The notes under the pieces were generated by a model, which ran no database searches, was not told the DNA's origin, and worked only from the letters and a program-made list of their open reading frames with translations. A DNA stretch of 64,000 nt from a virus. The translations under genes and the position numbers were made by a program. Positions within the stretch are counted from its first letter, which is position 1, and each line of letters opens with the position of its first letter. Shown here in pieces: positions 1 through 64,000 of this stretch. The DNA lies in IMG/VR virus record IMGVR_UViG_3300034104_003795, positions 209,998 through 273,997 of that record. One strand, 5' to 3'.

Positions 1-3000
1 TTTTGTCCATTATTATCACCATAACTATCCACTATTGCTACTGATGGGAATTTATAATAGTAAGAACCCGCTTCAATACTTCTTTCATTACCACCATACA
101 CTAAGTCAGTTCTAATTGCATCTATAATAAACCCTAAATCTCTAGAACAACTTACTTCGTTATATTTCAAATTACTCCAAGAAGAACTTAAGAATGTTAT
201 AGTTTCCTTTTGTATCAATTCTTTATTATCTGTCAACAATTTAGCGGTTGTTAGTAAAGATGCCGAAGGTACTAAATATGTTGGATTGGTTATTACCTTT
301 TTAGATACCTTTCCAGCGTATCTGATACCAGTAAGCGTTGGGTCTAATTGGTTTTTAGTTGATGGAACACCTGCGTTAATAGCGTTAGAAGGATATAAGT
401 AATAATACTGTCCTGCTATCAAACTTCTTTCTTGTCCACCATAAAGTACATCAGTTGCCGCTGCATCTATTAGGTATCCAACATCTCTCTTACAAGTAGT
501 TTCATTGTAATATACACTACTCCAAGATGAAGATACATATTTAATTGTTTCTTCTGCTACAAATGCTTTATTCTTTCTTAATAGGTCAAATGATGCAGAT
601 GCCTCTAATGATGCAGTTACAAATACTATGTTTTGCGCAACTTTTTGTGCCAATCTACTTGCGTAGTTTATACCATCAACTGTTTGTCCTAATTGACCAA
701 GTCCATCACCATCTCCTTCAACAATTGCTAAAGATGGATATAGATAATAGAACTCTCCATTCAATACAGTTCTCTCATTACCACCATATAATAAATCGGT
801 AGTAACACCATCTAATATATAGCCAACATCTCTCTTACATTTATCTTTATCATACTCAAATGTACTCCAGCTAGCAGTTAAGTAAGCTAGGGTTTCATTT
901 TGTATAAACTCTCTGTTATTTCTTAACAAATTAACCGATGCTGATATTATTTGTGATGCAGTTACATAAGTTAATGATGTAGCTACATTTTTAGAAGTTT
1001 GTCCTGCGTAATTAACACCAGTTAATGTTGGTTGTAATTGTGAACCTTGTGCTTGAGATGGATATAAGTAATAGAACACCCCAGCATTTGTACTTCTTTC
1101 ATTACCACCATATAATAAATCGGTAGAAACTGCATCTATGATATGTCCAACATCTCTCTTACAAGTTACCTCATCATAAGATGCTGTGCTCCAAGAAGAA
1201 GATATGTACGCGATAGTTTCGTTTTGAATAAACTCTCTATTGTTTCGTATCAATTCGTATGATGCTGATACATTTGCCGATGCGGTTACATAAGTTACAT
1301 TTTGTACTATATTTTGTGCCAAACGGCTAGCATAGTTAATACCATCCAATGTTTGGTTTAGTTGTGCACCTTGTGCTTGAGATGGATATAAGTAATAGAA
1401 CACTCCATTGAATATTGATGCGGAATTTGCATTAAATAATAAGTCTTCGGCAGAACCACTCAATATAAACCCTAAATCACGTCTACATTTACTCTCGTCA
1501 TAAGATGCGGTTGACCAAGATGAACTCAAATATGCAATACTTTCCGATACTATGAATCCAATATTTGCTTTTAATAAATTATATGCGTATATTACATTAG
1601 TATCAACGGATGCAGTTGTATATGGAATTAAAGTTGGTAATGAACCAGTACCATTTCTTACTATATCTGTTACAATAGAAATAGATGCCGATATTGCATT
1701 AGCTTCGGTAATAGTTCCAAATAACGATGATGTTATAAATTGTTGAGCGTTGGTTACTTTAATATTTGCTAACGTATTAGGTATAACAGAAGGTGTCCCT
1801 ATCAATATACTACTAATAGATGCCGTTGTTATTCTAGCTGCGTACTTAATTGCCTCTACCGTTTCTACAACTTGCGAACCAGACCCATTAGCTTGAGATG
1901 GGAATTCATAATAGTAATCTGCATTCTTTCTACTTCTTTCATTTCCACCATAAAGTAAATCAGTTGCCACACCATCGATAATATATCCTAAATCTCTATA
2001 ACATTTACTTTCACTATAATCTAAATTAGGGTATTTAACATTTACAAATGCGATACTTTCACTTTGTATGAATCGTTTGTTAGCCTTTATTAAATCATAA
2101 GTATATTGAACTTCTAATGATGATGTAAATATCTCTTTATTAACAACTACATTCATAGCTGTTCCTTTTGCGTATCTTACACCAGTTAATGTTGGTTCTA
2201 ATTGTGAATCGGTAGCTTGTGATGGGAAATCATAATAATATCTTCCAGCTACAACACTTCTTTCGTTTCCGCCATATAAAAGGTCAGTTGCTACTGCATC
2301 TATAATGTATCCAATATCTCTTTTACAAGTTATTTCATTATAATCAAAATCACCCCAAGAAGAAGATAGATACGCAATTGATTCACTTTGTATAAATCCT
2401 TTGTTAGCTCTTAATGAATTCCAAGATGCTGATGTTGGTTGGTTAATTGATGCCGATATGTGTGTAAACGGAATGTTCAACACCACCTTCTCTGCCAATC
2501 CACTTGCGTATTTAATTGCAGTGATTGTTTGGTCTAATTGTGAACCAGTTGCTTGTGATGGGAAATCAAAATAGAACTTACCATTAAACAATGATGCCGA
2601 ATTACCACCATATAAAAGGTCAAATGCAGAACCACTAAGGATTCCAGTCAAATCTCTTTCACATTTACTTTGTGTATATTCAAACCCACTCCAAGATGAA
2701 CTCATATACGCAATAGTTTCATCAACTATAAATTTAGAGTTACTTACTAATAAGTTATATGCTGAATTTATCTTTGCATTTGTATTTGCTATCGGGAATG
2801 TTGATGGTCTATATGCAATTGAGCTCGTACCATTATTTAATAACACATCGATTACTAATGATAATGATGCTGATATCAATTTACCTTGCAATCTTCCTGC
2901 CGCACTTCCACTTATTAATTGTGGAGTATCAGTTACTTTAATACTTGCAGATGTATTTGATACAATTGTTGGCAGAACTGATGTTCCATTTTCAATTACA

Positions 3001-6000
3001 TTTAGTATCAAATCAAATCCACTTGCAATCTTATTAGTATCAAACGATGATGCGGATATGTCTTGTCTTATAGGATTTGCATTTGTTACTTTTAATGATG
3101 AAGATGTACTTGCTACTAATGTAGGTAATACACTTACTCCATTTTTAAGAACGTCTACAACAGTACCATAAGAAGAACTTACATTTGTAATTTGAATTGC
3201 CAAATCATATGAACCAGTTCCAATTATTTGTTCTTGTGAACTTATATGTAATAAAGTTGGTGTAGATAATTCAAATCCATAATTATAGTTTCTTGCCAAT
3301 GAATCCGGTACAAATGCAACACCATTTTCAATAATATCAGCCACATGCTTAAATGATGATGTGATAATATCCAATTCAGCTCCACTTGCCGATATTGATG
3401 ATGAGTATTGAGTAGTATTAGTTATTTTGATTAAACCATTGCCATTTTCAACGATAGTTGGTATTGTAGATAATCCATTTTCAATAATATTAGTAACTAA
3501 CGCAAATGATGAACTAATTTGATTTACTTCGTTTATACTTGCACTCAACGGTGTTGTATATTGTGTTGTATCAGTTACTTTAATATTTCCATCGGTATTT
3601 GTTGTTAATGCCGGTGAATTTAATTTAATATTTTGTGCTATTGCTTTAGCTAATACTTTAGCGTATTCAACACCTTCCACAGTTTCTCTAACTTGCGTAC
3701 TCTTTGTTGCTAAAGATGGATATAAATAATAATATTGTCCAGCTATAACACTTCTTTGATTTCCACCGTAGAAAGTATCAGTTATAACTGCATCTAAAAT
3801 ATATCCTACATCACGTCTACATTTTTCTCTTAAATAAACTAAATTAGGGAAGAATGCATCTATGTATTGTACAGTTTCGTTTTGTATAAATCTTTTGTTC
3901 TGTCTTAATAAATTAACCGATGATGTTACAAATCCAGTTGGTGCTATCAATACTTTATTTGATATTACATTTTGTGCAGTACCAGCTACATATTGTATTC
4001 CATCAAGTGTAGGTCCTTTTTGAGTTTCGGTAGTTGGTGAAATAGAACCAGTCAGAATTGCTGCAGATGGGTATAGATAATAGTACTCACCTGCTTTAGA
4101 ACTTCTTTCGTTTCCACCATATAAAAGGTCAGTTCTTACTGCATCTATAATATATCCAATATCTCTCTTACAAGTAGTTTCGTTATAAGAGAATCCATCA
4201 TCACCACTCCAAGACGAAGATAAGTAAGCGATTGATTCACTTTGTATAAACTTCTTATTATCCGTTAATAAATTAAATCCAGTTAATTCAGATGTTGTTG
4301 GAGATTGTAATAATATATTTGCTACAATCTTTTCAGTAATTCCTTTAGCGTATTTAATACCATCTAAAGTTTGATTCAATTGTCCACCGGTATCACCATC
4401 GTTACCTACGGTTGCCAATGAAGGATATAAGTAATAATACTCTCCTGCCTCAGCCACTCTTTCGTTTCCACCGTAAAGAATATCAGTTGCTACTGCGTCT
4501 AATATATAACCAATATCTCTCTTACAAGTAGTTTGGTTATAAGGGAATGTACTCCAAGAAGAAGATAGATATGCAATAGTTTCATCTTGTATAAATGATT
4601 TATTATTGAATATCAATTCGTATGCTGAAAGATTTGAATTAGATGCTGATGCAAATGTTGAATTCTTTAATATCTTATCAGTTAAACCTTTCGCATGTTT
4701 GATTCCACTTAATGTTGCCCCTAATTGAGATGTTGTTGCTTGTGATGGATATTCATAATAGAATACACCGGCATTTATACTTCTCTGATTACCGCCATAA
4801 ACTATATCGGTTGTTACCGCGTCTAAAATATGGCCCACATCTCTCTTACAAGTTAATTCATTGTAAGATGTTGTACTCCAACTAGCAGATACATAACTTA
4901 TAACTTCGTTTTGTATAAATTCTCTATTATTATAAATTAATTCTTTTGCTTGTAATTTATTTTGAGATACTTTAGTAAATGTATTTCCTCTTAAAATTTT
5001 GAATGCAATATCTCTAGCATATTCAATACCAGTAACAGTCTCTTGTATTTGTGAACCAGTTGCTTCAGATGGGTATTTATAATAGAATACTCCAGCATTT
5101 ATTGTTCTTTCATTTCCACCATATAATAAGTCAGTAGAAACTGCATCTATAATATGTACTATATCTCTTTTACAAGTTGATTCAACGTATTGATGTGTAC
5201 TCCAAGATGAACTTATGTAAGGTATTACTTCATTCTTAATAAGTTCTTTATTATTAACTAATAAACTATACGCATCTTTAATTTGCGCCGATTGAGTTAC
5301 AAATAAAGTATTTAATACTATTTTTTGTGCTAAACGGCTTGCGTAGTTGATACCATCCAATGTTTGGTTTAATTGTGCACCCTGCGCTTGAGATGGGAAT
5401 TGATAATAATAAACACCATTGAATACCGATGCTGAATTTGCATTAAATAATAAGTCTTCAGCTGAACCACTCAATATAAATCCTAAGTCACGTTTACATT
5501 TACTTTCATCGTAAGATGCAGTTGACCAAGAAGAACTTAAATATGCAATACTTTCCGATACTATGAAATCTAAATTATTTTTTAGAATAGTATAAGCCGC
5601 TATTACATTTGAAGATGATATTGATGATGTATATAAAGTTACAATCGGTAATGAACCCGTTCCATTTGCTATTATATTTGTTACAATAGAAATTGATGCA
5701 GATATTGCATTAGCTTGCGTTTGTGTTGCCGGTGTTCCTCCTAAATATTGAGTAGCATCGGTTACTTTAATATTATTTACATTTGAAGTAATAGTAGGTA
5801 ATGAACCAGTACCATTTTCTAATATGTTTATAATTGTATCAAAACTTGCAGATATATTTCTTGCCAACGAAGATGATATAATTACCGAAGATGTATATTG
5901 ATTTGTATCTGTTATTTTTACTAACCCGTCAACATTTTTTATCAACGTAGGTAAAGAACCAGTTCCATTTTCAACAATATCCAAAACAATATTAAAATTA

Positions 6001-9000
6001 TTATTTGAAGATGTAAGATATGTGGATGATATTGATGCGGTTGTTATGTAACTATTTGTAGTAGTTCGTTTAATTAAAGAATTTACATTTGTTACAATAG
6101 TTGGAATTGAACCTGTGCCATTTTCTACAATATCAAGTACGATATCAAATCCAGTAGTTACTTTTGCCTTTTCAGAATTAGAAGGAGTTATTGATGATGT
6201 TATTTGTGTACCACCAATAAAGTTTATACCTCTATTTGTATTTTTAACAATAGTTGTTGGTATTGAACCAGTTCCGTTTGATACGATATTAAGTATATTA
6301 CCAAATGAAGCTGATACAATAGATTTATCGTTTGTTACTACTGATATAGATGATGTAATTTGTTGAGCGTTAGTTGCTTTAATTCCAGCAATAGTATTTA
6401 ACACCACATTAGGTGCTGTATTACTTCCACTTTCAATTACTTTAGATACAATATCAAAACCATCTTCTATTTCTTTTCCACCAATTGCTACTAATTTTGC
6501 TAAACCTTTTGTGAAGTTTAGTGAATCAATTGTTTCTTCGGATTGAACACCGGTAGCTTGAGATGGATATAAATAATAGAATCGTCCAGCAGTTATACTT
6601 CTTTCATTACCACCATAAACCAAATCAGTAATTACAGCATCTACAATAAATCCAGCATCTCTATAACATTTACTTTCAATATAATCTAAATTAGGATATG
6701 TTTCGTTTGCGTAATCAACGGTATTTTGTTGTAAAAATGCTCTATTAGTTTTTAATAAACTTGCCGCATTTAATACTGATGTAGGTGGTGCCGATAAAAC
6801 AACATTCGTAATTATATTTTGTACTAATTGATTTGCGTAATTTACTCCAGTTATAGTTGTGTCTAATTGTTGTGTTGCCGAAGGTACTCCACCTACAATT
6901 GCTGCTGATGGGTATCTATAATAGTATTCTCCTGCAAATCTAGTTCTTTCGTTACCACCATATACCAAGTCAGTTCTTACAGCATCTAAAATATATTTAG
7001 TATCTCTTAAACATTTAGCCTGATTATATTCTGCGGTACTCCAAGATGAAGATACATAAGCTACAACTTCGTTTGCAATTAAGTTTTTATTTCTTAATAT
7101 TAAATTACTTGCATTTACTTTATTTCCATCCGCTGAAACAAATACCGAACCAGTAACAATCTTTTGTATCATTCTACCTGCATAGTTGATACCATCTAAC
7201 GTTGGAAGTAATTGAGAACCCGTTGCTTCGGATGGATATAAATAATAGAATATACCAGCATTTCTACTTCTTTCGTTACCACCATAAACCAAGTCAGTTC
7301 TGATTGCATCTATTATGTACCCAACATCTCTTTTACAAGTTAATTCATTATACGGATGTTCACTCCAAGATGAACTCAAATACGCAATTGTTTCATCCTG
7401 TATGAATGTTTTATTGTTTACTAACAATGATGCCGCATTTAAAGAGTTAGCACTTACCGTAGTGAATTCTATATTTTGAATTACTTTTTGTGCTAAACGG
7501 CTTGCGTAGTTGATACCATCCAATGTTTGTTGTAGTTGAGCTCCTTGTGCTTGCGATGGATATTCCCAATAAAATAATCCGTTAAATATAGATGCTGAAT
7601 TTGCGTTCCATATTAAATCTTCCGCAGAACCACTCAATATAAATCCTAAATCACGTTTACATTTAGTTTCATCATATTCAAACCCAGCCCAAGAAGAACT
7701 TAAATATGCAATAGTTTCATTTTGAATAAATGGAATATTGTTTTTAAGTATCTCATATACAGCTACACTATTAGATGATGTTATTCTATTTGTATATGGT
7801 TGGAATGTAGGTGCTGAAAACTCTCCACCTTCAATTATCTTTGTTACTATTGATATTGATGCTGATATAAAGTTTACATCGTTTACACTTGCCGAATAAG
7901 ATGCTGAAATGTATTGTGGTGTATTTGTTACTTTAATACTTGCACTTACATTTGATATAAGAGTAGGTACAAAAGATAACCCACCTTCTAATATATCGGT
8001 GATTACTTTTATTGAAGAACTTAATTGTGTACTTTCAGTAGATGTTCCATAATAACCAGAACCAGTTATGTATTGTGGTGTATTGGTTACTTTTATATTT
8101 GAGTTTAGATTTGAAACTAATGTACCTAATGAACCAGTACCATTTGTTATTATAGTTGCTACATATGCAATTGATTCGGATATTGAATTTCCAACAGAAC
8201 CACTAACTGCCAATGAAGCAGTTATTTGTGGTGTACCAGTTACGGCAATTGCATTTGCTTGAGACGATGTGAATAAAGGCTCTGCTGCTAATCCACCACC
8301 AATAATCGTATTTACAATATCAAAACTCTTACCAATTTTATCCACTTCATCTGGTGTTGTATAAGATGAAGTTATTTGAGAACCGGTAGTTACATTTATT
8401 GGATTGTATTTATTCCAATTTAATCCAGTATTCTGTGCCAATAATGATTTAATTGAACCCAATCCTCTTGCCACAATTCCTTCTATAATTGAAAATGAAT
8501 TACCAACCGAAGTTTGTTCAATAGTACCACCACCAAAAGATGATGTTATATTTGTTAGTCCGGATAATCTAAAGTTTCTCTCATCATTATAAACAATACG
8601 AGGTGTATCTAATATTTGATTTTGAACAATAGTATCTCCAATAATTTTTGCATATCGAATACCCGCAATAGTTGATGATTTTTGTGTTCTCGTAGCCTGT
8701 GATGGGAAATCGTAATAATATCTACCCGCAATCACACCTCTTTCAAGACCACCATAAAGTAAATCAGTTGCCACATTATCAACAATATAACCAACATCTC
8801 TCCTACAAGTTGCTTGATTATATTTTAAATTTGGAAATGCAACATTAATAAATTGAATTGTTTCGTTTTGAATTAATTCTTTATTATTTATCAGATTATT
8901 ATATGCAGATAAAGTTGATGCATTAGGTGATGTAAATGTTTTTCCTTTTAATAGATTATCAACTAATCCACTAGCATATCTTATACCATCCACCGTTTGT

Positions 9001-11846
9001 CCTAATTGCCCAACACCATCTCCATCTCCTTGTACAATTGCCAATGAAGGATATAAATAATAGTATTCACCGGCAGTTATACCTCTTTCATTACCACCAT
9101 ATTTTACATCAGTTGCTACCGCATCTAATATATAACCAGTATCACGTCTACACTTTACTTCGTTGTAATAAAAATTAGACCAAGATGATGATAGATAAGT
9201 TATAACTTCATTTTGTATAAATGTTCTATTATCCCTGATTGTATCCCAAACATCCACTACTTCATTGTTTGGTTCTACATATACCCTACCTCTAATCAAA
9301 TTTAATGCAACACCCGCTGCGTGCTTAACTGCAGTTAATGTTGGTCCTAATTGTGTTGTAGTTGCTTCGGATGGAAATTGATAATAGAATAAACCATTTC
9401 TAATACTTTCTTCATTACCCCCAAAAAGTAGGTCTTTTGCTACACCATCAATAATATATCCAACATCTCTTTTACAAGTTTCTTCTGGATAGTAAAATTC
9501 ACTCCAAGAAGAAGATACAAATTGAATAACTTCATCTTTAATAAATTCTTTATTATTTACTAATATTTCGTATGCAGTTATGATATCAATAGCAGTTTTA
9601 GCTATTGAACCACTTTGTATTGTGGCTGGATATGTTAATGTATTTCTAATTAATTCAAATGGGGTTGTAGATGAATTTACTATGTTAATTTCACCACCCA
9701 TAGAACTTCTATTCTGTGATACATAATATAATTTATTTGGTGCATTATATGGTACTGTAAAGGTTATTGTACCTCTACTATCACCATTATTAACCATGCC
9801 AATATTATAATCAAATTTCTCACTAATACCTTCTATTTGTTGTGTTCTAATCCAAAATGGATATTCAATTCCACCAAATGTTTCTATTGCATCTACATTG
9901 AATTTGTAGGTTTCTCCTCTAAATAAAGTTAATGTAGGATTACTACCAATTCCTTCAAAATCAAATGAAGAACTATTTGTATTTGTTATTACAAATGATT
10001 TTTGGTGATTCTCTGGTATTGGTAAAATATTACTACCAGTACCATTTGCTAAAATGTTATAAACAATACTGAAACTGGCACTTACCGAATTTATTGTTGC
10101 TAATGATGATGTCACACCAAGCATTACTTGTTCGGTATTACCAGCTTTAATACTAGCACTTGTATTTGAGATAAACGTTGGTTTAGCAGAAAGGCCTGAT
10201 TTAATAATATTAATTATATTGTTAAACGATGCACTTACCGATGAAGTATAGTTTGTTGCTACACTCCCTATTGGTTGTATAACATCATTACCTATTTGTC
10301 TACTTGCACTTGTGTTTGGTCTAAAATTAAACGAACCCGTACCATTTGCCAATATACTCAAAATAGCGGCATAAGATGCACTTATTTGAACTAAATCCGC
10401 ATTTGATGCCGATATAGATGATGTTATTTGCTCTGCTCCTAAAATATTATAAGGAGAATCAAATCCATATCCTTTTATAGAACTCTTTGCCAATAAAGTT
10501 GGAAAGTTTGATACCCCACTATCAACAATTGCACTTATTAATTTATAATCAGCCGATATTTCTTCCGCCGCAGCAGTTGATAATGAAGTTCCAGCAGATA
10601 CTCTACTTTGTGTATATAATGCCGGAGAAGTTAAACGAATACCTTCATCGGTATTTAATTTTGTTATTGTAGGTAATCCGTTTTCCAATCCTTTATTTAA
10701 TACATCTACAACACAACTCCAAGTTCCTCTAACAGAATCTCTAGCAGCAATATTACCACCACTACCAGAAATAAAACGAGAACCGGATGCATACATACCA
10801 TACAAACCAAACGAAATGTTTGAGTTGTTTAGGGTAGCATGTCCACCATTATTTACTCTAATAGAATAATATGAGAAGTTATTAAAGAAAGATACCAACT
10901 GAATGAAACCTCTACCATTTACCAAACATCCTACACCATTTGGAGAAATCTGCGTATAAGCATCCAATACCATTGAAGCTAGTGGAGAATCTGGATCAAT
11001 TACATCACCATTAACATAAAGACCTCCGCCGCCTGGTGGAATATCCTCATAAAGTTCGGTGAATGAATTTTCTTGGTTTGAAATTTGTGAACAGTTCTGA
11101 ACATATGGAGAAGTTGTAATAAATGCTCCAGGTTGAAACGCCACCGCAAATCCTTTTTCAGGATTTATTTGGTCTGGAAATAATCTCAAACCACCCATCG
11201 TTACCTCTGCAATATAACATCCAGAGTTTACATAGAAAAGGTCTTCTGTGGGGTTTTTCGCGTTAATCTTGGTGATACGCAAACCGGCACCCCAAATGGT
11301 TGTGTTTTTAGGAAGAATCACAGGATTATCCTCTAAATACGTTCCAGCCTGTACCTTGATTACATATCCATTGAATATTGAACCAGTATCAAATCCATAT
11401 CTACCATCATACCCCGGAGATGCCAATGAAGCCGCTCTTTTAATTGTACGAAGTGGATATTGAATACTTCTACCATCGTTTGTATCATCACCATCGGTAG
11501 AAGATACATAAAGAGTTGGAACGTTAGCACCAAAATCTTTTGCAAGAATACCAGCATATCGTTGAGTATCAACTGCCAATAAAGTGTTCGATGCGGTAAC
11601 CGCAAGAACAGTTTCAGGTGCCGCAACTTTTAATTGTCCATCAATTGTTAATGAGCCAGTTAAAAAAACCGAACCAGTTATTTCACTTTTAGAACCCGTT
11701 TCTGTTCCTAAAAAGAAACTTTTAGATACGAATAATGAGCCAGATATAATGGCATCGTTTCCAACATTAACGTTTTGTCTAATGTTAAGTGAACTACTTA
11801 TATCCTGTTGTTCTTCAATTTGTTTACGTGGTATCAGTCTTGCCAT
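1..11846 (-). CDS. Giant repeat-containing tail-fibre-like structural protein (C-terminus beyond left edge)
   Basis: The frame opens at ATG 11846, overlapping the stop of the preceding gene (TAATG), and stays open to base 1, so at least 3,948 codons are present and the stop lies outside the window. Residues about 1-110 are rich in ITGSL-type motifs of phage fibres. Residues about 110-340 look like a right-handed beta-helix (VSSTDGDDTNDG, then PLRTIKRA, GTYLEDNPVILPKN, TIWGAGLR), a pectate-lyase-like fold common in fibres. The rest consists of two repeat families: type A of about 110 residues with a C-x-R-D-x-G-[YF] core and a YGGNERS motif, and type B of about 60 residues with NGTGSLPTI and VTDTxQYI motifs. 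Similar C-x-R-D/GGN repeats occur, from memory, in large structural proteins of marine T4-like phages. A virion-surface or long-fibre role is inferred; no enzymatic domain is visible. Confidence 0.85.
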   Translation of the reverse strand, partial: MARLIPRKQIEEQQDISSSLNIRQNVNVGNDAIISGSLFVSKSFFLGTETGSKSEITGSVFLTGSLTIDGQLKVAAPETVLAVTASNTLLAVDTQRYAGILAKDFGANVPTLYVSSTDGDDTNDGRSIQYPLRTIKRAASLASPGYDGRYGFDTGSIFNGYVIKVQAGTYLEDNPVILPKNTTIWGAGLRITKINAKNPTEDLFYVNSGCYIAEVTMGGLRLFPDQINPEKGFAVAFQPGAFITTSPYVQNCSQISNQENSFTELYEDIPPGGGGLYVNGDVIDPDSPLASMVLDAYTQISPNGVGCLVNGRGFIQLVSFFNNFSYYSIRVNNGGHATLNNSNISFGLYGMYASGSRFISGSGGNIAARDSVRGTWSCVVDVLNKGLENGLPTITKLNTDEGIRLTSPALYTQSRVSAGTSLSTAAAEEISADYKLISAIVDSGVSNFPTLLAKSSIKGYGFDSPYNILGAEQITSSISASNADLVQISASYAAILSILANGTGSFNFRPNTSASRQIGNDVIQPIGSVATNYTSSVSASFNNIINIIKSGLSAKPTFISNTSASIKAGNTEQVMLGVTSSLATINSVSASFSIVYNILANGTGSNILPIPENHQKSFVITNTNSSSFDFEGIGSNPTLTLFRGETYKFNVDAIETFGGIEYPFWIRTQQIEGISEKFDYNIGMVNNGDSRGTITFTVPYNAPNKLYYVSQNRSSMGGEINIVNSSTTPFELIRNTLTYPATIQSGSIAKTAIDIITAYEILVNNKEFIKDEVIQFVSSSWSEFYYPEETCKRDVGYIIDGVAKDLLFGGNEESIRNGLFYYQFPSEATTTQLGPTLTAVKHAAGVALNLIRGRVYVEPNNEVVDVWDTIRDNRTFIQNEVITYLSSSWSNFYYNEVKCRRDTGYILDAVATDVKYGGNERGITAGEYYYLYPSLAIVQGDGDGVGQLGQTVDGIRYASGLVDNLLKGKTFTSPNASTLSAYNNLINNKELIQNETIQFINVAFPNLKYNQATCRRDVGYIVDNVATDLLYGGLERGVIAGRYYYDFPSQATRTQKSSTIAGIRYAKIIGDTIVQNQILDTPRIVYNDERNFRLSGLTNITSSFGGGTIEQTSVGNSFSIIEGIVARGLGSIKSLLAQNTGLNWNKYNPINVTTGSQITSSYTTPDEVDKIGKSFDIVNTIIGGGLAAEPLFTSSQANAIAVTGTPQITASLAVSGSVGNSISESIAYVATIITNGTGSLGTLVSNLNSNIKVTNTPQYITGSGYYGTSTESTQLSSSIKVITDILEGGLSFVPTLISNVSASIKVTNTPQYISASYSASVNDVNFISASISIVTKIIEGGEFSAPTFQPYTNRITSSNSVAVYEILKNNIPFIQNETIAYLSSSWAGFEYDETKCKRDLGFILSGSAEDLIWNANSASIFNGLFYWEYPSQAQGAQLQQTLDGINYASRLAQKVIQNIEFTTVSANSLNAASLLVNNKTFIQDETIAYLSSSWSEHPYNELTCKRDVGYIIDAIRTDLVYGGNERSRNAGIFYYLYPSEATGSQLLPTLDGINYAGRMIQKIVTGSVFVSADGNKVNASNLILRNKNLIANEVVAYVSSSWSTAEYNQAKCLRDTKYILDAVRTDLVYGGNERTRFAGEYYYRYPSAAIVGGVPSATQQLDTTITGVNYANQLVQNIITNVVLSAPPTSVLNAASLLKTNRAFLQQNTVDYANETYPNLDYIESKCYRDAGFIVDAVITDLVYGGNERSITAGRFYYLYPSQATGVQSEETIDSLNFTKGLAKLVAIGGKEIEDGFDIVSKVIESGSNTAPNVVLNTIAGIKATNAQQITSSISVVTNDKSIVSASFGNILNIVSNGTGSIPTTIVKNTNRGINFIGGTQITSSITPSNSEKAKVTTGFDIVLDIVENGTGSIPTIVTNVNSLIKRTTTNSYITTASISSTYLTSSNNNFNIVLDIVENGTGSLPTLIKNVDGLVKITDTNQYTSSVIISSSLARNISASFDTIINILENGTGSLPTITSNVNNIKVTDATQYLGGTPATQTQANAISASISIVTNIIANGTGSLPIVTLYTSSISSSNVIAAYTILKNNLDFIVSESIAYLSSSWSTASYDESKCKRDLGFILSGSAEDLLFNANSASVFNGVYYYQFPSQAQGAQLNQTLDGINYASRLAQKIVLNTLFVTQSAQIKDAYSLLVNNKELIKNEVIPYISSSWSTHQYVESTCKRDIVHIIDAVSTDLLYGGNERTINAGVFYYKYPSEATGSQIQETVTGIEYARDIAFKILRGNTFTKVSQNKLQAKELIYNNREFIQNEVISYVSASWSTTSYNELTCKRDVGHILDAVTTDIVYGGNQRSINAGVFYYEYPSQATTSQLGATLSGIKHAKGLTDKILKNSTFASASNSNLSAYELIFNNKSFIQDETIAYLSSSWSTFPYNQTTCKRDIGYILDAVATDILYGGNERVAEAGEYYYLYPSLATVGNDGDTGGQLNQTLDGIKYAKGITEKIVANILLQSPTTSELTGFNLLTDNKKFIQSESIAYLSSSWSGDDGFSYNETTCKRDIGYIIDAVRTDLLYGGNERSSKAGEYYYLYPSAAILTGSISPTTETQKGPTLDGIQYVAGTAQNVISNKVLIAPTGFVTSSVNLLRQNKRFIQNETVQYIDAFFPNLVYLREKCRRDVGYILDAVITDTFYGGNQRSVIAGQYYYLYPSLATKSTQVRETVEGVEYAKVLAKAIAQNIKLNSPALTTNTDGNIKVTDTTQYTTPLSASINEVNQISSSFALVTNIIENGLSTIPTIVENGNGLIKITNTTQYSSSISASGAELDIITSSFKHVADIIENGVAFVPDSLARNYNYGFELSTPTLLHISSQEQIIGTGSYDLAIQITNVSSSYGTVVDVLKNGVSVLPTLVASTSSSLKVTNANPIRQDISASSFDTNKIASGFDLILNVIENGTSVLPTIVSNTSASIKVTDTPQLISGSAAGRLQGKLISASLSLVIDVLLNNGTSSIAYRPSTFPIANTNAKINSAYNLLVSNSKFIVDETIAYMSSSWSGFEYTQSKCERDLTGILSGSAFDLLYGGNSASLFNGKFYFDFPSQATGSQLDQTITAIKYASGLAEKVVLNIPFTHISASINQPTSASWNSLRANKGFIQSESIAYLSSSWGDFDYNEITCKRDIGYIIDAVATDLLYGGNERSVVAGRYYYDFPSQATDSQLEPTLTGVRYAKGTAMNVVVNKEIFTSSLEVQYTYDLIKANKRFIQSESIAFVNVKYPNLDYSESKCYRDLGYIIDGVATDLLYGGNERSRKNADYYYEFPSQANGSGSQVVETVEAIKYAARITTASISSILIGTPSVIPNTLANIKVTNAQQFITSSLFGTITEANAISASISIVTDIVRNGTGSLPTLIPYTTASVDTNVIYAYNLLKANIGFIVSESIAYLSSSWSTASYDESKCRRDLGFILSGSAEDLLFNANSASIFNGVFYYLYPSQAQGAQLNQTLDGINYASRLAQNIVQNVTYVTASANVSASYELIRNNREFIQNETIAYISSSWSTASYDEVTCKRDVGHIIDAVSTDLLYGGNERSTNAGVFYYLYPSQAQGSQLQPTLTGVNYAGQTSKNVATSLTYVTASQIISASVNLLRNNREFIQNETLAYLTASWSTFEYDKDKCKRDVGYILDGVTTDLLYGGNERTVLNGEFYYLYPSLAIVEGDGDGLGQLGQTVDGINYASRLAQKVAQNIVFVTASLEASASFDLLRKNKAFVAEETIKYVSSSWSSVYYNETTCKRDVGYLIDAAATDVLYGGQERSLIAGQYYYLYPSNAINAGVPSTKNQLDPTLTGIRYAGKVSKKVITNPTYLVPSASLLTTAKLLTDNKELIQKETITFLSSSWSNLKYNEVSCSRDLGFIIDAIRTDLVYGGNERSIEAGSYYYKFPSVAIVDSYGDNNGQ
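100..9560 (-). repeat. Type A coding repeats, 21 copies of a CxRD/GGN module
   Basis: I count 21 C-x-R-D cores, near 137, 490, 830, 1157, 1472, 1995, 2318, 2650, 3812, 4165, 4515, 4845, 5160, 5490, 6660, 7005, 7325, 7655, 8795, 9140 and 9465. Within clusters the spacing is about 315-355 bases. Each unit reads, in order: FIQNETIAYLSSSW, then Y-N-E-x-x-CKRDVGYIIDAV, then TDLLYGGNERS, then AGxYYYLYPSQA, then QTLDGINYA. The copies are diverged at DNA level but strongly conserved at the W, C, RD, D, GGN and YPS positions, which points to selection on a repeated protein fold and not to recent slippage. Confidence 0.9.
1318..7740 (-). repeat. Higher-order duplication: three near-identical A-unit borders
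   Basis: The stretches at about 1318-1560, 5328-5570 and 7488-7730 are far more alike than ordinary A units. All encode NQTLDGINYASRLAQK or a close variant next to a variant A unit in which YGGN is replaced by a WNAN/FNAN form and the RD core reads KRDLGF or RRDLGF (SGSAEDL). In each case a type B block borders this variant unit. This points to duplication of a multi-unit segment inside the gene, beyond single-unit duplication. Confidence 0.7.
1570..10720 (-). repeat. Type B coding repeats in blocks between type A clusters
   Basis: Blocks of a second, shorter repeat lie at about 9600-10720, 7740-8640, 5575-6440, 2760-3640 and 1575-1830. Each unit is roughly 55-65 codons and reads ISASFxIVTNIIENGTGSLPT, with a following IKVTDTxQYI. 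They separate the type A clusters and give the protein an alternating A-cluster/B-block architecture. Block borders are approximate because the units are diverged. Confidence 0.75.
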
Positions 11847-12232
11847 TATAGTATATCAGATATTTTACCTTTTATTTCAAAATCAGTTGCCACAACGGAA
11901 GCAGGAGCTAATGTTATAGGAACAATAAATGTAACCTCTATATTATTTTCATCTACACGAATTTCATATCTATCTTGAGGTTGTTTTACTCCAAATAAAT
12001 ATACATCAATATAATCTTTCACACTATCTATTTCCAAAATATCTATATTAAACTTTTTATCTAAAAGATATAATGTAAATAGTTGTCCACTTTCATCTAA
12101 ATTTATATAATCTGGACTAAATGAATATATGAATGTATCAATATTAACATCTAAAACAAATTGTTTAAATGCCAATCTATCTCTTTTTTGAAGAATATTT
12201 GATTTGTTGATATTTGGTACTTTTCTCGCCAT
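11846..12232 (-). CDS. Small structural protein with shared C-terminal beta domain, unknown function
   Basis: 128 residues, not recognised as a named family. Its stop overlaps the start of the giant fibre gene by one base, and its start overlaps the stop of the gene before it, so it is translated as part of the late tail operon. The C-terminal half (VYLFGVKQPQDRYEIR, then IEVTFIVPITL and a final FEIKGKI) has the same layout as the ends of the next two genes upstream: V-Y-L-x-G, a tyrosine strand, an I-x-F strand, then I-x-G-x. The three may attach to one another or to the tail. Confident as a gene; the function is open. Confidence 0.8.
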   Translation of the reverse strand: MARKVPNINKSNILQKRDRLAFKQFVLDVNIDTFIYSFSPDYINLDESGQLFTLYLLDKKFNIDILEIDSVKDYIDVYLFGVKQPQDRYEIRVDENNIEVTFIVPITLAPASVVATDFEIKGKISDIL

Positions 12233-12588
12233 TATTTAATAATTTCTACATCACCGGTTATTTTTACTTCATCCGATTCAATTAAAGCATATGGATTTCC
12301 AAAACGGTCAAATTCTGGAAACTGACTTCTAATGAATTTTAAAAATAATCCATTTCCCTCTGGTTCTAAAATATAATCCGCTTCTCTAATAAATAAACCA
12401 TTTATAAAAATATCATATCTCGCGGTTGATTTTCTAAACTTGGTAAGTGGTTCATATAAAGTTTTAATTCTAACATTATCAAGTTTATAAATCCAATAGT
12501 AAGGATGTGACAAATCATATGAAAAAAATTCATATTCATTTGGCTCATTCACTTCTTTCATTATATTTTTTAATAATTTTATGTTCAT
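12232..12588 (-). CDS. Small structural protein, unknown function
   Basis: 118 residues. The start ATG overlaps the stop of the gp15-like gene (12585) in an ATGA arrangement and the stop abuts the next gene, which indicates translational coupling. The N-terminal half is polar with several aromatic residues (SYDLSHPYYWIYKLDNV). The second half carries YDIFINGLFIREADY and a final VKITGDVEIIK, matching the shared terminal beta domain of the neighbouring genes on both sides. Position between the tail-completion protein and the giant fibre suggests a small tail or connector component; this is inference. Confidence 0.8.
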   Translation of the reverse strand: MNIKLLKNIMKEVNEPNEYEFFSYDLSHPYYWIYKLDNVRIKTLYEPLTKFRKSTARYDIFINGLFIREADYILEPEGNGLFLKFIRSQFPEFDRFGNPYALIESDEVKITGDVEIIK

Positions 12589-13643
12589 AGCTCTTGGAAT
12601 TTACCAGTTATTAAAATTTCATCGGCAACTTCTATTGGATATGCTAACGTAAATGTAAATGTAATTTCTTTAGTATTACCATCATAAGAATATGTGTAAT
12701 ATGTTGGAGATATAAAATCACCATTTAGATAAACTCTAAACCAATTGACAATATCAAATACACCAATCAACTCATTTGGTAAAACTGGTTGTTTTACATT
12801 TATCAATTTAGCAGTTGTAGAATTAACAAACACAGCTTGTTGATGACCTCTTATTGCAATAAAATTTACAACATCTGCATATTCTTGATACACATTTAAT
12901 CCTGCAAATTTTCCACCAGAAAGGTCTGTTTCAACTCCCCAAACAACTCTTTTTGGACTAAATGATTTATTCATAGTTGGTTTGTTATCAACAATTTCAG
13001 GTAAAAGATATGCGTTTACAGTTGTAGTAAATGAAGTTCTAATAACTCTTTCAGCTCCTTGTGCAACTTCTTGTGAAGTTTCAAAAGAACTAATTGAACT
13101 TTTAAATTTAAAACCATCTTCCATTCCCCAATATCTTTCACTTTGATTTTGAAATGCTTCAACCAACACGTTCATATGTTCAGTAAAGGATGTCCAAATT
13201 ACCATTTCATATTGTATAGTTACATATGATGGAATTGATACACTATAAATTTCATAAACAGGTTGAGCACCGGTCATTATTGAAAATCTATCATACCTAT
13301 TTTTTGCAGAATATTTTTTAGCATATTGTATTGTTCCCGCCTCTTTGAAAACTGGCATAGATTCATTCTTTTGAATACTACTTCTTCTGAACATTATCAT
13401 TGGGATTTGAATTCTGCCTCTCGCATCTCTTAAATACCCCTGCTTTCTTGCTCCTTCCCATCTTTCCGCATTACCATAAATTAAAGGAACTTTTAACAAA
13501 TTTCCATTTTCTTCCAAATTTGGAATAATAACTTTAGACATATAATCAGCTATTGCAGAATCAACATCTATAATCTTAACTCCTTTTTGGAATTGTTTAT
13601 CTATTGATAATTGTTTGGCCCTATTTGTTTCTCTTTTTTCCAT
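12585..13643 (-). CDS. 15: Tail completion / sheath stabilizer protein, T4 gp15-like
   Basis: 352 residues. T4 gp15 caps the tail tube and sheath and joins the tail to the neck. The resemblance covers a KVPLIYGNAERW segment (gp15 has a similar VPITYASKEHF), an IQIPMIMFRR strand, an IPSYVTIQYEMVIWTSFTEHMNVLVEAF segment matching the gp15 region with tyrosine-rich strands and a helical ILPYF segment, and RTSFTTTVNAYLLPE near the end of the core. It is longer than T4 gp15 (about 270 residues) because of a C-terminal extension (about 275-352) that forms the VYLNGDFISPTYYTY...ILITGKF domain also found in the two genes downstream. It follows the gp13- and gp14-like genes with overlapping starts and stops, as expected for neck and tail completion genes. 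Confidence 0.7.
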   Translation of the reverse strand: MEKRETNRAKQLSIDKQFQKGVKIIDVDSAIADYMSKVIIPNLEENGNLLKVPLIYGNAERWEGARKQGYLRDARGRIQIPMIMFRRSSIQKNESMPVFKEAGTIQYAKKYSAKNRYDRFSIMTGAQPVYEIYSVSIPSYVTIQYEMVIWTSFTEHMNVLVEAFQNQSERYWGMEDGFKFKSSISSFETSQEVAQGAERVIRTSFTTTVNAYLLPEIVDNKPTMNKSFSPKRVVWGVETDLSGGKFAGLNVYQEYADVVNFIAIRGHQQAVFVNSTTAKLINVKQPVLPNELIGVFDIVNWFRVYLNGDFISPTYYTYSYDGNTKEITFTFTLAYPIEVADEILITGKFQEL

Positions 13644-14098
13644 TATACAGTTCTCATTTCAGTTTGGATATTACTTCTTCTGCTCATAAACGTAGAACAA
13701 ATAATTGAAAATTTATTATCAACTTGTCCACCAATTAATTGGTCTTCTCTAACATTATCAATTTCAAAATATCCATTATTATGAAAAATAATATCACCAA
13801 CTTCAGGATAAAATCCTTTATCTTCTAACGTAAATCGGTTAAAACGAAATTCTACCAATTGATTTTTATCTGGCCCGAATCCTTCATACTCGGTAGTTGC
13901 ACTTTCTCTTTCAATCATAGCAGTACACTCTAATCCTTGATAGTATGTTTTATTTAAAGATTCTCCGTATAAATTAGTTTTACTATCTTCTATGATTAGT
14001 TTATATAAAACCACACTAGTTTCAACAACAACATCAACCAATTCTCTGGCTATGCTCTCAAAGAACCTTATATCTCTTGATAATGCAAATCTCGCCAT
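13643..14098 (-). CDS. 14: Neck protein, T4 gp14-like (putative)
   Basis: 151 residues. gp14 forms the neck with gp13 between portal and tail. Visible features that fit the gp14 family of marine T4-like phages are an N-terminal helix (ESIARELVDVVVETSVVLYKLI), a short loop with YGESLNKTYY, and a beta region with GFGPDKNQLVEFRFNR and GFYPEVGDIIFHNNGYFEI. It is shorter than T4 gp14 (about 256 residues). The neighbouring gp13- and gp15-like genes and the overlapping junction with the gp15-like gene support the call; the sequence match alone would be weak. Confidence 0.55.
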   Translation of the reverse strand: MARFALSRDIRFFESIARELVDVVVETSVVLYKLIIEDSKTNLYGESLNKTYYQGLECTAMIERESATTEYEGFGPDKNQLVEFRFNRFTLEDKGFYPEVGDIIFHNNGYFEIDNVREDQLIGGQVDNKFSIICSTFMSRRSNIQTEMRTV

Positions 14099-14102
14099 AA
14101 TA

Positions 14103-15269
14103 TTAACCTATATAAATTGCTAAAGGTACTTTTCGTAACATTTCTTGATGTGCAGTAGCTTCCGTGTTTCTATTTTCAAACTGCTTTGTTCTACTTAATT
14201 CTTCCAAAGTTTCTCTTAATTGTGTCATAAGAGATTCTTTTTCCGTTTGAGCTTCACTTCTTAATGCAGCTCCATCTAATTGAATTTCTGCTCCAGGTAT
14301 TGGAATTTGTGAATATTTTTCTCTCACAGCACCTAACATTTCTTTTACCAATGCAAGTGTATATTTTCTAATCCATTGTTTACCCACATCATTAATACCA
14401 CCGTATTCCATAAAATCATAAGGAATATCAGAATAATCAGAAATCACATCCGGTGTTACGTTTGTAGAGTTGGTCACAAATTCATCTCTTACAAAATAAT
14501 CAAAATGCAATTTTCCATAAAGATTAATATGCTGTGTAGTTGGTCTTGGGAATACTCTAATTTTACCATTTACAATATTAAAAGTAAATGCCGATTTTCT
14601 GAATTGGTCATTAAATTCAATTGCTTGAATTCTCAACATATCTTCAAATATTGGCATTAATATAAATTGTGCTGCTGGAGAGTAAGAACCAAATCCAAAT
14701 TCATCAATAAGGTTTAACGTACCTTGTCCACTTACCGAATATGGGTCAAAGAATCTATTAATTGCAGGTACCGGGTCGTGAAATACTTTAACAATTTCAA
14801 TACGCTTTCCACTTTCAGAAACCGCACTCCAAAGAGTATCTAAATCATATTCTTGTTGTCCGGCCTGTAATTCTATGTACCCTTTCTTAATATCGGTATT
14901 TCCACCAACTCCGGCTAAAGTTCCATACGCATCAGAAATACCAATTAAAGTTGGTAGATTTGAACCCTGAACTAATTTGCTTGAAAGATTTGTACTTTTA
15001 GATTTTCCCCTTAAAGTATCCAAATTATTACGAATGTTGAATTGGTTTACTTGCGCACCATATTCCGATACGGCTTCTTCCAAACAAGCGTAAAAATTTT
15101 CATCTAAAAGTTCTATATTTTGAATAGGATACCCCAATCTTCTAGCACACCACAGTGCCACCTTTGGAGCTTCTTCTTGAAAGATATAATCATCATCGTA
15201 TATTCCAAAGGGAGTTTGTCCCGGAAAGAACGAAGATGAACCAGGATATATTAATGTTTCTAATGCCAT
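14103..15269 (-). CDS. 13: Neck / head-completion protein, T4 gp13-like (putative)
   Basis: 388 residues. The N-terminus has an FPGQTPFGIYDDD motif followed by APKVALWCARRLGYP and NFYACLEEAVSEYG, a helical module I associate with gp13-type neck proteins of marine T4-like phages. The middle is beta-rich (LQAGQQEYDL). The C-terminal third is helical (YTLALVKEMLGAVREKYSQIP, then LDGAALRSEA and LRETLEELSRTK), a layout typical of connector proteins that pack against the portal. A late-promoter motif lies 28 bases upstream, and the gp14- and gp15-like genes follow directly, so this is the first gene of the tail-completion operon. Family assignment is moderate; a structural role in the neck is likely. 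Confidence 0.6.
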   Translation of the reverse strand: MALETLIYPGSSSFFPGQTPFGIYDDDYIFQEEAPKVALWCARRLGYPIQNIELLDENFYACLEEAVSEYGAQVNQFNIRNNLDTLRGKSKSTNLSSKLVQGSNLPTLIGISDAYGTLAGVGGNTDIKKGYIELQAGQQEYDLDTLWSAVSESGKRIEIVKVFHDPVPAINRFFDPYSVSGQGTLNLIDEFGFGSYSPAAQFILMPIFEDMLRIQAIEFNDQFRKSAFTFNIVNGKIRVFPRPTTQHINLYGKLHFDYFVRDEFVTNSTNVTPDVISDYSDIPYDFMEYGGINDVGKQWIRKYTLALVKEMLGAVREKYSQIPIPGAEIQLDGAALRSEAQTEKESLMTQLRETLEELSRTKQFENRNTEATAHQEMLRKVPLAIYIG

Positions 15270-15296
15270 TATAAGTACTTATTTTAATCGTTACCT

Positions 15297-15304
15297 ATAA
15301 ATAT
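15297..15304 (-). promoter_or_regulatory. Candidate late promoter motif (sense ATATTTAT)
   Basis: The sense-strand context is CTAATATTTATAGG, 28 bases upstream of the gp13-like start, in the gap after the short 56-codon gene. It belongs to the set of 13 intergenic copies described in the findings. No Shine-Dalgarno sequence is seen between it and the start. Confidence 0.55.
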
Positions 15305-15325
15305 TAGAAATGAAAAGAATAGTGT

Positions 15326-15496
15326 TTAGTATCCAACTCTTGATTTATATGCAGCATGTAGTGTTTGGATATCTGCTAATGTCAATGCTCCATTATATAC
15401 TTTCACAAATGCCACATCCCCAGTCACAGGTTCACTACTTAATATGGAAGTTGTAAATCTACCAAATAATCTTAAACCATTAAATGCAATATTCAT
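15326..15496 (-). CDS. 56-residue remnant or accessory lectin-like tail end
   Basis: This ORF starts at ATG 15496, one base after the stop of the large fibre gene, and ends at TAA 15326. The protein begins MNIAFNGLRLFGRF and ends with VKVYNGALTLADIQTLHAAY and a final KSRVGY. That ending matches the last strands and helix of LamG/concanavalin-like lectin domains (V-Y-N-x-A-L-T-x-x-x-I-x-x-x-Y). A complete LamG domain needs about 150-200 residues, so this is either a separately translated cap or the leftover end of an earlier fibre tip. It has no separate promoter; expression would be coupled to the fibre gene. Confidence 0.55.
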   Translation of the reverse strand: MNIAFNGLRLFGRFTTSILSSEPVTGDVAFVKVYNGALTLADIQTLHAAYKSRVGY

Positions 15497-15497
15497 A

Positions 15498-18400
15498 TTA
15501 TGCTATTTCGTAACTTCCGTTCCAAATAAATCTATCACTTGTTGCCCAAGTAAATGGTCCAGTTGCATTTACATCACTAGCAGTTCCAGCTACATTTTGA
15601 TATTGCATAGGTGCTTTGTGATTAAATCCTGCTCTTGCTCCTGCCATTGTAGCGTTGTACCAATTAGAACCATTATCTAATAAAGTTACTGTCATTAAGA
15701 TAGCATCTGCATGTGATGCCGTAAATGGCATTGATACATACCACTCCCCAGTACCAAATGTTGTTGTACTACCCATAGCAATATTACCTCTTACGAAACA
15801 AGTCTTTCCAATTACTTTGTAGTATCCTTCTATTGTTCCATTGTTAATTACAGGGTTTACAGATGCTGCTGTCCACTCTGGTGTATATGCTGTCCATCCG
15901 TTATCAATTCTACTTTGGTTTATAGTTACCGAACCAGTTAAGTTTGTTGATGCTGATACAATTAATGAACCAGTTATAGTTTGATTTCCTATAAATAAGT
16001 TTGAACCCGTCACTGCAAATGAAGATGTTGGAATTGGAGTTGCTACTGAATCCTTATTACCTACCCAAAAATACCCCTCTTGTATATTAGGAACATCATT
16101 ACTTCTACCAGCTCCCAATACAACACCACCACCATTTACACCAACTTTAGTTACAATACCTAAGTTTTGAATAAGATTAGAACCCGTTGGTTTTGTTTGT
16201 GTCCAACCACCATTTGCCCCAACCCATAACGGGTCTCCAGCAGTTAATCCAGTTGTATTCACTCCTTGAATTGCTCCAATTGCAATACCCAATCCTTCTT
16301 CCTCATCATCTAAATCTTGTGCTAAGATGTAAGTTGCGGGCATTGTTGATGCAACCGATGCGGATGCTGCGATTACCAAAGTATTAAATCCAACAGTTCC
16401 AGTTGAATGAACCGGTGTTCCTTTTAATAAAGTTGTACCACTATCGTTTTTAACATATTCATAAATGGTTTTTGGAACTTCCATTGTAAGTACATTATTT
16501 ACTCCCAATGTTGGAACTTCTACACCATGTTGACTATCTGCAAAGTTTAGAGTTGGATATGTTATTTGATTGATAACAACCGAACCACTAAGATTAGCCG
16601 ATGCAGTTACTATTAATGAACCACTTATAGTTTGATTGCCAACAAAAATGTTTGAACCAGTTGTTGCGTATGAACCTGTCTTTGAGTTTAGCGATGCAGA
16701 TGTTTGTAGTATTCTACTTATCACACTATCGTTAGAACCAGTGTATGTATTTAAAGATGCGGTTGTTTGTAGTATTGCACTTATCACACTATCGTTAGAA
16801 CCAGTGTATGTATTTAATTCAGTTAATTGAGCACTACCACTAACAACACCACCTAAATATTTAGTTGCCGATACCGTTCCTACCCTTAATGTATTTGTTG
16901 AAGAATTATATCTTATATTATTGTTACCAGCAATTGTAGCTGAATTTACTGCAACTGCATTTGAGAATAGTAAATACGATTCAAAATCTTGCGTAAGTGA
17001 ATATAGTAACATTGTTCTTGCATTGTCCGATACCATACTATATGATGATGATGCTATCAATGAACCACTAACCAATGCTACTGATTTTAATGATGCCGTA
17101 TATGCCATCAACCCACCATCAATTCCAATAGAAGAACCAGTGTAATTATTTAATAAAGTTATATCAGCTCCTCCACCTACACCAAATGAAGATGTTGCTA
17201 TTTGTAATGTGTTTTTTCCAGTATTATCACCAACCCAAACATATCCTTCTCTTAAAGATGCGGTAAAGGATGAACTTACATTTAATGAACCAGTTACAAC
17301 TATATCACCTGGAGTTGTTAGCGTTCCATATTGATTAAACGTCCATGTTTTTGCTAACTCATTATCCTCAAATACAGTTGTTATGTTAAATTGTCCAGTA
17401 TGTAAAATACCTGCCCCATTTGTATCAAATGAAATGTTTCCACCTTTAAGATTAATATTAGGAGTATCTACTTTAACCGATGCACTTATACTACCACTTA
17501 CATTTAATGAACCAGTTATCTCCACACCATTTACACCAACAATAGAAACTATTTGTGCACTATCATCTATTTTTAAGTAATTGCTATCGTCACCAAAGTA
17601 GTTGAAATCTGCGTTACCTTTAAAGTGAATATCAGTACCCAAGGGTGCAGCAGTATTATAAATTTGAAAATATCTTGCATCATTGACATCAGGTTGTAAA
17701 TATATTGAACCAGTTCCTTTTATTATTTCATTTACTATTAATGAGCCATTTACATTCAATGAACCAGTTATCTCCACTGCATTTTCTGCAGCGTATATTA
17801 GATTACTTCTATTATCACCATCACCAATTCCATTACCTACAATAAAAGCGGATTGTACGGGTGATACAAAATTATATTGACCTGTTACGTGTTGTCTTTG
17901 ACCTAATGCTATTGTTTGATAACCTTCGGCATGTGAATATGAACCCGATGCTATTGTTTCTTGTCCTTCAGCATGTGAGTAATCTCCTATTGCTTGTGTA
18001 AAATCTCCTTCAGCATGTGAGTAGTTTCCTATTGCTTTAGTAATACTTCCTTCAGCATGTGATTGTTCTCCGGTTGCTAGATTTCCCTCTAATCCGTGAA
18101 TAAGAGAACCTGTTATAGTTTGATTACCATTAAATTGATTTGAACCGGTTGTTGCTACACTTCCAGTAAAATTATTGAAAGATGATGTTGTTACTAAATT
18201 AGCAACTCTCATTATGTTAGCTCCATTAGGTGCACTTAAAGTACCATCTAATCCAAAAACCCAAGGACCTGCACTACTAACCGCAGTTGATGTTTCAATT
18301 TGAAATTCTCTACCCGCCACAGGTTTAATACCAACCATACCAGTTCCTCTGTCTGAATTAAAAGTAATGTTTGGTAGTTTAGTTCTACCATTCGATTCGA

Positions 18401-19658
18401 AACTCCAAGAGTATCCGTTATTTGTAATATTCAATCCGCCACTTATAGATGTCGAACCACTTATTGTTTGGTTTCCTATAAAATTTGCAGGTCCGATATT
18501 TGTGAAAGTACCCGATGATGATACTGTTAATGAACCCGTAATCTCTATTGTATTTGTTGTTGCCCATTTAGAACCAGTTAGTGCGAATAAAGAATCTCCT
18601 CTTAATCCAGAAGTTCCAGATGTTCCTGATGTGCCACTACTACCAGTTTCTCCACTAACACCAGAAGTTCCAGATGTACCGCTACTACCATTTTCTCCAC
18701 TTACTCCAGACGTTCCCGAAGTGCCACTACTACCACTTACTCCAGAAGTTCCTGATGAACCACTTACACCACTAGTCCCACTACTTCCACTAACACCAGA
18801 GGTGCCACTTGTGCCACCACTTCCGCTTACTCCAGATGTTCCCGAAGTGCCACTTGTTCCAGATGTGCCGCTTGTACCTAATGCTCCTGTCTTTGTTAAA
18901 TAGAAAGCGTATTCATTTCCATTTGGTACTCCCGTAAATTCAGTTATATTTCCACCTGTTGATGTTAAAGTCCAAATATCTTTATTAGGTGGTGTATTTT
19001 CATTATTAGTTTGTGGTGCTCCAAAATCTATTGTAAAACTTGGATATGTTGGGTTTAATGATTTTAAAGTCCAATTCTGAGAACCAGTCCCAGCATAATT
19101 CATATACTCATTAATCAATGCCGATTTTGCAATAGCAATACTTCCAACACCATACGCATTATAATTAAAATAACCATAATCTACAGTATAACTACCAGCA
19201 CTACCACCATCAAATATTTTTAATGGTATGAATGCCGTAAGTCCCGTAGTTCCAGAGGTGCCGCTTGTTCCAGAAGTTCCTGATGTGCCATTACTTCCAC
19301 TTACTCCAGATGTTCCACTGCTTCCAAAGAAAGTTCCATTTAAACCAGATGTTCCTGATGTTCCATTTGAACCACCTGCCCCAGTTATACCATTTGAACC
19401 GGATGTACCTGATGTACCAGATGTCCCTATTCCAGAAGTTCCTGATGTGCCGGTTACTCCGCTTGTTCCAGAAGTTCCCGAAGTACCAGTATCAAAACCT
19501 CTTGGTCCTACCGGTCCTTGAACTCCTGCCGTTGCTATTATTATTTCCGGCTGTGAAGTTTGGACAGTTATTTCCGTTATCGCAGTTTCAATTGCAACAT
19601 TTGTTTTTGGTATTTCAACTTGGACAGTTGTTATATCTTTGTTTATTTGTATTGACAT
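15498..19658 (-). CDS. Tail fibre with collagen-like, YadA-head-like and receptor-binding tip domains
   Basis: 1,386 residues. Order of parts: an N-terminal attachment segment (about 1-55); a collagen-like block of G-T-S/G-V-S triplets (about 57-145); a globular domain (about 150-260); a second triplet block (about 260-355); long beta repeats of ITGSLNVSGS type; four SHAEG motifs (about 532-590) like the head repeats of trimeric autotransporter adhesins; further ITGSL repeats; and a C-terminal domain (about 1255-1386) starting WTAYTPEWTA and containing GYYKVIGKTCFVRG, found on many phage fibre tips. All parts suggest a trimeric, surface-exposed fibre that contacts the host. The gene follows a small BppU-like gene and precedes the neck genes. 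Its Ser/Thr-rich repeats make it a candidate acceptor for the glycosylation enzymes at 36758-43573 (inference). Confidence 0.85.
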   Translation of the reverse strand: MSIQINKDITTVQVEIPKTNVAIETAITEITVQTSQPEIIIATAGVQGPVGPRGFDTGTSGTSGTSGVTGTSGTSGIGTSGTSGTSGSNGITGAGGSNGTSGTSGLNGTFFGSSGTSGVSGSNGTSGTSGTSGTSGTTGLTAFIPLKIFDGGSAGSYTVDYGYFNYNAYGVGSIAIAKSALINEYMNYAGTGSQNWTLKSLNPTYPSFTIDFGAPQTNNENTPPNKDIWTLTSTGGNITEFTGVPNGNEYAFYLTKTGALGTSGTSGTSGTSGTSGVSGSGGTSGTSGVSGSSGTSGVSGSSGTSGVSGSSGTSGTSGVSGENGSSGTSGTSGVSGETGSSGTSGTSGTSGLRGDSLFALTGSKWATTNTIEITGSLTVSSSGTFTNIGPANFIGNQTISGSTSISGGLNITNNGYSWSFESNGRTKLPNITFNSDRGTGMVGIKPVAGREFQIETSTAVSSAGPWVFGLDGTLSAPNGANIMRVANLVTTSSFNNFTGSVATTGSNQFNGNQTITGSLIHGLEGNLATGEQSHAEGSITKAIGNYSHAEGDFTQAIGDYSHAEGQETIASGSYSHAEGYQTIALGQRQHVTGQYNFVSPVQSAFIVGNGIGDGDNRSNLIYAAENAVEITGSLNVNGSLIVNEIIKGTGSIYLQPDVNDARYFQIYNTAAPLGTDIHFKGNADFNYFGDDSNYLKIDDSAQIVSIVGVNGVEITGSLNVSGSISASVKVDTPNINLKGGNISFDTNGAGILHTGQFNITTVFEDNELAKTWTFNQYGTLTTPGDIVVTGSLNVSSSFTASLREGYVWVGDNTGKNTLQIATSSFGVGGGADITLLNNYTGSSIGIDGGLMAYTASLKSVALVSGSLIASSSYSMVSDNARTMLLYSLTQDFESYLLFSNAVAVNSATIAGNNNIRYNSSTNTLRVGTVSATKYLGGVVSGSAQLTELNTYTGSNDSVISAILQTTASLNTYTGSNDSVISRILQTSASLNSKTGSYATTGSNIFVGNQTISGSLIVTASANLSGSVVINQITYPTLNFADSQHGVEVPTLGVNNVLTMEVPKTIYEYVKNDSGTTLLKGTPVHSTGTVGFNTLVIAASASVASTMPATYILAQDLDDEEEGLGIAIGAIQGVNTTGLTAGDPLWVGANGGWTQTKPTGSNLIQNLGIVTKVGVNGGGVVLGAGRSNDVPNIQEGYFWVGNKDSVATPIPTSSFAVTGSNLFIGNQTITGSLIVSASTNLTGSVTINQSRIDNGWTAYTPEWTAASVNPVINNGTIEGYYKVIGKTCFVRGNIAMGSTTTFGTGEWYVSMPFTASHADAILMTVTLLDNGSNWYNATMAGARAGFNHKAPMQYQNVAGTASDVNATGPFTWATSDRFIWNGSYEIA
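17920..18075 (-). repeat. SHAEG head repeats (YadA/Hia-like) in the fibre
   Basis: Four consecutive 14-residue units share the core SHAEG (plus strand ttcagcatgtga and variants), separated by segments such as SITKAIGNY and DFTQAIGDY. In trimeric autotransporters this motif builds a left-handed beta-roll head. It is seen directly in the translated frame of the fibre gene. Confidence 0.85.
18604..19500 (-). repeat. Two G-T-S collagen-like triplet blocks
   Basis: Two blocks (about 18604-18890 and 19239-19500) encode runs of GTSGTSG and GVSGSSG triplets, with glycine at every third position. The DNA is a degenerate 9-base repeat (plus strand like ccagaagttcctgatgtg). In-frame gain or loss of units would change fibre length without breaking the frame. 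A similar shorter run exists in the 2,479-residue tail protein near 47345-47410. Confidence 0.85.
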
Positions 19659-19659
19659 C

Positions 19660-20040
19660 CTATCGAGTTACGTTTTTAGATAACTTAACTTTACCTTCCA
19701 ATAAACGGGTAACTTCATTACCTTTTACCAATTCTAAATCGTAAAATGCTTCACCAAAATTTAATGCGGATGAAGATGCTGCAGATATATACACTCCAAT
19801 TGAACCACTTGCTAATGGAGTTATGAAATTAGAACCACTTAAATTGATTCCCGTATTATCAGCCTTTAAAGATGATGATAGTGAAAGAAAGACATCAGAT
19901 GATTCAACACCCGGTCTGATTTGCATTCTAGCCTGATAACCGCTTAAATCAACTGCTGAACCTGTTTCATCGTTCCAATTGATTTGAAAATTTGTTGTTG
20001 CTCCCTGCTCTATTATAAAAGAGTATTTTCCTGCTGCCAT
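19660..20040 (-). CDS. BppU-N-like baseplate/fibre attachment protein
   Basis: 126 residues. The layout resembles the small beta-sandwich domain that begins phage baseplate upper proteins (BppU N-terminal type): IEQGATTNFQINW, then VDLSGYQARMQIRPG, then EAFYDLELVKGNEVTRLLEGKV and a final VTR. Such domains attach fibres to the tail or baseplate. It starts behind its own terminator and late-promoter motif and its stop is one base from the fibre start, so the pair is co-transcribed; an adaptor for that fibre is the likely role. Family assignment rests on motif pattern only. Confidence 0.6.
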   Translation of the reverse strand: MAAGKYSFIIEQGATTNFQINWNDETGSAVDLSGYQARMQIRPGVESSDVFLSLSSSLKADNTGINLSGSNFITPLASGSIGVYISAASSSALNFGEAFYDLELVKGNEVTRLLEGKVKLSKNVTR

Positions 20041-20063
20041 ATAAAAATCGGTTTAATACAACT

Positions 20064-20071
20064 ATAAATAT
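20064..20071 (-). promoter_or_regulatory. Candidate late promoter motif (sense ATATTTAT)
   Basis: Sense-strand context TTTTATATTTATAG, 24 bases upstream of the BppU-like gene and just downstream of the capsid-gene terminator. This placement between a terminator and a start is what a promoter for the fibre operon would show. Confidence 0.6.
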
Positions 20072-20090
20072 AAAATTGTTGGAAAGGGGT

Positions 20091-20122
20091 AAAATAAAAA
20101 AAGGGAGTGATTTCTCACCCCC
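20091..20122 (-). terminator. Rho-independent terminator after the major capsid gene
   Basis: Read on the minus strand: an 8-bp stem GGGGGTGA/TCACTCCC (one G-T pair) closed by a GAAA tetraloop, then TTTTTTTATTTT. It begins 39 bases after the capsid stop codon and separates the capsid gene from the fibre operon. Confidence 0.9.
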
Positions 20123-20160
20123 TTCTTTTTTTATGAATCGTTAGTTAGATTACATTAAGA

Positions 20161-21825
20161 TTAGATATTAGCTAAATCTTTGATGTAAATCTTTCCGTAA
20201 AATTCTGGGCGAACCATCTTCTTAGCGTAACGAGTCATCACACCTCTACGCGGAGTAAAGTTTTGTGGGTCGTACACTAATGGAGTCATAATCAATGGTA
20301 CATATGGAGCGTAAACAGCACCAGTCTCAAGGAAGTTATTTCCTCTGAAGCCCATTAAGATTTCGTTAGAAGTCATATAAGGGTTTTTGTACACAGTGAA
20401 TCTGTTACTCATAGAACCAACTGCAGTTACACCAGCTGCGAATTGTAAAGCGTCTTTATCAGCATTTACAGTAAAGCCAGGAATTGATTCTAAAATAGTA
20501 CATACATCAGGAGATGCAACTACGAAGTTAGCACCACCACGAAGTGTTAATTGGTGAATCTTGTTAGAAACTTTGTTCAACTTAACACCTAATGTTTGAT
20601 ACCAAGAATTCTTAGTATAGTAAGTGTTTGCTCCAGAAGGAACTGAAGAACCCCATGCACCTGTTCCAGTTGCACCGTTGTTTAAGTATTCTTCACCAAT
20701 TGTTGCTGACCAGTATTCAGTAGTTAATGCGTTAGCTTTTAACATATCTAAAATTTCTAAATCAATCTCTAAAGAGATGTAATCAGATAACATAGAAGTT
20801 AATTCAGCTTCTGCATCAATTGAATGGTAAGCGTTTAAGTCTTGCGCTAATTCAGGAGTCCATACTGCTTTCAACTTACGAGTCTTAGCAACGATAGCCT
20901 CTGATTTTAATTCAAGATCAATTTCAGGAATATCTAATGCAGTTGTTGTGTTACCTGCACTGTTAGCTGTTTGGTCTTCGAAGTCACCTCTATCGTAAGA
21001 TACTGGTTGCTCAGAATAAACAACAGTTGAAGTACCAGCCGCTGCAGGTATTACACCATTAGATGCTGAAACAAATAATACTACGTTGTTAGAAGATACA
21101 TAGTTAAATTCGTTGATGTTTGAATTTAAAGTACCAACGCCAATAGCAGTAACGTTAAATGAACGAACTGCTTCAGAATCAACAGTTGTAGGAAGTTGGT
21201 TTGCACCACCTGCTTTAGAAACTGTTAATTTGATGATTCTACCAGCTGCTACTGAAGCAGATAATGCACCATCAAATCCTACATCAGCCCAAGAAGCTGA
21301 AGCTGCAGTTGTAGTTAAAGAAGCTGCAGATGCATCGTTTACAGAGTAGCCATATCTAGCTTCACCATAAAGACCATTTTCAGCTGCATTAGTTCTACCA
21401 AAGTTAGTTGCAGAACCAGTTACGTTAGTACCACCAAAAAGTGATTTACCAGCGAACTGACCGTTAGCACCTTGAGAAGAACCATATTTGAAATCCAAGA
21501 AGAATACAAGACCAGAAGGTAAGTTCATTGGTTGTACGCTTACGAATTCTTTTGCTGCGATTTCACCGAAGATTCTTCTTACTAACGGTAAAGCCACACC
21601 AGACCACTCTTCAGAACCAGTAGAAGTACCAGTTTGAGTTGCCTCATCAAGCAATTGCTTTGCTTGGTTTTCTAACAATACAGCCATGCTGTGTTGTTCT
21701 CTTTCTTTTAAACCTTCAAGAAGACCAGTTTTTTCCCATTTGCTTTTTAACTGACGAGTTTCAGCTAACATTACTGCTTGTGGGTTTTTGCCTTCCATAA
21801 GTTTTCCTAAATCAAAATTTGCCAT
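20161..21825 (-). CDS. 23: Major capsid protein, T4 gp23-like
   Basis: 554 residues, close to the T4 gp23 length of about 520. gp23 forms the hexamers of the head and is cleaved by the gp21 protease. Recognisable segments are RQLKSKWEKTGLLEGL near residue 25, an LLENQAKQLLDEA helix, WSGVALPLVRRIF and AAKEFVSVQPMNLPSGLVFFLDF, which is the conserved gp23 core, and VMTRYAKKMVRPEFYGKI at the end. It follows the scaffold gene by 25 bases and is followed by a strong terminator. The leader in front of ATG is A/T-only with no Shine-Dalgarno sequence although this must be one of the most highly expressed genes. Confidence 0.97.
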   Translation of the reverse strand: MANFDLGKLMEGKNPQAVMLAETRQLKSKWEKTGLLEGLKEREQHSMAVLLENQAKQLLDEATQTGTSTGSEEWSGVALPLVRRIFGEIAAKEFVSVQPMNLPSGLVFFLDFKYGSSQGANGQFAGKSLFGGTNVTGSATNFGRTNAAENGLYGEARYGYSVNDASAASLTTTAASASWADVGFDGALSASVAAGRIIKLTVSKAGGANQLPTTVDSEAVRSFNVTAIGVGTLNSNINEFNYVSSNNVVLFVSASNGVIPAAAGTSTVVYSEQPVSYDRGDFEDQTANSAGNTTTALDIPEIDLELKSEAIVAKTRKLKAVWTPELAQDLNAYHSIDAEAELTSMLSDYISLEIDLEILDMLKANALTTEYWSATIGEEYLNNGATGTGAWGSSVPSGANTYYTKNSWYQTLGVKLNKVSNKIHQLTLRGGANFVVASPDVCTILESIPGFTVNADKDALQFAAGVTAVGSMSNRFTVYKNPYMTSNEILMGFRGNNFLETGAVYAPYVPLIMTPLVYDPQNFTPRRGVMTRYAKKMVRPEFYGKIYIKDLANI

Positions 21826-21850
21826 TTTATTTTATTTTTTTATGGATTGT

Positions 21851-22969
21851 TTATTTTACGATACCAGCTAATTGCTTAAAGCGGTTAGCTAATTCGTTTG
21901 AGCTTTCAGCGATGATTTCTTTTGCTGGAGCTGTTGTAGCTTGTGGCTTAGAAGCAAAACCTTCGGTCATTGTCTTCTTAGCTGCTACTTTTCTTTCAGT
22001 ACCAGTAAACTTCATGCTTTCTGCTAAAGTTGCGTAAACCAATTTAACTTCTCTTACAGAAGATGTTCTGTCTAAATTCTCAACTACTTTTACTTTTTGT
22101 TCGTTAGTTAAGTTGTAAGAACGGAACAATTTGTTTGCGTAAAGTAATTTTGCGTTTAACAAATTTACTTCATTAATAGTGCCTTTTAAAGATTTGATTG
22201 TAGAAATTGCTTCTGCCAATTCTGCTTGAAGTTTTTCTTTTTCTTCATCATGCTTTGGTTCTTCAGCTTCTTTAACTTCTTCTTCATCATCACCATATCC
22301 CATTTCACGTAAGATTTCATCTAAGTCGATTTCTTCTTCTTCGTGAGCTGGTTCTTCAGTTGGAACTTCTTCAGCTTCAACTGCAGGCTCAGCAGCTACT
22401 GGTTCTTCAACCGGTGCTTCTTCACCTTCTACTGCTGGTTCTTCTTCGTGATATTCATCACCTTCTTCACCTGCAATTTGTGCTTCTAATTCTCTAATGA
22501 TTGATTCTAAATCTAATTCGTCTTCGTCATCAGATTCTTCATCATCACCAAATTCAGGAGCATCTTCACCTTCTGATTGGTATTCAGCTGCATCTTCTGC
22601 TTTATCTTCTGCAGAAGCTTCATCTTCAACTTCATTAAGGTCTTTAACTTTATCGTAGTCTTCTACTTCACCACCTACTTCCGCAGATTGGTTAGCAATA
22701 CCACTTAGGTCAGTGTCATCGTTGTTTGCTTTATCAGCTGGTTGTTTGTTATCACCACCACCAATTTCGCTTGATACATCATTGTTTTCTTCAACTTTAT
22801 CTTCAACTTCTTCGTCATCAGCCATTTCTGCCTGAAGTTTCTTAGAAAGGATAGATTGTAATCTTGGAGTAAATGCTTCTTCAAGAGCGATTTTAGCGTT
22901 AGCAATAGCAGTTTCACGAACAGCTTTAGCATCAGCGATGGCTTCTTTCAACAATTTTGAACTTGCCAT
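21851..22969 (-). CDS. 22: Prohead core scaffold protein, T4 gp22-like
   Basis: 372 residues. It starts with a helical SKLLKEAIADAKAVRETAIANA segment, then a very acidic middle (about 50-235) made of Glu/Asp/Ala/Pro runs, and ends with a helical part containing LNAKLLYANKLFRSYNLTNEQKVKVVENLD, the segment typical of gp22-type scaffolds. Scaffolds fill the prohead and are degraded by gp21. Gene order (protease, scaffold, capsid) is the T4 order apart from the inserted methyltransferase cassette. A short AAGGA precedes the start. The acidic middle is longer than in T4 gp22 (about 270 residues in total). Confidence 0.85.
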   Translation of the reverse strand: MASSKLLKEAIADAKAVRETAIANAKIALEEAFTPRLQSILSKKLQAEMADDEEVEDKVEENNDVSSEIGGGDNKQPADKANNDDTDLSGIANQSAEVGGEVEDYDKVKDLNEVEDEASAEDKAEDAAEYQSEGEDAPEFGDDEESDDEDELDLESIIRELEAQIAGEEGDEYHEEEPAVEGEEAPVEEPVAAEPAVEAEEVPTEEPAHEEEEIDLDEILREMGYGDDEEEVKEAEEPKHDEEKEKLQAELAEAISTIKSLKGTINEVNLLNAKLLYANKLFRSYNLTNEQKVKVVENLDRTSSVREVKLVYATLAESMKFTGTERKVAAKKTMTEGFASKPQATTAPAKEIIAESSNELANRFKQLAGIVK

Positions 22970-23080
22970 TTTTTCCTTATTTGTTAGGATTTCTTAAGCT
23001 ATTGTAATGTGAGCTTAAATAGAATTATTAATTGGCGTTTTGGTCACTACTCATAGAACGAGAGTATTCATTTTACCAAT

Positions 23081-23104
23081 AAAAAAACGTATATAAAATA
23101 CGTT
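23081..23104 (-). terminator. Terminator-like hairpin between methyltransferase and scaffold genes
   Basis: On the minus strand AACGTAT and ATACGTT form a 7-bp stem around TTTAT, followed by a run of seven T. The stem is AT-rich, so termination may be partial. It lies 56 bases after the methyltransferase stop. It is also just downstream of a late-promoter motif (23114-23121), so it could form a hairpin at the 5' end of the scaffold/capsid mRNA. Confidence 0.5.
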
Positions 23105-23113
23105 ATTGTATCA

Positions 23114-23121
23114 ATAAATAT
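23114..23121 (-). promoter_or_regulatory. Candidate late promoter motif for scaffold/capsid genes
   Basis: Sense ATATTTAT in the context TTATATATTTATTG, in the largest intergenic gap of the window. The distance to the scaffold start (145 bases) is much longer than for the other copies, which leaves a long untranslated leader containing the hairpin at 23081-23104. Confidence 0.45.
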
Positions 23122-23159
23122 ATAAAAATTAATAAAAACGTAATTTTCTAAAGAATTTT

Positions 23160-24479
23160 TTAGAAAAGATAAATATAAGATGGGTGTTTATCATCTTTTA
23201 GTTTTTGACGGATTCTTTCATCCGAACACCCAAAATGTTCTCCGGCCTCTTTAAGAGAGCAGAATTGAATTCCTTCACACTCAATTATTGGAAGGTGTAT
23301 TTTTATTTTTGAACGTAATTGTAATTCGTTCATTTCATCGTAACTGATATCATTACGTTCAACTTTTTTCCAATGACGATATACTGGATTATTTGATTCA
23401 AAGTAGTTTCTAGCTTCTGATTCTGATATTCCTAATTTATCCGCCACCTGTTTTGGGTTCTCAAAAGGAACTCCATCTATTTCGTATTTAATTGTTGGAT
23501 TAGTTTCTTCACCAATGATTTGCCAATCTTTGTATTTTGATTTAGTAGAACGGCATCTTCTTTCAACTTCACTTGCCACCAATTCATTTGGATTAATATC
23601 AATCGCAGCTTCTCTAAAACTTCTATAAGATTTACCATCAACCACACATTTAAACGTATCACCGTTTACAATAGATTCGGTTGCAATATCAGGATTGCCT
23701 TTTACGAATACCAATATGTTTTGATGAACCGATGCCACTTTGCGATTTCTTTCAAAGTATGTATCAACAACTCTTGATGCTTGGTGTTGTGAATTAAATA
23801 GAATCATATCGTTGTAGAAATGTAATCCAGCTTCTTCACAAGCTCTAATCGTTTTCCAGACCAAACCTTTATACTTTCCAATCTTATAATTTCCTGTGGT
23901 TGATTGTTCTCTTACTTCCGATACAACTACTGCAAAGAAACGATTATCTTTTAGTTTTTCTGCAGCTTTTCTTAAAATGGAATAATATTTTTTATCAAAC
24001 GAATCCTCATCCATATTTGAAAGGTCAGCCGGATTATCGGTATATTTCTCTAAATCATAATAAGGTGGACAAGTAAACACAAAATCCTGAGTTTTGTTTT
24101 GTATTGAATCGATTACCCATTCACTATCGCCTTGTATCCAATTTGGTTTTGTAGATTGTTTTTTGTTTGCTTCAATTTGTTCATCAGAAAGGTCTATACC
24201 GTTATAGATGTATCCCATTTCAGTTGCAACTATACCTCTAACACTACCACCTGCAAATGGGTCCAATACTCTACCTTCCTCTGGACAAAACCATTCATAC
24301 ATCTTTTCACAAAGTGTAGCATCAAATATGGAAACGGTATTATCTTCCCAAAAACGGGCTCTACTTTGGGTATTTTCCCTACCCAATTCTGATTGGATAT
24401 TGTAGGTGTTAATCCACCATCTTTTACGTTCTTGCCATTCTTTAGAACGAGTATCTAAAATAGAGAAAGGTTTAATCAT
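23160..24479 (-). CDS. DNA adenine/cytosine-N4 methyltransferase fused to NUMOD-like DNA-binding repeats
   Basis: 439 residues from ATG 24479; an upstream TTG would add five residues but overlaps the promoter. The catalytic part (about 1-265) shows SAM-binding motif I DPFAGG (residues 73-78), an IDLSDEQI acidic-strand motif, and the amino-methyltransferase motif CPPY (137-140), so it probably methylates DNA at an exocyclic amino group. From about residue 275 it carries three NUMOD/HTH-like repeats (CVVDGKSYRSFREAA, YEIDGVPFENPKQVADKLG, ECEGIQFCSLKEAGEHFG), a module usually found on homing endonucleases. It sits inside the head-gene module, with its own host-like promoter and hairpins on both sides, which suggests an acquired cassette. 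Likely use: modifying phage DNA against restriction. Confidence 0.85.
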   Translation of the reverse strand: MIKPFSILDTRSKEWQERKRWWINTYNIQSELGRENTQSRARFWEDNTVSIFDATLCEKMYEWFCPEEGRVLDPFAGGSVRGIVATEMGYIYNGIDLSDEQIEANKKQSTKPNWIQGDSEWVIDSIQNKTQDFVFTCPPYYDLEKYTDNPADLSNMDEDSFDKKYYSILRKAAEKLKDNRFFAVVVSEVREQSTTGNYKIGKYKGLVWKTIRACEEAGLHFYNDMILFNSQHQASRVVDTYFERNRKVASVHQNILVFVKGNPDIATESIVNGDTFKCVVDGKSYRSFREAAIDINPNELVASEVERRCRSTKSKYKDWQIIGEETNPTIKYEIDGVPFENPKQVADKLGISESEARNYFESNNPVYRHWKKVERNDISYDEMNELQLRSKIKIHLPIIECEGIQFCSLKEAGEHFGCSDERIRQKLKDDKHPSYIYLF

Positions 24480-24483
24480 AACA

Positions 24484-24515
24484 CAAATATACAAAAAAAG
24501 TTTGGAATTACCAAA
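24484..24515 (-). promoter_or_regulatory. Host-like promoter TTTG-N20-TATATTTG in front of the methyltransferase
   Basis: TTTG (24515-24512) and TATATTTG (24491-24484) are separated by exactly 20 bases, matching the Bacteroidota -33 TTTG and -7 TAnnTTTG consensus. The -33 element lies inside the preceding terminator hairpin. Only four bases separate the -7 element from ATG 24479, so transcripts would be nearly leaderless. Confidence 0.6.
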
Positions 24516-24519
24516 CTTT
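24493..24519 (-). terminator. Rho-independent terminator after the 304-residue head gene
   Basis: Minus strand: AAAGTTTGG, loop TAATT, CCAAACTTT (9 bp) followed by a T run, beginning 13 bases after the stop of the gene at 24532. It ends the upstream head operon just before the methyltransferase cassette. Confidence 0.85.
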
Positions 24520-24531
24520 CTTTATACTTTT

Positions 24532-25446
24532 TTATTCGAAATCAGGACTTTGTTCTACGTCCTTATATAAATTATCAATATATTTTCTTTCTATATCTGC
24601 CAAATTTCTTCTATACATTTCCAATTGATTAGTTCCCTTTTTCAAAAGTGGCATCATAGCTTCCTTTTTCTTTGGGTTCTTTTCAGCAAAGTATTTAGCA
24701 CCCATAGCTCTTTGTGCATCTTCTAATTCTCTAACTTTCTTTTGTACTGCTAAGTATTTTACATACATTTTAGGTACACCACCATATAAACCAGCTTCAT
24801 TTACTACTCCTTCCGGTACACAATTTGGAACTTGTCTACCACCCTTATTTTTCATACCAACTTGCTTATATCCTTTCCAACAAGGTGAATCTTCTTTTAT
24901 TGACTCACTTTTAACAACTTTTCCTTTTTGTTTAAAAAGTTGTTTAATATCATCTTGCGCATTTGGGTCATTTTTTCTCCACTTTTTAATTAAATCAAAT
25001 AATTTTCTTTCATCAGAACTATTCAATGGAGCAAGTTTACCTTTACCACTTCCCAATGCCATACCATTTTTGTACCAATATTCAAAATCTTTTACGTCAT
25101 CAAATAACCAAGTTGGTAAAACTCTTATATTAAATGATTCTTTTATTGAACCTTCGTTTGTTCCGTATTCGTGGTAGTTTCCAGCTGCTTGAGAAATATA
25201 GTTTTCTGCTTTAGAGATATGGTCTTGAATCCAAGCTGGTATTTCTTTTTCATTCTCACCCATTTTAGCTTTCAATTCAGTTGCCATCTTAATAATGGTA
25301 TCTAATTGATTTTGTCCCATAGAAACTTCGTGGTCTTCACCTTCAGCTTCTTTAATGAATGCAGTTGCAAATGGATTAGAAATTACTTTACCCATTTCAA
25401 ATTTACCAAATGCTTTTTGATTTACTAATCCACCTAACTTAATCAT
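24532..25446 (-). CDS. Conserved head-module protein with CWxGY motif, unknown function
   Basis: 304 residues. It begins MIKLGGLVNQKAFGKF and includes IPAWIQDHISKAENYISQA with NYHEYG (about 90-115), a segment I recall from other T4-like phage proteins, and CWKGYKQVGMKNKGG followed by PNCVPE (about 205-228), a short cysteine motif recurring in structural proteins of marine T4-like phages. The C-terminal 70 residues are strongly helical and charged. It lies between the prohead protease gene and the scaffold gene and ends the operon with a terminator, so a head-assembly or internal-core role is likely. Function is not known. Confidence 0.8.
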   Translation of the reverse strand: MIKLGGLVNQKAFGKFEMGKVISNPFATAFIKEAEGEDHEVSMGQNQLDTIIKMATELKAKMGENEKEIPAWIQDHISKAENYISQAAGNYHEYGTNEGSIKESFNIRVLPTWLFDDVKDFEYWYKNGMALGSGKGKLAPLNSSDERKLFDLIKKWRKNDPNAQDDIKQLFKQKGKVVKSESIKEDSPCWKGYKQVGMKNKGGRQVPNCVPEGVVNEAGLYGGVPKMYVKYLAVQKKVRELEDAQRAMGAKYFAEKNPKKKEAMMPLLKKGTNQLEMYRRNLADIERKYIDNLYKDVEQSPDFE

Positions 25447-25448
25447 AA

Positions 25449-26006
25449 TTATTTCTTTTTCATTGCAAGTCTTTCTCTCATTACATCAGTTGGGATATCA
25501 GAGATTTCATAGTAACGATTTAAGATGTGACCCATATCTTCATATAAAGCATGTAATCTTTCATCCATTGCTTTTGCTTCAACAGAGAACTTATCAAATT
25601 GCTTACCCAACTTATCCAACTCACTCATATTTCTTTTTACAGTTTGAGCATCAAACCAATCGTTAGCTTCTCTTAAAGATAATTCTTTTGCAGCTTCAAC
25701 AATTGCTCCTAATGTTTCTGAAACTTCAGTCATATCTGAATTTCGTTTCATTTGGTCTTGGAAAGTATTGTATGTAGATATAATTTCTAAAAAGTGTTTT
25801 TTAACTTCTAAAGATAATTTTCTATCAGGTTGTTCTAAATTCTCCTTAATAGAAAATTTACCATCCTTAATCTTTACTTCGTTAATTGCAGTTTTACGGA
25901 TATCATTGTATCCTTTAGCTATTTTATTTACCCCTTTAGGTTGTTCCACATTCAACTTAAATTTGTTGTTGTGTACATAATCATATATGTCGAAATTCTT
26001 GCTCAT
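25449..26006 (-). CDS. Helical head-module protein, unknown function
   Basis: 185 residues, almost entirely helical and charged, with coiled-coil-like heptads from about residue 65 to 165 (LEVKKHFLEIISTYNTFQDQ, then LDKLGKQFDKFSVEAKAMDERL). No enzymatic motif is visible. It is two bases from the next gene and one base from the protease gene before it, so it belongs to the prohead operon. A core or scaffold-associated protein is the best guess. Confidence 0.75.
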   Translation of the reverse strand: MSKNFDIYDYVHNNKFKLNVEQPKGVNKIAKGYNDIRKTAINEVKIKDGKFSIKENLEQPDRKLSLEVKKHFLEIISTYNTFQDQMKRNSDMTEVSETLGAIVEAAKELSLREANDWFDAQTVKRNMSELDKLGKQFDKFSVEAKAMDERLHALYEDMGHILNRYYEISDIPTDVMRERLAMKKK

Positions 26007-26007
26007 C

Positions 26008-26601
26008 TTATGCTATTTCAGTTATTATTTCTCTCATTAGGTCTTGTGCCTTGCAGTATTCTCCACAAACATCAGTACCAATATTTTTTAGTGGATTTAC
26101 GGATTCGTTCATTGGGACCATAAATGCACCATGTGTAGATGGGTTAGAAACAAAATCCCAACCAATCAATTCAAAGTCTTCTTGTACTTCCACTTTATTT
26201 CCACTCATAGGTCTAGTTGAACCCATACCTCTTGAAGAAATACCTAATAGAATTCCAGCTTTTAATAACTCTTTAAGAATGTTACCAGATGGAGTTCCTA
26301 ATATTTCAACAGTCCCACAAAGGTCATCACCTTCCCACCAAATTTCTCTGATGTTATGTGATACGTTCTTTAAGTTGATAACCGTTGAATCTGGATGGTC
26401 TAATTCACCCAATGCTCTACGTTCTTTAATAAACGTTAAATATTTTTTTGCTTCTCTTTCAAGAATTGGTTTTGGATACACTCTACCATTTTGGTTCTCG
26501 GCACCAGCTCTTTGTAGAACTCCTTTTACCAAAGTTCTTCCACCTTCATCTTCTTTTATTTTACCTTCAAATAGGTGTGTTTCTATTAATAATGATTTCA
26601 T
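26008..26601 (-). CDS. 21: Prohead core protease, T4 gp21-like
   Basis: 197 residues, close to the T4 gp21 length of about 212. The enzyme matures the prohead by cutting capsid and scaffold proteins. It has the expected early strand (TLVKGVLQRAGAENQNGRVYP), a candidate catalytic histidine in GELDHP (His69) and candidate serine in GISSRGMGS (Ser122 or Ser123), followed by FELIGWDFVSNPS, the hallmark order of the gp21/herpesvirus-assemblin-type protease family. It is one base from the helical gene downstream and lies in the canonical position between portal and scaffold/capsid genes. Confidence 0.93.
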   Translation of the reverse strand: MKSLLIETHLFEGKIKEDEGGRTLVKGVLQRAGAENQNGRVYPKPILEREAKKYLTFIKERRALGELDHPDSTVINLKNVSHNIREIWWEGDDLCGTVEILGTPSGNILKELLKAGILLGISSRGMGSTRPMSGNKVEVQEDFELIGWDFVSNPSTHGAFMVPMNESVNPLKNIGTDVCGEYCKAQDLMREIITEIA

Positions 26602-26610
26602 TCTATCTTA

Positions 26611-27279
26611 TTATTTTACCGATTCCATTTTACTTCTAATCTTATTAGTAATACTACCTAATTGAGATTTATCAATACCCAACCCATCAACTACTTGTGC
26701 TACTAATTGTAATTTTTGAGTTGAACTTAATTTAGCATCTTTAATTTTATCAATAGCCATTCCCAATCTTTGTTTAACAGATGATGGTATTGTTGCTTTT
26801 GGCAATTCAGCTGCTATATCTTCGTTAGTTTTACCAGCTCTTAAATCTGCTAAATCATCTCCTTCGATATCACCATCCTTATCAACATCTAATTTATGTT
26901 GGTCACCTTTTAATGCTTCAGTTTTTTCACCTCTACCATTCCAAGCAGAATCAACTTTATTAAAGAATGCTTTCTTTTCATCATCTGTCATATCATTAAT
27001 ACCCTTCCCAGCTTTTTCTAAAGCTTTTTTGAAGAATGCTTGATAATCTGCTTCTTCTACCATCACTTCTTTTACAAGTTCTTTTAATCTTTCTCTTGAT
27101 ATTGTTTCTTTGTGCATAGGTAATCCTTTGTGTTTTGTAGATGCATAATCTTTAGCATCTTTCTTTTTCATTGAATCTGCTGCTTTTTCAACTTCTTTAG
27201 ATGGTGCTTCCATGTCTCCTTTTTGTAATGCATGGACCATACCCATAAATTTTTGTTGTGCTTTTGATACTGCTGGCAT
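26611..27279 (-). CDS. Head-module protein with DUF3008-like N-terminus and an EF-hand-like loop
   Basis: 222 residues. The N-terminus (MPAVSKAQQKFMGMVHALQKG, then AADSMKKKDAKDYASTKHKGLP) is a small conserved phage module of the DUF3008 kind. In the middle DVDKDGDIEGDDL has the spacing of a calcium-binding EF-hand loop (D-x-D-x-D-G-x-I). The C-terminal part is helical (VKQRLGMAIDKIKDAKLS). Two bases separate it from the gene before. Position between portal and protease matches that of T4 head-core genes (67, 68), though I see no sequence similarity to those. Function unknown. Confidence 0.8.
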   Translation of the reverse strand: MPAVSKAQQKFMGMVHALQKGDMEAPSKEVEKAADSMKKKDAKDYASTKHKGLPMHKETISRERLKELVKEVMVEEADYQAFFKKALEKAGKGINDMTDDEKKAFFNKVDSAWNGRGEKTEALKGDQHKLDVDKDGDIEGDDLADLRAGKTNEDIAAELPKATIPSSVKQRLGMAIDKIKDAKLSSTQKLQLVAQVVDGLGIDKSQLGSITNKIRSKMESVK

Positions 27280-27280
27280 C

Positions 27281-27844
27281 TTATAAAGTTCTTAATTTTT
27301 CAGTTATTCCCATTAACCTTTCTCTGATTTTATATAAAGATGCATTTGTTCTTTTCCAGTAATCTTCTTTCTTAAGTCCATTTTCAGTCTTAATTTTAGA
27401 ATACCAATTAACAAACTTCTCTATTTCAGAAAGTTGTTTGTGTATATTAGAAACTCCTCTACCAACTTTTGCTCTTGGTGAGGATTCTTCTCTTTTTAAT
27501 TCTAACCATCTATTTTCCGCAACAATCATTCCACTAATATCTGCAACTTTTGCCGTATCAACTTCTTTTGCAGCGGTTGGTTTCATTGGTAATGCTTCAT
27601 CTTTACTAGCTGGCACATCACCCAACGCCCAATCCTTTTCACCTTCTTCTAAATTATCAACTACGGTTCCACCGGTTACTTTTGCTAATCTATTATTTTT
27701 CTTTGCAGTTTGTCCAGGTTTAGCAAATGCAGCAGGAGTATTATATCCTGCAACGTTTCCGGTTACACTCATTTCATCCAATGTTCTTTGAATGTTTCTT
27801 TCTCTAACGTATTTACGAATAGCTTCTTTTAATCTTGCTTCCAT
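27281..27844 (-). CDS. Head-module protein, unknown function
   Basis: 187 residues, basic and helical at both ends (KEAIRKYVRERNIQRTLDEM at the start; SEIEKFVNWYSKIKTENG and LYKIRERLMGITEKL at the end) with a low-complexity middle containing NLEEGEKDWALGD. Start and stop abut the neighbouring head genes (one base shared at 27844). The N-terminal helix followed by a disordered linker resembles phage core proteins that are trimmed by the prohead protease, but this is only a positional argument. Confidence 0.7.
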   Translation of the reverse strand: MEARLKEAIRKYVRERNIQRTLDEMSVTGNVAGYNTPAAFAKPGQTAKKNNRLAKVTGGTVVDNLEEGEKDWALGDVPASKDEALPMKPTAAKEVDTAKVADISGMIVAENRWLELKREESSPRAKVGRGVSNIHKQLSEIEKFVNWYSKIKTENGLKKEDYWKRTNASLYKIRERLMGITEKLRTL

Positions 27845-28713
27845 TATTTTACTTTAGATTTAAGTTCCTTAATTAGCTCATAAGAAAGCATAATAGATGA
27901 AACTTGTCCATCAGATACACTTTTTCCAATTTTCATTTTTTCTAAAACGGAAATAGTTTCTGATAATTTAATTTGTGTAACTTTATCTTTTAGTTTTGAT
28001 TTAATGCTATTTAATTCTGCAATTATATTTGGTAATTCTTTTCCAACATAATCTACGAATTTGGTAGTATTTGAGATGTTGTTTATATATTCTTTCAACA
28101 AATTCTTTTGAGAATTATCTAAATTTGTATATTTTTTGTTGAAAGTTTCTACTAGAATCTTATAGGTAAGTAATCGTAGGTCTTTGTCTTGTTGTTTATA
28201 GGTTTCAATCAACTTCTTATCTTCGGTTGGTTGAGTTTTTAAAGCAGGTTTTGAGGTAATGTTTTCAATTAGGGTAATTTTAGAATTAAAGATATCTTTA
28301 ATATCATATCCTTCTGCTCTTTTAGATTCAAATACTTTATAGATAGATGCTAGTACTTTATAGTTAGAAATAGGGGATGATAGGAATTGTTCAATTTCAA
28401 ATTTTGCCGAAATTTCTTTAATAAGGTTAAATTTTTCTTTAGAAAGTGTATTTTGGTTCAATTTAGCATGTGCATCACATACCGTTTCTACCAATCTATC
28501 TGCTTTTGTTTCAGAACTATATTTTTCCTTTAATAGTATATCATAAAGACGTAGTTCTTTATTTAACTCCGTATTTGGAGCAAAGAACTCTTTTACGATT
28601 TTTTTAGCGTTTTCGGTCTTATCGCCATTAAGAACTTCCAATGTTATTTGTCTTACTAAAAGCTCAAATAACACTCCAGTATTCTTAAACTTGGAATGTT
28701 TAATTTTTTTCAT
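27844..28713 (-). CDS. Helical head-module protein next to portal, unknown function
   Basis: 289 residues, lysine-rich and helical throughout. It begins MKKIKHSKFKNTGVLFELLVRQITLEVL, a motif I recall in uncharacterised proteins next to portal genes of marine T4-like phages. Other visible parts are ELRLYDILLKEKYSSE and a C-terminal helix SYELIKELKSKVK. A late-promoter motif lies 42 bases upstream in a 66-base gap, so it starts the prohead-core operon, which continues through 24532. Possible core or chaperone role; not assigned. Confidence 0.75.
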   Translation of the reverse strand: MKKIKHSKFKNTGVLFELLVRQITLEVLNGDKTENAKKIVKEFFAPNTELNKELRLYDILLKEKYSSETKADRLVETVCDAHAKLNQNTLSKEKFNLIKEISAKFEIEQFLSSPISNYKVLASIYKVFESKRAEGYDIKDIFNSKITLIENITSKPALKTQPTEDKKLIETYKQQDKDLRLLTYKILVETFNKKYTNLDNSQKNLLKEYINNISNTTKFVDYVGKELPNIIAELNSIKSKLKDKVTQIKLSETISVLEKMKIGKSVSDGQVSSIMLSYELIKELKSKVK

Positions 28714-28754
28714 TTACTTACCCTATATTTGTTCTACCCTATAAACTAACACAT

Positions 28755-28762
28755 ATAAATAT
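28755..28762 (-). promoter_or_regulatory. Candidate late promoter motif (sense ATATTTAT)
   Basis: Sense context GTTTATATTTATATG, 42 bases upstream of the gene starting at 28713. The leader behind it contains ATAGGGTA twice (TATAGGGTAGAACAAATATAGGGTAAG), a small direct repeat of unknown meaning. Confidence 0.55.
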
Positions 28763-28779
28763 AAACAAATTAATGTTTA

Positions 28780-30555
28780 TTAAATTTTTGTATCATCTAA
28801 TAGGTTTTTTTCATCAAGCATACCCGATTTTTCATTTAAAACCGTCTTTTTTGATGAAATTCCGTTTATATATTCTCTTGCTAACTTCTTAGCGTTTGTA
28901 TTTAAATATCTATCATCTCGTTTTCTCTCCTTATGATTCTCCTTATCTCCCAATGGGTCTCTGCCGTATGGGTGTTTATCTTTACCATAAGTGTTTCCTT
29001 CTCTAGGTCTACCCACATTTCTATTCAATTCAATTTCAGTTTTTAACTTTTGAATTTCTTCTTCTACATTTTGTTGTTCTGGTGGATTTGCTGGGTCCTG
29101 TCCTTGTTGTTCAATTGAACTATGTCTGAATCTATCTTTAAGGTCTAAAATTACTTTAGCTCTTTCCATATCAATTTCATCTTGAGATAATCCAAAGATA
29201 TTATGGTATGCCCAATCAGATGATAACATATTAAGTGCTTTTGCATCAGATGCTAATCTAACCTTCTCACTCCATAAGTTTACTTTTTCTTGCTCATAGA
29301 TTGTAGAAGCGTTTGTCAAACTTAATTCAAAGTTTGTCATTTCAGAATCTTCTATACCATTTGATGCCAAGTGAACTACTGCAATTTTTGCTAATTCACT
29401 AACAACCGTTCTTTGAATTCTTTCAATAGTTCTTGCAAAACGAACATCTTCTGCAGCCAATGTAGCTTTACCATTCACATTCTCATCATAAGATAAGTAC
29501 GCTTTTGGTACTCTCAAAGCTGCAAATAATTTATGTTTTAAATAATCAATATCTTCAATTGCTGCATAATCTAATCCAGCTAAATTATCAATATTAGTAC
29601 CACTATCACTACCACGTACAGGTAGGAAGAAATCTTCGGTAAGGTTTTGGATATTATATTTTAAGTTGTAATCTCCGGTGTTCTTATCAACAAATGGAGT
29701 TTTCTTCATTTTATTGATAATTTTTTGCATATAGTTATCTACTTCCTGTGGTGGGATATTACCTATATCAATTTTGAACACTCTTTTTTCAGGTGCTCTC
29801 ATAATACGATGAATTAACATCGCATCTTCCATAAGTGATAATTGTTTCCAAATTCTTCTTGCACCCTCAATCATTGATTTACCATAAGGAAGGAAGTTAG
29901 TATCTGATAACATTCTAAAGTGAGCCATCTCATATTGCTCATATTCCTTCTTGCCAAATCTATCCAATTCAATCTTATATTTTACATAATCAGGATTGTT
30001 TGGGTCAGTACCTTCTAATCTTTCTACATTATATGTTGAGTGAGGTGCTACGTTGATAATACCTTTACCAGGTAGGATTTCTAATGCCAAAAAAGCATCA
30101 CCATATTTTACTAAATTTCTAATCCAAGGCCATAAGTTAAACTCCACATTCATTATATCATAGAATAAATTGTGAAGCATTTCTCTTACATTCTCATTTG
30201 TGGATTTAATTTGAAGTACATCACCATATTCATTTTTAGTTGTACTTTCATCCGCATATATATCTAAAGCAGAACCAATGATTGGGTCCATATCCATAGC
30301 ATCATAATCTCTAAAAAGTTCTCTACGAACTTGATGATATGCCATTGATTGAGCACCCTGATGAGTTTCAAAATAAGACCTTTGTAACTTCGTATATCTA
30401 TCTCTTAAATTTACAAAGTTTGTATTTGATTGACGGTCTTCAATATCAACCACTCTACGTTTACCATCTTTATCAACGGTTACGATTGCATTGGTTGAAA
30501 ATAGTTTTTTTAGTCTCCCAAAGAAACTCCTATCGTCTTGAAATTGTTCTGCCAT
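28780..30555 (-). CDS. 20: Portal protein, T4 gp20-like
   Basis: 591 residues; T4 gp20 is about 524. The portal is the dodecameric ring at the head vertex through which DNA is packaged. Matching segments include YHQVRRELFRDYDAMDMDPII near residue 55-75, SALDIYADEST, the DTNFLPYGKSMIEGARRIWKQL helix region, EDAMLIHRIMRAPEKRVFKIDIGNIP, the core FLPVRGSDSGTNIDNL, and a C-terminal helix. The gene lies between terminase and protease, the usual T4-like order. Eight bases separate it from the gene before. Confidence 0.96.
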   Translation of the reverse strand: MAEQFQDDRSFFGRLKKLFSTNAIVTVDKDGKRRVVDIEDRQSNTNFVNLRDRYTKLQRSYFETHQGAQSMAYHQVRRELFRDYDAMDMDPIIGSALDIYADESTTKNEYGDVLQIKSTNENVREMLHNLFYDIMNVEFNLWPWIRNLVKYGDAFLALEILPGKGIINVAPHSTYNVERLEGTDPNNPDYVKYKIELDRFGKKEYEQYEMAHFRMLSDTNFLPYGKSMIEGARRIWKQLSLMEDAMLIHRIMRAPEKRVFKIDIGNIPPQEVDNYMQKIINKMKKTPFVDKNTGDYNLKYNIQNLTEDFFLPVRGSDSGTNIDNLAGLDYAAIEDIDYLKHKLFAALRVPKAYLSYDENVNGKATLAAEDVRFARTIERIQRTVVSELAKIAVVHLASNGIEDSEMTNFELSLTNASTIYEQEKVNLWSEKVRLASDAKALNMLSSDWAYHNIFGLSQDEIDMERAKVILDLKDRFRHSSIEQQGQDPANPPEQQNVEEEIQKLKTEIELNRNVGRPREGNTYGKDKHPYGRDPLGDKENHKERKRDDRYLNTNAKKLAREYINGISSKKTVLNEKSGMLDEKNLLDDTKI

Positions 30556-30563
30556 AATTTATT

Positions 30564-31001
30564 TTACCATTTTCTACAAGACCAATATCTTGCTTTTGTT
30601 CTTGGACCGGGATTATCACAATTGTGTCTTGCTCTAAAATTAGCCCTTCTACCAGGATTATTTTTCTTAATTTTTACCCCTTTCTGTCCAAAGTTTACTT
30701 TAATAACTTTACCAGTTTTAGGATTTTTAACATATACCTTAAACTTTTTCACATCACCTGCCATTGGTTTACCCAATTTCACTTCTCTACCTTGATATTC
30801 GGCTTCAAAAACACAACTACAATTAGCTTCATCTAATGATTGTGAATATGCTTTAAGATAATTGATAAAATCATCCATATCTTCTTGCTCTACATCCAAT
30901 TCATCATAATCATCAATTGGATTATCAGCCGGTTGGTCTCCTTTTGAATATGCTTTATCTACATATTCATCTTCTTTTAGGATATTTGTTAATTTAATCA
31001 T
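30564..31001 (-). CDS. Conserved small protein with C-terminal RARHNCDNPGP motif
   Basis: 145 residues. The N-terminal half is acidic (VEQEDMDDFINYLKAYSQSL). The C-terminal half is basic with KKFKVYVKNPKTGKVIKVNFG, then RRANFRARHNCDNPGP and KARYWSCRKW, a module I recall at the ends of virion-associated proteins in marine T4-like phages. Two cysteines in that module and two (CSCVF) before it could bind metal. It sits between terminase and portal behind its own late-promoter motif and has one of the few clear Shine-Dalgarno sequences (AGGAGA, eight bases before ATG). Function unknown. Confidence 0.8.
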   Translation of the reverse strand: MIKLTNILKEDEYVDKAYSKGDQPADNPIDDYDELDVEQEDMDDFINYLKAYSQSLDEANCSCVFEAEYQGREVKLGKPMAGDVKKFKVYVKNPKTGKVIKVNFGQKGVKIKKNNPGRRANFRARHNCDNPGPRTKARYWSCRKW

Positions 31002-31033
31002 TTTGGTCTCCTTTTTCTATTTTGACATATATC

Positions 31034-31041
31034 ATAAATAT
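31034..31041 (-). promoter_or_regulatory. Candidate late promoter motif (sense ATATTTAT)
   Basis: Sense context AGATATTTATGATATATG in the 64-base gap behind the terminase gene, 33 bases before the start of the 145-residue gene. A clear AGGAGA ribosome binding site lies between it and ATG 31001. Confidence 0.55.
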
Positions 31042-31065
31042 CTGAAATTGTCAAAACCCTACAAT

Positions 31066-32661
31066 TTATAACCATTGTGATAAATCCTCAAAATCATCAC
31101 CAATTTTCATCTTCCAAGGATTATCATCTCTATCGGATGGTCCATAAACACCAGCATGCTGCATATTCGATGAAATACCACCCAAAGTTCTCTTTGTAAG
31201 GTCAATACCTTCTTGTCTTAAACGAAGTGCAGTATCCCTTACCCACAATCCAATTGATAATGCCATCGTAAGGTCATCGTTATAACCCTTCATAGCTTCT
31301 GCTCTACCATTAATGAATATAAAAGTAAATAATTCATCAATTAAACGATTAGAACGGATTGTTACCGATTTTTCTCTAAAATATTCATCTAATTTAGAAA
31401 TAATTAAAGGTCTAGTTTTAGATGTTGTTGAAAACCCAGCTACCATTTGCCTCTCATCTGCTCTATATTTATTTTTCATTTGGTGTTCAACATCCACATA
31501 TTTTAAATCCTTACTCATATAGAATAAGTTTTTATAATCTCTATCTATACATTGTTGAATACACGCCCAACCAATATTTGAGTTTTCTATTACTAATAAA
31601 GCATCATTATATTCAGTTGATAAGTTTACTAAAAAGTTTCCAAAATCTTTTGTTTCAATTTTACCTTTGTATTCTGCAACCTGTGTTGCATTTAGTACAT
31701 CTATTACGTGACATCCAGAAAAGTCAGCACCATCTCCTCTAGCAACGTCCGCTACTACCATATAAGAGCCGTTTGTAGTTGGATATTCCCATCTCCAAAG
31801 ATTGCCATCAAATCCGGTTTTTTCAATTGGATTTTGACAATATGTTTCTTTATAGAACATTAATAATTCTGGATCAATTACAGTATCACCCGAAGATACG
31901 AAGTCACAATCACATTCTTGGGCTGCTTTTTTAGCACCCAATAATCTTTGTTGTTCATCTCTCCAACTCTGGTCTCTTTCAGGATGTACTGTCCAATGTA
32001 ATCGTATTGTATTAAATGGATTTGTTCCTTCTTCAGCATCTAACCAAGTTTTGTGGAACCAGTTACCCACACCATTAGGAGTAGAAAGTGCAATACAACT
32101 ACCACCCGTTGATAAGGTTGATTGTGCCGCTACCCAAATCTCATCAATATCATCAATAAACGCAGCCTCATCAAATATAAGTAAAGATAGAGCTTCAGAA
32201 CGTCCTGCATCAGGTGAACTCGCAATCGCTTTAATTTGAGAACCATTATTTAAACGAAGGGAAAGTTTGTTATCTTCCAAAGAACCACCCTTTAACCAAC
32301 TTGGTAATAAATCGTGCATTACCCTTACTTTAGTTACTAGGTTCTTTGCTACATCTTGTTTTGTTGCAATTACCAACACATTGAAATCGGTATTGAATAT
32401 CATCTTCCAAAGTGCATATCCAGCTGAAAGTGTTGAGATACCAGTTTGACGTGATTTCAATACTATATTAAATCGGTTATCTTTAAATTGTGTTAGAGTT
32501 TGTTCCTGAAATGGGAAAAGGTGAAAAGGTATCTTACCTCTCACCGGATGCTGAATCATACAATACTTTTTCATAAAGTGAATCGGGTCTACCGCACACT
32601 TTTTGTATTCATCTGCTATTATATCCTTCAGGGATTTCTTTTGTGTAATTCCAGTACTCAT
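31066..32661 (-). CDS. 17: Terminase large subunit, T4 gp17-like
   Basis: 531 residues. The motor cuts and pumps DNA into the head. ATPase motifs are clear: FPFQEQTL and a Walker A variant SRQTGIST (residues 70-77), Walker B LLIFDE (160-165), and a coupling segment STPNG. The nuclease half begins around residue 300 with DVARGDGADFSG, the usual first acidic motif, and ALLVIENSNIG follows. It is shorter than T4 gp17 (about 610 residues), mostly at the N-terminus. It directly follows the 227-residue gene by one base. Confidence 0.97.
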   Translation of the reverse strand: MSTGITQKKSLKDIIADEYKKCAVDPIHFMKKYCMIQHPVRGKIPFHLFPFQEQTLTQFKDNRFNIVLKSRQTGISTLSAGYALWKMIFNTDFNVLVIATKQDVAKNLVTKVRVMHDLLPSWLKGGSLEDNKLSLRLNNGSQIKAIASSPDAGRSEALSLLIFDEAAFIDDIDEIWVAAQSTLSTGGSCIALSTPNGVGNWFHKTWLDAEEGTNPFNTIRLHWTVHPERDQSWRDEQQRLLGAKKAAQECDCDFVSSGDTVIDPELLMFYKETYCQNPIEKTGFDGNLWRWEYPTTNGSYMVVADVARGDGADFSGCHVIDVLNATQVAEYKGKIETKDFGNFLVNLSTEYNDALLVIENSNIGWACIQQCIDRDYKNLFYMSKDLKYVDVEHQMKNKYRADERQMVAGFSTTSKTRPLIISKLDEYFREKSVTIRSNRLIDELFTFIFINGRAEAMKGYNDDLTMALSIGLWVRDTALRLRQEGIDLTKRTLGGISSNMQHAGVYGPSDRDDNPWKMKIGDDFEDLSQWL

Positions 32662-32662
32662 A

Positions 32663-33346
32663 TTAATCGTTAATAGGTCTTACTAAATCGTAATTTTTAT
32701 CTTTTAATTTTTCGTAAGCCTCATTTCTTAATTTTGTAGCCTGTTCAACTTCTTTTTCAAAATTAACAATATCTAAAAGTATTTCTGCTTTGAGTTCATC
32801 AACATCTCTTTCCATACTCCAAGTTTCAATCTTTCCATCTTCTTGAATTACTTCGTATGTTTGTTTAGCATCATTATAAGCCTGTTTGAATTGTGCAATC
32901 ACATCGTTACCGTATGCAATCATATTAGAGTATATCTTATAATCTTCATATGCTTCCCACAACCCATCAGTTTTGATTATTCTTTCTTTTTTTGCCAGAC
33001 AAGTTATACAATATCCTGTTTTGGATATTAATTTTTTATCAACTCTACCTATTTTGATTGTTTTACAATCTTCAGCTTTACAACTATTTAATTTATCTAA
33101 ATACGCTCTAGTCTCGGCCATAATATCACCTAATTCCGAAACTTCTATTTTACCTGCAGCATGTTGTTCCCAAGATTTACCATTATCATCAGTCCATCTT
33201 TCACCAACTTTTCTTTTTACTTTCTTCTTATCTGCTCCTGCGAATGAAATCTGTGTTTCCTTTTGATATTCTCCACCCGTTAAAACCATATCTACCAACT
33301 TTTTTCGAGTTGGATGCATGAATTTTTTATTGAATTCTCTTGCCAT
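32663..33346 (-). CDS. Zinc-ribbon-like protein preceding terminase; possible small-terminase analogue
   Basis: 227 residues. Four cysteines in SCKAEDC and YCITC (about 95-130) look like a zinc ribbon. The region before has KKVKRKVGERWTDDNGKSWEQH, a compact beta segment, and the C-terminal 110 residues form long charged helices. I recall this organisation in uncharacterised genes directly upstream of gp17 in marine T4-like phages. Position would suit the small terminase subunit (gp16), but I see no DNA-binding helix-turn-helix and no clear sequence match. A late-type motif lies 25 bases upstream, so this gene probably opens the packaging operon. Confidence 0.75.
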   Translation of the reverse strand: MAREFNKKFMHPTRKKLVDMVLTGGEYQKETQISFAGADKKKVKRKVGERWTDDNGKSWEQHAAGKIEVSELGDIMAETRAYLDKLNSCKAEDCKTIKIGRVDKKLISKTGYCITCLAKKERIIKTDGLWEAYEDYKIYSNMIAYGNDVIAQFKQAYNDAKQTYEVIQEDGKIETWSMERDVDELKAEILLDIVNFEKEVEQATKLRNEAYEKLKDKNYDLVRPIND

Positions 33347-33370
33347 ATTACTTACAATATATTTGTATAT

Positions 33371-33378
33371 ATAAGTAT
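33371..33378 (-). promoter_or_regulatory. Candidate late promoter motif, C variant (sense ATACTTAT)
   Basis: Sense context GATATACTTATATATACAAA, 25 bases before the gene starting at 33346. The sequence is almost identical to the one at 36742-36749, which argues that the C variant is functional and not a chance match. Confidence 0.55.
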
Positions 33379-33397
33379 ATCAAAATTCAAAAAACGA

Positions 33398-36313
33398 TTA
33401 AGAATCAAAAAATATTCCTAAAATTTGATTTAATGGTGCGAATGCACCTGTTAATTTGTAAGTGTTACCACCATATACGAATACAATACCTTCGTTTGGT
33501 ACAATCTTATCAAATCCACCCAAAGCATTTAAACGTTCTAACTCTAATTTTAATTTTGCAATCTTTTTAGGGTCACCACTTGCTTTTACTTGTTGAATTG
33601 TAGATTCCAAACGAGCTACCATTTGTCTTTTGGCACTATCAGGATTTGCTGTAAGTACCGAACTCATAAATGATAATACATCTGCACCAACTCCTAAAAA
33701 TATCTCCTCAAATCTCATTAGATTTTGCTTTGATATCTTTTGTTGGTCTTGTTTATCAGTTTGTTCAGCCCAAGCTCTTAATTTAGTATCTTGTATTGTG
33801 TTAATACGGAAACTCTTGTCACCAAAAGCCCATCTCTTAACCAATCCTATTTTTTCTTGTGTATCTAATTTTTTTGCATTCTTTTCAACAAACTTAGTCC
33901 ACCATGCTTGATGATAATCCGCTACTCCATCCGAATCACTTAATGTAAATTCAGATTGAAGTTTACTAATCATAGAAATATACTTTCCTTGTAATTTAGA
34001 AAGATGTTCTGATTTAGGTAACTTATTCATTGGTGGGCCTTGAATTGTGTATTTAGATTGTACGTGCGCATTTACTTGCTTAATCATACCGCCTAATATA
34101 GTTGCCGCTTGCTGATTCTCACCTACGATAGTACCATCAATATCGTAATCAAAAGTACCATGAAACACTAATAGCGGTTGATTGTAGGGGATTACATTTA
34201 CGGAGGTTGGATATATTACTTCCAAATTCATAAACGAACTACCATCCTTAAATATCTTTTTACGTTGAGGTTCTGATAGAGCTGCAATTGCTTTAGATAA
34301 ATCCTGCATAGCGAAATTGTAAGCATCTGTTAATCCACCTCTACCGGCAAATTTAGCAGCCACTTGTCCTATTGTCATAGCACCTTCGCCTTTGTTCTTT
34401 AAGTGTGATTTGTTACGAGCTGCAACTAATCTACCATTTACCCAACTAACTGCTAATGCTTGTCCATCGGTCTTCTCTCTTGCCAATTCTAAATCACCAT
34501 TCAATGCTCTTACCACAATTTGTTTAAGGTCACCAAATGTTAAACCCATCTCAATATCAAATGGATGTGCCATATGTCCATACGCACCACCTTCCAAAAT
34601 TAAACTCTCACTTAAAGATTCTTTTTTAACTTTTTTAAGTTGTGCCATTATTTTATCTAACTCTGCTCTTACTTTTAATTGAGCAGGTGAATTTGGCATC
34701 ATTTTAAGTGCTTTAAGAAATAATCTATCTCTTTCTCTTTCTAACTCTTTTACTCCTTCATTGAATGGAATTTCTATTTTAGAAAGTTTACTATAATAAT
34801 TTGGGTCTTCGTATAAATGGTCTAATGCAATTTCTTTTGCTATATTAACATCGGTTGTATGTTCTCTTTCAACGGCGTATCCTTTTATGAATTCGTTCTT
34901 TAAAGTTTGTGGACTGATATTATGGTGTTTAGCAATATCTTTTAAGGTCATACCCTTTGCTAATCCACCAGGTATCTGGTCTTCTTTTACCGGTTGATAT
35001 TCTTCACTATCATCTTTATTCAATTTAGATTTTAATTTCTTAACATCTTTCGGATTTGGTGCACCATTAATATATCCACCTGGTAAACTTAAACCAATAC
35101 CAGCCCCACCACCTAATCCCATTTCATCTAATATTTGAGATTCTATTTCATCCATAATTTCATTTATGTCTTGTTTTGAAATTATTTGAGGTTTTTGGTT
35201 TTTAGGAAGTTCCCAAAATCTTTTAGGTTTTTCCAATGGAGTATCTCTATTGGTTTCTTCCCAATCCTCAACGGTATGTGGGTCATCGGCAGGATTTAAT
35301 GTACTTTGTACTACATTATTAACTTTATAATAAGCCTTTCTAAATTGTGTTTCCGTATCTTTTGATTTACCCTTACCTCTCATAGCATCTGCTTTTGGAG
35401 TATGCAATTGTATATATCCACCCTGATTAAACCAAGGTTCCGGTTTTGTTACGTTTAATAATCTAATTTTCCCATCAGGAATATATCCAGTATCAGGCTC
35501 ACCTGCATCTGCTGCGTATCCGCCCATACCAGTGCTTTCTTTTAGGTTTTCTTTTTTAGGAATTCTAAAAGTTACTGCTTTCTTACCATTGATTGTTGGC
35601 ATTCCCCATTCATCCTCACCTATTGATTTAACAACTACTTTTTTATTTTTGAATTTACCCATTAACAAAGTATCACCAACTTTTACGTTTAGTTTAATTT
35701 CTTCGTTAATAGATTCTTTTAATTTTTTTAATTTAAGAGTTATCAGTTTGAATACTTGGTCATCAAACTTTGGATATGCTTTTGTAAAGTTTTTCTTTCT
35801 ATCGGCAGCACTACCCGCGCTTAACCAATAACGAACATCAGTTCCGCTAATTGGATTGGGTTGAGCAGGTGCTGCATAAACGTATCCTCTATCTAAATAC
35901 CCAGTATCTACTTTACCTTTATATTGTTTAAAGTATTTACCGCTTAAACGAGATGCATCTTTTTCACCTACCACCGTTATAAATCCAGTAGTATCTGAAT
36001 CAAACTTATTAAGTATCTCTTCTGGAGCATAAGGATTTTTAATATTGACTATTTTGTTTGATGGGATACCAAACATTGTTGTCATTATTGCTTTCTTTTC
36101 CTTAAAATTAAATGGAGATTTTTTTGAATCGGTAACATTAGAAGTTCCGATATATACGCTATCTTTACCGAATTTTTTAACCAAATGGTCATAGGTTGCG
36201 TAGTGACCTTTATGAAATGGTTGAAAGCGGCCAGAATAGACAACAACTACTTTGTCCATTCCTGCCGCTTCTCCCAATATTGTTTCTACTAAAAATTTTG
36301 CTAATCCCTTCAT
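33398..36313 (-). CDS. Nucleotidyltransferase (NMNAT-like) fused to a KxDG ligase-like domain
   Basis: 971 residues from ATG 36313 (an upstream TTG is unlikely). The N-terminal domain (about 19-210) has GRFQPFHKGH (residues 28-37, an H-x-G-H site) and ISGTDVR near 156, both signatures of NMN/pantetheine-phosphate-type adenylyltransferases. The middle is a linker with DEIESQILDEMGLGGGAG. The C-terminal domain (about 590-971) has EKTDGQALAVSWVNGRLVAARNK, a K-x-D-G motif near 613 as in ATP-dependent ligases and capping enzymes, and MNLEVIYP near 697 in the place of ligase motif III. Substrate unknown; NAD metabolism or RNA/DNA end repair are possible. An alternative start at ATG 36259 would begin exactly at the nucleotidyltransferase fold. 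Confidence 0.75.
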   Translation of the reverse strand: MKGLAKFLVETILGEAAGMDKVVVVYSGRFQPFHKGHYATYDHLVKKFGKDSVYIGTSNVTDSKKSPFNFKEKKAIMTTMFGIPSNKIVNIKNPYAPEEILNKFDSDTTGFITVVGEKDASRLSGKYFKQYKGKVDTGYLDRGYVYAAPAQPNPISGTDVRYWLSAGSAADRKKNFTKAYPKFDDQVFKLITLKLKKLKESINEEIKLNVKVGDTLLMGKFKNKKVVVKSIGEDEWGMPTINGKKAVTFRIPKKENLKESTGMGGYAADAGEPDTGYIPDGKIRLLNVTKPEPWFNQGGYIQLHTPKADAMRGKGKSKDTETQFRKAYYKVNNVVQSTLNPADDPHTVEDWEETNRDTPLEKPKRFWELPKNQKPQIISKQDINEIMDEIESQILDEMGLGGGAGIGLSLPGGYINGAPNPKDVKKLKSKLNKDDSEEYQPVKEDQIPGGLAKGMTLKDIAKHHNISPQTLKNEFIKGYAVEREHTTDVNIAKEIALDHLYEDPNYYSKLSKIEIPFNEGVKELERERDRLFLKALKMMPNSPAQLKVRAELDKIMAQLKKVKKESLSESLILEGGAYGHMAHPFDIEMGLTFGDLKQIVVRALNGDLELAREKTDGQALAVSWVNGRLVAARNKSHLKNKGEGAMTIGQVAAKFAGRGGLTDAYNFAMQDLSKAIAALSEPQRKKIFKDGSSFMNLEVIYPTSVNVIPYNQPLLVFHGTFDYDIDGTIVGENQQAATILGGMIKQVNAHVQSKYTIQGPPMNKLPKSEHLSKLQGKYISMISKLQSEFTLSDSDGVADYHQAWWTKFVEKNAKKLDTQEKIGLVKRWAFGDKSFRINTIQDTKLRAWAEQTDKQDQQKISKQNLMRFEEIFLGVGADVLSFMSSVLTANPDSAKRQMVARLESTIQQVKASGDPKKIAKLKLELERLNALGGFDKIVPNEGIVFVYGGNTYKLTGAFAPLNQILGIFFDS

Positions 36314-36318
36314 ATCAT

Positions 36319-36326
36319 ATAAATAT
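36319..36326 (-). promoter_or_regulatory. Candidate late promoter motif, start-proximal
   Basis: Sense context CCAATATTTATATGATATGAAGG. It ends only five bases before ATG 36313, so if it is a promoter the transcript would start inside the first codons, which favours initiation at ATG 36259 (preceded by GGGAG and AGGA). The other copies sit 17-42 bases from a start, with one at 145. Confidence 0.4.
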
Positions 36327-36351
36327 TGGAGATTATTGTTTTGCAAAATTA

Positions 36352-36714
36352 TTAAGCCAATCCACCTTGTTGTTCAGCTAGTTGCTTTCTAGTTGGTGCA
36401 CCTGGTTGATATTGAATAACACCTTCTTTAAGGTTAATTCTCATTTGTGGATATTTTTCATCCAATTCATCAATTGTTTGCTTGATTTCTTCAGTTATTA
36501 GTTGAAACTCAACTTCTGATTTTGCAAGAACTTCATCAAGTTTAACAAGTTCAGCTTGTATTTCTTTTTTTCTAAGATATATTTGACCGAAATCGTTTAT
36601 AAAGATATTTTGTTTTTGATTAAGTTGTTCTAACTTTTCTTTAACAGAATCATCTATTTTTACAGATTCAATCTCAATACTTTGTTTTTGTGGAATGTTA
36701 TCTAATTCACTCAT
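36352..36714 (-). CDS. Small coiled-coil protein, paralogue of the gene at 41261-41539
   Basis: 120 residues, helical and charged to about residue 90 (VKEKLEQLNQKQNIFINDFG, LDEVLAKSEVEFQLITEE), then a short C-terminal beta motif: LDEKYPQMRINLKEGVIQYQ. The same ending (LQKKYPNGEINLADGTISYE) closes the 92-residue protein at 41261-41539, and both begin MS with a similar coiled coil, so they are paralogues. One lies on each side of the four-gene heptose operon. A late-type promoter motif precedes each. Function unknown. Confidence 0.75.
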   Translation of the reverse strand: MSELDNIPQKQSIEIESVKIDDSVKEKLEQLNQKQNIFINDFGQIYLRKKEIQAELVKLDEVLAKSEVEFQLITEEIKQTIDELDEKYPQMRINLKEGVIQYQPGAPTRKQLAEQQGGLA

Positions 36715-36741
36715 AAGTTTGTTTTTTATTGTTTTGTATAT

Positions 36742-36749
36742 ATAAGTAT
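36742..36749 (-). promoter_or_regulatory. Candidate late promoter motif, C variant (sense ATACTTAT)
   Basis: Sense context GAATATACTTATATATACAAAAC, 28 bases before the coiled-coil gene at 36714 and directly behind the stop of the kinase gene. It shares at least 17 consecutive bases with the copy at 33371-33378. Confidence 0.55.
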
Positions 36750-36757
36750 ATTCTTTT

Positions 36758-37510
36758 TTATTTTTTAAATACCGAAACTCCTTTTTCTTTTACAACTTCT
36801 CCGGCACAATAATTAGCCCAATCAATAGATTCTTCTACATTATTAGAATCCAAATACCTGGATACAAATCCGGCTACAAATGTATCACCCGCTCCACTTA
36901 CATCGGCATTTTGAATTCTTTTAGTTCCAATTATCTTACCTCTATAACTTGCTCCCCTACCGTCCAACGTAATGATACATTTATTATATAACCAATCAGT
37001 ATCTCTAATAATAGAATCATTATTTTGAGCTTCAAATCTGTTTATTTTTATAAAGGATGTGTTTTTACACCAATCACCTAAATGCTTTTTGGTATCTACT
37101 ATCGTAAATTTGGCCATAGATGATATCTTATCAATATCTTCTTCGGTTAGGAATCCCTTACAATAATCCGATATAACAACCGCATCATATTTTACCAAAT
37201 CCGGCAAATCGTAGATATCAATTCTATTTGTAGTATCATTTTCATCAACTCGCAAATATAATTCATTTGTATCTTTGTTTACATATCGTGTTTTAGTAAT
37301 ATTACCTTTATCAAAATATGTATCAACATCCAATCCCATAGCTTCTAAATTAGATGCTGTGTTGCCCGCCATTCCTTTACTCCAAACTTTTAATTCATCT
37401 ATTGGTAAGAAAACTGGTCCATTTCCTTCTGGAGATTTTCTACTTGTTATGCCATACCAAAAAATATCGGTACAAACCTCTCCAATAACTAAAACTTTAT
37501 ACTTACGCAT
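36758..37510 (-). CDS. PfkB-family sugar kinase, HldE kinase-domain-like (heptose-7-phosphate kinase)
   Basis: 250 residues. The family phosphorylates D-glycero-D-manno-heptose 7-phosphate at C1, a step towards ADP-heptose. It shows the HldE-type N-terminus (VIGEVCTDIFWYGITSRKSPEG, compare DRYWYGPTSRISPEAP in HldE), the PfkB glycine motif GMAGNTASNLEAMG, the DYCKGFL segment, and the C-terminal PfkB active site VSGAGDTFVAGF. It is shorter than the HldE kinase domain (about 315 residues), with loss in the middle. It overlaps the nucleotidyltransferase gene by eight bases. HldE is usually one bifunctional protein; here its two activities are separate genes. The phosphorylated sugar is inferred from the partner genes. 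Confidence 0.8.
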   Translation of the reverse strand: MRKYKVLVIGEVCTDIFWYGITSRKSPEGNGPVFLPIDELKVWSKGMAGNTASNLEAMGLDVDTYFDKGNITKTRYVNKDTNELYLRVDENDTTNRIDIYDLPDLVKYDAVVISDYCKGFLTEEDIDKISSMAKFTIVDTKKHLGDWCKNTSFIKINRFEAQNNDSIIRDTDWLYNKCIITLDGRGASYRGKIIGTKRIQNADVSGAGDTFVAGFVSRYLDSNNVEESIDWANYCAGEVVKEKGVSVFKK

Positions 37511-37892
37511 TATGTATTAAATTTGAAGTACTGAATCCTTCTATTTTTTCAAAGTATTTAATTTCTTTGGCAAATTCTTTACCTATTATTTTTTTATTCT
37601 TATACTCATCACCAATTACAAAAAAATCAGGATTGTATCTTTTAATTTGTTCTTCTAATTGTTTATCACTTCCAAATATTACAACTATATCAACACCTTC
37701 TATTTGCATTAAGTTAAACACTCTTTGACCTTCGGTATGAAAAGGTCTATCAGTTCCTTTTAGTTCTTTTACTCTAATATCAGAATCAATACCAATAACC
37801 AATTGGTCACCTAATGATTTTGCGTATTCAATTAGTTTAAAATGACCGTAGTGTAAAATATCAAAACAACCGTTAATCCAAACTTTTTTCAT
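37503..37892 (-). CDS. HldE/RfaE2-like nucleotidyltransferase (ADP-heptose synthase type)
   Basis: 129 residues. The family transfers AMP to heptose 1-phosphate to give ADP-heptose. It has the cytidylyltransferase site GCFDILHYGH (H-x-G-H), GIDSDIRVKELKGTDRPF, matching the LKGPxRP segment of HldE, and the C-terminal GFSTSNLI motif. The central IEGVDIVVIFGSDKQLEEQI also follows the HldE pattern. It is slightly shorter than stand-alone RfaE2/HldC proteins (about 160 residues). It overlaps both neighbours (eight bases with the kinase, one with the heptosyltransferase), so the three are translated together. A CDP-glycerol-type enzyme is the main alternative but the LKG motif and kinase partner favour ADP-heptose. 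Confidence 0.85.
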   Translation of the reverse strand: MKKVWINGCFDILHYGHFKLIEYAKSLGDQLVIGIDSDIRVKELKGTDRPFHTEGQRVFNLMQIEGVDIVVIFGSDKQLEEQIKRYNPDFFVIGDEYKNKKIIGKEFAKEIKYFEKIEGFSTSNLIHNA

Positions 37893-39049
37893 TATAAGAA
37901 TTTTTCCAACTCTTTTATTACCATTTCAGATGTAATACTTTTAGTACATTCAAATTGTCTTTCAGTATCTTTATGGTCAGGACACCAATTCCAATCACCG
38001 GCATCCAATTTAACTCTATTAAAACATCCTTCACATTTTCCGTCAGGTGCACCAATTCTAATACAATCTTCCATCTCTGCCCATCTATAAGAGAATCCAC
38101 TTATTAATACCGTTGGTACATCTAATGCCCAACTCAACCAACTCAAACCACTACCAATACCAATAAATGCTTTTGATTTTTTCATTTCATCCATTACTAA
38201 TTCAATTGGACCGTTTGGATGATGAATTACTCCTATTGGTAATTTATTTCCCATATAGTTATCACCTTCTTTAGAAAGTAATTTTACTAAATAACCCCTA
38301 CCAATCAACCAATCAACTACTTCTTGCCAACCGGTTGGATTGTTCCAAAATTTAGATTGCGCAGTACCATAAGTTGCAATACAAACCTGTTTAATATCAT
38401 TATCTATTTTTACAGGTCTTTGTTTTACTTTTGGTTTTATTTCTTTAAATTCTAACCCAAGTATATCAGAACACATTTTTTGCATTGTTACTGATTTTGG
38501 GTCTGCTGGATTTTTGAATCCATTTACCGAACCATTTTCATTATAAAATAGTCCAACCGAATACATCGCATATAAATTAGGAACAGGTGTACCAGGTTGT
38601 ACAAACTCAATATCAGGATATTCTCCTAAAAACATATCGTTCATAAAGGTAGATACTATTACTTCACATTTATGCTGCTTTTTAAATTCTTGTACATAAG
38701 GTATCCAGGCTAAACTATCTCCCAATGCTTTTGAATCCATTGCAATATAAACTCTCTTACCTTCGGCGTTAAATACCATACTATACCATTCTACGCCATT
38801 TTCGTAAATAACAATTTTCCATTCAATAAAATACTGAATACTACATCTACACCAACAATTGTTATCTATGCTTGTTGTATAGCAAATTTGACCGGTTTTA
38901 TTATTAATAAAATCAACTTTATAATTTGCCTTCTTTGGTCCTTTAATTTCTACAAAAGGACCATTAATAAAATGTATAAGTACATTGTTATTTATTTCCC
39001 TAATGCTTTTATTATTTTTTTTAAGATTATCGTAAATCATTAACTCCAA
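37892..39049 (-). CDS. Protein O-heptosyltransferase, autotransporter (TibC/Aah, BAHT) type
   Basis: 385 residues. This family transfers heptose from ADP-heptose to serines of bacterial autotransporter adhesins. The N-terminal beta domain (FINGPFVEIKGPKKANYKVDF, then WKIVIYENG) is the part that separates BAHT enzymes from LPS heptosyltransferases. The GT-B core has MDSKALGDSLAWIPYVQEF (the GDxLA motif) and IGIGSGLSWLSWALDVPTVLISGF for nucleotide-sugar binding. Near the C-terminus four cysteines (339, 342, 356, 368) match the iron-finger motif known in this family. It overlaps the gene before by ten bases. Substrate is inferred: the phage's own Ser/Thr-rich fibre proteins are the obvious candidates. 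Confidence 0.85.
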   Translation of the reverse strand: MELMIYDNLKKNNKSIREINNNVLIHFINGPFVEIKGPKKANYKVDFINNKTGQICYTTSIDNNCWCRCSIQYFIEWKIVIYENGVEWYSMVFNAEGKRVYIAMDSKALGDSLAWIPYVQEFKKQHKCEVIVSTFMNDMFLGEYPDIEFVQPGTPVPNLYAMYSVGLFYNENGSVNGFKNPADPKSVTMQKMCSDILGLEFKEIKPKVKQRPVKIDNDIKQVCIATYGTAQSKFWNNPTGWQEVVDWLIGRGYLVKLLSKEGDNYMGNKLPIGVIHHPNGPIELVMDEMKKSKAFIGIGSGLSWLSWALDVPTVLISGFSYRWAEMEDCIRIGAPDGKCEGCFNRVKLDAGDWNWCPDHKDTERQFECTKSITSEMVIKELEKFL

Positions 39050-41208
39050 GTTTTTACTGTTTGGTCTATAAGAGAATATCCTTCGGATTGTTTACAATAT
39101 ACTTTATTTGTTGTATATCTAAGCTTTGGTTCTTTGTAAAACACATCAGTAAGCCATAAATCAAATCCTTCCCACGGCGTATCATTGAATCTATCAATCC
39201 ACCATTGTTTAGTTCGATTTGGTATTAAGTATGCATGTGCTAAATCTTGATTTGCTGCAGTTTTACTGAATAGTTCATCAACTTTTTCTTTATTTCTAGA
39301 ACTATTATTTGCCAATCCAACATAGTAAACATCATCTCTTTCCGATATAAAACAAGCCTTATTTACTATATCCACAAATTCTTCTAAACCGGTATAAATA
39401 AATGCATCTGCTTCAAATATCAAAGTATAATCATATTCATCGCTCATTGTTTCCAAAGCCTTTCTATGAGCAGAAAAACATCCATAATGTCTGCCAGTTA
39501 AAGGTCCTAATCCATTTCCAAAATTACCAGGTTTATCTGATATATGTTCTGGTCTTTTACAATGTTCGGATGGTGGAGTTTGGTCATATGGTTTGTTTAC
39601 CATTGGTAGATAATCAATACCATATTTTGATAATTGTTTTAAAGATGCTCTACTCACTCTTTCTCTAACATCATCTGGTCTAGTTAATAGGTGTCTAACT
39701 TGTATTTTTGGTTTTCTACGAATAAATGAACGAAATCCTTCTTTAAATTGCCCATAGAAGAATTCATTTGCCGCTTGTGTAACTCCGTGAAATACACCAT
39801 AATCATCACCACTTACAATTCCACCTGGTTTAACTTTATTATACCAAAATTGTAAATCTTCTTTTAATGCATCGTAACTATGACCAGCATCTAACATTAT
39901 ATAATCTATACTTCCATTTGCAAACTGATTAGATGCATTTTTAGAAGTATCTTTAATCATATTGATATTATCATAGTTATCTGATAATATTGTGTTATCA
40001 ATAAATTCATAAAAGATATCACCATTAAATGAACCAACAATTGTTTGATGTATATCTTCATCATCAGTTCCTTTCCAAGTATCTACCGTTGTGAACTTTA
40101 TGTTCTTTTTAGATTCTCTAATTTTTTCTGCTAAATAATTTGTTGATTTACCAAACCATGCACCTACTTCTACAAACACATCATCATTTCCCGCACTTTC
40201 TACAACCTCATCATAAAGTTCTCTATATGCAAACCAACCAGGAATTTCATTAAATTCAGGTTGTAATTTTTCTAAAATAATTCTTTTGGTAAGTTTTAAA
40301 TCATCATTGATATAAGTTACCAATGAGTTATTATCGTATGTATCCAAATATGTATGTAAATTTCTAAAGATACATGGTAATTTATACGATAGTGCTTCTT
40401 TTATAGAAAGTGGATTTAATTCCAATATAGATGAAAAGTAAAAAAGGTCACATGCTGCATAGAATGTATCAACATCATCACGCTCTCCCCATATTACACA
40501 ATTTTCAGGTTTATGTTTCATTAAAGGTAACCAATAATGTTCATAGTTCATAGCTTGGTTTCCAACAAAGTGAAACTTAATTTTATATTTTTCTAATTGC
40601 CTAGCTATTGAAAATATTTCACCCTGATTTTTACCAGGTGAAAATAATCCAACCATTAAAACATGTTTCCATTCAGAATCTAATCCCAATTGTTGTTTTG
40701 CAATTTGTTTATCAAAAACATATTCACTAATAGGATATTCCCATAGAGTAGTTTCAACTCCTAAATTCGCTTCATCAAACTTTTGTTTACTCCATTCAGA
40801 AACCAAAACATAACGGTCTGGTTGATATATAATTTCAGATGGTGTTGTAAACGAACCATGTGTTGTTGCCAAAATAAAATAAGACCTATCCTTTGTAAAG
40901 ATACTATCTAAAACGTAGGTTGGTAAATCAAATTGTGGTATTTCTTGGAAATGTATAACATCTGGATTAAATTTTTCAATTACATCCAATATCTTAGTCT
41001 TATCCTCACCCAATGTGTGAACTACTGCTAATTTTTTTATTCTATTTTTTTGAACAACAAACGCATCACCGCCGCTGTTGTTTATTTCAACCACTTCAAT
41101 ATCGAAATCATTAACAAAATGTTCGATTTGTTTATAGGTGTATTGGGGCTGTCCTCCTGTTGATAAGTGGGGACAGACGTAAAGTAACTTTTTTCTTTCT
41201 GTTTTCAT
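39040..41208 (-). CDS. Trimodular GT-B glycosyltransferase / SAM methyltransferase / GT25-like glycosyltransferase
   Basis: 722 residues. Part 1 (about 1-305) is a GT-B glycosyltransferase: LLYVCPHLSTGGQPQYTYK, the GLFSPGKNQGEI motif, and ELNPLSIKEALSYKLPCIF, the donor-site E-x7-E region. Part 2 (about 325-485) is a class I methyltransferase with VFVEVGAWFGKSTNYLAEKI (motif I), TVDTWKGTD, and IDYIMLDAGHSYDALKEDLQFW plus GGIVSGDDY, like the cephalosporin hydroxylase/Methyltransf_24 group. Part 3 (about 500-722) resembles LPS glycosyltransferase family 25: GCFSAHRKALETM and LIFEADAFIY in the place of the usual GCFLSH and EDDA motifs. First gene of the heptose operon, behind a host-like promoter. 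Probably extends and methylates a glycan. Confidence 0.85.
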   Translation of the reverse strand: MKTERKKLLYVCPHLSTGGQPQYTYKQIEHFVNDFDIEVVEINNSGGDAFVVQKNRIKKLAVVHTLGEDKTKILDVIEKFNPDVIHFQEIPQFDLPTYVLDSIFTKDRSYFILATTHGSFTTPSEIIYQPDRYVLVSEWSKQKFDEANLGVETTLWEYPISEYVFDKQIAKQQLGLDSEWKHVLMVGLFSPGKNQGEIFSIARQLEKYKIKFHFVGNQAMNYEHYWLPLMKHKPENCVIWGERDDVDTFYAACDLFYFSSILELNPLSIKEALSYKLPCIFRNLHTYLDTYDNNSLVTYINDDLKLTKRIILEKLQPEFNEIPGWFAYRELYDEVVESAGNDDVFVEVGAWFGKSTNYLAEKIRESKKNIKFTTVDTWKGTDDEDIHQTIVGSFNGDIFYEFIDNTILSDNYDNINMIKDTSKNASNQFANGSIDYIMLDAGHSYDALKEDLQFWYNKVKPGGIVSGDDYGVFHGVTQAANEFFYGQFKEGFRSFIRRKPKIQVRHLLTRPDDVRERVSRASLKQLSKYGIDYLPMVNKPYDQTPPSEHCKRPEHISDKPGNFGNGLGPLTGRHYGCFSAHRKALETMSDEYDYTLIFEADAFIYTGLEEFVDIVNKACFISERDDVYYVGLANNSSRNKEKVDELFSKTAANQDLAHAYLIPNRTKQWWIDRFNDTPWEGFDLWLTDVFYKEPKLRYTTNKVYCKQSEGYSLIDQTVKTWS

Positions 41209-41222
41209 TCTAAAAATAATAT

Positions 41223-41254
41223 CAAATATACAAAATTTTTCTTAATCTACCAAA
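41223..41254 (-). promoter_or_regulatory. Host-like promoter TTTG-N20-TATATTTG for the heptose operon
   Basis: TTTG (41254-41251), exactly 20 bases, then TATATTTG (41230-41223), 14 bases before ATG 41208. The spacer ends in TTTTG, like the methyltransferase promoter. Because the four downstream genes overlap or abut, this one promoter would drive the whole ADP-heptose and glycosyltransferase set. Confidence 0.65.
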
Positions 41255-41260
41255 TTTATT

Positions 41261-41539
41261 TTAGGATTCATAAGAAATAGTACCATCCGCTAGGTTTATT
41301 TCACCATTAGGATACTTTTTTTGTAAATCTGATATGCTGTTTTCTAGTTTGAGTGCAAGTAAATCAAATTTTTCTTCGGTTTCTTTTTTAATAGCTTCGA
41401 ATTTTTCGATTTCAGTTTTAAACTCTCTTATTTTAAAACTTATTTCTCCCACTTGAAATATCAACATACTAAGCTCTGACTGAGTATTGTTTATGTAATC
41501 TAGTGTGTCTTGTGATAATTTTTCTTTAATTTGTGACAT
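41261..41539 (-). CDS. Small coiled-coil protein, paralogue of the gene at 36352-36714
   Basis: 92 residues. A coiled coil (LSMLIFQVGEISFKIREF, EKFEAIKKETEEKFDLLALK) ends in LQKKYPNGEINLADGTISYE, matching LDEKYPQMRINLKEGVIQYQ at the end of the 120-residue protein on the other side of the heptose operon. A late-type motif lies 17 bases before the start. No function can be named. Confidence 0.75.
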   Translation of the reverse strand: MSQIKEKLSQDTLDYINNTQSELSMLIFQVGEISFKIREFKTEIEKFEAIKKETEEKFDLLALKLENSISDLQKKYPNGEINLADGTISYES

Positions 41540-41555
41540 AATTTATTGTTTGTAT

Positions 41556-41563
41556 ATAAATAT
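41556..41563 (-). promoter_or_regulatory. Candidate late promoter motif (sense ATATTTAT)
   Basis: Sense context ATATATATTTATATACAAAC, 17 bases upstream of ATG 41539. The right flank (TATATACAAA) is shared with the C-variant copies at 33371 and 36742, extending the consensus for this subgroup. Confidence 0.55.
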
Positions 41564-41575
41564 ATATATTTTAAA

Positions 41576-43573
41576 TTATTCAAAAACAGCAGATGCACAA
41601 TTTCTACATATAGTTTCGTATGATTGTTTTATCTTTTGGATATGTTCTTCATTACCCCAAAAATCTCTTAATTCTTGTGTCTGTAAGTTTCCAAATTTAA
41701 AATCAAAATCATAATCGTTACAACATAGGAAAGCATCACCATTTGCGTTTACATGCACCCATCCGATTGGTCTACCACCAACTTCTCTACCATTACCACA
41801 ACCGATAACTTTTTTACCTTCATTGTTTTTCATTAAGTTTCGTTGTATCGCCGGACCGTTTGTTATAACTTCATCCAATAATCCCGCTCTATCAATAAGG
41901 TAAGGTACTGTGAATATATTTACACCAGGAAATAATTCTCTTGCTTTTTTCTCTTGCTGAACTAATTCTCCACTTTGTACATTTAAGTCAATATCCGATG
42001 GAAATTGCTCTCCTTTCTCTAACCATCCACCCTTATTACCAAACGATAATTCATGTACACCATTTATCTGAATAGAGAACGCCTTTCTTTGAACCATTTC
42101 AGGTAATTGCTCTACTGCGTATTTAATGTTTGATATTAATTTATCAAATTGTTTTATATTAATACCACTTCGTTTACTCCAAGTTTCTGCATCAAATGCC
42201 GGAGTATTTAAACATATACCACTTAAACAATCCTGATATTCTTTTAATATATCAACTTTTTCAGGTGTTAATGGAATACCATTTGAAAGTACCATTGTTA
42301 CCAATTTATACTTTCTACATATTTTTAATATTTCTTCAAAATGTGGATACAAAAGAACTTCGTTGTAATGTGCTGTATAGAATCCATTGAATGATTTACT
42401 AACCAATCCATCCGGTCTTTCTCTTTCATCTATAAGATTTTTTATAATTTTTTCAAATAGTTCCGGACTCATTACCGCTTTACCTTCGGTTGGATTGCCT
42501 TTATATTTTACAGGACAATACCAACACTTTGCATTACATACGCCATATGGGTCTATTTGTAAGTTTGTAATTTTATATTTGTTAAAATCATTTTTAATTT
42601 TACTCTCATCAGTTTGTTCAATTAAAATAGATTTATTTGCAGTTTCACATATTTCTTTCCAATAATAAGAAGAAGCATATTTTTCACTTATATTTAATGG
42701 TTCGTTGTATGGAAGTTTATCAGTAAAAGCTCCTTTATAAAATAAACCCTTTGAATACGAATGTATATGAGTTGAATCCGCTACAACTCCTGCATTGTGT
42801 AGTATAGGATATTTTTCTACTTCCGAAATATCACCAGTTACCCACCCAAAATCCAATCGTTCATCTACTATCGTTTCATGTCCCGCTAACCAAGCATTCC
42901 AAAGAAGTGCCCACATTCCCGCAGTCCATTTTTGTATTGGATAATCATATTCACTTTTCTTAACATGCAAATGTTCAGTATCACAAAAATATTTATATAG
43001 ATTTATACTATCGGTTTCTACTTTATCCCAAAATTCATATGTTGTGTTTTTAACAATATATTGTGCTCCACCTGAATTGTTATTTAGTAGTTTGGGTATT
43101 AACGGGTCTATTCCAACTATTTCACACATCTTTTTATAAATGTGTTCACCCTTACCTATTATATAATCATAATTTATATAAAATTTAGTATTAGATAAGT
43201 ACCAGCTATTACCCCTTATCATATCATCAAATTTGGGTGTCTTTGTCAAAACTATATCCGAATCATGTAAAAATAAAACATCATCTTGTATTTCAGTTCT
43301 TGCTGCAATATGTTGCTTCATCAAATTGAAATAAATAGATGGTTGATATCCTTTATCAGTTCTAGTATCATTATAAAAGAAAAAACGAACACTATTATAA
43401 TGTAGCATCAATTTTCGCCATTCGTCAGGAATTACACCATTTTCTATTCCACAAACTATATCAATGTAGTTTGGGTTTACTCCCATTTTTTTAAAGTTAT
43501 TAATTAAAACTTCAACTTGCCAAGTATAATAAGTGATTGCCGGTTGGCAACATATATAACGTAATTTTTTCAT
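41576..43573 (-). CDS. Glycosyltransferase fused to a radical SAM/SPASM enzyme
   Basis: 665 residues. The N-terminal 300 residues look like a glycosyltransferase with an acidic DxD site in LHDSDIVLT (Asp104 and Asp106) and acceptor-side motifs (NNNSGGAQYIV, HNAGV). The second half is a radical SAM enzyme: CNAKCWYCP gives the C-x3-C-x2-C cluster (Cys346, 350, 353), followed by the usual strand-helix repeats. A C-terminal SPASM-like region holds WVHVNANGDAFLCCND and a final CRNC (656, 659), which would bind auxiliary iron-sulfur clusters. SPASM enzymes modify peptides or sugars by radical chemistry. The gene lies directly behind the Thr-tract structural gene. The combined protein probably builds or alters a glycan or peptide on that protein; substrate is inferred. 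Confidence 0.85.
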   Translation of the reverse strand: MKKLRYICCQPAITYYTWQVEVLINNFKKMGVNPNYIDIVCGIENGVIPDEWRKLMLHYNSVRFFFYNDTRTDKGYQPSIYFNLMKQHIAARTEIQDDVLFLHDSDIVLTKTPKFDDMIRGNSWYLSNTKFYINYDYIIGKGEHIYKKMCEIVGIDPLIPKLLNNNSGGAQYIVKNTTYEFWDKVETDSINLYKYFCDTEHLHVKKSEYDYPIQKWTAGMWALLWNAWLAGHETIVDERLDFGWVTGDISEVEKYPILHNAGVVADSTHIHSYSKGLFYKGAFTDKLPYNEPLNISEKYASSYYWKEICETANKSILIEQTDESKIKNDFNKYKITNLQIDPYGVCNAKCWYCPVKYKGNPTEGKAVMSPELFEKIIKNLIDERERPDGLVSKSFNGFYTAHYNEVLLYPHFEEILKICRKYKLVTMVLSNGIPLTPEKVDILKEYQDCLSGICLNTPAFDAETWSKRSGINIKQFDKLISNIKYAVEQLPEMVQRKAFSIQINGVHELSFGNKGGWLEKGEQFPSDIDLNVQSGELVQQEKKARELFPGVNIFTVPYLIDRAGLLDEVITNGPAIQRNLMKNNEGKKVIGCGNGREVGGRPIGWVHVNANGDAFLCCNDYDFDFKFGNLQTQELRDFWGNEEHIQKIKQSYETICRNCASAVFE

Positions 43574-43596
43574 AACTTTTAAAATTAATTTTTATT

Positions 43597-45045
43597 TTAC
43601 AAACACAATGCACAATTAACTCCAATTGCAGAAGGAGTAAACAATATATAATTATTTGGTCCAGGATAAGCTCCTAATCCAACCACAGACCACGTTTCTC
43701 CAGCATAGGATACGCAACCAGGACTACTTCCCGCAATAGCCTCAAGTGTATATTGAGCTCCGGTATATGCTCCTGCACCAGTACAAGGTTCATAATCCCA
43801 ATATTCATATACAACAGCCGATGTTGTTGTTGTGGTTGGTGCAGATGGACACGAACTACAATTCGTTCCTACATAACTAGAACCATCACCCAAATCAATA
43901 TCAAATGAAGGACCAAATGTAATACCAGTTAATCTTACACAAACATATGCGGTAGCAGTTTCAAATACACTATTAACTACCTGGTCAACGGTAAATCTAA
44001 CAACACCGGCACTTATAGCAGTATCACAGTATTCAGCGCTAAAATAGAAATAAGATGGCCCTGCGGTTGTGGTTGTTGTAGTTGTTGGTGCAGCTGTGGT
44101 TGTTGTAGTTGTTAGCGGTGTTTCGCAACCATACGCTATACATTCCTCATATGATGTGTAAATACCATTTCCAGTTCCAACATTTGTACATGTACCAAGA
44201 ATACAATCCCAATCCAAAGATGCAGCTGCTGTTGTAGTTGTAGTTGTTGTAGGCGCTTCCGTAGTTGTAGTTGTTGTAGGCGCTTCCGTAGTTGTAGTTG
44301 TTGTTGCAGCTTCCGTTGTAGTTGTAGTAGTAGCTGCTTCCGTTGTAGTTGTAGTAGTAGCTGCTTCCGTTGTAGTTGTAGTAGTAGCTGCTTCCGTAGT
44401 TGTAGTTGTAGTTGGTGCCGCGGTTGTTGTAGTTGGTGCCGCAGTTGTTGTAGTTGTGGTTGTAGTTGTAGTTGTGGTTGTAGTTGTGGTTGTAGTTGTG
44501 GTTGTAGTTGTGGTTGTTGTAACAGAAAGACAAGTACCCTTATCGTTTAATACACCATCATTACTTATAATATAATAGTTTGTTCCATCTGAATAATATC
44601 CATTTGATGCAATCGTAGTTAATCCACTATTTGTAAAAAGTTTTGTACTTTCGGTTAGTGTTACTCCCCCATACGAATAATACGTTGTTGGGGAAAGTGC
44701 AAAATCATAACAAGAGTTTCCAGCAGAAGATGCATCATATCCTAAACTAAATGAAGATGGTGCTAATGTTGTAGTAGTTGGTGCGTTAGTTGTAGTTGTA
44801 GTTGTGGTTGTTGTAGTTGGTGTAAATTCACTAGTACCCATACAATCACTACTACCACCTTGTAAAAGTTCTATGGTTGCACCAGCTGGTGCTGCTATAC
44901 TACCGGGTTGTGCTTCTATCACTACCGAATTTAAAGTTTCACTTAAAAAAATAGATGGTCCAGTAAAGCCTTCACACTCTAACCAAGACACATTTCCACT
45001 AGTACTACTAGCTAACGTTACTCTATATATGTTTACAGTTGGCAT
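43597..45045 (-). CDS. Thr-tract (mucin-like) structural protein with Cys modules
   Basis: 482 residues. It begins with a beta domain (MPTVNIYRVTLASS, WLECEGFTGPSIFL), then alternates globular parts with long threonine tracts (about 76-92, 175-275, 315-330). The globular parts include SCYDFALSPTTYYSYGG ending in DKGTCL, a WDCILGTCTNVGTG...YEECIAYGC module, and two CxxC-containing beta modules near the C-terminus. Thr runs punctuated by Ala/Pro/Glu resemble mucin linkers and are typical of O-glycosylated stalks. I associate this architecture with tail-associated proteins of Bacteroidota phages. The gene lies 10 bases after the chaperone-like gene and 23 before the glycosyltransferase/radical SAM gene, which makes it the prime candidate substrate. 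Confidence 0.8.
   Translation of the reverse strand: MPTVNIYRVTLASSTSGNVSWLECEGFTGPSIFLSETLNSVVIEAQPGSIAAPAGATIELLQGGSSDCMGTSEFTPTTTTTTTTTTNAPTTTTLAPSSFSLGYDASSAGNSCYDFALSPTTYYSYGGVTLTESTKLFTNSGLTTIASNGYYSDGTNYYIISNDGVLNDKGTCLSVTTTTTTTTTTTTTTTTTTTTTTTTTTAAPTTTTAAPTTTTTTEAATTTTTTEAATTTTTTEAATTTTTTEAATTTTTTEAPTTTTTTEAPTTTTTTTAAASLDWDCILGTCTNVGTGNGIYTSYEECIAYGCETPLTTTTTTAAPTTTTTTTAGPSYFYFSAEYCDTAISAGVVRFTVDQVVNSVFETATAYVCVRLTGITFGPSFDIDLGDGSSYVGTNCSSCPSAPTTTTTSAVVYEYWDYEPCTGAGAYTGAQYTLEAIAGSSPGCVSYAGETWSVVGLGAYPGPNNYILFTPSAIGVNCALCL
44224..44520 (-). repeat. Threonine-codon tandem repeat (sense ACN runs, hexamer-like)
   Basis: Seen as plus-strand runs of gttgta/gttgtg, broken at regular spacing by gcttcc (Glu-Ala). 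The unit coding T6-E-A or T6-E-A/P recurs six to seven times. Because units are multiples of three, slippage or recombination here changes tract length without a frameshift. Two other reading frames also stay open, which explains artefact ORFs in this place. Confidence 0.85.
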
Positions 45046-45055
45046 TTATTATTAA

Positions 45056-45514
45056 TTAAAAAGGTATTTGACCTAATATTTCAGTTGGCCATTTTTCTCT
45101 TATTTGAACCAAATTAGTTATATCTGAAAAATCAATATTTGTCAAATCTCTTAATTCTTGTTTTTTTGTAACTATTTCTTGAATTAATGTTTGATTTCCA
45201 GTTTCCAATACCCTCATATATTGTAAATCCAAATCAGGAAATAATTCACTCCTTTTGTATCTCACATAATTTAAAAATAATTCTTTTGCCTTTTCTAAAT
45301 TTAAAGATGGAATCGCAGTTGAACCATTCTCATCATCAAAATTAAAATCATAACAAAAATTAAATGGATAATCAATTTGAGAATCATCATACATAAAAAC
45401 ATAATTTGAATTCAATGGAATTACATTTTTGATTATAAAATCAATAGTTTCTTCATTTGATGATGTCCATTTGATTTCACCATTTTTTTCACTTATAATT
45501 ATTTTTGGTTTCAT
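45056..45514 (-). CDS. Tail fibre assembly chaperone-like protein (putative)
   Basis: 152 residues. The first half is beta-rich (IIISEKNGEIKWTSS, PFNFCYDFNFDDENG). The second half is helical, with AKELFLNYVRYKRSELFPDLDLQYMRVLE then IVTKKQELRDLTNIDFSDI and WPTEI, a pattern of the phage tail-fibre or tail assembly chaperone type, in which KQELRDL and a WP end are typical. Its place between a 2,479-residue tail protein and the Thr-tract protein suits a chaperone for one of them. The match is by motif only. Confidence 0.5.
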   Translation of the reverse strand: MKPKIIISEKNGEIKWTSSNEETIDFIIKNVIPLNSNYVFMYDDSQIDYPFNFCYDFNFDDENGSTAIPSLNLEKAKELFLNYVRYKRSELFPDLDLQYMRVLETGNQTLIQEIVTKKQELRDLTNIDFSDITNLVQIREKWPTEILGQIPF

Positions 45515-45529
45515 AAATTATTTATTTTT

Positions 45530-48500
45530 TTATCTTGATAATACCACAAAATCAACAATTTCAGGTGACTGATGTCCTCCTAGATTACCACCGATATATG
45601 TTGTTGCAATACCAGGACTACTATGATTAGGTCTTTCTATTCTAAAAGAAAATCCAGTAGTACTTTTTCCAGTAATTACAGCAATACTTCCAACTTCCTG
45701 AGTAGCGTATGTTAAATTTGATGTTGTAAATAAAATAATATAATCATTGGAATCTAATGCGGTTGTAAATACGATATCATAGATATTGAATGACCCTATA
45801 CTAAATGAGGTACTAATATTATAACGATTTAGAATAGTATATTTTGTAGTATCAGTAATTCCTCCACCATTATATCTAATTGTTCCAAACGCTTTTACTG
45901 CTGGTGGGTATCCATATCCATTACTAAATCTGGATATTGCTCTATCCACCATTAAACTACCCGTAATTTCATTTGAGAAACTATAAGAACCACTTATACC
46001 ATCTCTTACTCTTAAATACTTATCATCTGCTAAAACGGCTTGGAAACCACCACCGTTTACAACAGTACCCGCGGATACCGTTTTTATTGTTATGGTTCCA
46101 GTAGAAGATAAAACAAAACTAGTTTCTGCTTCCGAATCAATTCCAAATGGCGGATATGATGGTAATGATGTATCTATACTTTGGTTTTGCACAACAACTC
46201 TTAAAGTTAAATAATATGTTACACCTTGTTGTAAATCCGCAATTAATGAAAATTTAGTCGCTGGTAGCTCCATTTGGGCTGCAGCCGCAAAGTAATATGT
46301 ATCCCAACCAAATCCATTCCAAACCTGATAAGTTTGTATGCTCCCATTTGCATATGCCGTTGCGTAATTTGATTGCCCAACAAATTCGGTAAAAAATTGC
46401 GGTGCATGGCCTGTTTTAGTTAGTTGTAAATTTACGTTTATACCAGCTGCCGCATCACCAGTAGCCCTTGCATAGCTGGAACCGTTAAATGGCATTGTGT
46501 AAGTTATAATGTGTTGTCCAGATGCTCCAGCGGTGAATGAACCTCCAGATGATGGTATTATATAATAGTCATAGGAAATAAGTCCGTAAGATGGAGGAGC
46601 ATATGTTCCATCATTTGGAACTGCATTAGTTTGTAATGACGAAGTTGATACAGTTGGTAAAGTTGCAGAAGAATATGTTACACCAGTTGGGGATGGTAGT
46701 GTTAATTGTGTATTTGCAAAGAATCTTAAACTACCAGAATCATCAAATACGGCAATAGATTCGGATGGGTCTGAATACAATTGTATATTTTGATTTGCTG
46801 ATATTATAGAACCTTCTCCGATTGTCCATCCACCAATCTGTCCATCATTTGAGCTAATTGAACCCTGAATGGTTAAATCTTCTCCATTCCAAATCAATGA
46901 ACCAGATGTACCTATTAAAGATACTTTTGGTTGAGATGCATCGAATCCTATAAAAATACCAGGATTATTAAATCCTTGCACTTGTGATTCCGTTACCCAA
47001 CTACCAGGACCTATACTAGAACTTATTTGTCCGATTGAAATGTATGGATTTGCATTTGAACCACTTTCATTTGCGTTAAGAACAATAAGTGCGTTTGCAC
47101 CCTTTGCACCAATATTGATACTTTTATCAACATATTGCTCAACTGCAAATAATACATCAGTTGCTACCGAACTAAATTGTGCACCAAATGTAGTCCAGTT
47201 TGCGTTTGGTGGACTGCCCCAAATTGTACCAAGTTGTCCATTCTTACTCGTATCATTTACCAAATAATAGGTACTACCTTGTTTTACAATATCTCTCCTT
47301 TCAGTTGTATGGAAATAATTTGTACTGGTACTAAAGAGACCTCTATATACTACACCGGCTCCGTTCGCTCCGTTTGTTCCACTTACGCCAGATGTACCAC
47401 TTACACCAGATGTACCTGCTGCTGCATATACTGACCAACTATTAGTTGCGTTTGGTGGATATCCTGTATCAATATTAGTATTATTTGTTGAAGTATGTGA
47501 AACTCCACAAATATAACTTGCTCCACCATATGTTACGGTATCATCTTCGTAATATGTTGTTGCAGTTTGCCAAGCTCCTCTAAAAGAACCTTCTGGTATT
47601 CCAGGTTGTCTTTGTCTAATACTACCAACTATCGTTAATTGGTCTCCATCCCAAAACATGCCTTTGCCAGATGTACCAGTTGTTTTAATTGAAAAACGTC
47701 CTGTTGTACCATTTGTACCATCTTCATATAATCCCAAGAAAACACCAGGTCTATTATATCCAATAATTCCTGGAGTTGTCAATGATGTTCCACTTGTACC
47801 CGCAGTTCCTTGTGTACCGGTTTGACCAATTGCAATGTATGGGTCTGGTCTTCCACCTGCAATTACAATATTTGCAAATGCACCACTACCATCTTTAGTA
47901 CCAACATTAATTGTATTCTTAACATATGATTCTTGGAATATTGCAATTTGTGCTGCAACAAAGAATTCTTCATTTCCTAAATACTGCCAATATGCATTAT
48001 CACTTGTTGTACCGGTTGGTGCTTGAATTCCTGCACCCGTACCAGGACCACTTTCTTGAATTGCACCATAGTATTGTGTTACGTTTCCATTTGTAGCAGG
48101 GTCTGGATGTATTACGGCATCTCTACGATTACCACTTATATCTGAACCTATGTAATCTATGTCATTTTTCCAAATTCCTCTCATCACAATTCCAGGTCCA
48201 GTATTTCCTTCATATTGAACCGATAACGATTGTGTTTTATATAAAAAATCTCTACCTTCGCAATCAATCTGATATACGATAAATGCGGTTTGATTTACTT
48301 CAGGATTTAACCATTGAGTAATTCCACCCATAACCGCGGGAGAACCACTTACAAATGAACCAGCGGTTAAACTTCCAGATAAAGTAATGTGCGCAGATTT
48401 TGCGTAAATACTTACTCTACATTTTTCTTTCCATCCGGCTTCACCATACATATCAGTATGAGTTTCTTGCCCTGCAATTAAAGAAGCACTATTAACTAGT

Positions 48501-51500
48501 TCAACATCACCTCTATAAACATTTATAGTTGTTGGTGTTAAATTGTATTCAATTTCACCAGATACACGATATATAATTGATGAGTTTTCATTTGTTAATG
48601 TTGCATTATATGGTGCAGGTGCAGTTATTTGAGAACTAAATGATTGTGAATAGAATTCAGATTTTCTACCATTTTCAAAATCAACTTTATAAACAACCGT
48701 TCCCGCAGTATTTACCGCCGGTGCTACCCATCCAGAAACATTTCCTATTTCAGCAGGATTTCCTAATAATCTATTCTGTGGATTTACAGTAATGTATGAT
48801 GACTTTGAATGTATAGATGCAGAATAATATCCTAAATTTCCAATTGGTAAACCGGAATTAGGTCCATATTCATAATATACAACTTGCGAAGAAACATACG
48901 AAGATGTGTGTATTAAAGGTACTCCTGCTTTAAATGCTCTAATTTGTGTTCCACTACCGGTAAAGGCAGTTTCCCATAGAGAAACTTGAATAGAAGTGTT
49001 TTCGTTTGTTACGTTTGCAGTAAAAGAATCCGCTCCAGCTTTTACACCAAATATAGTAATCTCATCAACCGCTCGTATTATATCAGATGCAGAACCATCT
49101 CTCATTTCAACTCTGAAAACTGCAGTTTCGCCTGCAGAAGTTGCATCGGAAGAACCAATGCTGATTTGGTCAGTAGTACTTATACCATAACCCAAATCTC
49201 CATATGTTGCAGAATCTGGATCGTACTTAAACCATTGATAAAATGCCTGTGAACTTGTTATATTAATTGGTGTTGCAGTAAACGTTATATCTCCAACAGG
49301 TGAAATAACTACCGTATCACCATCAAAGTTTACAGTGTTTGTACTTGTTGATAGTTTAACTGTTCTTGCTTTTACAGCATCCGAATTTTTAGTGAAACTT
49401 TGTGTTGCAAATAAATTAACCGAACCAGTTCTATGTCCCGGTAATAAAGAATATGGATATACTCTTAAATTATAGAAAGCACTTGCCGATACATACGGTG
49501 GTAAGAAGTTTGTATAATTCGCACTACCGATTCTCGTTGGTGTTGTAGAATTTGGAGATGAAATGGATGCCGTTTGTATGTTACTTCCAGTAATCGATTG
49601 GAAATACCAAGTACCTCTTTGTTGAGAACTCGTATATATTAGATACTCATTTCCTTCCTTTAATTGTATTGATGTACTAGCCGGTGCATATGTTCTTATA
49701 TATCCAGTTTCAAATGCGGATAATATTGCATTTTGTGGACTGATTAATATTTCAATTGGTGGTGCCCCATCAACCGCTTTGGTAAAGTTTTGAACTAAAC
49801 TTTGTGTATATTTTGATGAAGTGAAATATGGATGAATTAAGAGGTCATAAGTTAAACTCGCACTTAACTCAGTCATATTATTAATTCCAGTTAGTAATAA
49901 CGATGAGGTATTGTTAAAATCAACGGAACCGGTTGATATCATTGATTGTGTCACCGTATTTAACCAGAAATTACCAGGTTGCTTTGATGAACTAAATGCC
50001 AAATACCTTGCACCTTGTTTTAATTTCAATTCAGTATTTGCCGGTGTATATGTTGCAACATCTCCCTTTGCATTTGCATTTAATGTTACATTGGAAGGTG
50101 TCAATTCAAATACTATACTTTCATCACCAGGTTTACCTTCAGGTACAATAGTAAATGTTTTATCAATACTAATTTCGGTTAATGTGTAAGGTTCGGTATA
50201 AGTAAATGTTGCAACTAATACTTTGCTTTGAGATAACGGACTTCCAATAAACGCAGATGGTAATCTTGCAGGTAAACTTCTACCAGCTTCATCCGCTGCA
50301 ACAATTGATATATTGGAATCTTTACTTTGACTAACCCAATACAACCAATATTCTGGTGCAAAATCTGTATTAATTGACATTGATGGATATACCAAAATAG
50401 ATGCCGATATTGGATTCTCATTTGTACCTCTTAAATAAAACGATGCAGTTGCAGATGCGGATACCGGTCTAAAATCAGTTTCATTTCTAAAATTAATTGT
50501 AAAAGTATCGGTATTGTATGTCACAACCGGTGTATCAAGACCATCTTGCAAATCTTCTAAAATTTGTGATGCTAAAACCGATGCCGATGTATTAAATGCC
50601 CAATCCGATGCCGCTGATGCCGAAGATATTAAATAAATTGTTCTTCTCTTATCAATTGAATCTCTATTAAATGTTGCATTAAAATTAATTTCACCAGTAC
50701 CCAACGTACCTTTTGTCAATCCTTGAACAAATCCACTAGCGGATGCATATTGTAAATTTACAAATTTTTCAAAAGGAGCAGAACCGCTAAGTACGTGAAG
50801 TTGTATTAAATTCCACCCTCTATCTGGTCTTGAACCACTATAAAGTTCAATATCATTTATACCATCAATTCTTACTGCCTGAATTTCTAAAGATGCAGTA
50901 CTACTATTTCTAATTTGAGTTCCTCTATAAGGTCTAATAATATGATTAACTCCACCAAACCCATCTAATACTGCGGTGATAGTTACCGTATCGGTTACGC
51001 CTTCACACTCTCCCGTAAATGTTACCAACTGAACATCTATATCACTTCTACTACCAGTAAAATTCCCAACAGTTAAAACCGGTATATCTGGATTTGTTAA
51101 ATTTAATGTACCAGGAAATGTACCACCAGCATATTGCGATGCCGATAAAACATTTCCAAAGAAATCAATAGAAGATGATGTGAAGTTTACAGAACCAGTT
51201 AATAAAGTTTTTTGAATATTAAATGCAATTGCAGTTGGTGGTATAGGTTGCGAACCCGAATCAAATTGAAAATATAAAGAAGTTGGATTTAAACTTAATT
51301 TTTTCTCAATTCTTTGAATATTTCCACCATCAAATTCTTTAGATGCTTCTACATTAACCGGAATGTAATTACCATTTATATCATAAAATTTAAAAAGATA
51401 ATCAAATCTTTCAGATACCAAACTTCTAGGTACTGATTGTACCACCGTTAATTCGTTAGGTGAGAATGATGTTTCTTGAGATGCTTTAATACTAATATCT

Positions 51501-52969
51501 GAAATATACCATTCAGTTCCTTTTACATCTACATAAAGTTTTGCATTATCAATTTGTTCAGCTTCAAAATTTTCAGATATCAATACCTTTTGTAATACCT
51601 GATTATTTGCCTGAATTTTAGTAATCAGTTGTTGAACCGGAACTGTTACAGAAGGAAATGCACTTCCTAATGAATTTGAAGATTGTCTAGAACCACTTAT
51701 GTAAAACTCAATATAGTCATCGGTTGATGTTATAGATTTTTTTCTTACATTGAAATCCAAAGTATATTCTCCACCGGTATTTAAACTAAACGATTGCGTT
51801 GTATGGAAATACCCTACACCACTTGCAACATTTAGTTCGGCAGAATTATACAAATAATTTTGATTAAATGCTACCGTATTATTAGAAGATGATACCCAAT
51901 AGTTTGAAATTATATCACCGGTTAGGATACCATAATTTTCTTCATTCTTATCAGTAGTATTATAATCTTTTAATATTTCATTTGATTCTAACAATACCTT
52001 TTGAACAAACTCAAAATCGCCAATCTTTGACCTAGACTTTCGGTAGACATCAACCGATACAACATCACCAATAAAAGTTGTTAAATCAGATATTGTAATT
52101 TTTGCAAATGAGCCAGTTAATGCCGTTTTTAAATTAGAAGTACCTTCAAGATGTTGAAATGATGCGGTGTATCCTATATTATCAAAACTTTCTACGATAC
52201 CATTAATTGTATATGGGTCTGATGTTAGTACTTCTTTATTAGTAACTATTTGTGTAATTAGTGGATTATAGTTTAATCCCGGAACCGATAATCTTGTATT
52301 TAATACGGAACCCGTCCAATTGGTATTATCCTGTAAGGTTAATCTATATAATGTTGGTAATGTATAATCACTTAACTTTTGTCCAGATTGTGGAGTTATA
52401 GCAGTACCGTCCAAACTACCAGTTTGCACTATTGTTGGTATCGTTGTTGAAAACAAAGGTTTTACTAATTCATCAATTGTTACCCTAGGTCTTCTATAAA
52501 ATCTAACTCTATCTTCGTTGGCTAAAAGTTTATTAACTTTTATTGTTTTTTGCCACTTAACATTATATACACCCTTCCAATCATCCGGAATATCTCTTAC
52601 AACTTTACCATCATCCAAATATTCTTTAAGTTCACCTAAAATAGTAATAGTAGCATCTCCAATAGGAGTATCATCGTAAATATGTACCGATACAATCTTT
52701 GAAGTACCCTCATAGTATTCAGGAATACCATTACCAGGTTCCCAATATATAGGATTACCCTCAACATCCAAAATTTGTATTTTAATTTCGGTTGTTTCTT
52801 TTAAAAAAGGACTACCTTCTATTAGAAATCCATTTTTACCACCAGTAAATGTTTCTTTTAATTCGGTTATTCTGAAATATGTTGAGTTTGCATCGGTATC
52901 AGAAACAAACGTTCCGAAAGAACTAAGCGGTTGTGGTAATACTTCTCCGTATTTTTTTATCAATGGCAT
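45530..52969 (-). CDS. 2,479-residue modular tail/baseplate protein
   Basis: The N-terminus (IKKYGEVLPQPLSSFGTFVSDTDANSTYFRI) starts a virion-attachment part, with baseplate-like KTIKVNKLLANEDRVRFYRRPRVTIDELV near residue 180. The middle (about 350-1550) is many beta-sandwich units, including repeat pairs such as GYIRTYAPASTSIQLKEG and GDVATYTPANTELKLKQG near 1000-1170. Three chitin-binding-like R-G-x-W/F-x5-Y modules lie near residues 1593, 1796 and 1880 (FRGAWQTATTYYEDDTVTYG is the clearest). GTSGVSG triplets follow near 1850, IGGWTIG near 2047, and the C-terminal 400 residues are beta-rich. Overall it looks like a surface-exposed host-recognition or tail-spike-like protein. It starts behind a late-type motif shared with a divergent small gene. 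Confidence 0.8.
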   Translation of the reverse strand: MPLIKKYGEVLPQPLSSFGTFVSDTDANSTYFRITELKETFTGGKNGFLIEGSPFLKETTEIKIQILDVEGNPIYWEPGNGIPEYYEGTSKIVSVHIYDDTPIGDATITILGELKEYLDDGKVVRDIPDDWKGVYNVKWQKTIKVNKLLANEDRVRFYRRPRVTIDELVKPLFSTTIPTIVQTGSLDGTAITPQSGQKLSDYTLPTLYRLTLQDNTNWTGSVLNTRLSVPGLNYNPLITQIVTNKEVLTSDPYTINGIVESFDNIGYTASFQHLEGTSNLKTALTGSFAKITISDLTTFIGDVVSVDVYRKSRSKIGDFEFVQKVLLESNEILKDYNTTDKNEENYGILTGDIISNYWVSSSNNTVAFNQNYLYNSAELNVASGVGYFHTTQSFSLNTGGEYTLDFNVRKKSITSTDDYIEFYISGSRQSSNSLGSAFPSVTVPVQQLITKIQANNQVLQKVLISENFEAEQIDNAKLYVDVKGTEWYISDISIKASQETSFSPNELTVVQSVPRSLVSERFDYLFKFYDINGNYIPVNVEASKEFDGGNIQRIEKKLSLNPTSLYFQFDSGSQPIPPTAIAFNIQKTLLTGSVNFTSSSIDFFGNVLSASQYAGGTFPGTLNLTNPDIPVLTVGNFTGSRSDIDVQLVTFTGECEGVTDTVTITAVLDGFGGVNHIIRPYRGTQIRNSSTASLEIQAVRIDGINDIELYSGSRPDRGWNLIQLHVLSGSAPFEKFVNLQYASASGFVQGLTKGTLGTGEINFNATFNRDSIDKRRTIYLISSASAASDWAFNTSASVLASQILEDLQDGLDTPVVTYNTDTFTINFRNETDFRPVSASATASFYLRGTNENPISASILVYPSMSINTDFAPEYWLYWVSQSKDSNISIVAADEAGRSLPARLPSAFIGSPLSQSKVLVATFTYTEPYTLTEISIDKTFTIVPEGKPGDESIVFELTPSNVTLNANAKGDVATYTPANTELKLKQGARYLAFSSSKQPGNFWLNTVTQSMISTGSVDFNNTSSLLLTGINNMTELSASLTYDLLIHPYFTSSKYTQSLVQNFTKAVDGAPPIEILISPQNAILSAFETGYIRTYAPASTSIQLKEGNEYLIYTSSQQRGTWYFQSITGSNIQTASISSPNSTTPTRIGSANYTNFLPPYVSASAFYNLRVYPYSLLPGHRTGSVNLFATQSFTKNSDAVKARTVKLSTSTNTVNFDGDTVVISPVGDITFTATPINITSSQAFYQWFKYDPDSATYGDLGYGISTTDQISIGSSDATSAGETAVFRVEMRDGSASDIIRAVDEITIFGVKAGADSFTANVTNENTSIQVSLWETAFTGSGTQIRAFKAGVPLIHTSSYVSSQVVYYEYGPNSGLPIGNLGYYSASIHSKSSYITVNPQNRLLGNPAEIGNVSGWVAPAVNTAGTVVYKVDFENGRKSEFYSQSFSSQITAPAPYNATLTNENSSIIYRVSGEIEYNLTPTTINVYRGDVELVNSASLIAGQETHTDMYGEAGWKEKCRVSIYAKSAHITLSGSLTAGSFVSGSPAVMGGITQWLNPEVNQTAFIVYQIDCEGRDFLYKTQSLSVQYEGNTGPGIVMRGIWKNDIDYIGSDISGNRRDAVIHPDPATNGNVTQYYGAIQESGPGTGAGIQAPTGTTSDNAYWQYLGNEEFFVAAQIAIFQESYVKNTINVGTKDGSGAFANIVIAGGRPDPYIAIGQTGTQGTAGTSGTSLTTPGIIGYNRPGVFLGLYEDGTNGTTGRFSIKTTGTSGKGMFWDGDQLTIVGSIRQRQPGIPEGSFRGAWQTATTYYEDDTVTYGGASYICGVSHTSTNNTNIDTGYPPNATNSWSVYAAAGTSGVSGTSGVSGTNGANGAGVVYRGLFSTSTNYFHTTERRDIVKQGSTYYLVNDTSKNGQLGTIWGSPPNANWTTFGAQFSSVATDVLFAVEQYVDKSINIGAKGANALIVLNANESGSNANPYISIGQISSSIGPGSWVTESQVQGFNNPGIFIGFDASQPKVSLIGTSGSLIWNGEDLTIQGSISSNDGQIGGWTIGEGSIISANQNIQLYSDPSESIAVFDDSGSLRFFANTQLTLPSPTGVTYSSATLPTVSTSSLQTNAVPNDGTYAPPSYGLISYDYYIIPSSGGSFTAGASGQHIITYTMPFNGSSYARATGDAAAGINVNLQLTKTGHAPQFFTEFVGQSNYATAYANGSIQTYQVWNGFGWDTYYFAAAAQMELPATKFSLIADLQQGVTYYLTLRVVVQNQSIDTSLPSYPPFGIDSEAETSFVLSSTGTITIKTVSAGTVVNGGGFQAVLADDKYLRVRDGISGSYSFSNEITGSLMVDRAISRFSNGYGYPPAVKAFGTIRYNGGGITDTTKYTILNRYNISTSFSIGSFNIYDIVFTTALDSNDYIILFTTSNLTYATQEVGSIAVITGKSTTGFSFRIERPNHSSPGIATTYIGGNLGGHQSPEIVDFVVLSR

Positions 52970-52988
52970 GCTTTTCTATTAATATAAA

Positions 52989-52996
52989 ATAAATAT
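52989..52996 (-). promoter_or_regulatory. Candidate late promoter motif in a divergent intergenic region
   Basis: Sense context GAATATTTATTTTATATT, 20 bases before ATG 52969. The same 87-base region must also hold the promoter of the plus-strand gene at 53057, and it is extremely AT-rich, so the orientation of any single element is uncertain. Confidence 0.5.
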
Positions 52997-53056
52997 TCTA
53001 ATAAATTTTTATTATTATAATTATATAAAGAATTCTAAAGAAAACTAAAGAATGTT

Positions 53057-53233
53057 ATGAAAAAATACGCTATGATTCAAATTGATGCTGAAATACATCA
53101 ACTTTTGAAAGAGTTTTGTAAAGAGAAAGGATACAAAATAAATGGGTTGGTGGAAACCCTTATAAAAGAAAAGGTAGAAGCTTCAAAGAAACCTCTACCT
53201 AAAAATATATTACCAGTTAGTTCTAGAACTTAA
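53057..53233 (+). CDS. Ribbon-helix-helix-like small DNA-binding protein, the only plus-strand gene
   Basis: 58 residues, ATG 53057 to TAA 53233. After a short lead (MKKYA) comes MIQIDAEIHQLLKEFCKEKGYKI and then NGLVETLIKEKV: one strand and two helices separated by a glycine turn, as in Arc/MetJ-type ribbon-helix-helix regulators, which bind DNA as dimers through the strand. The tail is short and basic (KKPLPKN). The coding pattern is good despite the small size. It is divergent from the 2,479-residue tail gene (87-base gap) and overlaps the end of the SbcD-SbcC gene convergently by 11 bases. Its place fits a regulator of the neighbouring promoter or of phage timing; the target is unknown. 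No clear ribosome binding site is seen. Confidence 0.7.
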   Translation: MKKYAMIQIDAEIHQLLKEFCKEKGYKINGLVETLIKEKVEASKKPLPKNILPVSSRT

Positions 53234-56200
53234 TTTTAGAAAATCCTTCTACTTTCTTAATTTCAATAAGTCCATCTACAATATCTCTCATTTGTTCTAA
53301 ATGAGAAATTACCCAAATAAAATCAAATTGAGTTTTAAGATACTGCATCATCATAAACAATGAAGATAGATTATCCGCATCTAATGTTCCAAACCCTTCA
53401 TCGATTACCAGGAAGTTTGGTCTTGGTAACCCACAGATGTTAATTAGAGCCACTCTAATCGCTAGACCTGATATAAACTTCTCCATACCACTACACATCT
53501 CTAATGTCCATTCCTGGTCCTCGTAAACGATTCTAGCGTTGATGTTCTTTCCATCGGTATCCATAGAGATTGAAAAATCTACTACTTGTCCTAATATGTT
53601 ATTCACTTCGTTTTCAATTGCCGGAAGTGCTTTAGTAATAAGTTCGTATGGTACACCATCTTTCTTAACCGCATCTAAATAATAAGTGTACAAATCATTT
53701 TTTATTTCTAAATCTTTTACTTCCTGTATTTTATTCTTTGTAGTATTGATATATGATTCAATAGAACCAATTTCTCCAGTTAGATTTAGAATTTTTCTAT
53801 TTGTTTCTTTTATTAAGATTTCCAATTGTTTTTTATCAGTTTCTAACTTCTTTATATCTTCGTTGATTGCTTTGTTTTTCTCTATTGTTGCCTGATTATC
53901 ATAATATCTACGGATATCCGATTGTACATTATCCAATTGAGTTAAAAGAAGTTCATAGTGAGTTTTCAACCCATCTAATTCAGCTTCTGCTTTTTCAGAA
54001 ACAACAACTCCCTTTTGATATTTGTTTCTTAATTCCAAAAGTTTATCCCAAACACTATCTACATCCGAATATGGTTGGATTGATTTTATAAGAGCACCAT
54101 GTGTTAGATTTAATTCTTCTAATTCTTTTTCTTGTGTTACCACTATCTCTTTTGTGGCAATCGCATCCTTTACAAATACGTTGTTCATACAAAACTTACA
54201 ATTTGGGTCATATTCATGTTGTTCCAAATGTTTTAGTTTTTCTAAATTAGATTCATATTGAGCTTCTAATTTATCTATTTGTTGTTGAACATCCGATATC
54301 TGTCCTTTTAATGAATCCCATTGTTTCTTTGCATCATCTATTGACATCCCATTTACTTCGGTGTGTTCATTGATTGATTGAGAAACCTCTCCTAAAAGGT
54401 ACTGGTACTCCAAGATTTTGGTTTGTTTATCTGTCCTATTAGTTTTATTGATTTCAATTTTGTCTTTAATAACACCCTTTAAATCCTCCAAGGATTGTAG
54501 TTCTAACTTTGAATCAATTGGTACAATGGATTCCTTTAAATCGGATATTTGATTTTGTATTTTTTCTTTTGAATCCGAATCCGCTTTTAACATACCGTTT
54601 AACTCTTTTAACTCTTCATTTTTAGTTTGAAGGTCGGTTTCCTTCGTCGCCAATTCCGAAGTAAAATCAGTACGTTTGAAATTTCTGATAAGCACAGCCA
54701 CTTCTTTAATCTCCTCACTCGCCGTTTCATACAATTTATCAAATATATCCAATCCCATAAATTGAGCAAGTAAATCCTTTCTATCAGATTGTGATTTATC
54801 AATGAATAGGGCGTTGTTTCCTTGTAAGGATAGTGCCGTCATTACGAAATCTTCATACCTTCCTACATAAGTTTCAATGACTTGGTTTGTATCCCTTCTC
54901 TCCGTACCATTAAGGGATTCACTTACCCCATCTACTATTTTCCAAAACTGAACATCTACTTTAACGTTCTTTCCCTTATTAACTATTCTTGCTTCTCTCC
55001 TTATAGAGTATTCTACACCTTCAACCTGAAAATCCAATTGACAATGGAAGTCCGCTTTCCGATTATTCATTATGTTTGCCGCTTTGAATGCTCTACTACA
55101 CTTATCAAATAAACAAAATGAAATTGCATCAAATAGAGATGATTTACCGGCTGCGTTTGGTGCGAATAATCCCATCAATCCATTTACTTTGTCAAAATTG
55201 ATTACGTTATCTTCGCCATAAGAGAACATATTGGAGAACTCAAATCTTACCGGCTTCCATTGTATGTTTCTTGCTATATCATCTAATACAACTCTACTAT
55301 TAATTTCTTTGTTTAAGGATTGTATTCCTGCTATATCTTCCGGTGTTGCAAACGGCATCATTCTTCCGATATAATCCGTAATTAGGGAGTTTTGGTAATT
55401 TATATCGGTAATATCTTCTAACTCTAATTGATTATCTCTATCACCTGTCTTTTTCTTTTGTAAACTATCGGTTTTAATTACGGTGAAATCTTCTACACCG
55501 TATTTCATTTTGATTTCGGTGATTGCCTTTTTAGTATCTGCCGCATCGGTTTCAGAAAATCTTACCCTAAGCCTTGGATAAGTAGGTAAATCAGTAACGT
55601 CAGGAACAACTCCTGCGATAATATCCATGGTATAATAACCATAATCGTTTTTAATATCAATTTCTTCATATGTTAATGTATCTAAGTCCCAAACTAAAAA
55701 CCCATGTTTATCAAGGGTTTCTCCAAAATTTTGTTGCACCAACGAACCTGCGTAAACGCACTTACATCCTTTAGGGGAGATTAGTTCTTGTCTTTTGTGG
55801 ATATCACCTAATAGGGCCAAATCGTAACCATCAAACATATCAGTTGTGAAGTGTCTGGATGATACTACATAACCAATATCGGTTTGTGAGTGGTCCACAG
55901 GTCCGTGAAATAGTGCAATCTTTTTGTTTCCAAATAGAGTATCAGCTTTTGGCCAATTATCTTTATTATCAAATATACTGAATACTGCAAAATCAACATC
56001 TCCAATTGCGTAAACTTGCGTATCTCTTAAATAATGTAGGTTTGGTAATTTTAATGCTTCTACAATTGGAGTAAGTACATCCAATCTATCGGAATTATTC
56101 ATATTACAGTCGTGATTACCAGCAATAAGAATAGTTTCACAATGTTTCGTACACTCGGTTAATAACCAACTTATTTCTTTTAATAATTCAGGTGACATTT

Positions 56201-56369
56201 CTAATTTAGCATGTGCAATATCACCTGCCAAATAAATAAGAGAATCTTCCGTACCTCTATTACGAATTTCCTCAAACATTTTTTCAAATACACCTCTAAA
56301 TTCTTTGTGCCTCTTTACATTACGAATATGAATATCCGCGATGTGGTAAATCTTTTTTAATCTACTCAT
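53223..56369 (-). CDS. Fused recombination nuclease-ATPase, T4 gp47-gp46 (SbcD-SbcC) in one polypeptide
   Basis: 1,048 residues. T4 gp47 and gp46 form a complex that resects DNA ends for recombination-dependent replication. The N-terminal 370 residues are the Mre11/SbcD phosphoesterase: DIH (12-14), AGD (48-50), GNHD (84-87) and FHGPVDH (154-160). The rest is Rad50/SbcC: Walker A APNAAGKSS (403-411), a long coiled coil with a CKFC zinc hook near 723, the CSGMEKFISGL signature near 955, and Walker B LVIDEGFGTLD near 986. In T4 and most relatives these are two genes. I see no stop, frameshift or second start at the junction (about 370-380), so it is a true fusion. The start overlaps the primase stop (ATGA). 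Confidence 0.95.
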   Translation of the reverse strand: MSRLKKIYHIADIHIRNVKRHKEFRGVFEKMFEEIRNRGTEDSLIYLAGDIAHAKLEMSPELLKEISWLLTECTKHCETILIAGNHDCNMNNSDRLDVLTPIVEALKLPNLHYLRDTQVYAIGDVDFAVFSIFDNKDNWPKADTLFGNKKIALFHGPVDHSQTDIGYVVSSRHFTTDMFDGYDLALLGDIHKRQELISPKGCKCVYAGSLVQQNFGETLDKHGFLVWDLDTLTYEEIDIKNDYGYYTMDIIAGVVPDVTDLPTYPRLRVRFSETDAADTKKAITEIKMKYGVEDFTVIKTDSLQKKKTGDRDNQLELEDITDINYQNSLITDYIGRMMPFATPEDIAGIQSLNKEINSRVVLDDIARNIQWKPVRFEFSNMFSYGEDNVINFDKVNGLMGLFAPNAAGKSSLFDAISFCLFDKCSRAFKAANIMNNRKADFHCQLDFQVEGVEYSIRREARIVNKGKNVKVDVQFWKIVDGVSESLNGTERRDTNQVIETYVGRYEDFVMTALSLQGNNALFIDKSQSDRKDLLAQFMGLDIFDKLYETASEEIKEVAVLIRNFKRTDFTSELATKETDLQTKNEELKELNGMLKADSDSKEKIQNQISDLKESIVPIDSKLELQSLEDLKGVIKDKIEINKTNRTDKQTKILEYQYLLGEVSQSINEHTEVNGMSIDDAKKQWDSLKGQISDVQQQIDKLEAQYESNLEKLKHLEQHEYDPNCKFCMNNVFVKDAIATKEIVVTQEKELEELNLTHGALIKSIQPYSDVDSVWDKLLELRNKYQKGVVVSEKAEAELDGLKTHYELLLTQLDNVQSDIRRYYDNQATIEKNKAINEDIKKLETDKKQLEILIKETNRKILNLTGEIGSIESYINTTKNKIQEVKDLEIKNDLYTYYLDAVKKDGVPYELITKALPAIENEVNNILGQVVDFSISMDTDGKNINARIVYEDQEWTLEMCSGMEKFISGLAIRVALINICGLPRPNFLVIDEGFGTLDADNLSSLFMMMQYLKTQFDFIWVISHLEQMRDIVDGLIEIKKVEGFSKIKF

Positions 56370-57301
56370 ATATTATTCAACTTTGCTAACACCAAATCAT
56401 CCCAACTGGTTTCTTTGGCGGATTTTAATAATTCATTTACTTTTTGGAATCCCATCTCACCCGCATCTTTATCGGTTGGTATGATATTCCTAACTTTGAT
56501 TCCATTCTTTTGAAACCATTCGGTATGTTTAGTGGAATCTTCTACGGCATCAGAATCTAACATAATTGTTACATCCTTAACACCCTTTTCCATAATTTTA
56601 TTTTTGAGTTTGCCGAGTAAGAACTTACCCAACAACGGAATTACATTTCTTTTGACTGAGAAGGAATCAAACACTCCTTCAACTAATGTTATTGGTTCGT
56701 TCCAATTAATCATATTCTCAAATACAATTACATCTCTACTAATTGGTGGGTTCTTATACTTCATTTTCTCATCTTCATAAAAAGAACGAGCTACAAAATA
56801 ATTAAGGTCACCGGTATCATCATAAGAAGGTATAATAACCCTTCCACCATAAAGTCCATCTTCACAATATCCGATATTATGTTTTACTATATCAGCATGT
56901 GTAATACCTCTTTTATTTAAGTAATGTATTGCCTGATTATACGATGGATTAATACCCTTTGGTTTAAAATATAATTGTTTGAATTCTTTTGGTAATTGTA
57001 ATTTTGCTACATATTCCTCTTTTGAATCGTATTCTGGTTCATCACCATATACATCTTTTACAACACCAATATCCCTAATATCTACGTTAAGTTTACGAAG
57101 AAGGGATGTTATACTCCTACCTTTAGAATCACATACCCAACAATGCCATCTTTGAGTATCCAAATTGATTTGTAGTTTCTTTTTATGGTGATTACAAAAA
57201 GGACAATGGTGTGCCTGCTCATTTCCCTTTAAGGATGAACCAACTCCCAATGCAGAGTCTAATATATTGATTATTTTTAATTTGTTCTTACCCGATAACA
57301 T
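56366..57301 (-). CDS. 61: DNA primase, DnaG/gp61-like with zinc finger and Toprim
   Basis: 311 residues from ATG 57301. The enzyme makes RNA primers for lagging-strand synthesis. A zinc finger is formed by Cys33, Cys36, Cys54 and Cys57 (HHCPFC and WHCWVC). Then come VIIPSYDDTGDLNYFVARSF, and the Toprim motifs VEGVFDSFS and MLDSDAVED near residues 203 and 248. A longer start at ATG 57343 exists but lies upstream of the -7 element of a host-like promoter, so the shorter form is preferred. It is coupled to the SbcD-SbcC gene by a four-base overlap; together they form a replication-recombination pair. Confidence 0.9.
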   Translation of the reverse strand: MLSGKNKLKIINILDSALGVGSSLKGNEQAHHCPFCNHHKKKLQINLDTQRWHCWVCDSKGRSITSLLRKLNVDIRDIGVVKDVYGDEPEYDSKEEYVAKLQLPKEFKQLYFKPKGINPSYNQAIHYLNKRGITHADIVKHNIGYCEDGLYGGRVIIPSYDDTGDLNYFVARSFYEDEKMKYKNPPISRDVIVFENMINWNEPITLVEGVFDSFSVKRNVIPLLGKFLLGKLKNKIMEKGVKDVTIMLDSDAVEDSTKHTEWFQKNGIKVRNIIPTDKDAGEMGFQKVNELLKSAKETSWDDLVLAKLNNI

Positions 57302-57329
57302 AATTTTGGTTATATCCACAAAAACTATG

Positions 57330-57361
57330 TAAATATACAACATTTTTCGGATATATCCAAA
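57330..57361 (-). promoter_or_regulatory. Host-like promoter TTTG-N20-TATATTTA for primase and recombination genes
   Basis: TTTG (57361-57358), exactly 20 bases, then TATATTTA (57337-57330), 28 bases before ATG 57301. A perfect palindrome GGATATATCC begins just inside the spacer and GGATATAACC recurs 33 bases further downstream; the pair could be an operator. Confidence 0.6.
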
Positions 57362-57366
57362 TTTAA

Positions 57367-57570
57367 TTAACCTCCGTGAGAATTTTTGATATCAATAAGA
57401 AAATCGGCTAAAAATTGAAGTTTATTAGCTACTTCTTCTCTAGGTTTATTTTGAAGGACCATATTTTTAAGGTCTAATAGTGATGCAGCCGCTACCGAAT
57501 GTGCATCATCTTTTGAATTTAAATAAGAATCGGAGATTCCGTATTTGTTACAAATGTCTGAAATTGTCAT
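57367..57570 (-). CDS. Small helical protein, unknown function
   Basis: 67 residues, helical (ISDICNKYGISDSYLNSK, AAASLLDLKNMVLQ, VANKLQFLADFLIDIKNS) with no known motif. It begins two bases after the GIY-YIG-like gene ends and stops a few bases before the primase promoter. The N-terminal segment IxDICNKYGIS could be part of a helix-turn-helix, but there is too little sequence to say. Confidence 0.6.
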   Translation of the reverse strand: MTISDICNKYGISDSYLNSKDDAHSVAAASLLDLKNMVLQNKPREEVANKLQFLADFLIDIKNSHGG

Positions 57571-57572
57571 AA

Positions 57573-57986
57573 CTATTGATTTATTATATCCCTACGGAAG
57601 AACTTTCCCATAAGGTTTTCGTTTATTGCTTGTTCGTTGGCAAGTACATCGTAATGAAACTGCCATTTAATTTCGTAATATGATAATGATTTCTTTGAGA
57701 AACAAAACTGAATAATCTCTCTTTCAAAATCACCAGCGTTTCCAGCTTTAACTTCCGATTTAATCCATTCGTTTGATGAATAGTATTTTTCCCAATCGGA
57801 TGCTTTCTTTACAACCCTTCTACGAGTCTTTCCTTTTAACGGCTTTAATCTTCTGGTTTGAGATAGAGATTTTTTACCTATATAGAATCTACCGGTTGGG
57901 ATATGTATCATTTTATAGACAAACCCAACCGCACCTTCAGGTGTGGTTTCTTCTGTAACAATATTTCCATTAAATTTCCAAGACAT
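57573..57986 (-). CDS. GIY-YIG-like endonuclease family protein
   Basis: 137 residues. The N-terminal part has FVYKMIHIPTGRFYIGKK (residues 22-39), where FVY and YIG take the places of the GIY and YIG strands, followed by basic residues (SQTRRLKPLKGKTRRR) and YYSSNEWIKSEV. A helix with FEREIIQFCFSKKSLSYYE supplies a plausible catalytic Glu. Related stand-alone proteins occur in T4-like phages as homing or host-DNA endonucleases. It lies close to the primase gene. Whether it is active is uncertain. Confidence 0.65.
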   Translation of the reverse strand: MSWKFNGNIVTEETTPEGAVGFVYKMIHIPTGRFYIGKKSLSQTRRLKPLKGKTRRRVVKKASDWEKYYSSNEWIKSEVKAGNAGDFEREIIQFCFSKKSLSYYEIKWQFHYDVLANEQAINENLMGKFFRRDIINQ

Positions 57987-57992
57987 TTTGGA

Positions 57993-58289
57993 TTATCCTT
58001 TTTTCACTTTTTTAGTGTATTCATTATCACCAGGACCGTATCCAGGTATCTTTACTCCAGGTGATGGTTTTGGGTCACTACCTAGTTCACCTTTTCTACC
58101 AGATTTTAATTTAGCATCGGTTAATACCGCAGGGTCAGGATTTCCAAATGTAGGGGTAGGGTTACCTCCAGGAATAGTTCCAGTTGAATATGGAGTTTGG
58201 TCTTTTGAAGTACGAGCTTTCGCTTTTGTCCAATCGTTTTGTAAGCCACCACCGTTGAAGCTGTTATATAAGTCTACTAATTTTGACAT
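57993..58289 (-). CDS. Small Pro/Gly-rich protein, unknown function
   Basis: 98 residues, low in hydrophobic content and rich in Gly, Pro and Lys (TIPGGNPTPTFGNPDP, GVKIPGYGPGD), beginning with a short helix (MSKLVDLYNSF). It is probably largely disordered. A late-type motif lies 18 bases upstream of its start. Its frame is the only open one with a start in the gap between two clear genes. No function can be assigned. Confidence 0.6.
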   Translation of the reverse strand: MSKLVDLYNSFNGGGLQNDWTKAKARTSKDQTPYSTGTIPGGNPTPTFGNPDPAVLTDAKLKSGRKGELGSDPKPSPGVKIPGYGPGDNEYTKKVKKG

Positions 58290-58306
58290 TTTTGTGTTAT
58301 TTACAT

Positions 58307-58314
58307 ATAAATAT
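58307..58314 (-). promoter_or_regulatory. Candidate late promoter motif (sense ATATTTAT)
   Basis: Sense context TTTTATATTTATATGT, 18 bases before ATG 58289. A TTTG lies 21 bases upstream of TATATTTA inside the end of the preceding gene, so this copy is close to both promoter classes. Confidence 0.55.
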
Positions 58315-58328
58315 AAAAGAAAACCGAT

Positions 58329-59282
58329 TTAAGTATCAAATCTTACTATAAAGTTTAATGGATAGTCTGGTAACGATTTTATTGGTTTAGGTAACTTCGC
58401 TACTGCTATCATATTTAATTCATCATCATATAACGCAATTGTTGTAATATATGGTGCTAAATATGAACCAGTTGGGTCTACCGAACCACTATACATATAA
58501 TCATCAAAACTTCCAAATACATTCGGATTTAACGAAGATGTAAACGGATATTTTTTACCTCTAACCCATTTAACACCAGGTTCGTAAAAAGAAGATGTAA
58601 CTAAATCATTAGTTAAAGTATTTCCAGGTCTATTAATTATTGTTTGAATTTTTTTACCACCATCTTCATAAACTGCCGAAGGATTTTGTGAATAATTAAA
58701 TTCATTTTCTAATACTGATAAAAATATTTCATTTTCAAATATCGTTTTTGTAGAACGAAAATCCAATCTAAAAGATGATGTAAACGATGAACCAGTTACA
58801 ATACCATCGGTCATTACCACCAATCCTCTATCATAAAATATATTACCTTTTATATTACTAGCAGAATCAATTAAATTAGAATGTCCATCATCGGTATATA
58901 CTTTAGTTGAACCAAGTAAATCATCCGTTAATACTACCGAACCAACTTTAATACCTTCTCCATAATATTCTTGAGGAACACAAATAACCGCAATTTCATT
59001 TCCAATTACTCTTTCATCTTTAGAAGCATATGAATGTCTTAATCCAACTTCATACAATATAGAAGCGGTATCTGCATTTCTATAAAATTGTGATTTTATT
59101 GAATAATACAAACTTCTTTTTGATATCTCTCCGTTTGTTTTAGGGTCAGTTTCAATATCATATTCACCACCACTACCAGTTGATGCAAAATAAACCGGAA
59201 CATCATTCTCGTCTAAACTCCATTCTTTGTAAACCTTCATTGGTCTTACAATAATGTCCGATTTAGGAATTTCTTTTATCAT
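58329..59282 (-). CDS. Virion structural protein, paralogue of the gene at 59359-60570
   Basis: 317 residues. The C-terminal half contains FLSVLENEFNYSQNPSAV, then YITTIALYDDELNMIAVAKLPKPIKSL and a final NFIVRFD. The next gene upstream has the matching FVRATNREFNYSNNPTYV, YITTIGLYNDSNEMIAVAKTSQPIVKS and IKVKLSF, so the two are paralogues. This pattern is familiar from structural (baseplate or tail-wedge) proteins of marine T4-like phages, where I recall several tandem copies. The protein follows a strong terminator and a late motif, so it is expressed separately from its paralogue. Confidence 0.7.
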   Translation of the reverse strand: MIKEIPKSDIIVRPMKVYKEWSLDENDVPVYFASTGSGGEYDIETDPKTNGEISKRSLYYSIKSQFYRNADTASILYEVGLRHSYASKDERVIGNEIAVICVPQEYYGEGIKVGSVVLTDDLLGSTKVYTDDGHSNLIDSASNIKGNIFYDRGLVVMTDGIVTGSSFTSSFRLDFRSTKTIFENEIFLSVLENEFNYSQNPSAVYEDGGKKIQTIINRPGNTLTNDLVTSSFYEPGVKWVRGKKYPFTSSLNPNVFGSFDDYMYSGSVDPTGSYLAPYITTIALYDDELNMIAVAKLPKPIKSLPDYPLNFIVRFDT

Positions 59283-59299
59283 TTATACTAGATTTATTA

Positions 59300-59307
59300 A
59301 TAAATAT
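59300..59307 (-). promoter_or_regulatory. Candidate late promoter motif (sense ATATTTAT)
   Basis: Sense context AGAATATTTATTAATAAATC, 18 bases before ATG 59282 and directly downstream of a strong terminator, the same terminator-motif-start layout as at 20040. Confidence 0.6.
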
Positions 59308-59318
59308 TCTTATAATAA

Positions 59319-59340
59319 AAAACCCCCTTTCGGGGGTTTT
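59319..59340 (-). terminator. Rho-independent terminator between two structural genes
   Basis: Minus strand: AAAACCCCC, loop GAAA, GGGGGTTTT, then TTATT. The GC stem is perfect. It lies 19 bases after the stop of the 403-residue gene at 59359. Because an A run precedes the stem, it could act in both directions. Confidence 0.92.
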
Positions 59341-59358
59341 CGTATATCATTTATTATA

Positions 59359-60570
59359 TTAGAATGATAATTTAACTTTAATTAATACTTCTTTATCAAA
59401 TGATTTTACAATTGGTTGAGAAGTTTTAGCTACTGCAATCATCTCGTTTGAATCGTTATACAAACCTATCGTTGTGATATAAGTTTGTGGGTCTGTTTCA
59501 AAAGTGCTTTCAGTAAAAAATCCGTTTGTATCTACATATGTAGGATTGTTAGAGTAGTTAAATTCTCTATTTGTTGCTCTTACGAAGAAATGTTGTGTTG
59601 ATACGTTTTCAGTTCTTCTAGCATCAAAATCCGCTCCTTTTTTCATTGAGTAATACAATCTTTGATGATTACGTTGTTCAGAAGCCGTTACGTGAGAACC
59701 ACTCATTCCACCAACTAATACACCATTTTCAGTATGGATATCTCCTAATTTAGTTTGAAGTGCAGTTGGGTTGAATACCATAATACCTCTATCAGGATAG
59801 AACAAACCAAATCCTTTACCATTTGCATCGTATTGGTTTGTAATAGTTGCTTCTAATTGAGTACCAACGTTAAGAACTCCTTCTACAATATTGAACACTC
59901 TTCCAGCTTTTCCAAAGTTATCACCGAATTTCTTACCACTATCATCAATAAACGTAAAGTTACCAAGAGAACCAGAAAGGTTTAATTCCCAGTTTCCAGC
60001 ATCCATAGATTCTCTAAATCTACTTCTAGCTACGTTTACTACATATATGCTATTTGAATCATCTTCAGTTCCTGATGAATTAGGGAATGAAAATTTAGCA
60101 TCGGTTGGGTCTAATAAAATTGATTTGTATTGTGCGTAAGTTGCTTTCGTTGCCAATGTTGAAGTATTATCAACATCTAATGTAGCAGAACCGCTTGCAT
60201 CTACGTGTCCATACGCTATCGCAAATTCAACTTCTGCCGAAGAACTAATTTGTGGATTGTATGAATATACATTGTAGTAATATTTGCCACTCGTAGCAGC
60301 TGCTTGTGTAGATGATGTATAGAAATTATTTATTTGTCCTTCATCACTTGTCCATAAACCGGTTGTTACTACTTCAACTTTTGCGTTTACTTTATCAAAT
60401 TCTCCAAATCTTTTGTAAATACCAGTTGTAACACCAGCACCTACAGCAATTTGTTGGCCAGCAGGTAACGCGGTGTTTAACAACGCTACAATCTGGTCAG
60501 TATCAATAATTCCCGTATTAGCAAGTGTGGCTAACTGGGCGGTTACATTAGGGTCATTTATTTGTGCCAT
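59359..60570 (-). CDS. Virion structural protein, tail/baseplate type
   Basis: 403 residues. The N-terminus has helical PNVTAQLATLANTGIIDTDQIVALLN, the middle is beta-rich with VEFAIAYGHVDASGSATLD and ATYAQYKSILLDP, and the C-terminus carries REFNYSNNPTY followed by YITTIGLYNDSNEMIAVAKTSQPI and IKVKLSF. The NYSNNP/ITTIGLYN/AVAK set recurs in tail-associated structural proteins of marine T4-like phages. It is co-transcribed with the 208-residue gene 14 bases upstream and ends at a strong terminator. Confidence 0.75.
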   Translation of the reverse strand: MAQINDPNVTAQLATLANTGIIDTDQIVALLNTALPAGQQIAVGAGVTTGIYKRFGEFDKVNAKVEVVTTGLWTSDEGQINNFYTSSTQAAATSGKYYYNVYSYNPQISSSAEVEFAIAYGHVDASGSATLDVDNTSTLATKATYAQYKSILLDPTDAKFSFPNSSGTEDDSNSIYVVNVARSRFRESMDAGNWELNLSGSLGNFTFIDDSGKKFGDNFGKAGRVFNIVEGVLNVGTQLEATITNQYDANGKGFGLFYPDRGIMVFNPTALQTKLGDIHTENGVLVGGMSGSHVTASEQRNHQRLYYSMKKGADFDARRTENVSTQHFFVRATNREFNYSNNPTYVDTNGFFTESTFETDPQTYITTIGLYNDSNEMIAVAKTSQPIVKSFDKEVLIKVKLSF

Positions 60571-60584
60571 GTTTATTTATCTTT

Positions 60585-61211
60585 TTATGCTTTGTAAGTT
60601 ATAGTCACAGGTATAGTTTGTGAGCCTCCAGTTTCGTTACCATACACAGTTAATGTTGTTGAAATATCAATTGTCAAGTTTGGATTAGGAGTAAATGTAA
60701 ATTTCTTACCACTTACAACTTGAGCAGTTGTTGTTATTTCTTCACCCAAGAATACTGGTACAGTTCCACTTGTTGTTGCCGCTTCAGTTACCGTAATAGT
60801 ACCAGCTCTTTGGTCTGCCAATACAACGGTGTAACCTGCATTTGAATTTCCAGCAGGAGATGTTTGTGGAGTTAATCCAGTACCACCTTCATTTTGATTT
60901 GAAGCGATTGATGTAATACCACCAAATTTAACGGTTGGTATTTGTGTTGTTCCTTTTGGTAAAGTAACTAATTTATATCTTAGCACTTGTGTTTCATCAG
61001 GAGATGCTTCAGTAATAGGAATAGCTCTAATTGCTGAATCATAGTAAGATGAACCTCTTGGGTGTGCTGGTTCATATAATGTGTAATCAATCTCGTCATC
61101 ACCTAAAGCGAACTTTGTAATGTTTAAAGATTGTCCAGATGCTAATTTTTGTCTTCCTTTTTTGGTAAGAATCGCATCTACGGTAATTTCGGTATTATCT
61201 AAATATGCCAT
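60585..61211 (-). CDS. Virion structural protein, tail-associated
   Basis: 208 residues. Residues 1-40 (ITVDAILTKKGRQKLASG, KFALGDDEIDYTLYEPAHP) and 55-85 (YYDSAIRAIPITEASPDETQ, YKLVTLP) form a conserved module found, as I recall, in tail structural proteins of T4-like phages. The rest is a beta domain rich in Thr/Gly (TVTEAATTSGTVPVFLGEE), possibly Ig-like. It begins behind a late-type motif (32 bases upstream) and is followed by the 403-residue gene, with which it forms an operon. Confidence 0.75.
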   Translation of the reverse strand: MAYLDNTEITVDAILTKKGRQKLASGQSLNITKFALGDDEIDYTLYEPAHPRGSSYYDSAIRAIPITEASPDETQVLRYKLVTLPKGTTQIPTVKFGGITSIASNQNEGGTGLTPQTSPAGNSNAGYTVVLADQRAGTITVTEAATTSGTVPVFLGEEITTTAQVVSGKKFTFTPNPNLTIDISTTLTVYGNETGGSQTIPVTITYKA

Positions 61212-61242
61212 TTGATATTGTTTTTATGCTTTTATTTCTAAA

Positions 61243-61250
61243 ATAAATAT
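61243..61250 (-). promoter_or_regulatory. Candidate late promoter motif (sense ATATTTAT)
   Basis: Sense context GGTTATATTTATTTTAG, 32 bases before ATG 61211, in the 60-base gap behind the gene at 61272. Confidence 0.55.
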
Positions 61251-61271
61251 AACCATTTAGTATTTTCATTC

Positions 61272-64000
61272 TTAATCTACAATAAGTATCGGTTCACCAC
61301 TACCTCTACCGGTATTTGCAACTTTAAGAACATTTGGATTAGTTGTAAATATTTCTAATGGAGATAATCCATCTGGTGTAGTTGATGCGTTTTGTTGAGA
61401 ACCTTTCCAAAATGAACGTTTCATACCCTCACTAAGCCCATTAACGTATCGGTAATGTGTTGGTAGATATCCATTTACAGCCGTCACTTCGGTTACACTT
61501 CCACCCACATTCACACTTCCGCTAAAAGGTAATACTGTAACTTTGTATTTGTTATTTGTAACCAATACATTCTCATACTTAACTCTTTGTCCTGGTATGT
61601 TTGTTGCCGGCCATCCTTCAGTTTGTGTTGATACTTTTGTATCATATTGTTCTTTTACCAAGAATACACTCTTTCTATCACCACCTTTTACCGATGAGGT
61701 AATATGTGTAGTAACATAATTTCCAAATACACCATCAAATCCAGGTATAATTGCGTTACCATTTCTAGCATACAATCCAAACCCAACATTTGCCAACGAA
61801 TCTCTTTCCATTCCAATTGCTTCGAATTTAAACGAATCAACCTCACCAGTCAATGTTGAACCAGTAGGTATTTGTAATGAAAATTCATACATAGGTACAC
61901 TACCACTAATCACTGCATCTTGTAAGTATTCAATTACCGTATCGTAGTATGCCGGATTTGCATTTAAATCGTAAACCGTAACAGCATCTAATGTACCATC
62001 ATAATCAGGTCTTTCCACCGAAAGTACCGTATTACTAATTGCATTAAGTTCAGTTTCTTTTGGTATAAAATCACTTTCTAATGCAATATCATCATTTGTA
62101 GAAATAGATGTATCATATGAATTTTTCTCTGCAATTGTTTCTTTCCATCTTGTTTTACTTCTCTCTAATAAGTGAGGTTCAATCAACAATCCTTTTGAAA
62201 CCTTTGCTCTAGCAGGTGCTAGTTCAGCAAGAACATCAAATAATGATTTATCTATATATCTTACAAGTTGAATGTACTCATTTATATTTTGATTCATTCT
62301 TTCAAAATAGTACTCTCTCAACGTTTCTAATTCACTATATGTATCCTTATACTCATCACGTGGGTCTCCTATGTAATTATCAATATTAAAATCACCAAAC
62401 GTTTTTAAGATATCCATATTCAACTCCTTAATTGGAGAGAAGAATAATCCTAAACGATTTGAATCTATTGGAGATTGGTCAAATGCTTTTTTAGTTGCTC
62501 TTGTTTTGTATGATAAATCGGTAACTAATGAAGCAGATTCAAATCTTATTTTATTTGAATACCCAAACCCTAAAGACGGTACTTCTGCCGTTACAGTTCT
62601 ATCATACGGCGTATATTGGTATGGATAAGTTGTAGCGGTGTACATCTGACTTGCAGTAGCGTAAGAATTTGCACCATCATAACTTTGATTGATTGCCACA
62701 TTCTTAATATACGGGTCTGCATTTCTATCCTTTGGATATTCAAAATCAAGTCTAAATAATAAATCTTCAGTAGATGCTGTATATGAATTGCCATTTGTTG
62801 CATCAGGGAATAAAACGTGATTATTAAATTTACTTCTTTGTAATGGAACTTTCCACAAACGAACTTCATCTACGTTTCCTGTAAATGTGTTACTACCAAT
62901 TTGTAAATGTGAACCACTACTCCATTGTGTATCCGGTGCAAAAATAGACATACTAACCGATGTAATAATTCTGTCGCCATTAGATGTTCCCAACCAAACT
63001 TCATACCAAGAACCAGTTCCTGCACTATTATATCTATTGATTGCTACATTTGAATAATATTCAGTTGATATAGGAAAATCTAAACTACCCGTTTTATAAT
63101 CAGGTCCAAACACATATTCAACCGATGTATCAAAATAAGGATAATATACACCACTGGTCTCCATATATGTAGTTAGTGCTTGGTCTCCACCAAAGTTTAA
63201 TTCTAATTTACCAAATGAACCAGTTGTTTGTACTAAATCTAAAGTCCATTCGCTTCCGCTGATTAGCGTTGATGTTGTATTCGGTAAAGAATCCGGTTTA
63301 AATCTAAATTCCACACAATTTGGATAATCTAAACTTCCAGTAAAGAATTTCCAAGGAACTTTTACAGACGCACTTCCACTCAAATAAATTGCAGCGGTTC
63401 TATCATCAAATGTAAATTTAGTACTACCACCTTTTGACGGGTCTTGTGGTCCGCCAAATTCCATTATAGTCAACATAGATTGTGGCACACCATAACAAGC
63501 CATTACAGCTTTCATAGCCCTACCAGTTCCTTTATGTTTTAAAATATATGGAAGATTATTTAATATTCTTCTCCAAATTTCTTCATTAGCAGATTCAAGT
63601 GATTTAGAATATTTTGGTGTACCATCTTTGTATGTACCAAACGCATATTCCCATAAAAAGTTAGAATTAAATGCCTTTTTAACATCCCATCCATGTGATT
63701 CAAGTACAAACTGAACTACATCATTTGATATTCCTTTATATTCCGAAGCTTCAACTGATTTTGTTTTTGCTAAAGAACTTATGTATGACCAAAGTATATC
63801 AAAGTGTTGGCCAATCATATTCAAAAACGTAATGAAATCTTCGTTAGCAGTATCTTCTACTAAAAATTCTGGTATATTTGCCGTAAGACGATTTGGATTG
63901 TATTTATCGTAATATTCTGCCTGTGATAGTAATTCATCGTACCACATAGTTACTAACGAAGATGTAGTATTAACCAATATAGATGATGAACTATTTGTTT
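61272..64000 (-). CDS. Large tail structural protein with LamG-like domain (N-terminus beyond right edge)
   Basis: At least 908 residues; the reading frame is open through base 64000, so the true start is outside. A TTG at 63977 is an internal codon, since the in-frame sequence before it (NSSSSILVN) continues. The N-terminal part contains WYDELLSQAEYYDKYNPNRL and helical ILNNLPYILKHKGTGRAMKAVMACYG, a motif common in tail or baseplate proteins of T4-like phages. Residues about 180-400 look like a LamG/concanavalin fold (VEFRFKPDSLP, VNVYAI-type strands and NVDEVRLWKVPL). The C-terminal half is mixed, including NQNINEYIQLVRYIDKSLFD. Probably a baseplate or tail-wedge component. Confidence 0.8.
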   Translation of the reverse strand, partial: TNSSSSILVNTTSSLVTMWYDELLSQAEYYDKYNPNRLTANIPEFLVEDTANEDFITFLNMIGQHFDILWSYISSLAKTKSVEASEYKGISNDVVQFVLESHGWDVKKAFNSNFLWEYAFGTYKDGTPKYSKSLESANEEIWRRILNNLPYILKHKGTGRAMKAVMACYGVPQSMLTIMEFGGPQDPSKGGSTKFTFDDRTAAIYLSGSASVKVPWKFFTGSLDYPNCVEFRFKPDSLPNTTSTLISGSEWTLDLVQTTGSFGKLELNFGGDQALTTYMETSGVYYPYFDTSVEYVFGPDYKTGSLDFPISTEYYSNVAINRYNSAGTGSWYEVWLGTSNGDRIITSVSMSIFAPDTQWSSGSHLQIGSNTFTGNVDEVRLWKVPLQRSKFNNHVLFPDATNGNSYTASTEDLLFRLDFEYPKDRNADPYIKNVAINQSYDGANSYATASQMYTATTYPYQYTPYDRTVTAEVPSLGFGYSNKIRFESASLVTDLSYKTRATKKAFDQSPIDSNRLGLFFSPIKELNMDILKTFGDFNIDNYIGDPRDEYKDTYSELETLREYYFERMNQNINEYIQLVRYIDKSLFDVLAELAPARAKVSKGLLIEPHLLERSKTRWKETIAEKNSYDTSISTNDDIALESDFIPKETELNAISNTVLSVERPDYDGTLDAVTVYDLNANPAYYDTVIEYLQDAVISGSVPMYEFSLQIPTGSTLTGEVDSFKFEAIGMERDSLANVGFGLYARNGNAIIPGFDGVFGNYVTTHITSSVKGGDRKSVFLVKEQYDTKVSTQTEGWPATNIPGQRVKYENVLVTNNKYKVTVLPFSGSVNVGGSVTEVTAVNGYLPTHYRYVNGLSEGMKRSFWKGSQQNASTTPDGLSPLEIFTTNPNVLKVANTGRGSGEPILIVD

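Follow-up and report, generated by a model that had tools for sequence, protein, structure and literature searches.

Background

Multidomain injected 'polyvalent' proteins, NMNAT-like proteins of virions and internal head proteins cut by the prohead protease gp21 are already known in phages. The gp21 protease of T4 cleaves after L/I-x-E, and a T4 internal protein needs no more than its first ten residues, the capsid-targeting sequence (CTS), to be packaged (PMC9026906). Polyvalent proteins are multidomain chains packaged in the virion, some of them unprocessed, according to the sections of PMC5512222 considered here. Mass spectrometry of S-CREM2 virions detected the proteins gp154 and gp156 (PMC10665884), and NMNAT-like virion proteins have been reported for S-SCSM1, S-CBWM1 and S-SZBM1; the authors reporting such proteins from cyanophages warn of possible co-purification.

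Here we analyse a long gene in a window of 64 kb (the whole stretch of DNA examined), which comes from a 274-kb IMG/VR virus record. The reading that we favour, with a probability of about 0.62, is that its product is a virion-packaged, gp21-processed polyprotein of a T4-like phage that delivers an RNA-repair or NAD kit. In the open-access literature we found no description of enzyme polyproteins cut by a prohead protease, nor of the ligase-like family reported below.

Results and discussion

Gene and domain organisation

The coordinates given for the gene in an earlier note on this DNA are correct once read on the minus strand (Table 1); over the same interval the plus strand is riddled with stops. 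An in-frame TTG at 36346 would give an ORF of 982 aa (33398-36346), and we prefer the ATG because most relatives align from it. Relatives are encoded by 532 candidate stretches of IMG/VR and lie on hundreds of phage contigs.

Table 1. Features of the polyprotein gene, of the head-gene region and of the same virus's genome (residues in 971-aa numbering; a slash marks a candidate or aligned cut)
Feature	Coordinates	Strand	Description
Polyprotein gene	33398..36313	-	971 aa from ATG at 36313
N-terminal leader MKGLAKFLVETILGE	36269..36313	-	T4 capsid-targeting-sequence-like; candidate cuts after E10 and E15
HIGH-type nucleotidyltransferase (NMNAT/PPAT-like), predicted	35714..36259	-	residues 19-200; H34-K-G-H37, ISGTDVR 155-161
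Small beta module	35540..35701	-	residues 205-258, IKLNVKVGDT...VTFRIPK; 'KOW-like' by eye; candidate cut after LKE259
Variable low-confidence linker module	35123..35539	-	residues 259-397; missing from several relatives
Glycine-rich module MGLGGGAGIGLSLPGGYINGAP	34982..35122	-	residues 398-444; candidate cut after VKE444
DUF5661 module	34757..34981	-	residues 445-519; Pfam PF18905, E 2.3e-11
Helical module	34592..34756	-	residues 520-574; ends with tandem candidate cuts LSE569/SLILE574/GG
C-terminal ligase-like domain	33401..34591	-	residues 575-971; E613-K614-T-D616-G617 (KxDG, motif I), R633-N-K635
Terminase large subunit	31066..32661	-	neighbour of the polyprotein gene
Prohead protease, T4 gp21 homologue	26008..26601	-	GELDHP and SSRG motifs; 31% identity to T4 gp21 (alignment)
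Major capsid protein gp23	20161..21825	-	propeptide site LLDE/ATQTG aligned with T4 FLTE/AEIGG
Stand-alone P-loop (PNK/zeta-like) kinase	G000:C1:116481-117272	-	same virus's genome
Second long modular protein (L178)	G000:C1:164593-168831	-	1412 aa; outside the window; leader MNVSQLINEILTE

The HxGH and ISGTxVR motifs near the N-terminus and the EKTDG and RNK motifs near the C-terminus, on which the earlier note had relied, are all present. By itself KxDG is uninformative, because 0.61 occurrences are expected per shuffle of the 971-aa protein; HxGH and KxDG occur jointly in 0.8% of shuffles, and the motifs are raised above chance by their conservation among homologues. The placing of two nucleotidyl-transfer domains on a single chain was borne out, the N-terminal one by Pfam CTP_transf_like and the C-terminal one by ligase motifs and a structural model, and the long linker claimed between them is real, since residues 252-449 and 562-584 are of low confidence in the full-length model (pLDDT 57.5, used for boundaries and the N-terminal fold only) and highly variable among relatives.

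The N-terminal nucleotidyltransferase

Residues 19-200 match Pfam PF01467 (CTP_transf_like; E 8.6e-9, 36.1 bits against a cut-off of 21) and PHROGs 395 and 3041, both annotated 'cytidyltransferase'. Solved NMN adenylyltransferases resemble the domain in phmmer searches (best 2qjt, E 4e-4), and its fold neighbours in the full-length model are PPAT/NadD enzymes (Z up to 8). The NCBIfam equivalogs gave scores well below their cut-offs, at best 34.4 of 397 bits for NadM/NadR and 24 of 181 bits for the archaeal NMNAT. Judged by its sequence the domain is a HIGH-type nucleotidyltransferase with HKGH and ISGTDVR intact. Most marine relatives read GPHH (GxHH) instead of HxGH, and for this reason enzyme activity may vary across the family.

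The C-terminal ligase-like domain

Ligase motifs I, III, IIIa, IV and V follow one another in ligase order within the C-terminal domain, with E698 as motif III, VFHG (716-719) as motif IIIa, NEGIVF with E941-G as motif IV and YKLTG with K953 as motif V; a search for the last two had been proposed in the earlier note, and both were found. Across 33 homologues, with identities as low as 37%, E-K-x-D-G, R-N-K, E698, H718, E941-G and K953 never vary. Two features set the domain apart from known RNA ligases: none of its members has the K-x-K form of motif V, all reading YKLTG, YKFTG or similar (K-x-T, with one lysine), and a peculiar helical insert of about 190 residues separates motif IIIa from motif IV.

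Profile searches of this part, another check that had been suggested, gave weak matches to PF09414 (Pfam RNA_ligase) for 21 of the 33 relatives (best E 0.0047), all below the gathering cut-off and without the window domain itself among them, and no ligase family passed its own cut-off. The domain had no match in PHROGs. Against PDB sequences the C-terminal profile gave spurious eS6/TetR matches only, which were discarded. A cellular origin was likewise rejected for the few cellular matches, which lie on short MAG contigs: we took them as phage DNA because terminase-like genes are present on L184, L185 and L187 at least. The ligase-like domain represents a widespread family that neither Pfam nor PHROGs contains.

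The AlphaFold model for this domain had a pLDDT of 81.5. Its top seven Foldseek matches were RNA ligases, but with E values of 0.4-0.8 (0.05 for the ligase domain when the full-length model was used), and VIA-align gave Z values of 3-5 (<5) for RNA ligases. NAD-dependent DNA ligases were absent among the Foldseek and VIA matches listed, which excludes nothing. In the VIA alignments residue 40 of the model, which is K614, falls on position 148 of Trl1 and 170 of the Naegleria ligase (NgrRnl), residue 41 is paired with position 100 of T4 Rnl1 and 36 of T4 Rnl2, and residue 42 with position 94 of the Palaeococcus ligase, whose nucleophile is K92. The aligned ligase residues are identified as nucleophiles in part by the titles of PDB entries. 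On this model the KTDG lysine K614 falls on the nucleophilic lysine of RNA ligases, the scores being weak. Because the Foldseek E and VIA Z values are weak the call of a ligase fold rests on the motif register, and because Z is only 3-5 we name the domain 'ligase-like' rather than filing it as an RNA ligase.

The catalytic ligase residues are invariant down to 37% identity whereas HxGH varies, and this argues against a main role in NAD+ replenishment in the face of an NAD-depleting host defence, the C-terminal domain being then a degenerate, non-catalytic ligase fold that serves for binding. Such a role would suit the intact HxGH and ISGTxVR of the window protein, and cyanophage virion NMNAT-like proteins have been interpreted in this way in the literature. 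We regard it as unlikely; the genome record, which may be incomplete, contains no match to direct RNA ligase, NAD-ligase or nicotinamide phosphoribosyltransferase families, and the lack of the last of these also speaks against it.

Leader, prohead protease and head-gene setting

The polyprotein starts with MKGLAKFLVE/TILGE/A, to be compared with the start MKTYQEFIAE/A of T4 IPII/IPIII. A strict CTS-like leader pattern was present in 51 of 57 relatives as against 19 of 347 (5%) other ORFs of the genome, and a second count found the leader feature in 35/35 relatives. Downstream of the gene, 133 of the 135 relatives with at least 3 kb of sequence there carry a terminase gene, on the same strand and no more than about 3 kb away. 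The gene's position where the packaging genes begin had been called unusual for such an enzyme; processing of a polyprotein by the prohead protease would explain it.

Other genes of the region deserve mention in their own right. The packaging/head-region gene at 30564-31001 (-), with the CTS-like start MIKLTNILKE/D, and the head-region gene at 24532-25446 (-), with the CTS-like start ...TAFIKE/A, are candidates for head-packaged proteins. A DNA methylase-like gene (CPPYYD motif) lies inside the head gene cluster at 23160-24494 (-). Upstream of the polyprotein, at 36758-37892 (-), genes for a PfkB-type sugar kinase and a cytidylyltransferase (CFDILHYGH) are adjacent in a split-HldE-like arrangement, and the pair adjoins glycosyltransferase-like genes.

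Linker modules and their junctions

Among close relatives the linker is about 130 to 440 aa long, and each of its cassettes is either there in full or missing altogether, most of them having a terminal (I/L/V)-x-E. The window chain has candidate sites at E10, E15, E200, E204, E259, E397, E444, E519 (FNE), E569 and E574, most of which are within low-confidence or disordered stretches of the full-length model. The small beta module has a 69% identical counterpart in the polyprotein L128, is separate in Pelagibacter phage HTVC008M, and is followed by [ILV]xE in 35/35 relatives.

We compared the positions of homology breakpoints with those of the motif in 94 non-redundant polyproteins. Of the breakpoints, 30% lay no more than 3 aa from [ILV]xE, against a mean of 12% (maximum 19%) at control positions shifted by 10-40 aa, and a global control gave 40% against 9%. 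No excess appeared at [ILV]xD (8.8% against 8.3%), and the figures for [ILV]xK were 26% and 23%. The 70% of breakpoints that lie away from [ILV]xE are partly due to the fuzziness of BLAST ends. The motif stands immediately before the P-loop kinase module in 14/14 cases and immediately before the C-terminal domain in 88 of 92 distinct contexts, the other 4 having LLLM and not LxE; at this last junction (I/L)(I/L)xE/GG could instead belong to the fold itself and not mark a cut. On these comparisons, relatives exchange modules at (I/L/V)-x-E junctions, near the L/I-x-E rule of the T4 prohead protease.

Alternatively, the chain would enter both virion and host uncut, in the manner of a polyvalent protein, and the junctions would reflect recombination between similar linkers; some polyvalent proteins are, as noted above, unprocessed. 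We hold this distinctly unlikely: the [ILV]xE rule is specific, with its lack of an [ILV]xD excess, and close to that of gp21, the motif also precedes the same modules where these are separate genes with their own leaders, and the linker residues flanking it are not conserved.

Relatives and free-standing modules

Chains of marine relatives reach 2428 aa and draw on a set of NMNAT-like, P-loop kinase, KOW-like, PAP2, Pol-beta-like, zinc-protease-like, CCA-adding and HD modules, the PAP2 module sitting in the gene that adjoins the polyprotein L094. A CCA-adding enzyme head domain was found in L185:829-6555 (1909 aa; E 1.5e-29) and, together with an HD domain, in L165:1-7284 (2428 aa; E 5e-31). 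The window polyprotein has neither kinase nor CCA enzyme, which counts against the favoured reading, although the virus has a separate kinase gene. The ligase-like domain is almost always last in marine chains.

Several of these modules also occur as separate proteins. In HTVC008M three of them, KOW-like, kinase and NMNAT-like, are encoded by adjacent genes, beside a DUF6267 gene (KWDG motif), and the kinase matches a PHROG polynucleotide kinase (8.5e-8). In the genome of the window virus the conserved part of the stand-alone kinase begins directly after IITE/GVDDPGIL, as in polyproteins, and the second long modular protein has several [ILV]xE junctions and shares modules with L128. Among the proteins detected in S-CREM2 virions, gp154 is an NMNAT-like homologue with the leader MKNFSSFLTE/A, and gp156 is homologous to the Pol-beta-like module of the polyprotein L157 (32%, 6e-33). 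Flavobacterium phage immuto gp080 is a stand-alone DUF5661 protein with its own leader, MKKSQLRQIIKE/A; a published study of immuto virion proteins was searched for and not found. The immuto scaffold (L181 gp067) contains a tandem duplicate of roughly 65-70 aa (GFEQWLDSVSAQMDKFGKNNP...) between LEE/G and LAE/A, and the duplicated segment is bounded by candidate protease sites.

Both domains occur together in almost every relative for which sufficient sequence is available, among them the 639-aa version of Microcystis phage Mel-JY01, which has little else. This is what one would expect of a true fusion enzyme made during infection, in which the two domains cooperate on one chain, for example with the NMNAT domain recycling the NMN released by a ligase that consumes NAD+. 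The adenylation domain of NAD-dependent DNA ligases is indeed weakly matched by one relative (E 0.007). However, domain order and spacing are not kept, the ligase coming first in L186 and standing alone behind a leader in L163/L164, the linker varies in length as described, and the junctions lie at protease-like sites. We therefore consider a fusion enzyme very unlikely, and the picture of one given in the earlier note is probably wrong: junctions, leader and genome position point instead to a polyprotein that the prohead protease would cleave.

The partners of the ligase-like domain are PNK-like kinase, CCA-adding, HD and Pol-beta-like modules, and because of this company we suggest that it serves in the repair of RNA, most likely tRNA. 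The modules of relatives favour RNA repair over NAD salvage.

Proposed mechanism and implications

The domain content, the complete ligase motifs, the swapping of modules at (I/L/V)-x-E, the CTS-like leader and the protease gene are established features of the locus and its relatives. For the window polyprotein we infer packaging, cleavage, injection, ligase activity and an RNA substrate, in the following manner. The chain would be translated late, together with the head genes, and its leader would direct it into the prohead core. At head maturation a gp21-type prohead protease would cut after (I/L/V)-x-E, removing the leader and freeing modules that include the NMNAT-like nucleotidyltransferase and an RNA-ligase-like covalent nucleotidyltransferase starting at GGAYGH. 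The freed enzymes would be injected with the DNA and be active from the start of infection, the C-terminal domain most likely in adenylate-dependent joining or repair of RNA ends, probably of tRNA cut by host defence, and the NMNAT-like domain in NAD+ restoration or other nucleotide handling.

Whether this reading can be extended to a T4-like clade as a whole is more tentative. We give slightly less than even odds to the view that in this clade the capsid maturation protease doubles as a polyprotein protease, with enzyme cassettes added between (I/L/V)-x-E sites behind one capsid-targeting leader, and that a ready RNA-repair and NAD kit (the new-family ligase together with PNK-like kinase, CCA-adding and NMNAT-like enzymes) is thereby packaged and injected in the first minute of infection. 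If true, the leader and the (I/L/V)-x-E junctions would provide rules, readable from sequence, for predicting injected phage proteins, and they would apply to aquatic phages that are very common and carry mostly 'hypothetical' cargo. Tailed phages would then possess a polyprotein strategy like that of RNA viruses, with the head protease as processor. RNA repair in T4 is a system expressed after infection; here, if the reading holds, it may arrive with the virion.

Comparison with known systems

Like the polyvalent proteins of Iyer et al. 2017, in the sections considered here (PMC5512222), the window chain joins several unrelated enzymatic domains and is encoded with virion genes; for those proteins, too, packaging and injection were inferred and release by peptidases was proposed. 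The difference lies in the processing, which there is assigned to embedded peptidase domains whereas the window sites fit a separate prohead protease, and no peptidase domain was found in the window chain. The same sections make no mention of the ligase-like domain.

With the NMNAT-like virion 'cytidylyltransferases' of cyanomyoviruses (S-CREM2, S-SCSM1) the window protein shares the HIGH family of PHROG 395/3041, and the S-CREM2 leader is also CTS-like, but those proteins come from a separate gene and are without the ligase-like domain. RNA ligases (T4 Rnl1/Rnl2, the fungal Trl1 LIG domain and archaeal enzymes) have motifs I, III, IIIa, IV and V in the same order and the nucleophile in register, whereas the window domain differs in its K-x-T rather than K-x-K motif V, in its large helical insert between IIIa and IV and in escaping recognition by PHROGs and, above the cut-off, by Pfam. 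DUF6267 (PF19782) of pelagiphages and cyanophages resembles the system in being a KWDG protein of about 400 aa that in HTVC008M lies beside kinase, KOW-like and NMNAT-like genes. The HTVC008M protein (L166:1736-2968) has VKWDG, EGYV and KLV and is perhaps another covalent nucleotidyltransferase; as a homologue of the window ligase-like domain it was rejected, profile comparison not being significant and the likeness being by eye only.

The likeness to the T4 proteins IPI-III and Alt is in the short N-terminal leader ending in (I/L)-x-E/A; these are cut by gp21 and injected with the DNA (PMC9026906). The leader of the window chain is CTS-like and likewise ends in (I/L)xE, and the phage encodes gp21. 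In T4, however, each leader serves one protein, whereas the window chain carries many modules behind one leader, with further candidate sites between them.

Follow-up and report, generated by a model that had tools for sequence, protein, structure and literature searches.

A phage-encoded TibC/Aah-type glycosyltransferase and its association with Gly-Thr/Ser-Ser collagen-like repeats in phages and bacteria

What is the target of a set of glycosyltransferases that a large aquatic phage carries in one operon with genes for activated-heptose synthesis, beside genes for structural proteins? The window analysed here, a stretch of 64,000 nucleotides, spans positions 209998-273997 of the viral record IMGVR_UViG_3300034104_003795, which is 274 kb long; the viral origin of this contig and the T4-type terminase adjoining the cassette region identify it as phage DNA, the virus being large, aquatic and infecting bacteria. 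A preliminary description of the locus had proposed that the phage produces ADP-heptose during infection, by means of a set of synthesis and transfer genes, and decorates its own Ser/Thr-rich fibre proteins with it. The gene arrangement behind this proposal is sound (Table 1): the four cassette genes lie on the same strand and overlap one another by 1 to 10 bases, and the domains and Thr tracts of the two genes reported directly upstream, a GT-like/radical SAM(-SPASM) fusion and a Thr-tract protein, were recovered. The gene labelled a "three-domain glycosyltransferase" does have three domains, but they are a GT4, a SAM methyltransferase and a weak GT25-like domain, the last falling under Pfam's cut-off in all relatives tested.

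Table 1. Features of the window relevant to the glycosylation cassette (window coordinates)
Feature	Position	Strand	Basis or remarks
Collagen-like tail-fibre-type protein, 1386 aa	15498..19658	-	GTSG/GSSG tracts; Pfam Collagen and tail-fibre PHROGs
Conserved gene directly after the cassette, boundary marker	36352..36714	-	Position in relatives
Short HldE-I/HldA-like sugar kinase, accessory	36758..37510	-	TIGR02198, motifs, model
HldE-II-like nucleotidyltransferase, accessory	37503..37892	-	TIGR02199
BAHT-type (TibC/Aah) glycosyltransferase	37892..39049	-	N-terminal beta domain, GT9-like catalytic domain, Cys4 finger
GT4 - SAM methyltransferase (Methyltransf_24) - weak GT25-like fusion	39040..41208	-	Pfam PF00534, PF13578, weak PF01755
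GT-like domain (phrog_4417) fused to radical SAM-SPASM, accessory	41576..43573	-	Domain matches
Thr-tract protein, 482 aa	43597..45045	-	38% Ser+Thr
Fibre-type protein, 2479 aa, beside cassette	45530..52969	-	Few GTSG triplets, CBM_5_12 module

The transferase at the centre of the cassette is confirmed as a member of the TibC/Aah (BAHT) fold family. It scores 271.6 bits against TIGR04414 (Aah/TibC heptosyltransferase; cut-off 200), whereas no LPS heptosyltransferase model exceeds 24 bits, and TibC is its only sequence match in the PDB (185 bits). Its AlphaFold model (pLDDT 84) aligns with TibC (4RAP) in Foldseek with a TM-score of 0.83 over 374 columns, including the N-terminal beta domain, the strands of which (residues 22-92) are modelled with a pLDDT of about 96; the match of this domain to Pfam TibC_1st is weak (E 0.095). 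The same fold comparison with the LPS enzyme WaaC gives a TM-score of only about 0.4. The preliminary description had let its protein-glycosylation reading hang on whether the enzyme groups with TIGR04414-type proteins or with LPS heptosyltransferases; since it matches TIGR04414 and the TibC fold and compares poorly with WaaC, the BAHT assignment stands, with profile searches, phylogeny and fold in agreement. An identity as an LPS heptosyltransferase, for which there are weak GT9 matches only, was rejected.

Which genes belong to the functional core of the cassette can be judged from 80 related viral loci, 77 of which are assessable for the kinase and the nucleotidyltransferase. The GT4/methyltransferase/GT25-like gene lies directly upstream of the BAHT gene in 79 of the 80, an adjacency that is not due to chance. 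A GT4 homologous to that of the window is also found near the BAHT in 15/19 unrelated phage contigs, and a BAHT-GT4 fusion is present in the Microcystis phage isolate Mel-JY01 and a 735-kb phage, as well as in several further contigs. The heptose genes are far less constant: both are present in 27/77 loci, the nucleotidyltransferase stands alone in 11 (bringing its total to 38/77), and both are missing in 39, so that the kinase is lacking in 50/77. In relatives without the pair, the conserved gene that follows the cassette starts 53-76 nt past the BAHT gene. The functional core is thus the BAHT plus the GT4 fusion, with ADP-heptose synthesis as an optional boost, and a fixed synthesis-and-transfer set is not supported. 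The radical SAM fusion is rarer still (3/80 relatives); homologues of its N-terminal domain occur near BAHT genes in three unrelated phage contigs.

In the window, the heptose genes are what they had been taken for, namely HldE-like. The best NCBIfam match of the kinase is to the HldE kinase domain TIGR02198 (92.8 bits, under the equivalog cut-off of 345); alignment shows that it keeps the GAGD, SDY.KG and TK.R motifs while being about 50 residues shorter than HldE, and its AlphaFold model (pLDDT 88.9) has HldA (4E84/4E8Y) as best PDB matches. The nucleotidyltransferase likewise has TIGR02199 as its best family match (110.9 bits, under the equivalog cut-off of 181.5). Kinase/nucleotidyltransferase pairs are already known in cyanophages that have no BAHT. 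The window genes resemble HldE/HldA and HldC-type enzymes and their cyanophage homologues (S-SM2, S-SSM7, P-SSM2) in the adjacency of the two genes, the retained motifs and the HldA-like fold, but differ in scoring below the equivalog cut-offs, in the shortened kinase, in being joined to a BAHT and in that the GmhA isomerase is not found alongside them. Its absence, noted before for the window, extends to the phage's own 274-kb record, possibly an incomplete one, in which no match to PF13580 (SIS_2) was obtained; a weak search for the GmhB phosphatase (phmmer with a single GmhB query) gave no match either.

As for the acceptor, the reading first put forward was that heptose is transferred by the cassette to the adjacent Thr-tract protein and to nearby Ser/Thr-rich fibres, from ADP-heptose whose synthesis phage enzymes complete. 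Adjacency in the window, the Thr tracts themselves and the overlap of the kinase and nucleotidyltransferase genes with the transferase gene all speak for it. However, among the 80 relatives only about 5 have a recognisable Thr-tract protein close to the cassette, while the BAHT and GT4 fusion persist, and the two heptose genes are often missing, which makes this reading improbable. The Thr-tract protein was accordingly rejected as main acceptor; it is a possible additional one, rarely conserved.

A different class of Ser/Thr-rich protein is more regularly encountered. The window phage encodes four large tract proteins with a total of 653 Gly-x-y triplets, in which 84% of the residues after Gly are Thr or Ser and 77% of those at the third position are Ser. 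All three that were scanned (the 3729-aa fourth being left out) have matches to Pfam Collagen and to tail-fibre PHROGs, with a Peptidase_S74 domain at the end of one of them. Among these three is the 1386-aa protein encoded inside the window, which contains 38 G[ST][ST]G motifs and is a candidate acceptor; the 2479-aa fibre-type protein beside the cassette is a weaker candidate. Tract counts reach 177 in the window phage, 240 in a 136-kb relative, 12 in Mel-JY01 and 1446 in the 735-kb phage, with a reversed control pattern giving 0 in every genome counted. The BAHT-free immuto has no tracts, and neither does one 636-kb phage that carries a BAHT, a case that counts against a link between enzyme and tracts.

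The association was also examined from the opposite side, starting from a set of 30 viral contigs, each 50 kb or longer, that had been picked solely for their G[ST][ST] tracts. A BAHT was found in 19 of these (18 over the cut-off) and was absent from 11, two of them longer than 140 kb, which again counts against the link. No BAHT was present in the 31 contigs that a Gly-Pro-x DNA pattern had singled out (22 of these over 47 kb), controls that may infect other hosts and some of which may match by chance GC-rich sequence, nor in any of 13 immuto-like control contigs. Fisher's test on 19/30 against 0/31 gives 2e-8, or 9e-7 with the 22 long controls only, values that ignore kinship; shared ancestry and habitat inflate the association. 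A tract lies within 6.6 kb of the BAHT in 14 of the 19 positive contigs. The window's own family does not conform to this pattern, its tract genes being located elsewhere in the genome rather than adjacent to the BAHT, which also counts against the link; adjacency of tracts and BAHT within this family was rejected.

Similar repeats adjoin the bacterial relatives of the phage enzyme. The nearest of these (44-50% identity) come from Methylobacter, Methylomicrobium and a Polaromonas MAG, and the gene beside each encodes a GTSG or GTAG repeat protein, mostly with a signal-peptide-like start. A survey covering 301 genomes from the order containing Methylobacter and Methylomicrobium, 399 from the order to which the Polaromonas MAG belongs and 399 from the phylum revealed BAHTs of two kinds: 1) those scoring roughly 305 bits, adjoined by a GTSG-repeat protein in 9/10 loci, in varying orientation; 2) autotransporter-type BAHTs scoring 480-660 bits, with such a neighbour in 0/16 loci. 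Three neighbours of the second kind were tested and carry TIGR04415 strand-loop-strand repeats, the known acceptor. This repeat has no match in the 274-kb phage record, and a strand-loop-strand autotransporter passenger was consequently rejected as the phage acceptor. Within the 301-genome order, DNA matching a strict GTxGTxGTxGTxG pattern is found in 6/9 genomes with a 305-bit BAHT versus 6/292 others; in four of the genomes (G004, G053, G150, G225), the matches listed all adjoin the BAHT. Thr or Ser occupies 90% of the positions after Gly in the bacterial neighbour proteins, making the residue after Gly the first guess for the site of attachment.

Phylogenetic analysis gives an unrooted tree in which the autotransporter-type BAHTs form a single clade (support 100/99), the bacterial GTSG-type BAHTs form a clade of their own amid phage sequences (100/99), and a third clade is made up of the window family (100/100). 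The 19 BAHTs from tract-bearing contigs are scattered over the tree, outside the clade of the window phage. Given that the Thr-tract protein is rare and that GTSG tracts go together with the BAHT in unrelated phages as well as in bacteria, (Gly-Thr/Ser-Ser)n collagen-like fibre proteins are the likelier acceptors. The earlier proposal that the phage decorates its own Ser/Thr-rich fibres is thereby retained in part: O-glycosylation of virion fibres is still the best reading of the cassette, but with the GTSG tracts as its main target.

The same evidence bears on two alternatives that do not involve virion proteins. The cassette could modify host LPS or a surface polysaccharide, leading to superinfection exclusion; rfaE and glycosyltransferase genes of aquatic pelagimyophages have been interpreted as serving LPS modification (PMC7029224), and the kinase/nucleotidyltransferase pair is present in BAHT-free cyanophages. 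Yet the transferase belongs to a family of protein O-glycosyltransferases, unlike WaaC/WaaF, its occurrence goes together with that of a protein repeat in phages as well as bacteria, and its gene is located in a block of structural genes, so that we regard an action on LPS as very improbable. Modification of phage DNA for restriction evasion, a frequent role of phage glycosyltransferases (discussed in PMC12619734), is hardly credible here, as BAHTs act on protein and the linked repeat also adjoins the enzyme in bacteria, where phage DNA plays no part.

The residues of the enzyme bear on the sugar donor. Equivalents of TibC Asp-110, Thr-226, Lys-230 and Trp-305 are kept in all 81 members of the window family, as are the four finger cysteines, in line with the four-cysteine finger described earlier. 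Arg-286, the residue with which TibC reads adenine N1 and which its activity requires, is replaced by Val in 81/81 members, and Pro-300, which is involved in stereoselectivity, by Gly in the whole family (residue roles from PMC4358343). These replacements mean that the donor cannot be transferred from TibC, and the earlier assumption that the enzyme uses ADP-D-glycero-D-manno-heptose because TibC and Aah do so is not supported. The loss of Arg-286 also counts against the explanation favoured below. The Arg-286 position is also aliphatic in the GTSG-linked bacterial BAHTs; in the wider branch it is V/I/L/M/T in most members, with G or S at the Pro-300 position. Loss of the arginine was considered as a marker of GTSG acceptors and rejected, several tract-bearing phages having kept it. 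These substitutions, along with the many relatives whose locus has no heptose genes, are what one would expect if the acceptor were as proposed but the branch transferred a sugar other than ADP-D,D-heptose, whether in its nucleotide or in the sugar itself. Against this, the kinase and nucleotidyltransferase genes overlap the BAHT gene where both occur (the 27/77 relatives mentioned above), which points to a heptose donor, Thr-226, Lys-230 and Trp-305 are kept, and Arg-286 is still present in some tract-bearing phages; we therefore consider a different donor rather unlikely. A broader scenario seems possible, if doubtful: this viral-dominated branch of TibC-like enzymes may have changed both acceptor and donor recognition, towards Gly-Thr/Ser-Ser collagen-like repeats and perhaps a nucleotide-sugar other than ADP-D,D-heptose, with a dense O-glycan stiffening or stabilising hydroxyproline-free collagen-like proteins, as fibres in phages and as secreted proteins in methanotrophs.

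The explanation that we favour, and consider probable, is cytoplasmic O-glycosylation of the (Gly-Thr/Ser-Ser)n collagen-like fibre tracts by the BAHT. The enzyme would transfer a heptose-type sugar to Ser/Thr residues of the tracts in the phage's own giant fibre proteins, in the cytoplasm and before assembly, and its GT4/methyltransferase partner would then lengthen, cap or methylate this sugar. The HldE-like kinase and nucleotidyltransferase, which many relatives do without, would top up the activated sugar when host supply is limiting. The resulting fibres might be protected, stiffer, or altered in their immunological or receptor-binding properties. Association with the repeats argues strongly for this function; the activity, the sugar, the acceptor residues and the purpose of the modification we infer from the enzyme family and its genomic company.

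Sugars on collagen-like Gly-x-y repeats have precedents, for example Bacillus BclA and the mimivirus collagens. To our knowledge, these involve other enzymes and other sugars, and no BAHT. Closer to the enzyme itself are TibC and Aah (TIGR04414; PMC4358343), with which the phage protein has in common homology over its whole length, the beta domain, the GT9-like core, the Cys4 finger and the D110/T226/K230/W305 residues, and whose likeness extends to a gene located near the presumed acceptor in the bacterial members. The window family differs from them in forming a separate branch, with R286 lost and P300 changed to G, and the phage branch is tied to GTSG collagen-like repeats rather than TIGR04415 autotransporters and is often fused to GT4 in phages. 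Virion glycosylation is known from mycobacteriophages, in which the C termini reported to carry glycans are those of the capsid and the tail tube (Freeman et al. 2023, as cited in PMC12619734). Phage-encoded glycosyltransferases act there on structural proteins, as they would here, but the present case would involve a BAHT and collagen-like fibre tracts instead of capsid and tail-tube C termini. The TibC fold is thus that of a known enzyme and the acceptor class is probably new, the donor not being fixed by the family. Searches of the literature for GTSGTSG repeats, phage BAHTs and phage ADP-heptose, which left bioRxiv and most subscription journals outside, yielded no description of such a system and no paper tying a BAHT to phage structural proteins or GTSG repeats. 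In sequence databases, phage BAHT genes are present in UniProt as "Glycosyltransferase Aah/TibC" (uncultured phage, automatic annotation), and the BAHT gene of Mel-JY01 is misannotated as "methyltransferase FkbM".

BAHTs have so far been defined by a single acceptor class, the autotransporter adhesins, and a large, mostly viral branch now appears to be tied to GTSG collagen-like repeats. Judging from the genome comparisons, a BAHT may act on collagen-like Gly-Thr-Ser repeat proteins in many viruses and in some methane-eating bacteria. Such repeats are common in phage fibres, and no modification of them was found in the literature searched. For the methanotroph GTSG proteins, this link offers a first idea on their role, and for phage glycosyltransferases usually taken as LPS- or DNA-modifying it offers a testable function. 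If it is true, many phage fibres would be heavily O-glycosylated, changing views of their receptor binding, stability and recognition by antibodies.

Two TibC/Aah-type heptosyltransferases (BAHTs) of other phages are of note. The Mel-JY01 protein annotated 'methyltransferase FkbM' (L083:4747-8430) is a 1227-aa fusion of a GT4 glycosyltransferase to BAHT, which occupies residues 859-1220. The tract-bearing phage contig L386 encodes a BAHT over the family cut-off whose four finger cysteines seem to be missing when it is aligned, through either a degenerate finger or an alignment error.

BAHT genes were also found on contigs binned to bacteria. Two from Lachnospiraceae MAGs (Gram-positive; L092:2121-6394 and L093:454-4760) carry BAHT adjoining genes for full-length HldE, an HldD-like epimerase and a HAD protein that resembles GmhB. 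On L088, BAHT is fused to another domain and adjoins a GTSG/GSSG fibre-like protein; despite its binning to a Rickettsiaceae MAG, this contig looks like phage. Further strict GTSG tracts, distant from BAHT, occur in the methanotroph genomes G002 (C22:58607-58788) and G136 (C1:2579024-2579250) and are possible additional acceptors.

Other genes of this phage (L098 coordinates: elsewhere in its genome)
Feature	Coordinates	Remarks
SbcD-like phosphoesterase joined to SbcC/SMC-like parts	window 53223-56369	single chain, 1048 aa
Fibre-like protein, 2479 aa	window 45530-52969	chitin-type CBM_5_12 module, score exactly at Pfam cut-off
Second nucleotidyltransferase	L098:4095-4526	closest to glycerol-3-phosphate cytidylyltransferase
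Sugar epimerase/dehydratase	L098:17991-18839	

Three unrelated phage contigs (L515, L518 and L527) encode, close to BAHT, homologues of the GT-like domain found at the N terminus of the radical SAM fusion in the window, and the fusion may therefore be part of the wider BAHT system.

Follow-up and report, generated by a model that had tools for sequence, protein, structure and literature searches.

A phage glycosyltransferase fused to a radical SAM enzyme and its candidate poly-threonine acceptor

Phage virion glycosylation is already known. Glycosyltransferases encoded by mycobacteriophages Che8, Corndog and Myrna glycosylate capsid and tail proteins (Freeman et al. 2023, via PMC11256854 and PMC12363180). 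As described in those two articles, these systems resemble the enzyme proposed here in that a phage glycosyltransferase modifies the phage's own particle; the same accounts report no radical SAM half, and the acceptors they name are the capsid and the tail tube, not a stand-alone protein with threonine tracts. Among radical SAM enzymes, the closest solved sequence is BtrN (PDB 4M7T), a twitch-type dehydrogenase of butirosin synthesis in which four cysteines ligate the single auxiliary 4Fe-4S cluster (PMC9012708). The heptosyltransferases TibC and Aah (BAHT family; eLife 03714), whose usual substrates are autotransporters, are kin of a neighbouring gene and not part of the fusion.

The locus considered here lies in a window of 64,000 nucleotides, the whole stretch of DNA analysed, taken from a 273,997-bp virus record (IMGVR_UViG_3300034104_003795, positions 209,998 to 273,997). 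It encodes a glycosyltransferase fused to a radical SAM enzyme (Table 1). Our main reading, given a probability of roughly 0.6, is that this enzyme may build a glycan on a phage-particle protein in two steps: the glycosyltransferase would O-glycosylate the threonine tracts encoded by the adjoining gene and the radical SAM half would alter the sugar. The radical SAM step and the poly-threonine link would be the features added to what is known of virion glycosylation. A search of the open literature, with most subscription papers outside it, found no description of a phage fusion of this kind, of a link between phrog_4417 and poly-threonine, or of poly-threonine acceptor tails.

Table 1. Features of the fusion locus (window coordinates)
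Feature	Position	Strand	Basis
Heptose kinase, HldE domain I-like	36758..37510	-	TIGR02198 E 2e-26, below cut-off
Heptose-1-P nucleotidyltransferase, HldE domain II-like	37503..37892	-	TIGR02199 E 4e-32, below cut-off
TibC-like O-heptosyltransferase (BAHT family)	37892..39049	-	TIGR04414 271.6 bits, cut-off 200; TibC 4rap E 2e-53
GT1 + methyltransferase + GT25-like protein, 722 aa, lineage core	39040..41208	-	Pfam
Glycosyltransferase-radical SAM fusion gene, 665 aa	41576..43573	-	Single open frame; Pfam, PHROG, AlphaFold2
Twitch-type auxiliary cluster domain, Cys592/617/656/659	41597..41800	-	PF13186; four invariant Cys
Radical SAM core, residues 342-489	42107..42550	-	PF04055; invariant Cys of CNAKCWYC, 346-353
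N-terminal GT-A glycosyltransferase domain, residues ~1-312 (phrog_4417)	42638..43573	-	PHROG profile; glycogenin/UGGT/LARGE1 fold matches
HNAG...FYK block (His259-Lys280), which may supply a third metal ligand and a phosphate contact	42734..42799	-	His259 and Lys280 in 87/88 relatives
DxD motif, Asp104-Ser-Asp106	43256..43264	-	Asp104 and Asp106 in 88/88 aligned relatives
Thr-tract protein, 482 aa, proposed acceptor	43597..45045	-	No other gene of the record has tracts of 6 or more Thr codons
Poly-Thr tracts (ACN repeats) in the Thr-tract gene	44066..44817	-	37 overlapping matches of at least 6 codons, all those in the 273,997-bp record; none in 100 shuffles of the window

The fusion gene and its two halves

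The first-pass annotation had described one uninterrupted frame joining the two enzymes, and the open reading frame, which starts with ATG and has no internal stop, fills its interval exactly. From residue 290 to 345 the linker region offers no in-frame ATG, GTG or TTG at which translation of the second half could begin separately, and two overlapping genes in place of one protein were rejected. Structure prediction, proposed earlier as a check, gave two confident domains for the whole protein (AlphaFold2 with 39 related sequences as input; mean pLDDT 91.2, pTM 0.69). When this model was compared with the PDB by Foldseek, the glycosyltransferase side matched the GT-A enzymes UGGT, glycogenin, LARGE1 and XXYLT1, and the other side, where absence of a radical SAM fold would have told against the annotation, matched DesII, BtrN, SuiB, BlsE and anSME. 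The fusion is the sole PF04055 match within the record.

The glycosyltransferase half belongs with phrog_4417, whose PHROG function entry is unknown (residues 5-310 align to 2-290 of 293, E 3e-63), and homologues from cultured phages score above 500 bits against the same profile. Searches of Pfam and NCBIfam gave no family above cut-off, and a sequence search of the PDB gave no match. The DxD motif claimed earlier is present at Asp104/106, and by motif and predicted fold this half is a GT-A glycosyltransferase with a DxD of the metal-binding type. The HNAG...K block near its end resembles, as we take it, the metal/phosphate motif that GT8 enzymes have at the C-terminus. More than 500 viral contig stretches and 74 phage records proved to contain glycosyltransferases of the phrog_4417 type. 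Members elsewhere are fused to methyltransferases (L053, L054, L070) or, by a weak match, to a GT2 (L097), and because such fusions exist besides the radical SAM one, the C-terminus of the family appears to act as a slot for glycan-tailoring enzymes.

The radical SAM cysteines (Cys346, Cys350 and Cys353 of CNAKCWYC) stand where they had been placed, and PF04055 matches residues 342-489 with E 1.1e-10 (42.3 bits against a curated cut-off of 29.5). Modelled alone, this half reached a pLDDT of 90.7 and a pTM of 0.88, and Foldseek again returned DesII, BtrN and SuiB. By motif, Pfam match and predicted partial TIM-barrel fold, it is a member of the radical SAM superfamily. The annotation of the C-terminal cysteines as a SPASM set holds in part: SPASM PF13186 matches residues 604-659 above its curated cut-off (E 4.3e-10), but the seven-cysteine motif that defines SPASM enzymes with two auxiliary clusters (CX9-15GX4C-CX2CX5CX3C-C; PMC6231123) fits 0 of 24 radical SAM relatives. 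Invariant among the 24 are the three core cysteines and four auxiliary ones (592, 617, 656 and 659); a single relative lacks Cys618. A full SPASM enzyme was rejected on this count despite the Pfam match, and since only a four-cysteine pattern is invariant, the tail is better labelled radical SAM/twitch, BtrN-like, with one predicted auxiliary cluster.

BtrN shares the CxxxCWYC core and the four-cysteine auxiliary pattern, is the best match of this half in a profile search of the PDB (E 1e-11, the second being the peptide epimerase YydG/EpeE at E 0.007) and is among its best fold matches. It differs in its low identity in the fold alignment (about 15%), its small soluble aminocyclitol substrate and the lack of a glycosyltransferase fusion. 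DesII (PDB 8HZV), a radical SAM enzyme with a nucleotide-sugar substrate, is the best fold match by E-value but has a TM-score of 0.38-0.50, 14% identity and another domain set. SuiB, anSME and SkfB follow closely behind DesII and BtrN, and because these peptide enzymes lie within two orders of magnitude, the Foldseek ranking does not separate sugar-acting from peptide-acting enzymes and cannot alone decide the substrate. The best NCBIfam match, spiro-SPASM TIGR04321, scored 43 bits, far under its cut-off of 250, which places this half outside that family.

A search for the same fusion elsewhere recovered it from further IMG/VR contigs, namely L049 and L002-L010, some of the latter being near copies. 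In L012-L017 each half is encoded by its own gene, the two adjoining, while L011 and L019 have one more gene in between (Mannosyl_trans3 in L011). Independent contigs thus share the fusion, and its halves adjoin as genes in sister lineages; the assembly error raised as a possible source of the joined frame was therefore rejected. Fused and adjacent forms make two separate groups in the glycosyltransferase tree and are sisters in the radical SAM tree, where bacterial fusions fall in a different clade. These bacterial proteins, from three Deltaproteobacteria MAGs (L196-L198), likewise carry a glycosyltransferase and a related radical SAM/twitch domain in one chain; they differ in that the glycosyltransferase is an unrelated PF11397 GlcNAc-type enzyme, the fusion is independent and no threonine-tract gene was seen. 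In other viral contigs, relatives of the radical SAM half adjoin GT2, sulfotransferase, NAD-epimerase and carbamoyltransferase genes. Another clade, made up of L021-L028 and L035, lacks an evident glycan context, and inspection by eye of the neighbourhoods of bacterial relatives L200-L203 revealed no informative glycan genes.

Threonine tracts, insertion site and adjoining heptose genes

The fusion gene had been described as following directly on a threonine-tract gene, and that gene indeed ends 23 bp ahead of the fusion start. A threonine run of at least five residues occurs in the gene immediately upstream (-1) of the glycosyltransferase in 42 of 63 viral loci (67%), against 33 of 573 other genes of those loci (6%); Fisher's test gives p 1.7e-29, a value that overstates independence because the viral loci are related. 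The gene immediately downstream has such a run in 1 of 65 cases. Runs of at least six occur at -1 in 36/63, at -2 in 15/61 and downstream in nearly none. Runs of other residues beside the glycosyltransferase show no such excess in the same loci, glycine runs being present in two cases only. Three loci with the fusion or the gene pair (L009, L012, L013) have an upstream virion-like gene without a long threonine run.

Homologues of the glycosyltransferase half (25-41% identity) were found by tblastn in the 74 phage records, from phages of Lactobacillus, Enterococcus, Staphylococcus, Lactococcus, Arcanobacterium and Chryseobacterium; none of these records contains the fusion. Twenty were inspected, picked for diversity and not at random, and in 14 of them the annotated gene directly upstream of the glycosyltransferase has a threonine run of at least five. 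Such runs occur, among others, in the major tail protein of phiFL1A and in two capsid proteins, that of Enterococcus phage 4995_1 and the PF03864 one of R9.1. Three more (9183, VPE25, bIL285) have a threonine-rich stretch in another frame or directly after a stop codon, two (521B, LP65) have a threonine-rich tail with short runs only, and in LT985583 no threonine-rich stretch was seen.

Four phages, SA2 (Staphylococcus), TPWB06 (Arcanobacterium), and 9183 and VPE25 (both Enterococcus), have a major tail or capsid gene that stops shortly ahead of a long, out-of-frame threonine-rich stretch. Stretches of this kind lie at 2149-2428 in L220, 2160-2424 in L223, 2770-2890 in L219 and about 1196-1500 in L237. 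In SA2 and TPWB06 the gene end before the stretch is at CCC-TAA. In all four the glycosyltransferase gene comes directly next. The arrangement looks as if programmed frameshifting added a poly-threonine tail to part of the tail or capsid copies. In Lactococcus prophage bIL285 (L235 1446-1500), the capsid stop is followed by in-frame NDKTTTTTTRHD and then another stop, which is compatible with stop-codon readthrough giving a threonine tail.

Within the phage's own lineage, the interval from the tail-fibre-like gene to the GT1-methyltransferase gene was scored for both genes: both are present in 3 distinct loci, both are absent from 35, and neither occurs singly; the window is a further case of both. 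Since lineage loci hold always both or neither, the threonine-tract gene and the fusion gene appear to behave as one cassette. The functional tie between the two is strong because the tracts are unique in the genome, long threonine runs are enriched beside the glycosyltransferase, the genes are present or absent together, and the pairing recurs in cultured phages. The placement of the fusion in a structural region, as first annotated, fits the tail-fibre-like gene just upstream and the terminase, portal and major head genes downstream; it is less apt further upstream, where primase- and SbcCD-like genes lie.

On the other side of the fusion stands a heptose module. Its central gene is, by sequence, a clear member of the BAHT heptosyltransferases. 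TibC has a catalytic Asp110 and iron-finger cysteines 339, 342, 358 and 370 (PMC4358343); the product's LGD aligns with Asp110, and its CEGC, WCP and ECT align with the four iron-finger cysteines. In 63-64 of 67 loci the heptosyltransferase gene has the GT1-methyltransferase gene as its neighbour, and this pair, often with HldE-like genes, was observed in about 220 viral contig stretches. GmhA was sought in the whole record and not found, and a complete ADP-heptose pathway on the phage was therefore rejected. A threonine-tract gene is present in 4 of the 67 heptosyltransferase loci. Because the module exists without the cassette it was not assigned to the tracts; it is a separate, older module, core to the lineage, that probably acts on another protein. 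The tail-fibre-like protein (45530-52969) is perhaps the substrate of the heptosyltransferase.

Proposed function and rival explanations

In the proposed mechanism, the GT-A half would transfer a sugar from a nucleotide sugar onto the threonine tracts of the upstream-encoded protein, giving a mucin-like coat. The radical SAM half, with its one predicted auxiliary 4Fe-4S cluster, would remove a hydrogen from one carbon of the sugar, whether already transferred or still on the donor, and would oxidise or invert that carbon in the manner of BtrN; the fusion would keep this tailoring step at the site of sugar transfer. The cassette would have been inserted into a slot after the tail-fibre-like gene of the lineage. 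That the glycosyltransferase acts on the threonine tracts we regard as very probable from gene order and predicted fold; if it does so, the radical SAM half would probably act on the sugar, judged by sequence and by analogy. The first-pass annotation had left open an unusual sugar or a backbone or side-chain modification. Sugar is favoured over peptide because BtrN is the closest solved relative, a related enzyme is independently fused to a PF11397 glycosyltransferase, and relatives adjoin glycan genes. Radical oxidation or epimerisation of the sugar is the favoured chemistry given the tailoring slot and the likeness to BtrN. Sequence similarity among SPASM/twitch enzymes is a poor guide to reaction (PMC6231123).

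Several other readings were weighed. Twitch/SPASM-type radical SAM enzymes commonly act on peptides, and here the radical SAM half might epimerise, dehydrogenate or cross-link the threonines before the glycosyltransferase acts, so that the tract would be matured like a ribosomal natural product. A substrate protein encoded beside the enzyme, the YydG/EpeE match and the nearness of SuiB, anSME and SkfB in fold all fit such a course. It is nevertheless unlikely: BtrN outdoes YydG by eight orders of magnitude in E-value, a Pfam search of the fusion gave no leader-peptide binding domain, relatives of the radical SAM half sit in phage glycan clusters without threonine-tract genes, and the tailoring slot otherwise holds methyltransferases and glycosyltransferases. 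Two further readings start from the adjoining glycan genes. The heptosyltransferase, GT1-methyltransferase and HldE-like genes would suit an enzyme that modifies a polysaccharide or lipid of the host or the phage, its position beside the threonine-tract gene being incidental. This is improbable in view of the positional enrichment, the co-insertion and the recurrence in unrelated cultured phages, and those glycan genes occur without the fusion in nearly all relatives. Alternatively, the heptose module itself could glycosylate the tracts and the fusion merely tailor the heptose, since relatives of TibC heptosylate many repeats at sites of the Ser/Thr type (PMC4358343) and the phage encodes ADP-heptose-like genes. 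The rarity of threonine-tract genes at heptosyltransferase loci weakens this assignment, and the glycosyltransferase adjoins threonine tracts in phages with no heptosyltransferase found nearby, which together make it highly improbable.

If the reading of the fusion as an O-glycosylating and sugar-altering enzyme is right, a function would be assigned to phrog_4417, a phage family of unknown function, and the long threonine runs that end many phage capsid and tail proteins would be explained as acceptors of a sugar coat. The fusion would then be, as far as the search could tell, the first case of a virus particle modified by radical chemistry, and its products could be protein-borne sugars that lie beyond the reach of ordinary dehydrogenases or epimerases. 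More tentatively, at slightly less than even odds, the virus would build a glycan or glycopeptide coat on its own particle with radical SAM chemistry, and phrog_4417 would be a widespread, dedicated system for glycosylating poly-threonine tails with exchangeable tailoring partners (radical SAM enzymes, methyltransferases and glycosyltransferases). Particle glycosylation in these phages becomes a testable question, one that affects antibody recognition and probably adsorption.

Other observations

In the three Deltaproteobacteria MAGs (L196 5749-8670, L197 and L198), DUF3540 and PAAR-like genes, parts of a phage-tail-like secretion machine, immediately precede the PF11397-radical SAM gene, which suggests modification of the tip or an effector of that machine. 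Viral contigs L029, L031 and L033 carry two tandem radical SAM genes of the same family beside GT2, sulfotransferase and NAD-epimerase genes and may represent a glycan cluster with two radical steps. The closest cultured homologue of the glycosyltransferase half is in a Chryseobacterium phage. Gene starts around the cassette (window 36346-45514) have no Shine-Dalgarno sequence, with A/T-rich stretches ahead of the start codons; such starts would presumably fit a Bacteroidota host. A frame of 3951 codons (3-11855, minus strand) runs off the window start and encodes a giant phage protein. Adjoining the terminase gene is a 982-aa protein (33398-36346) with an N-terminal cytidylyltransferase-like domain and DUF5661; the protein is kept in the lineage and has a variable middle part.
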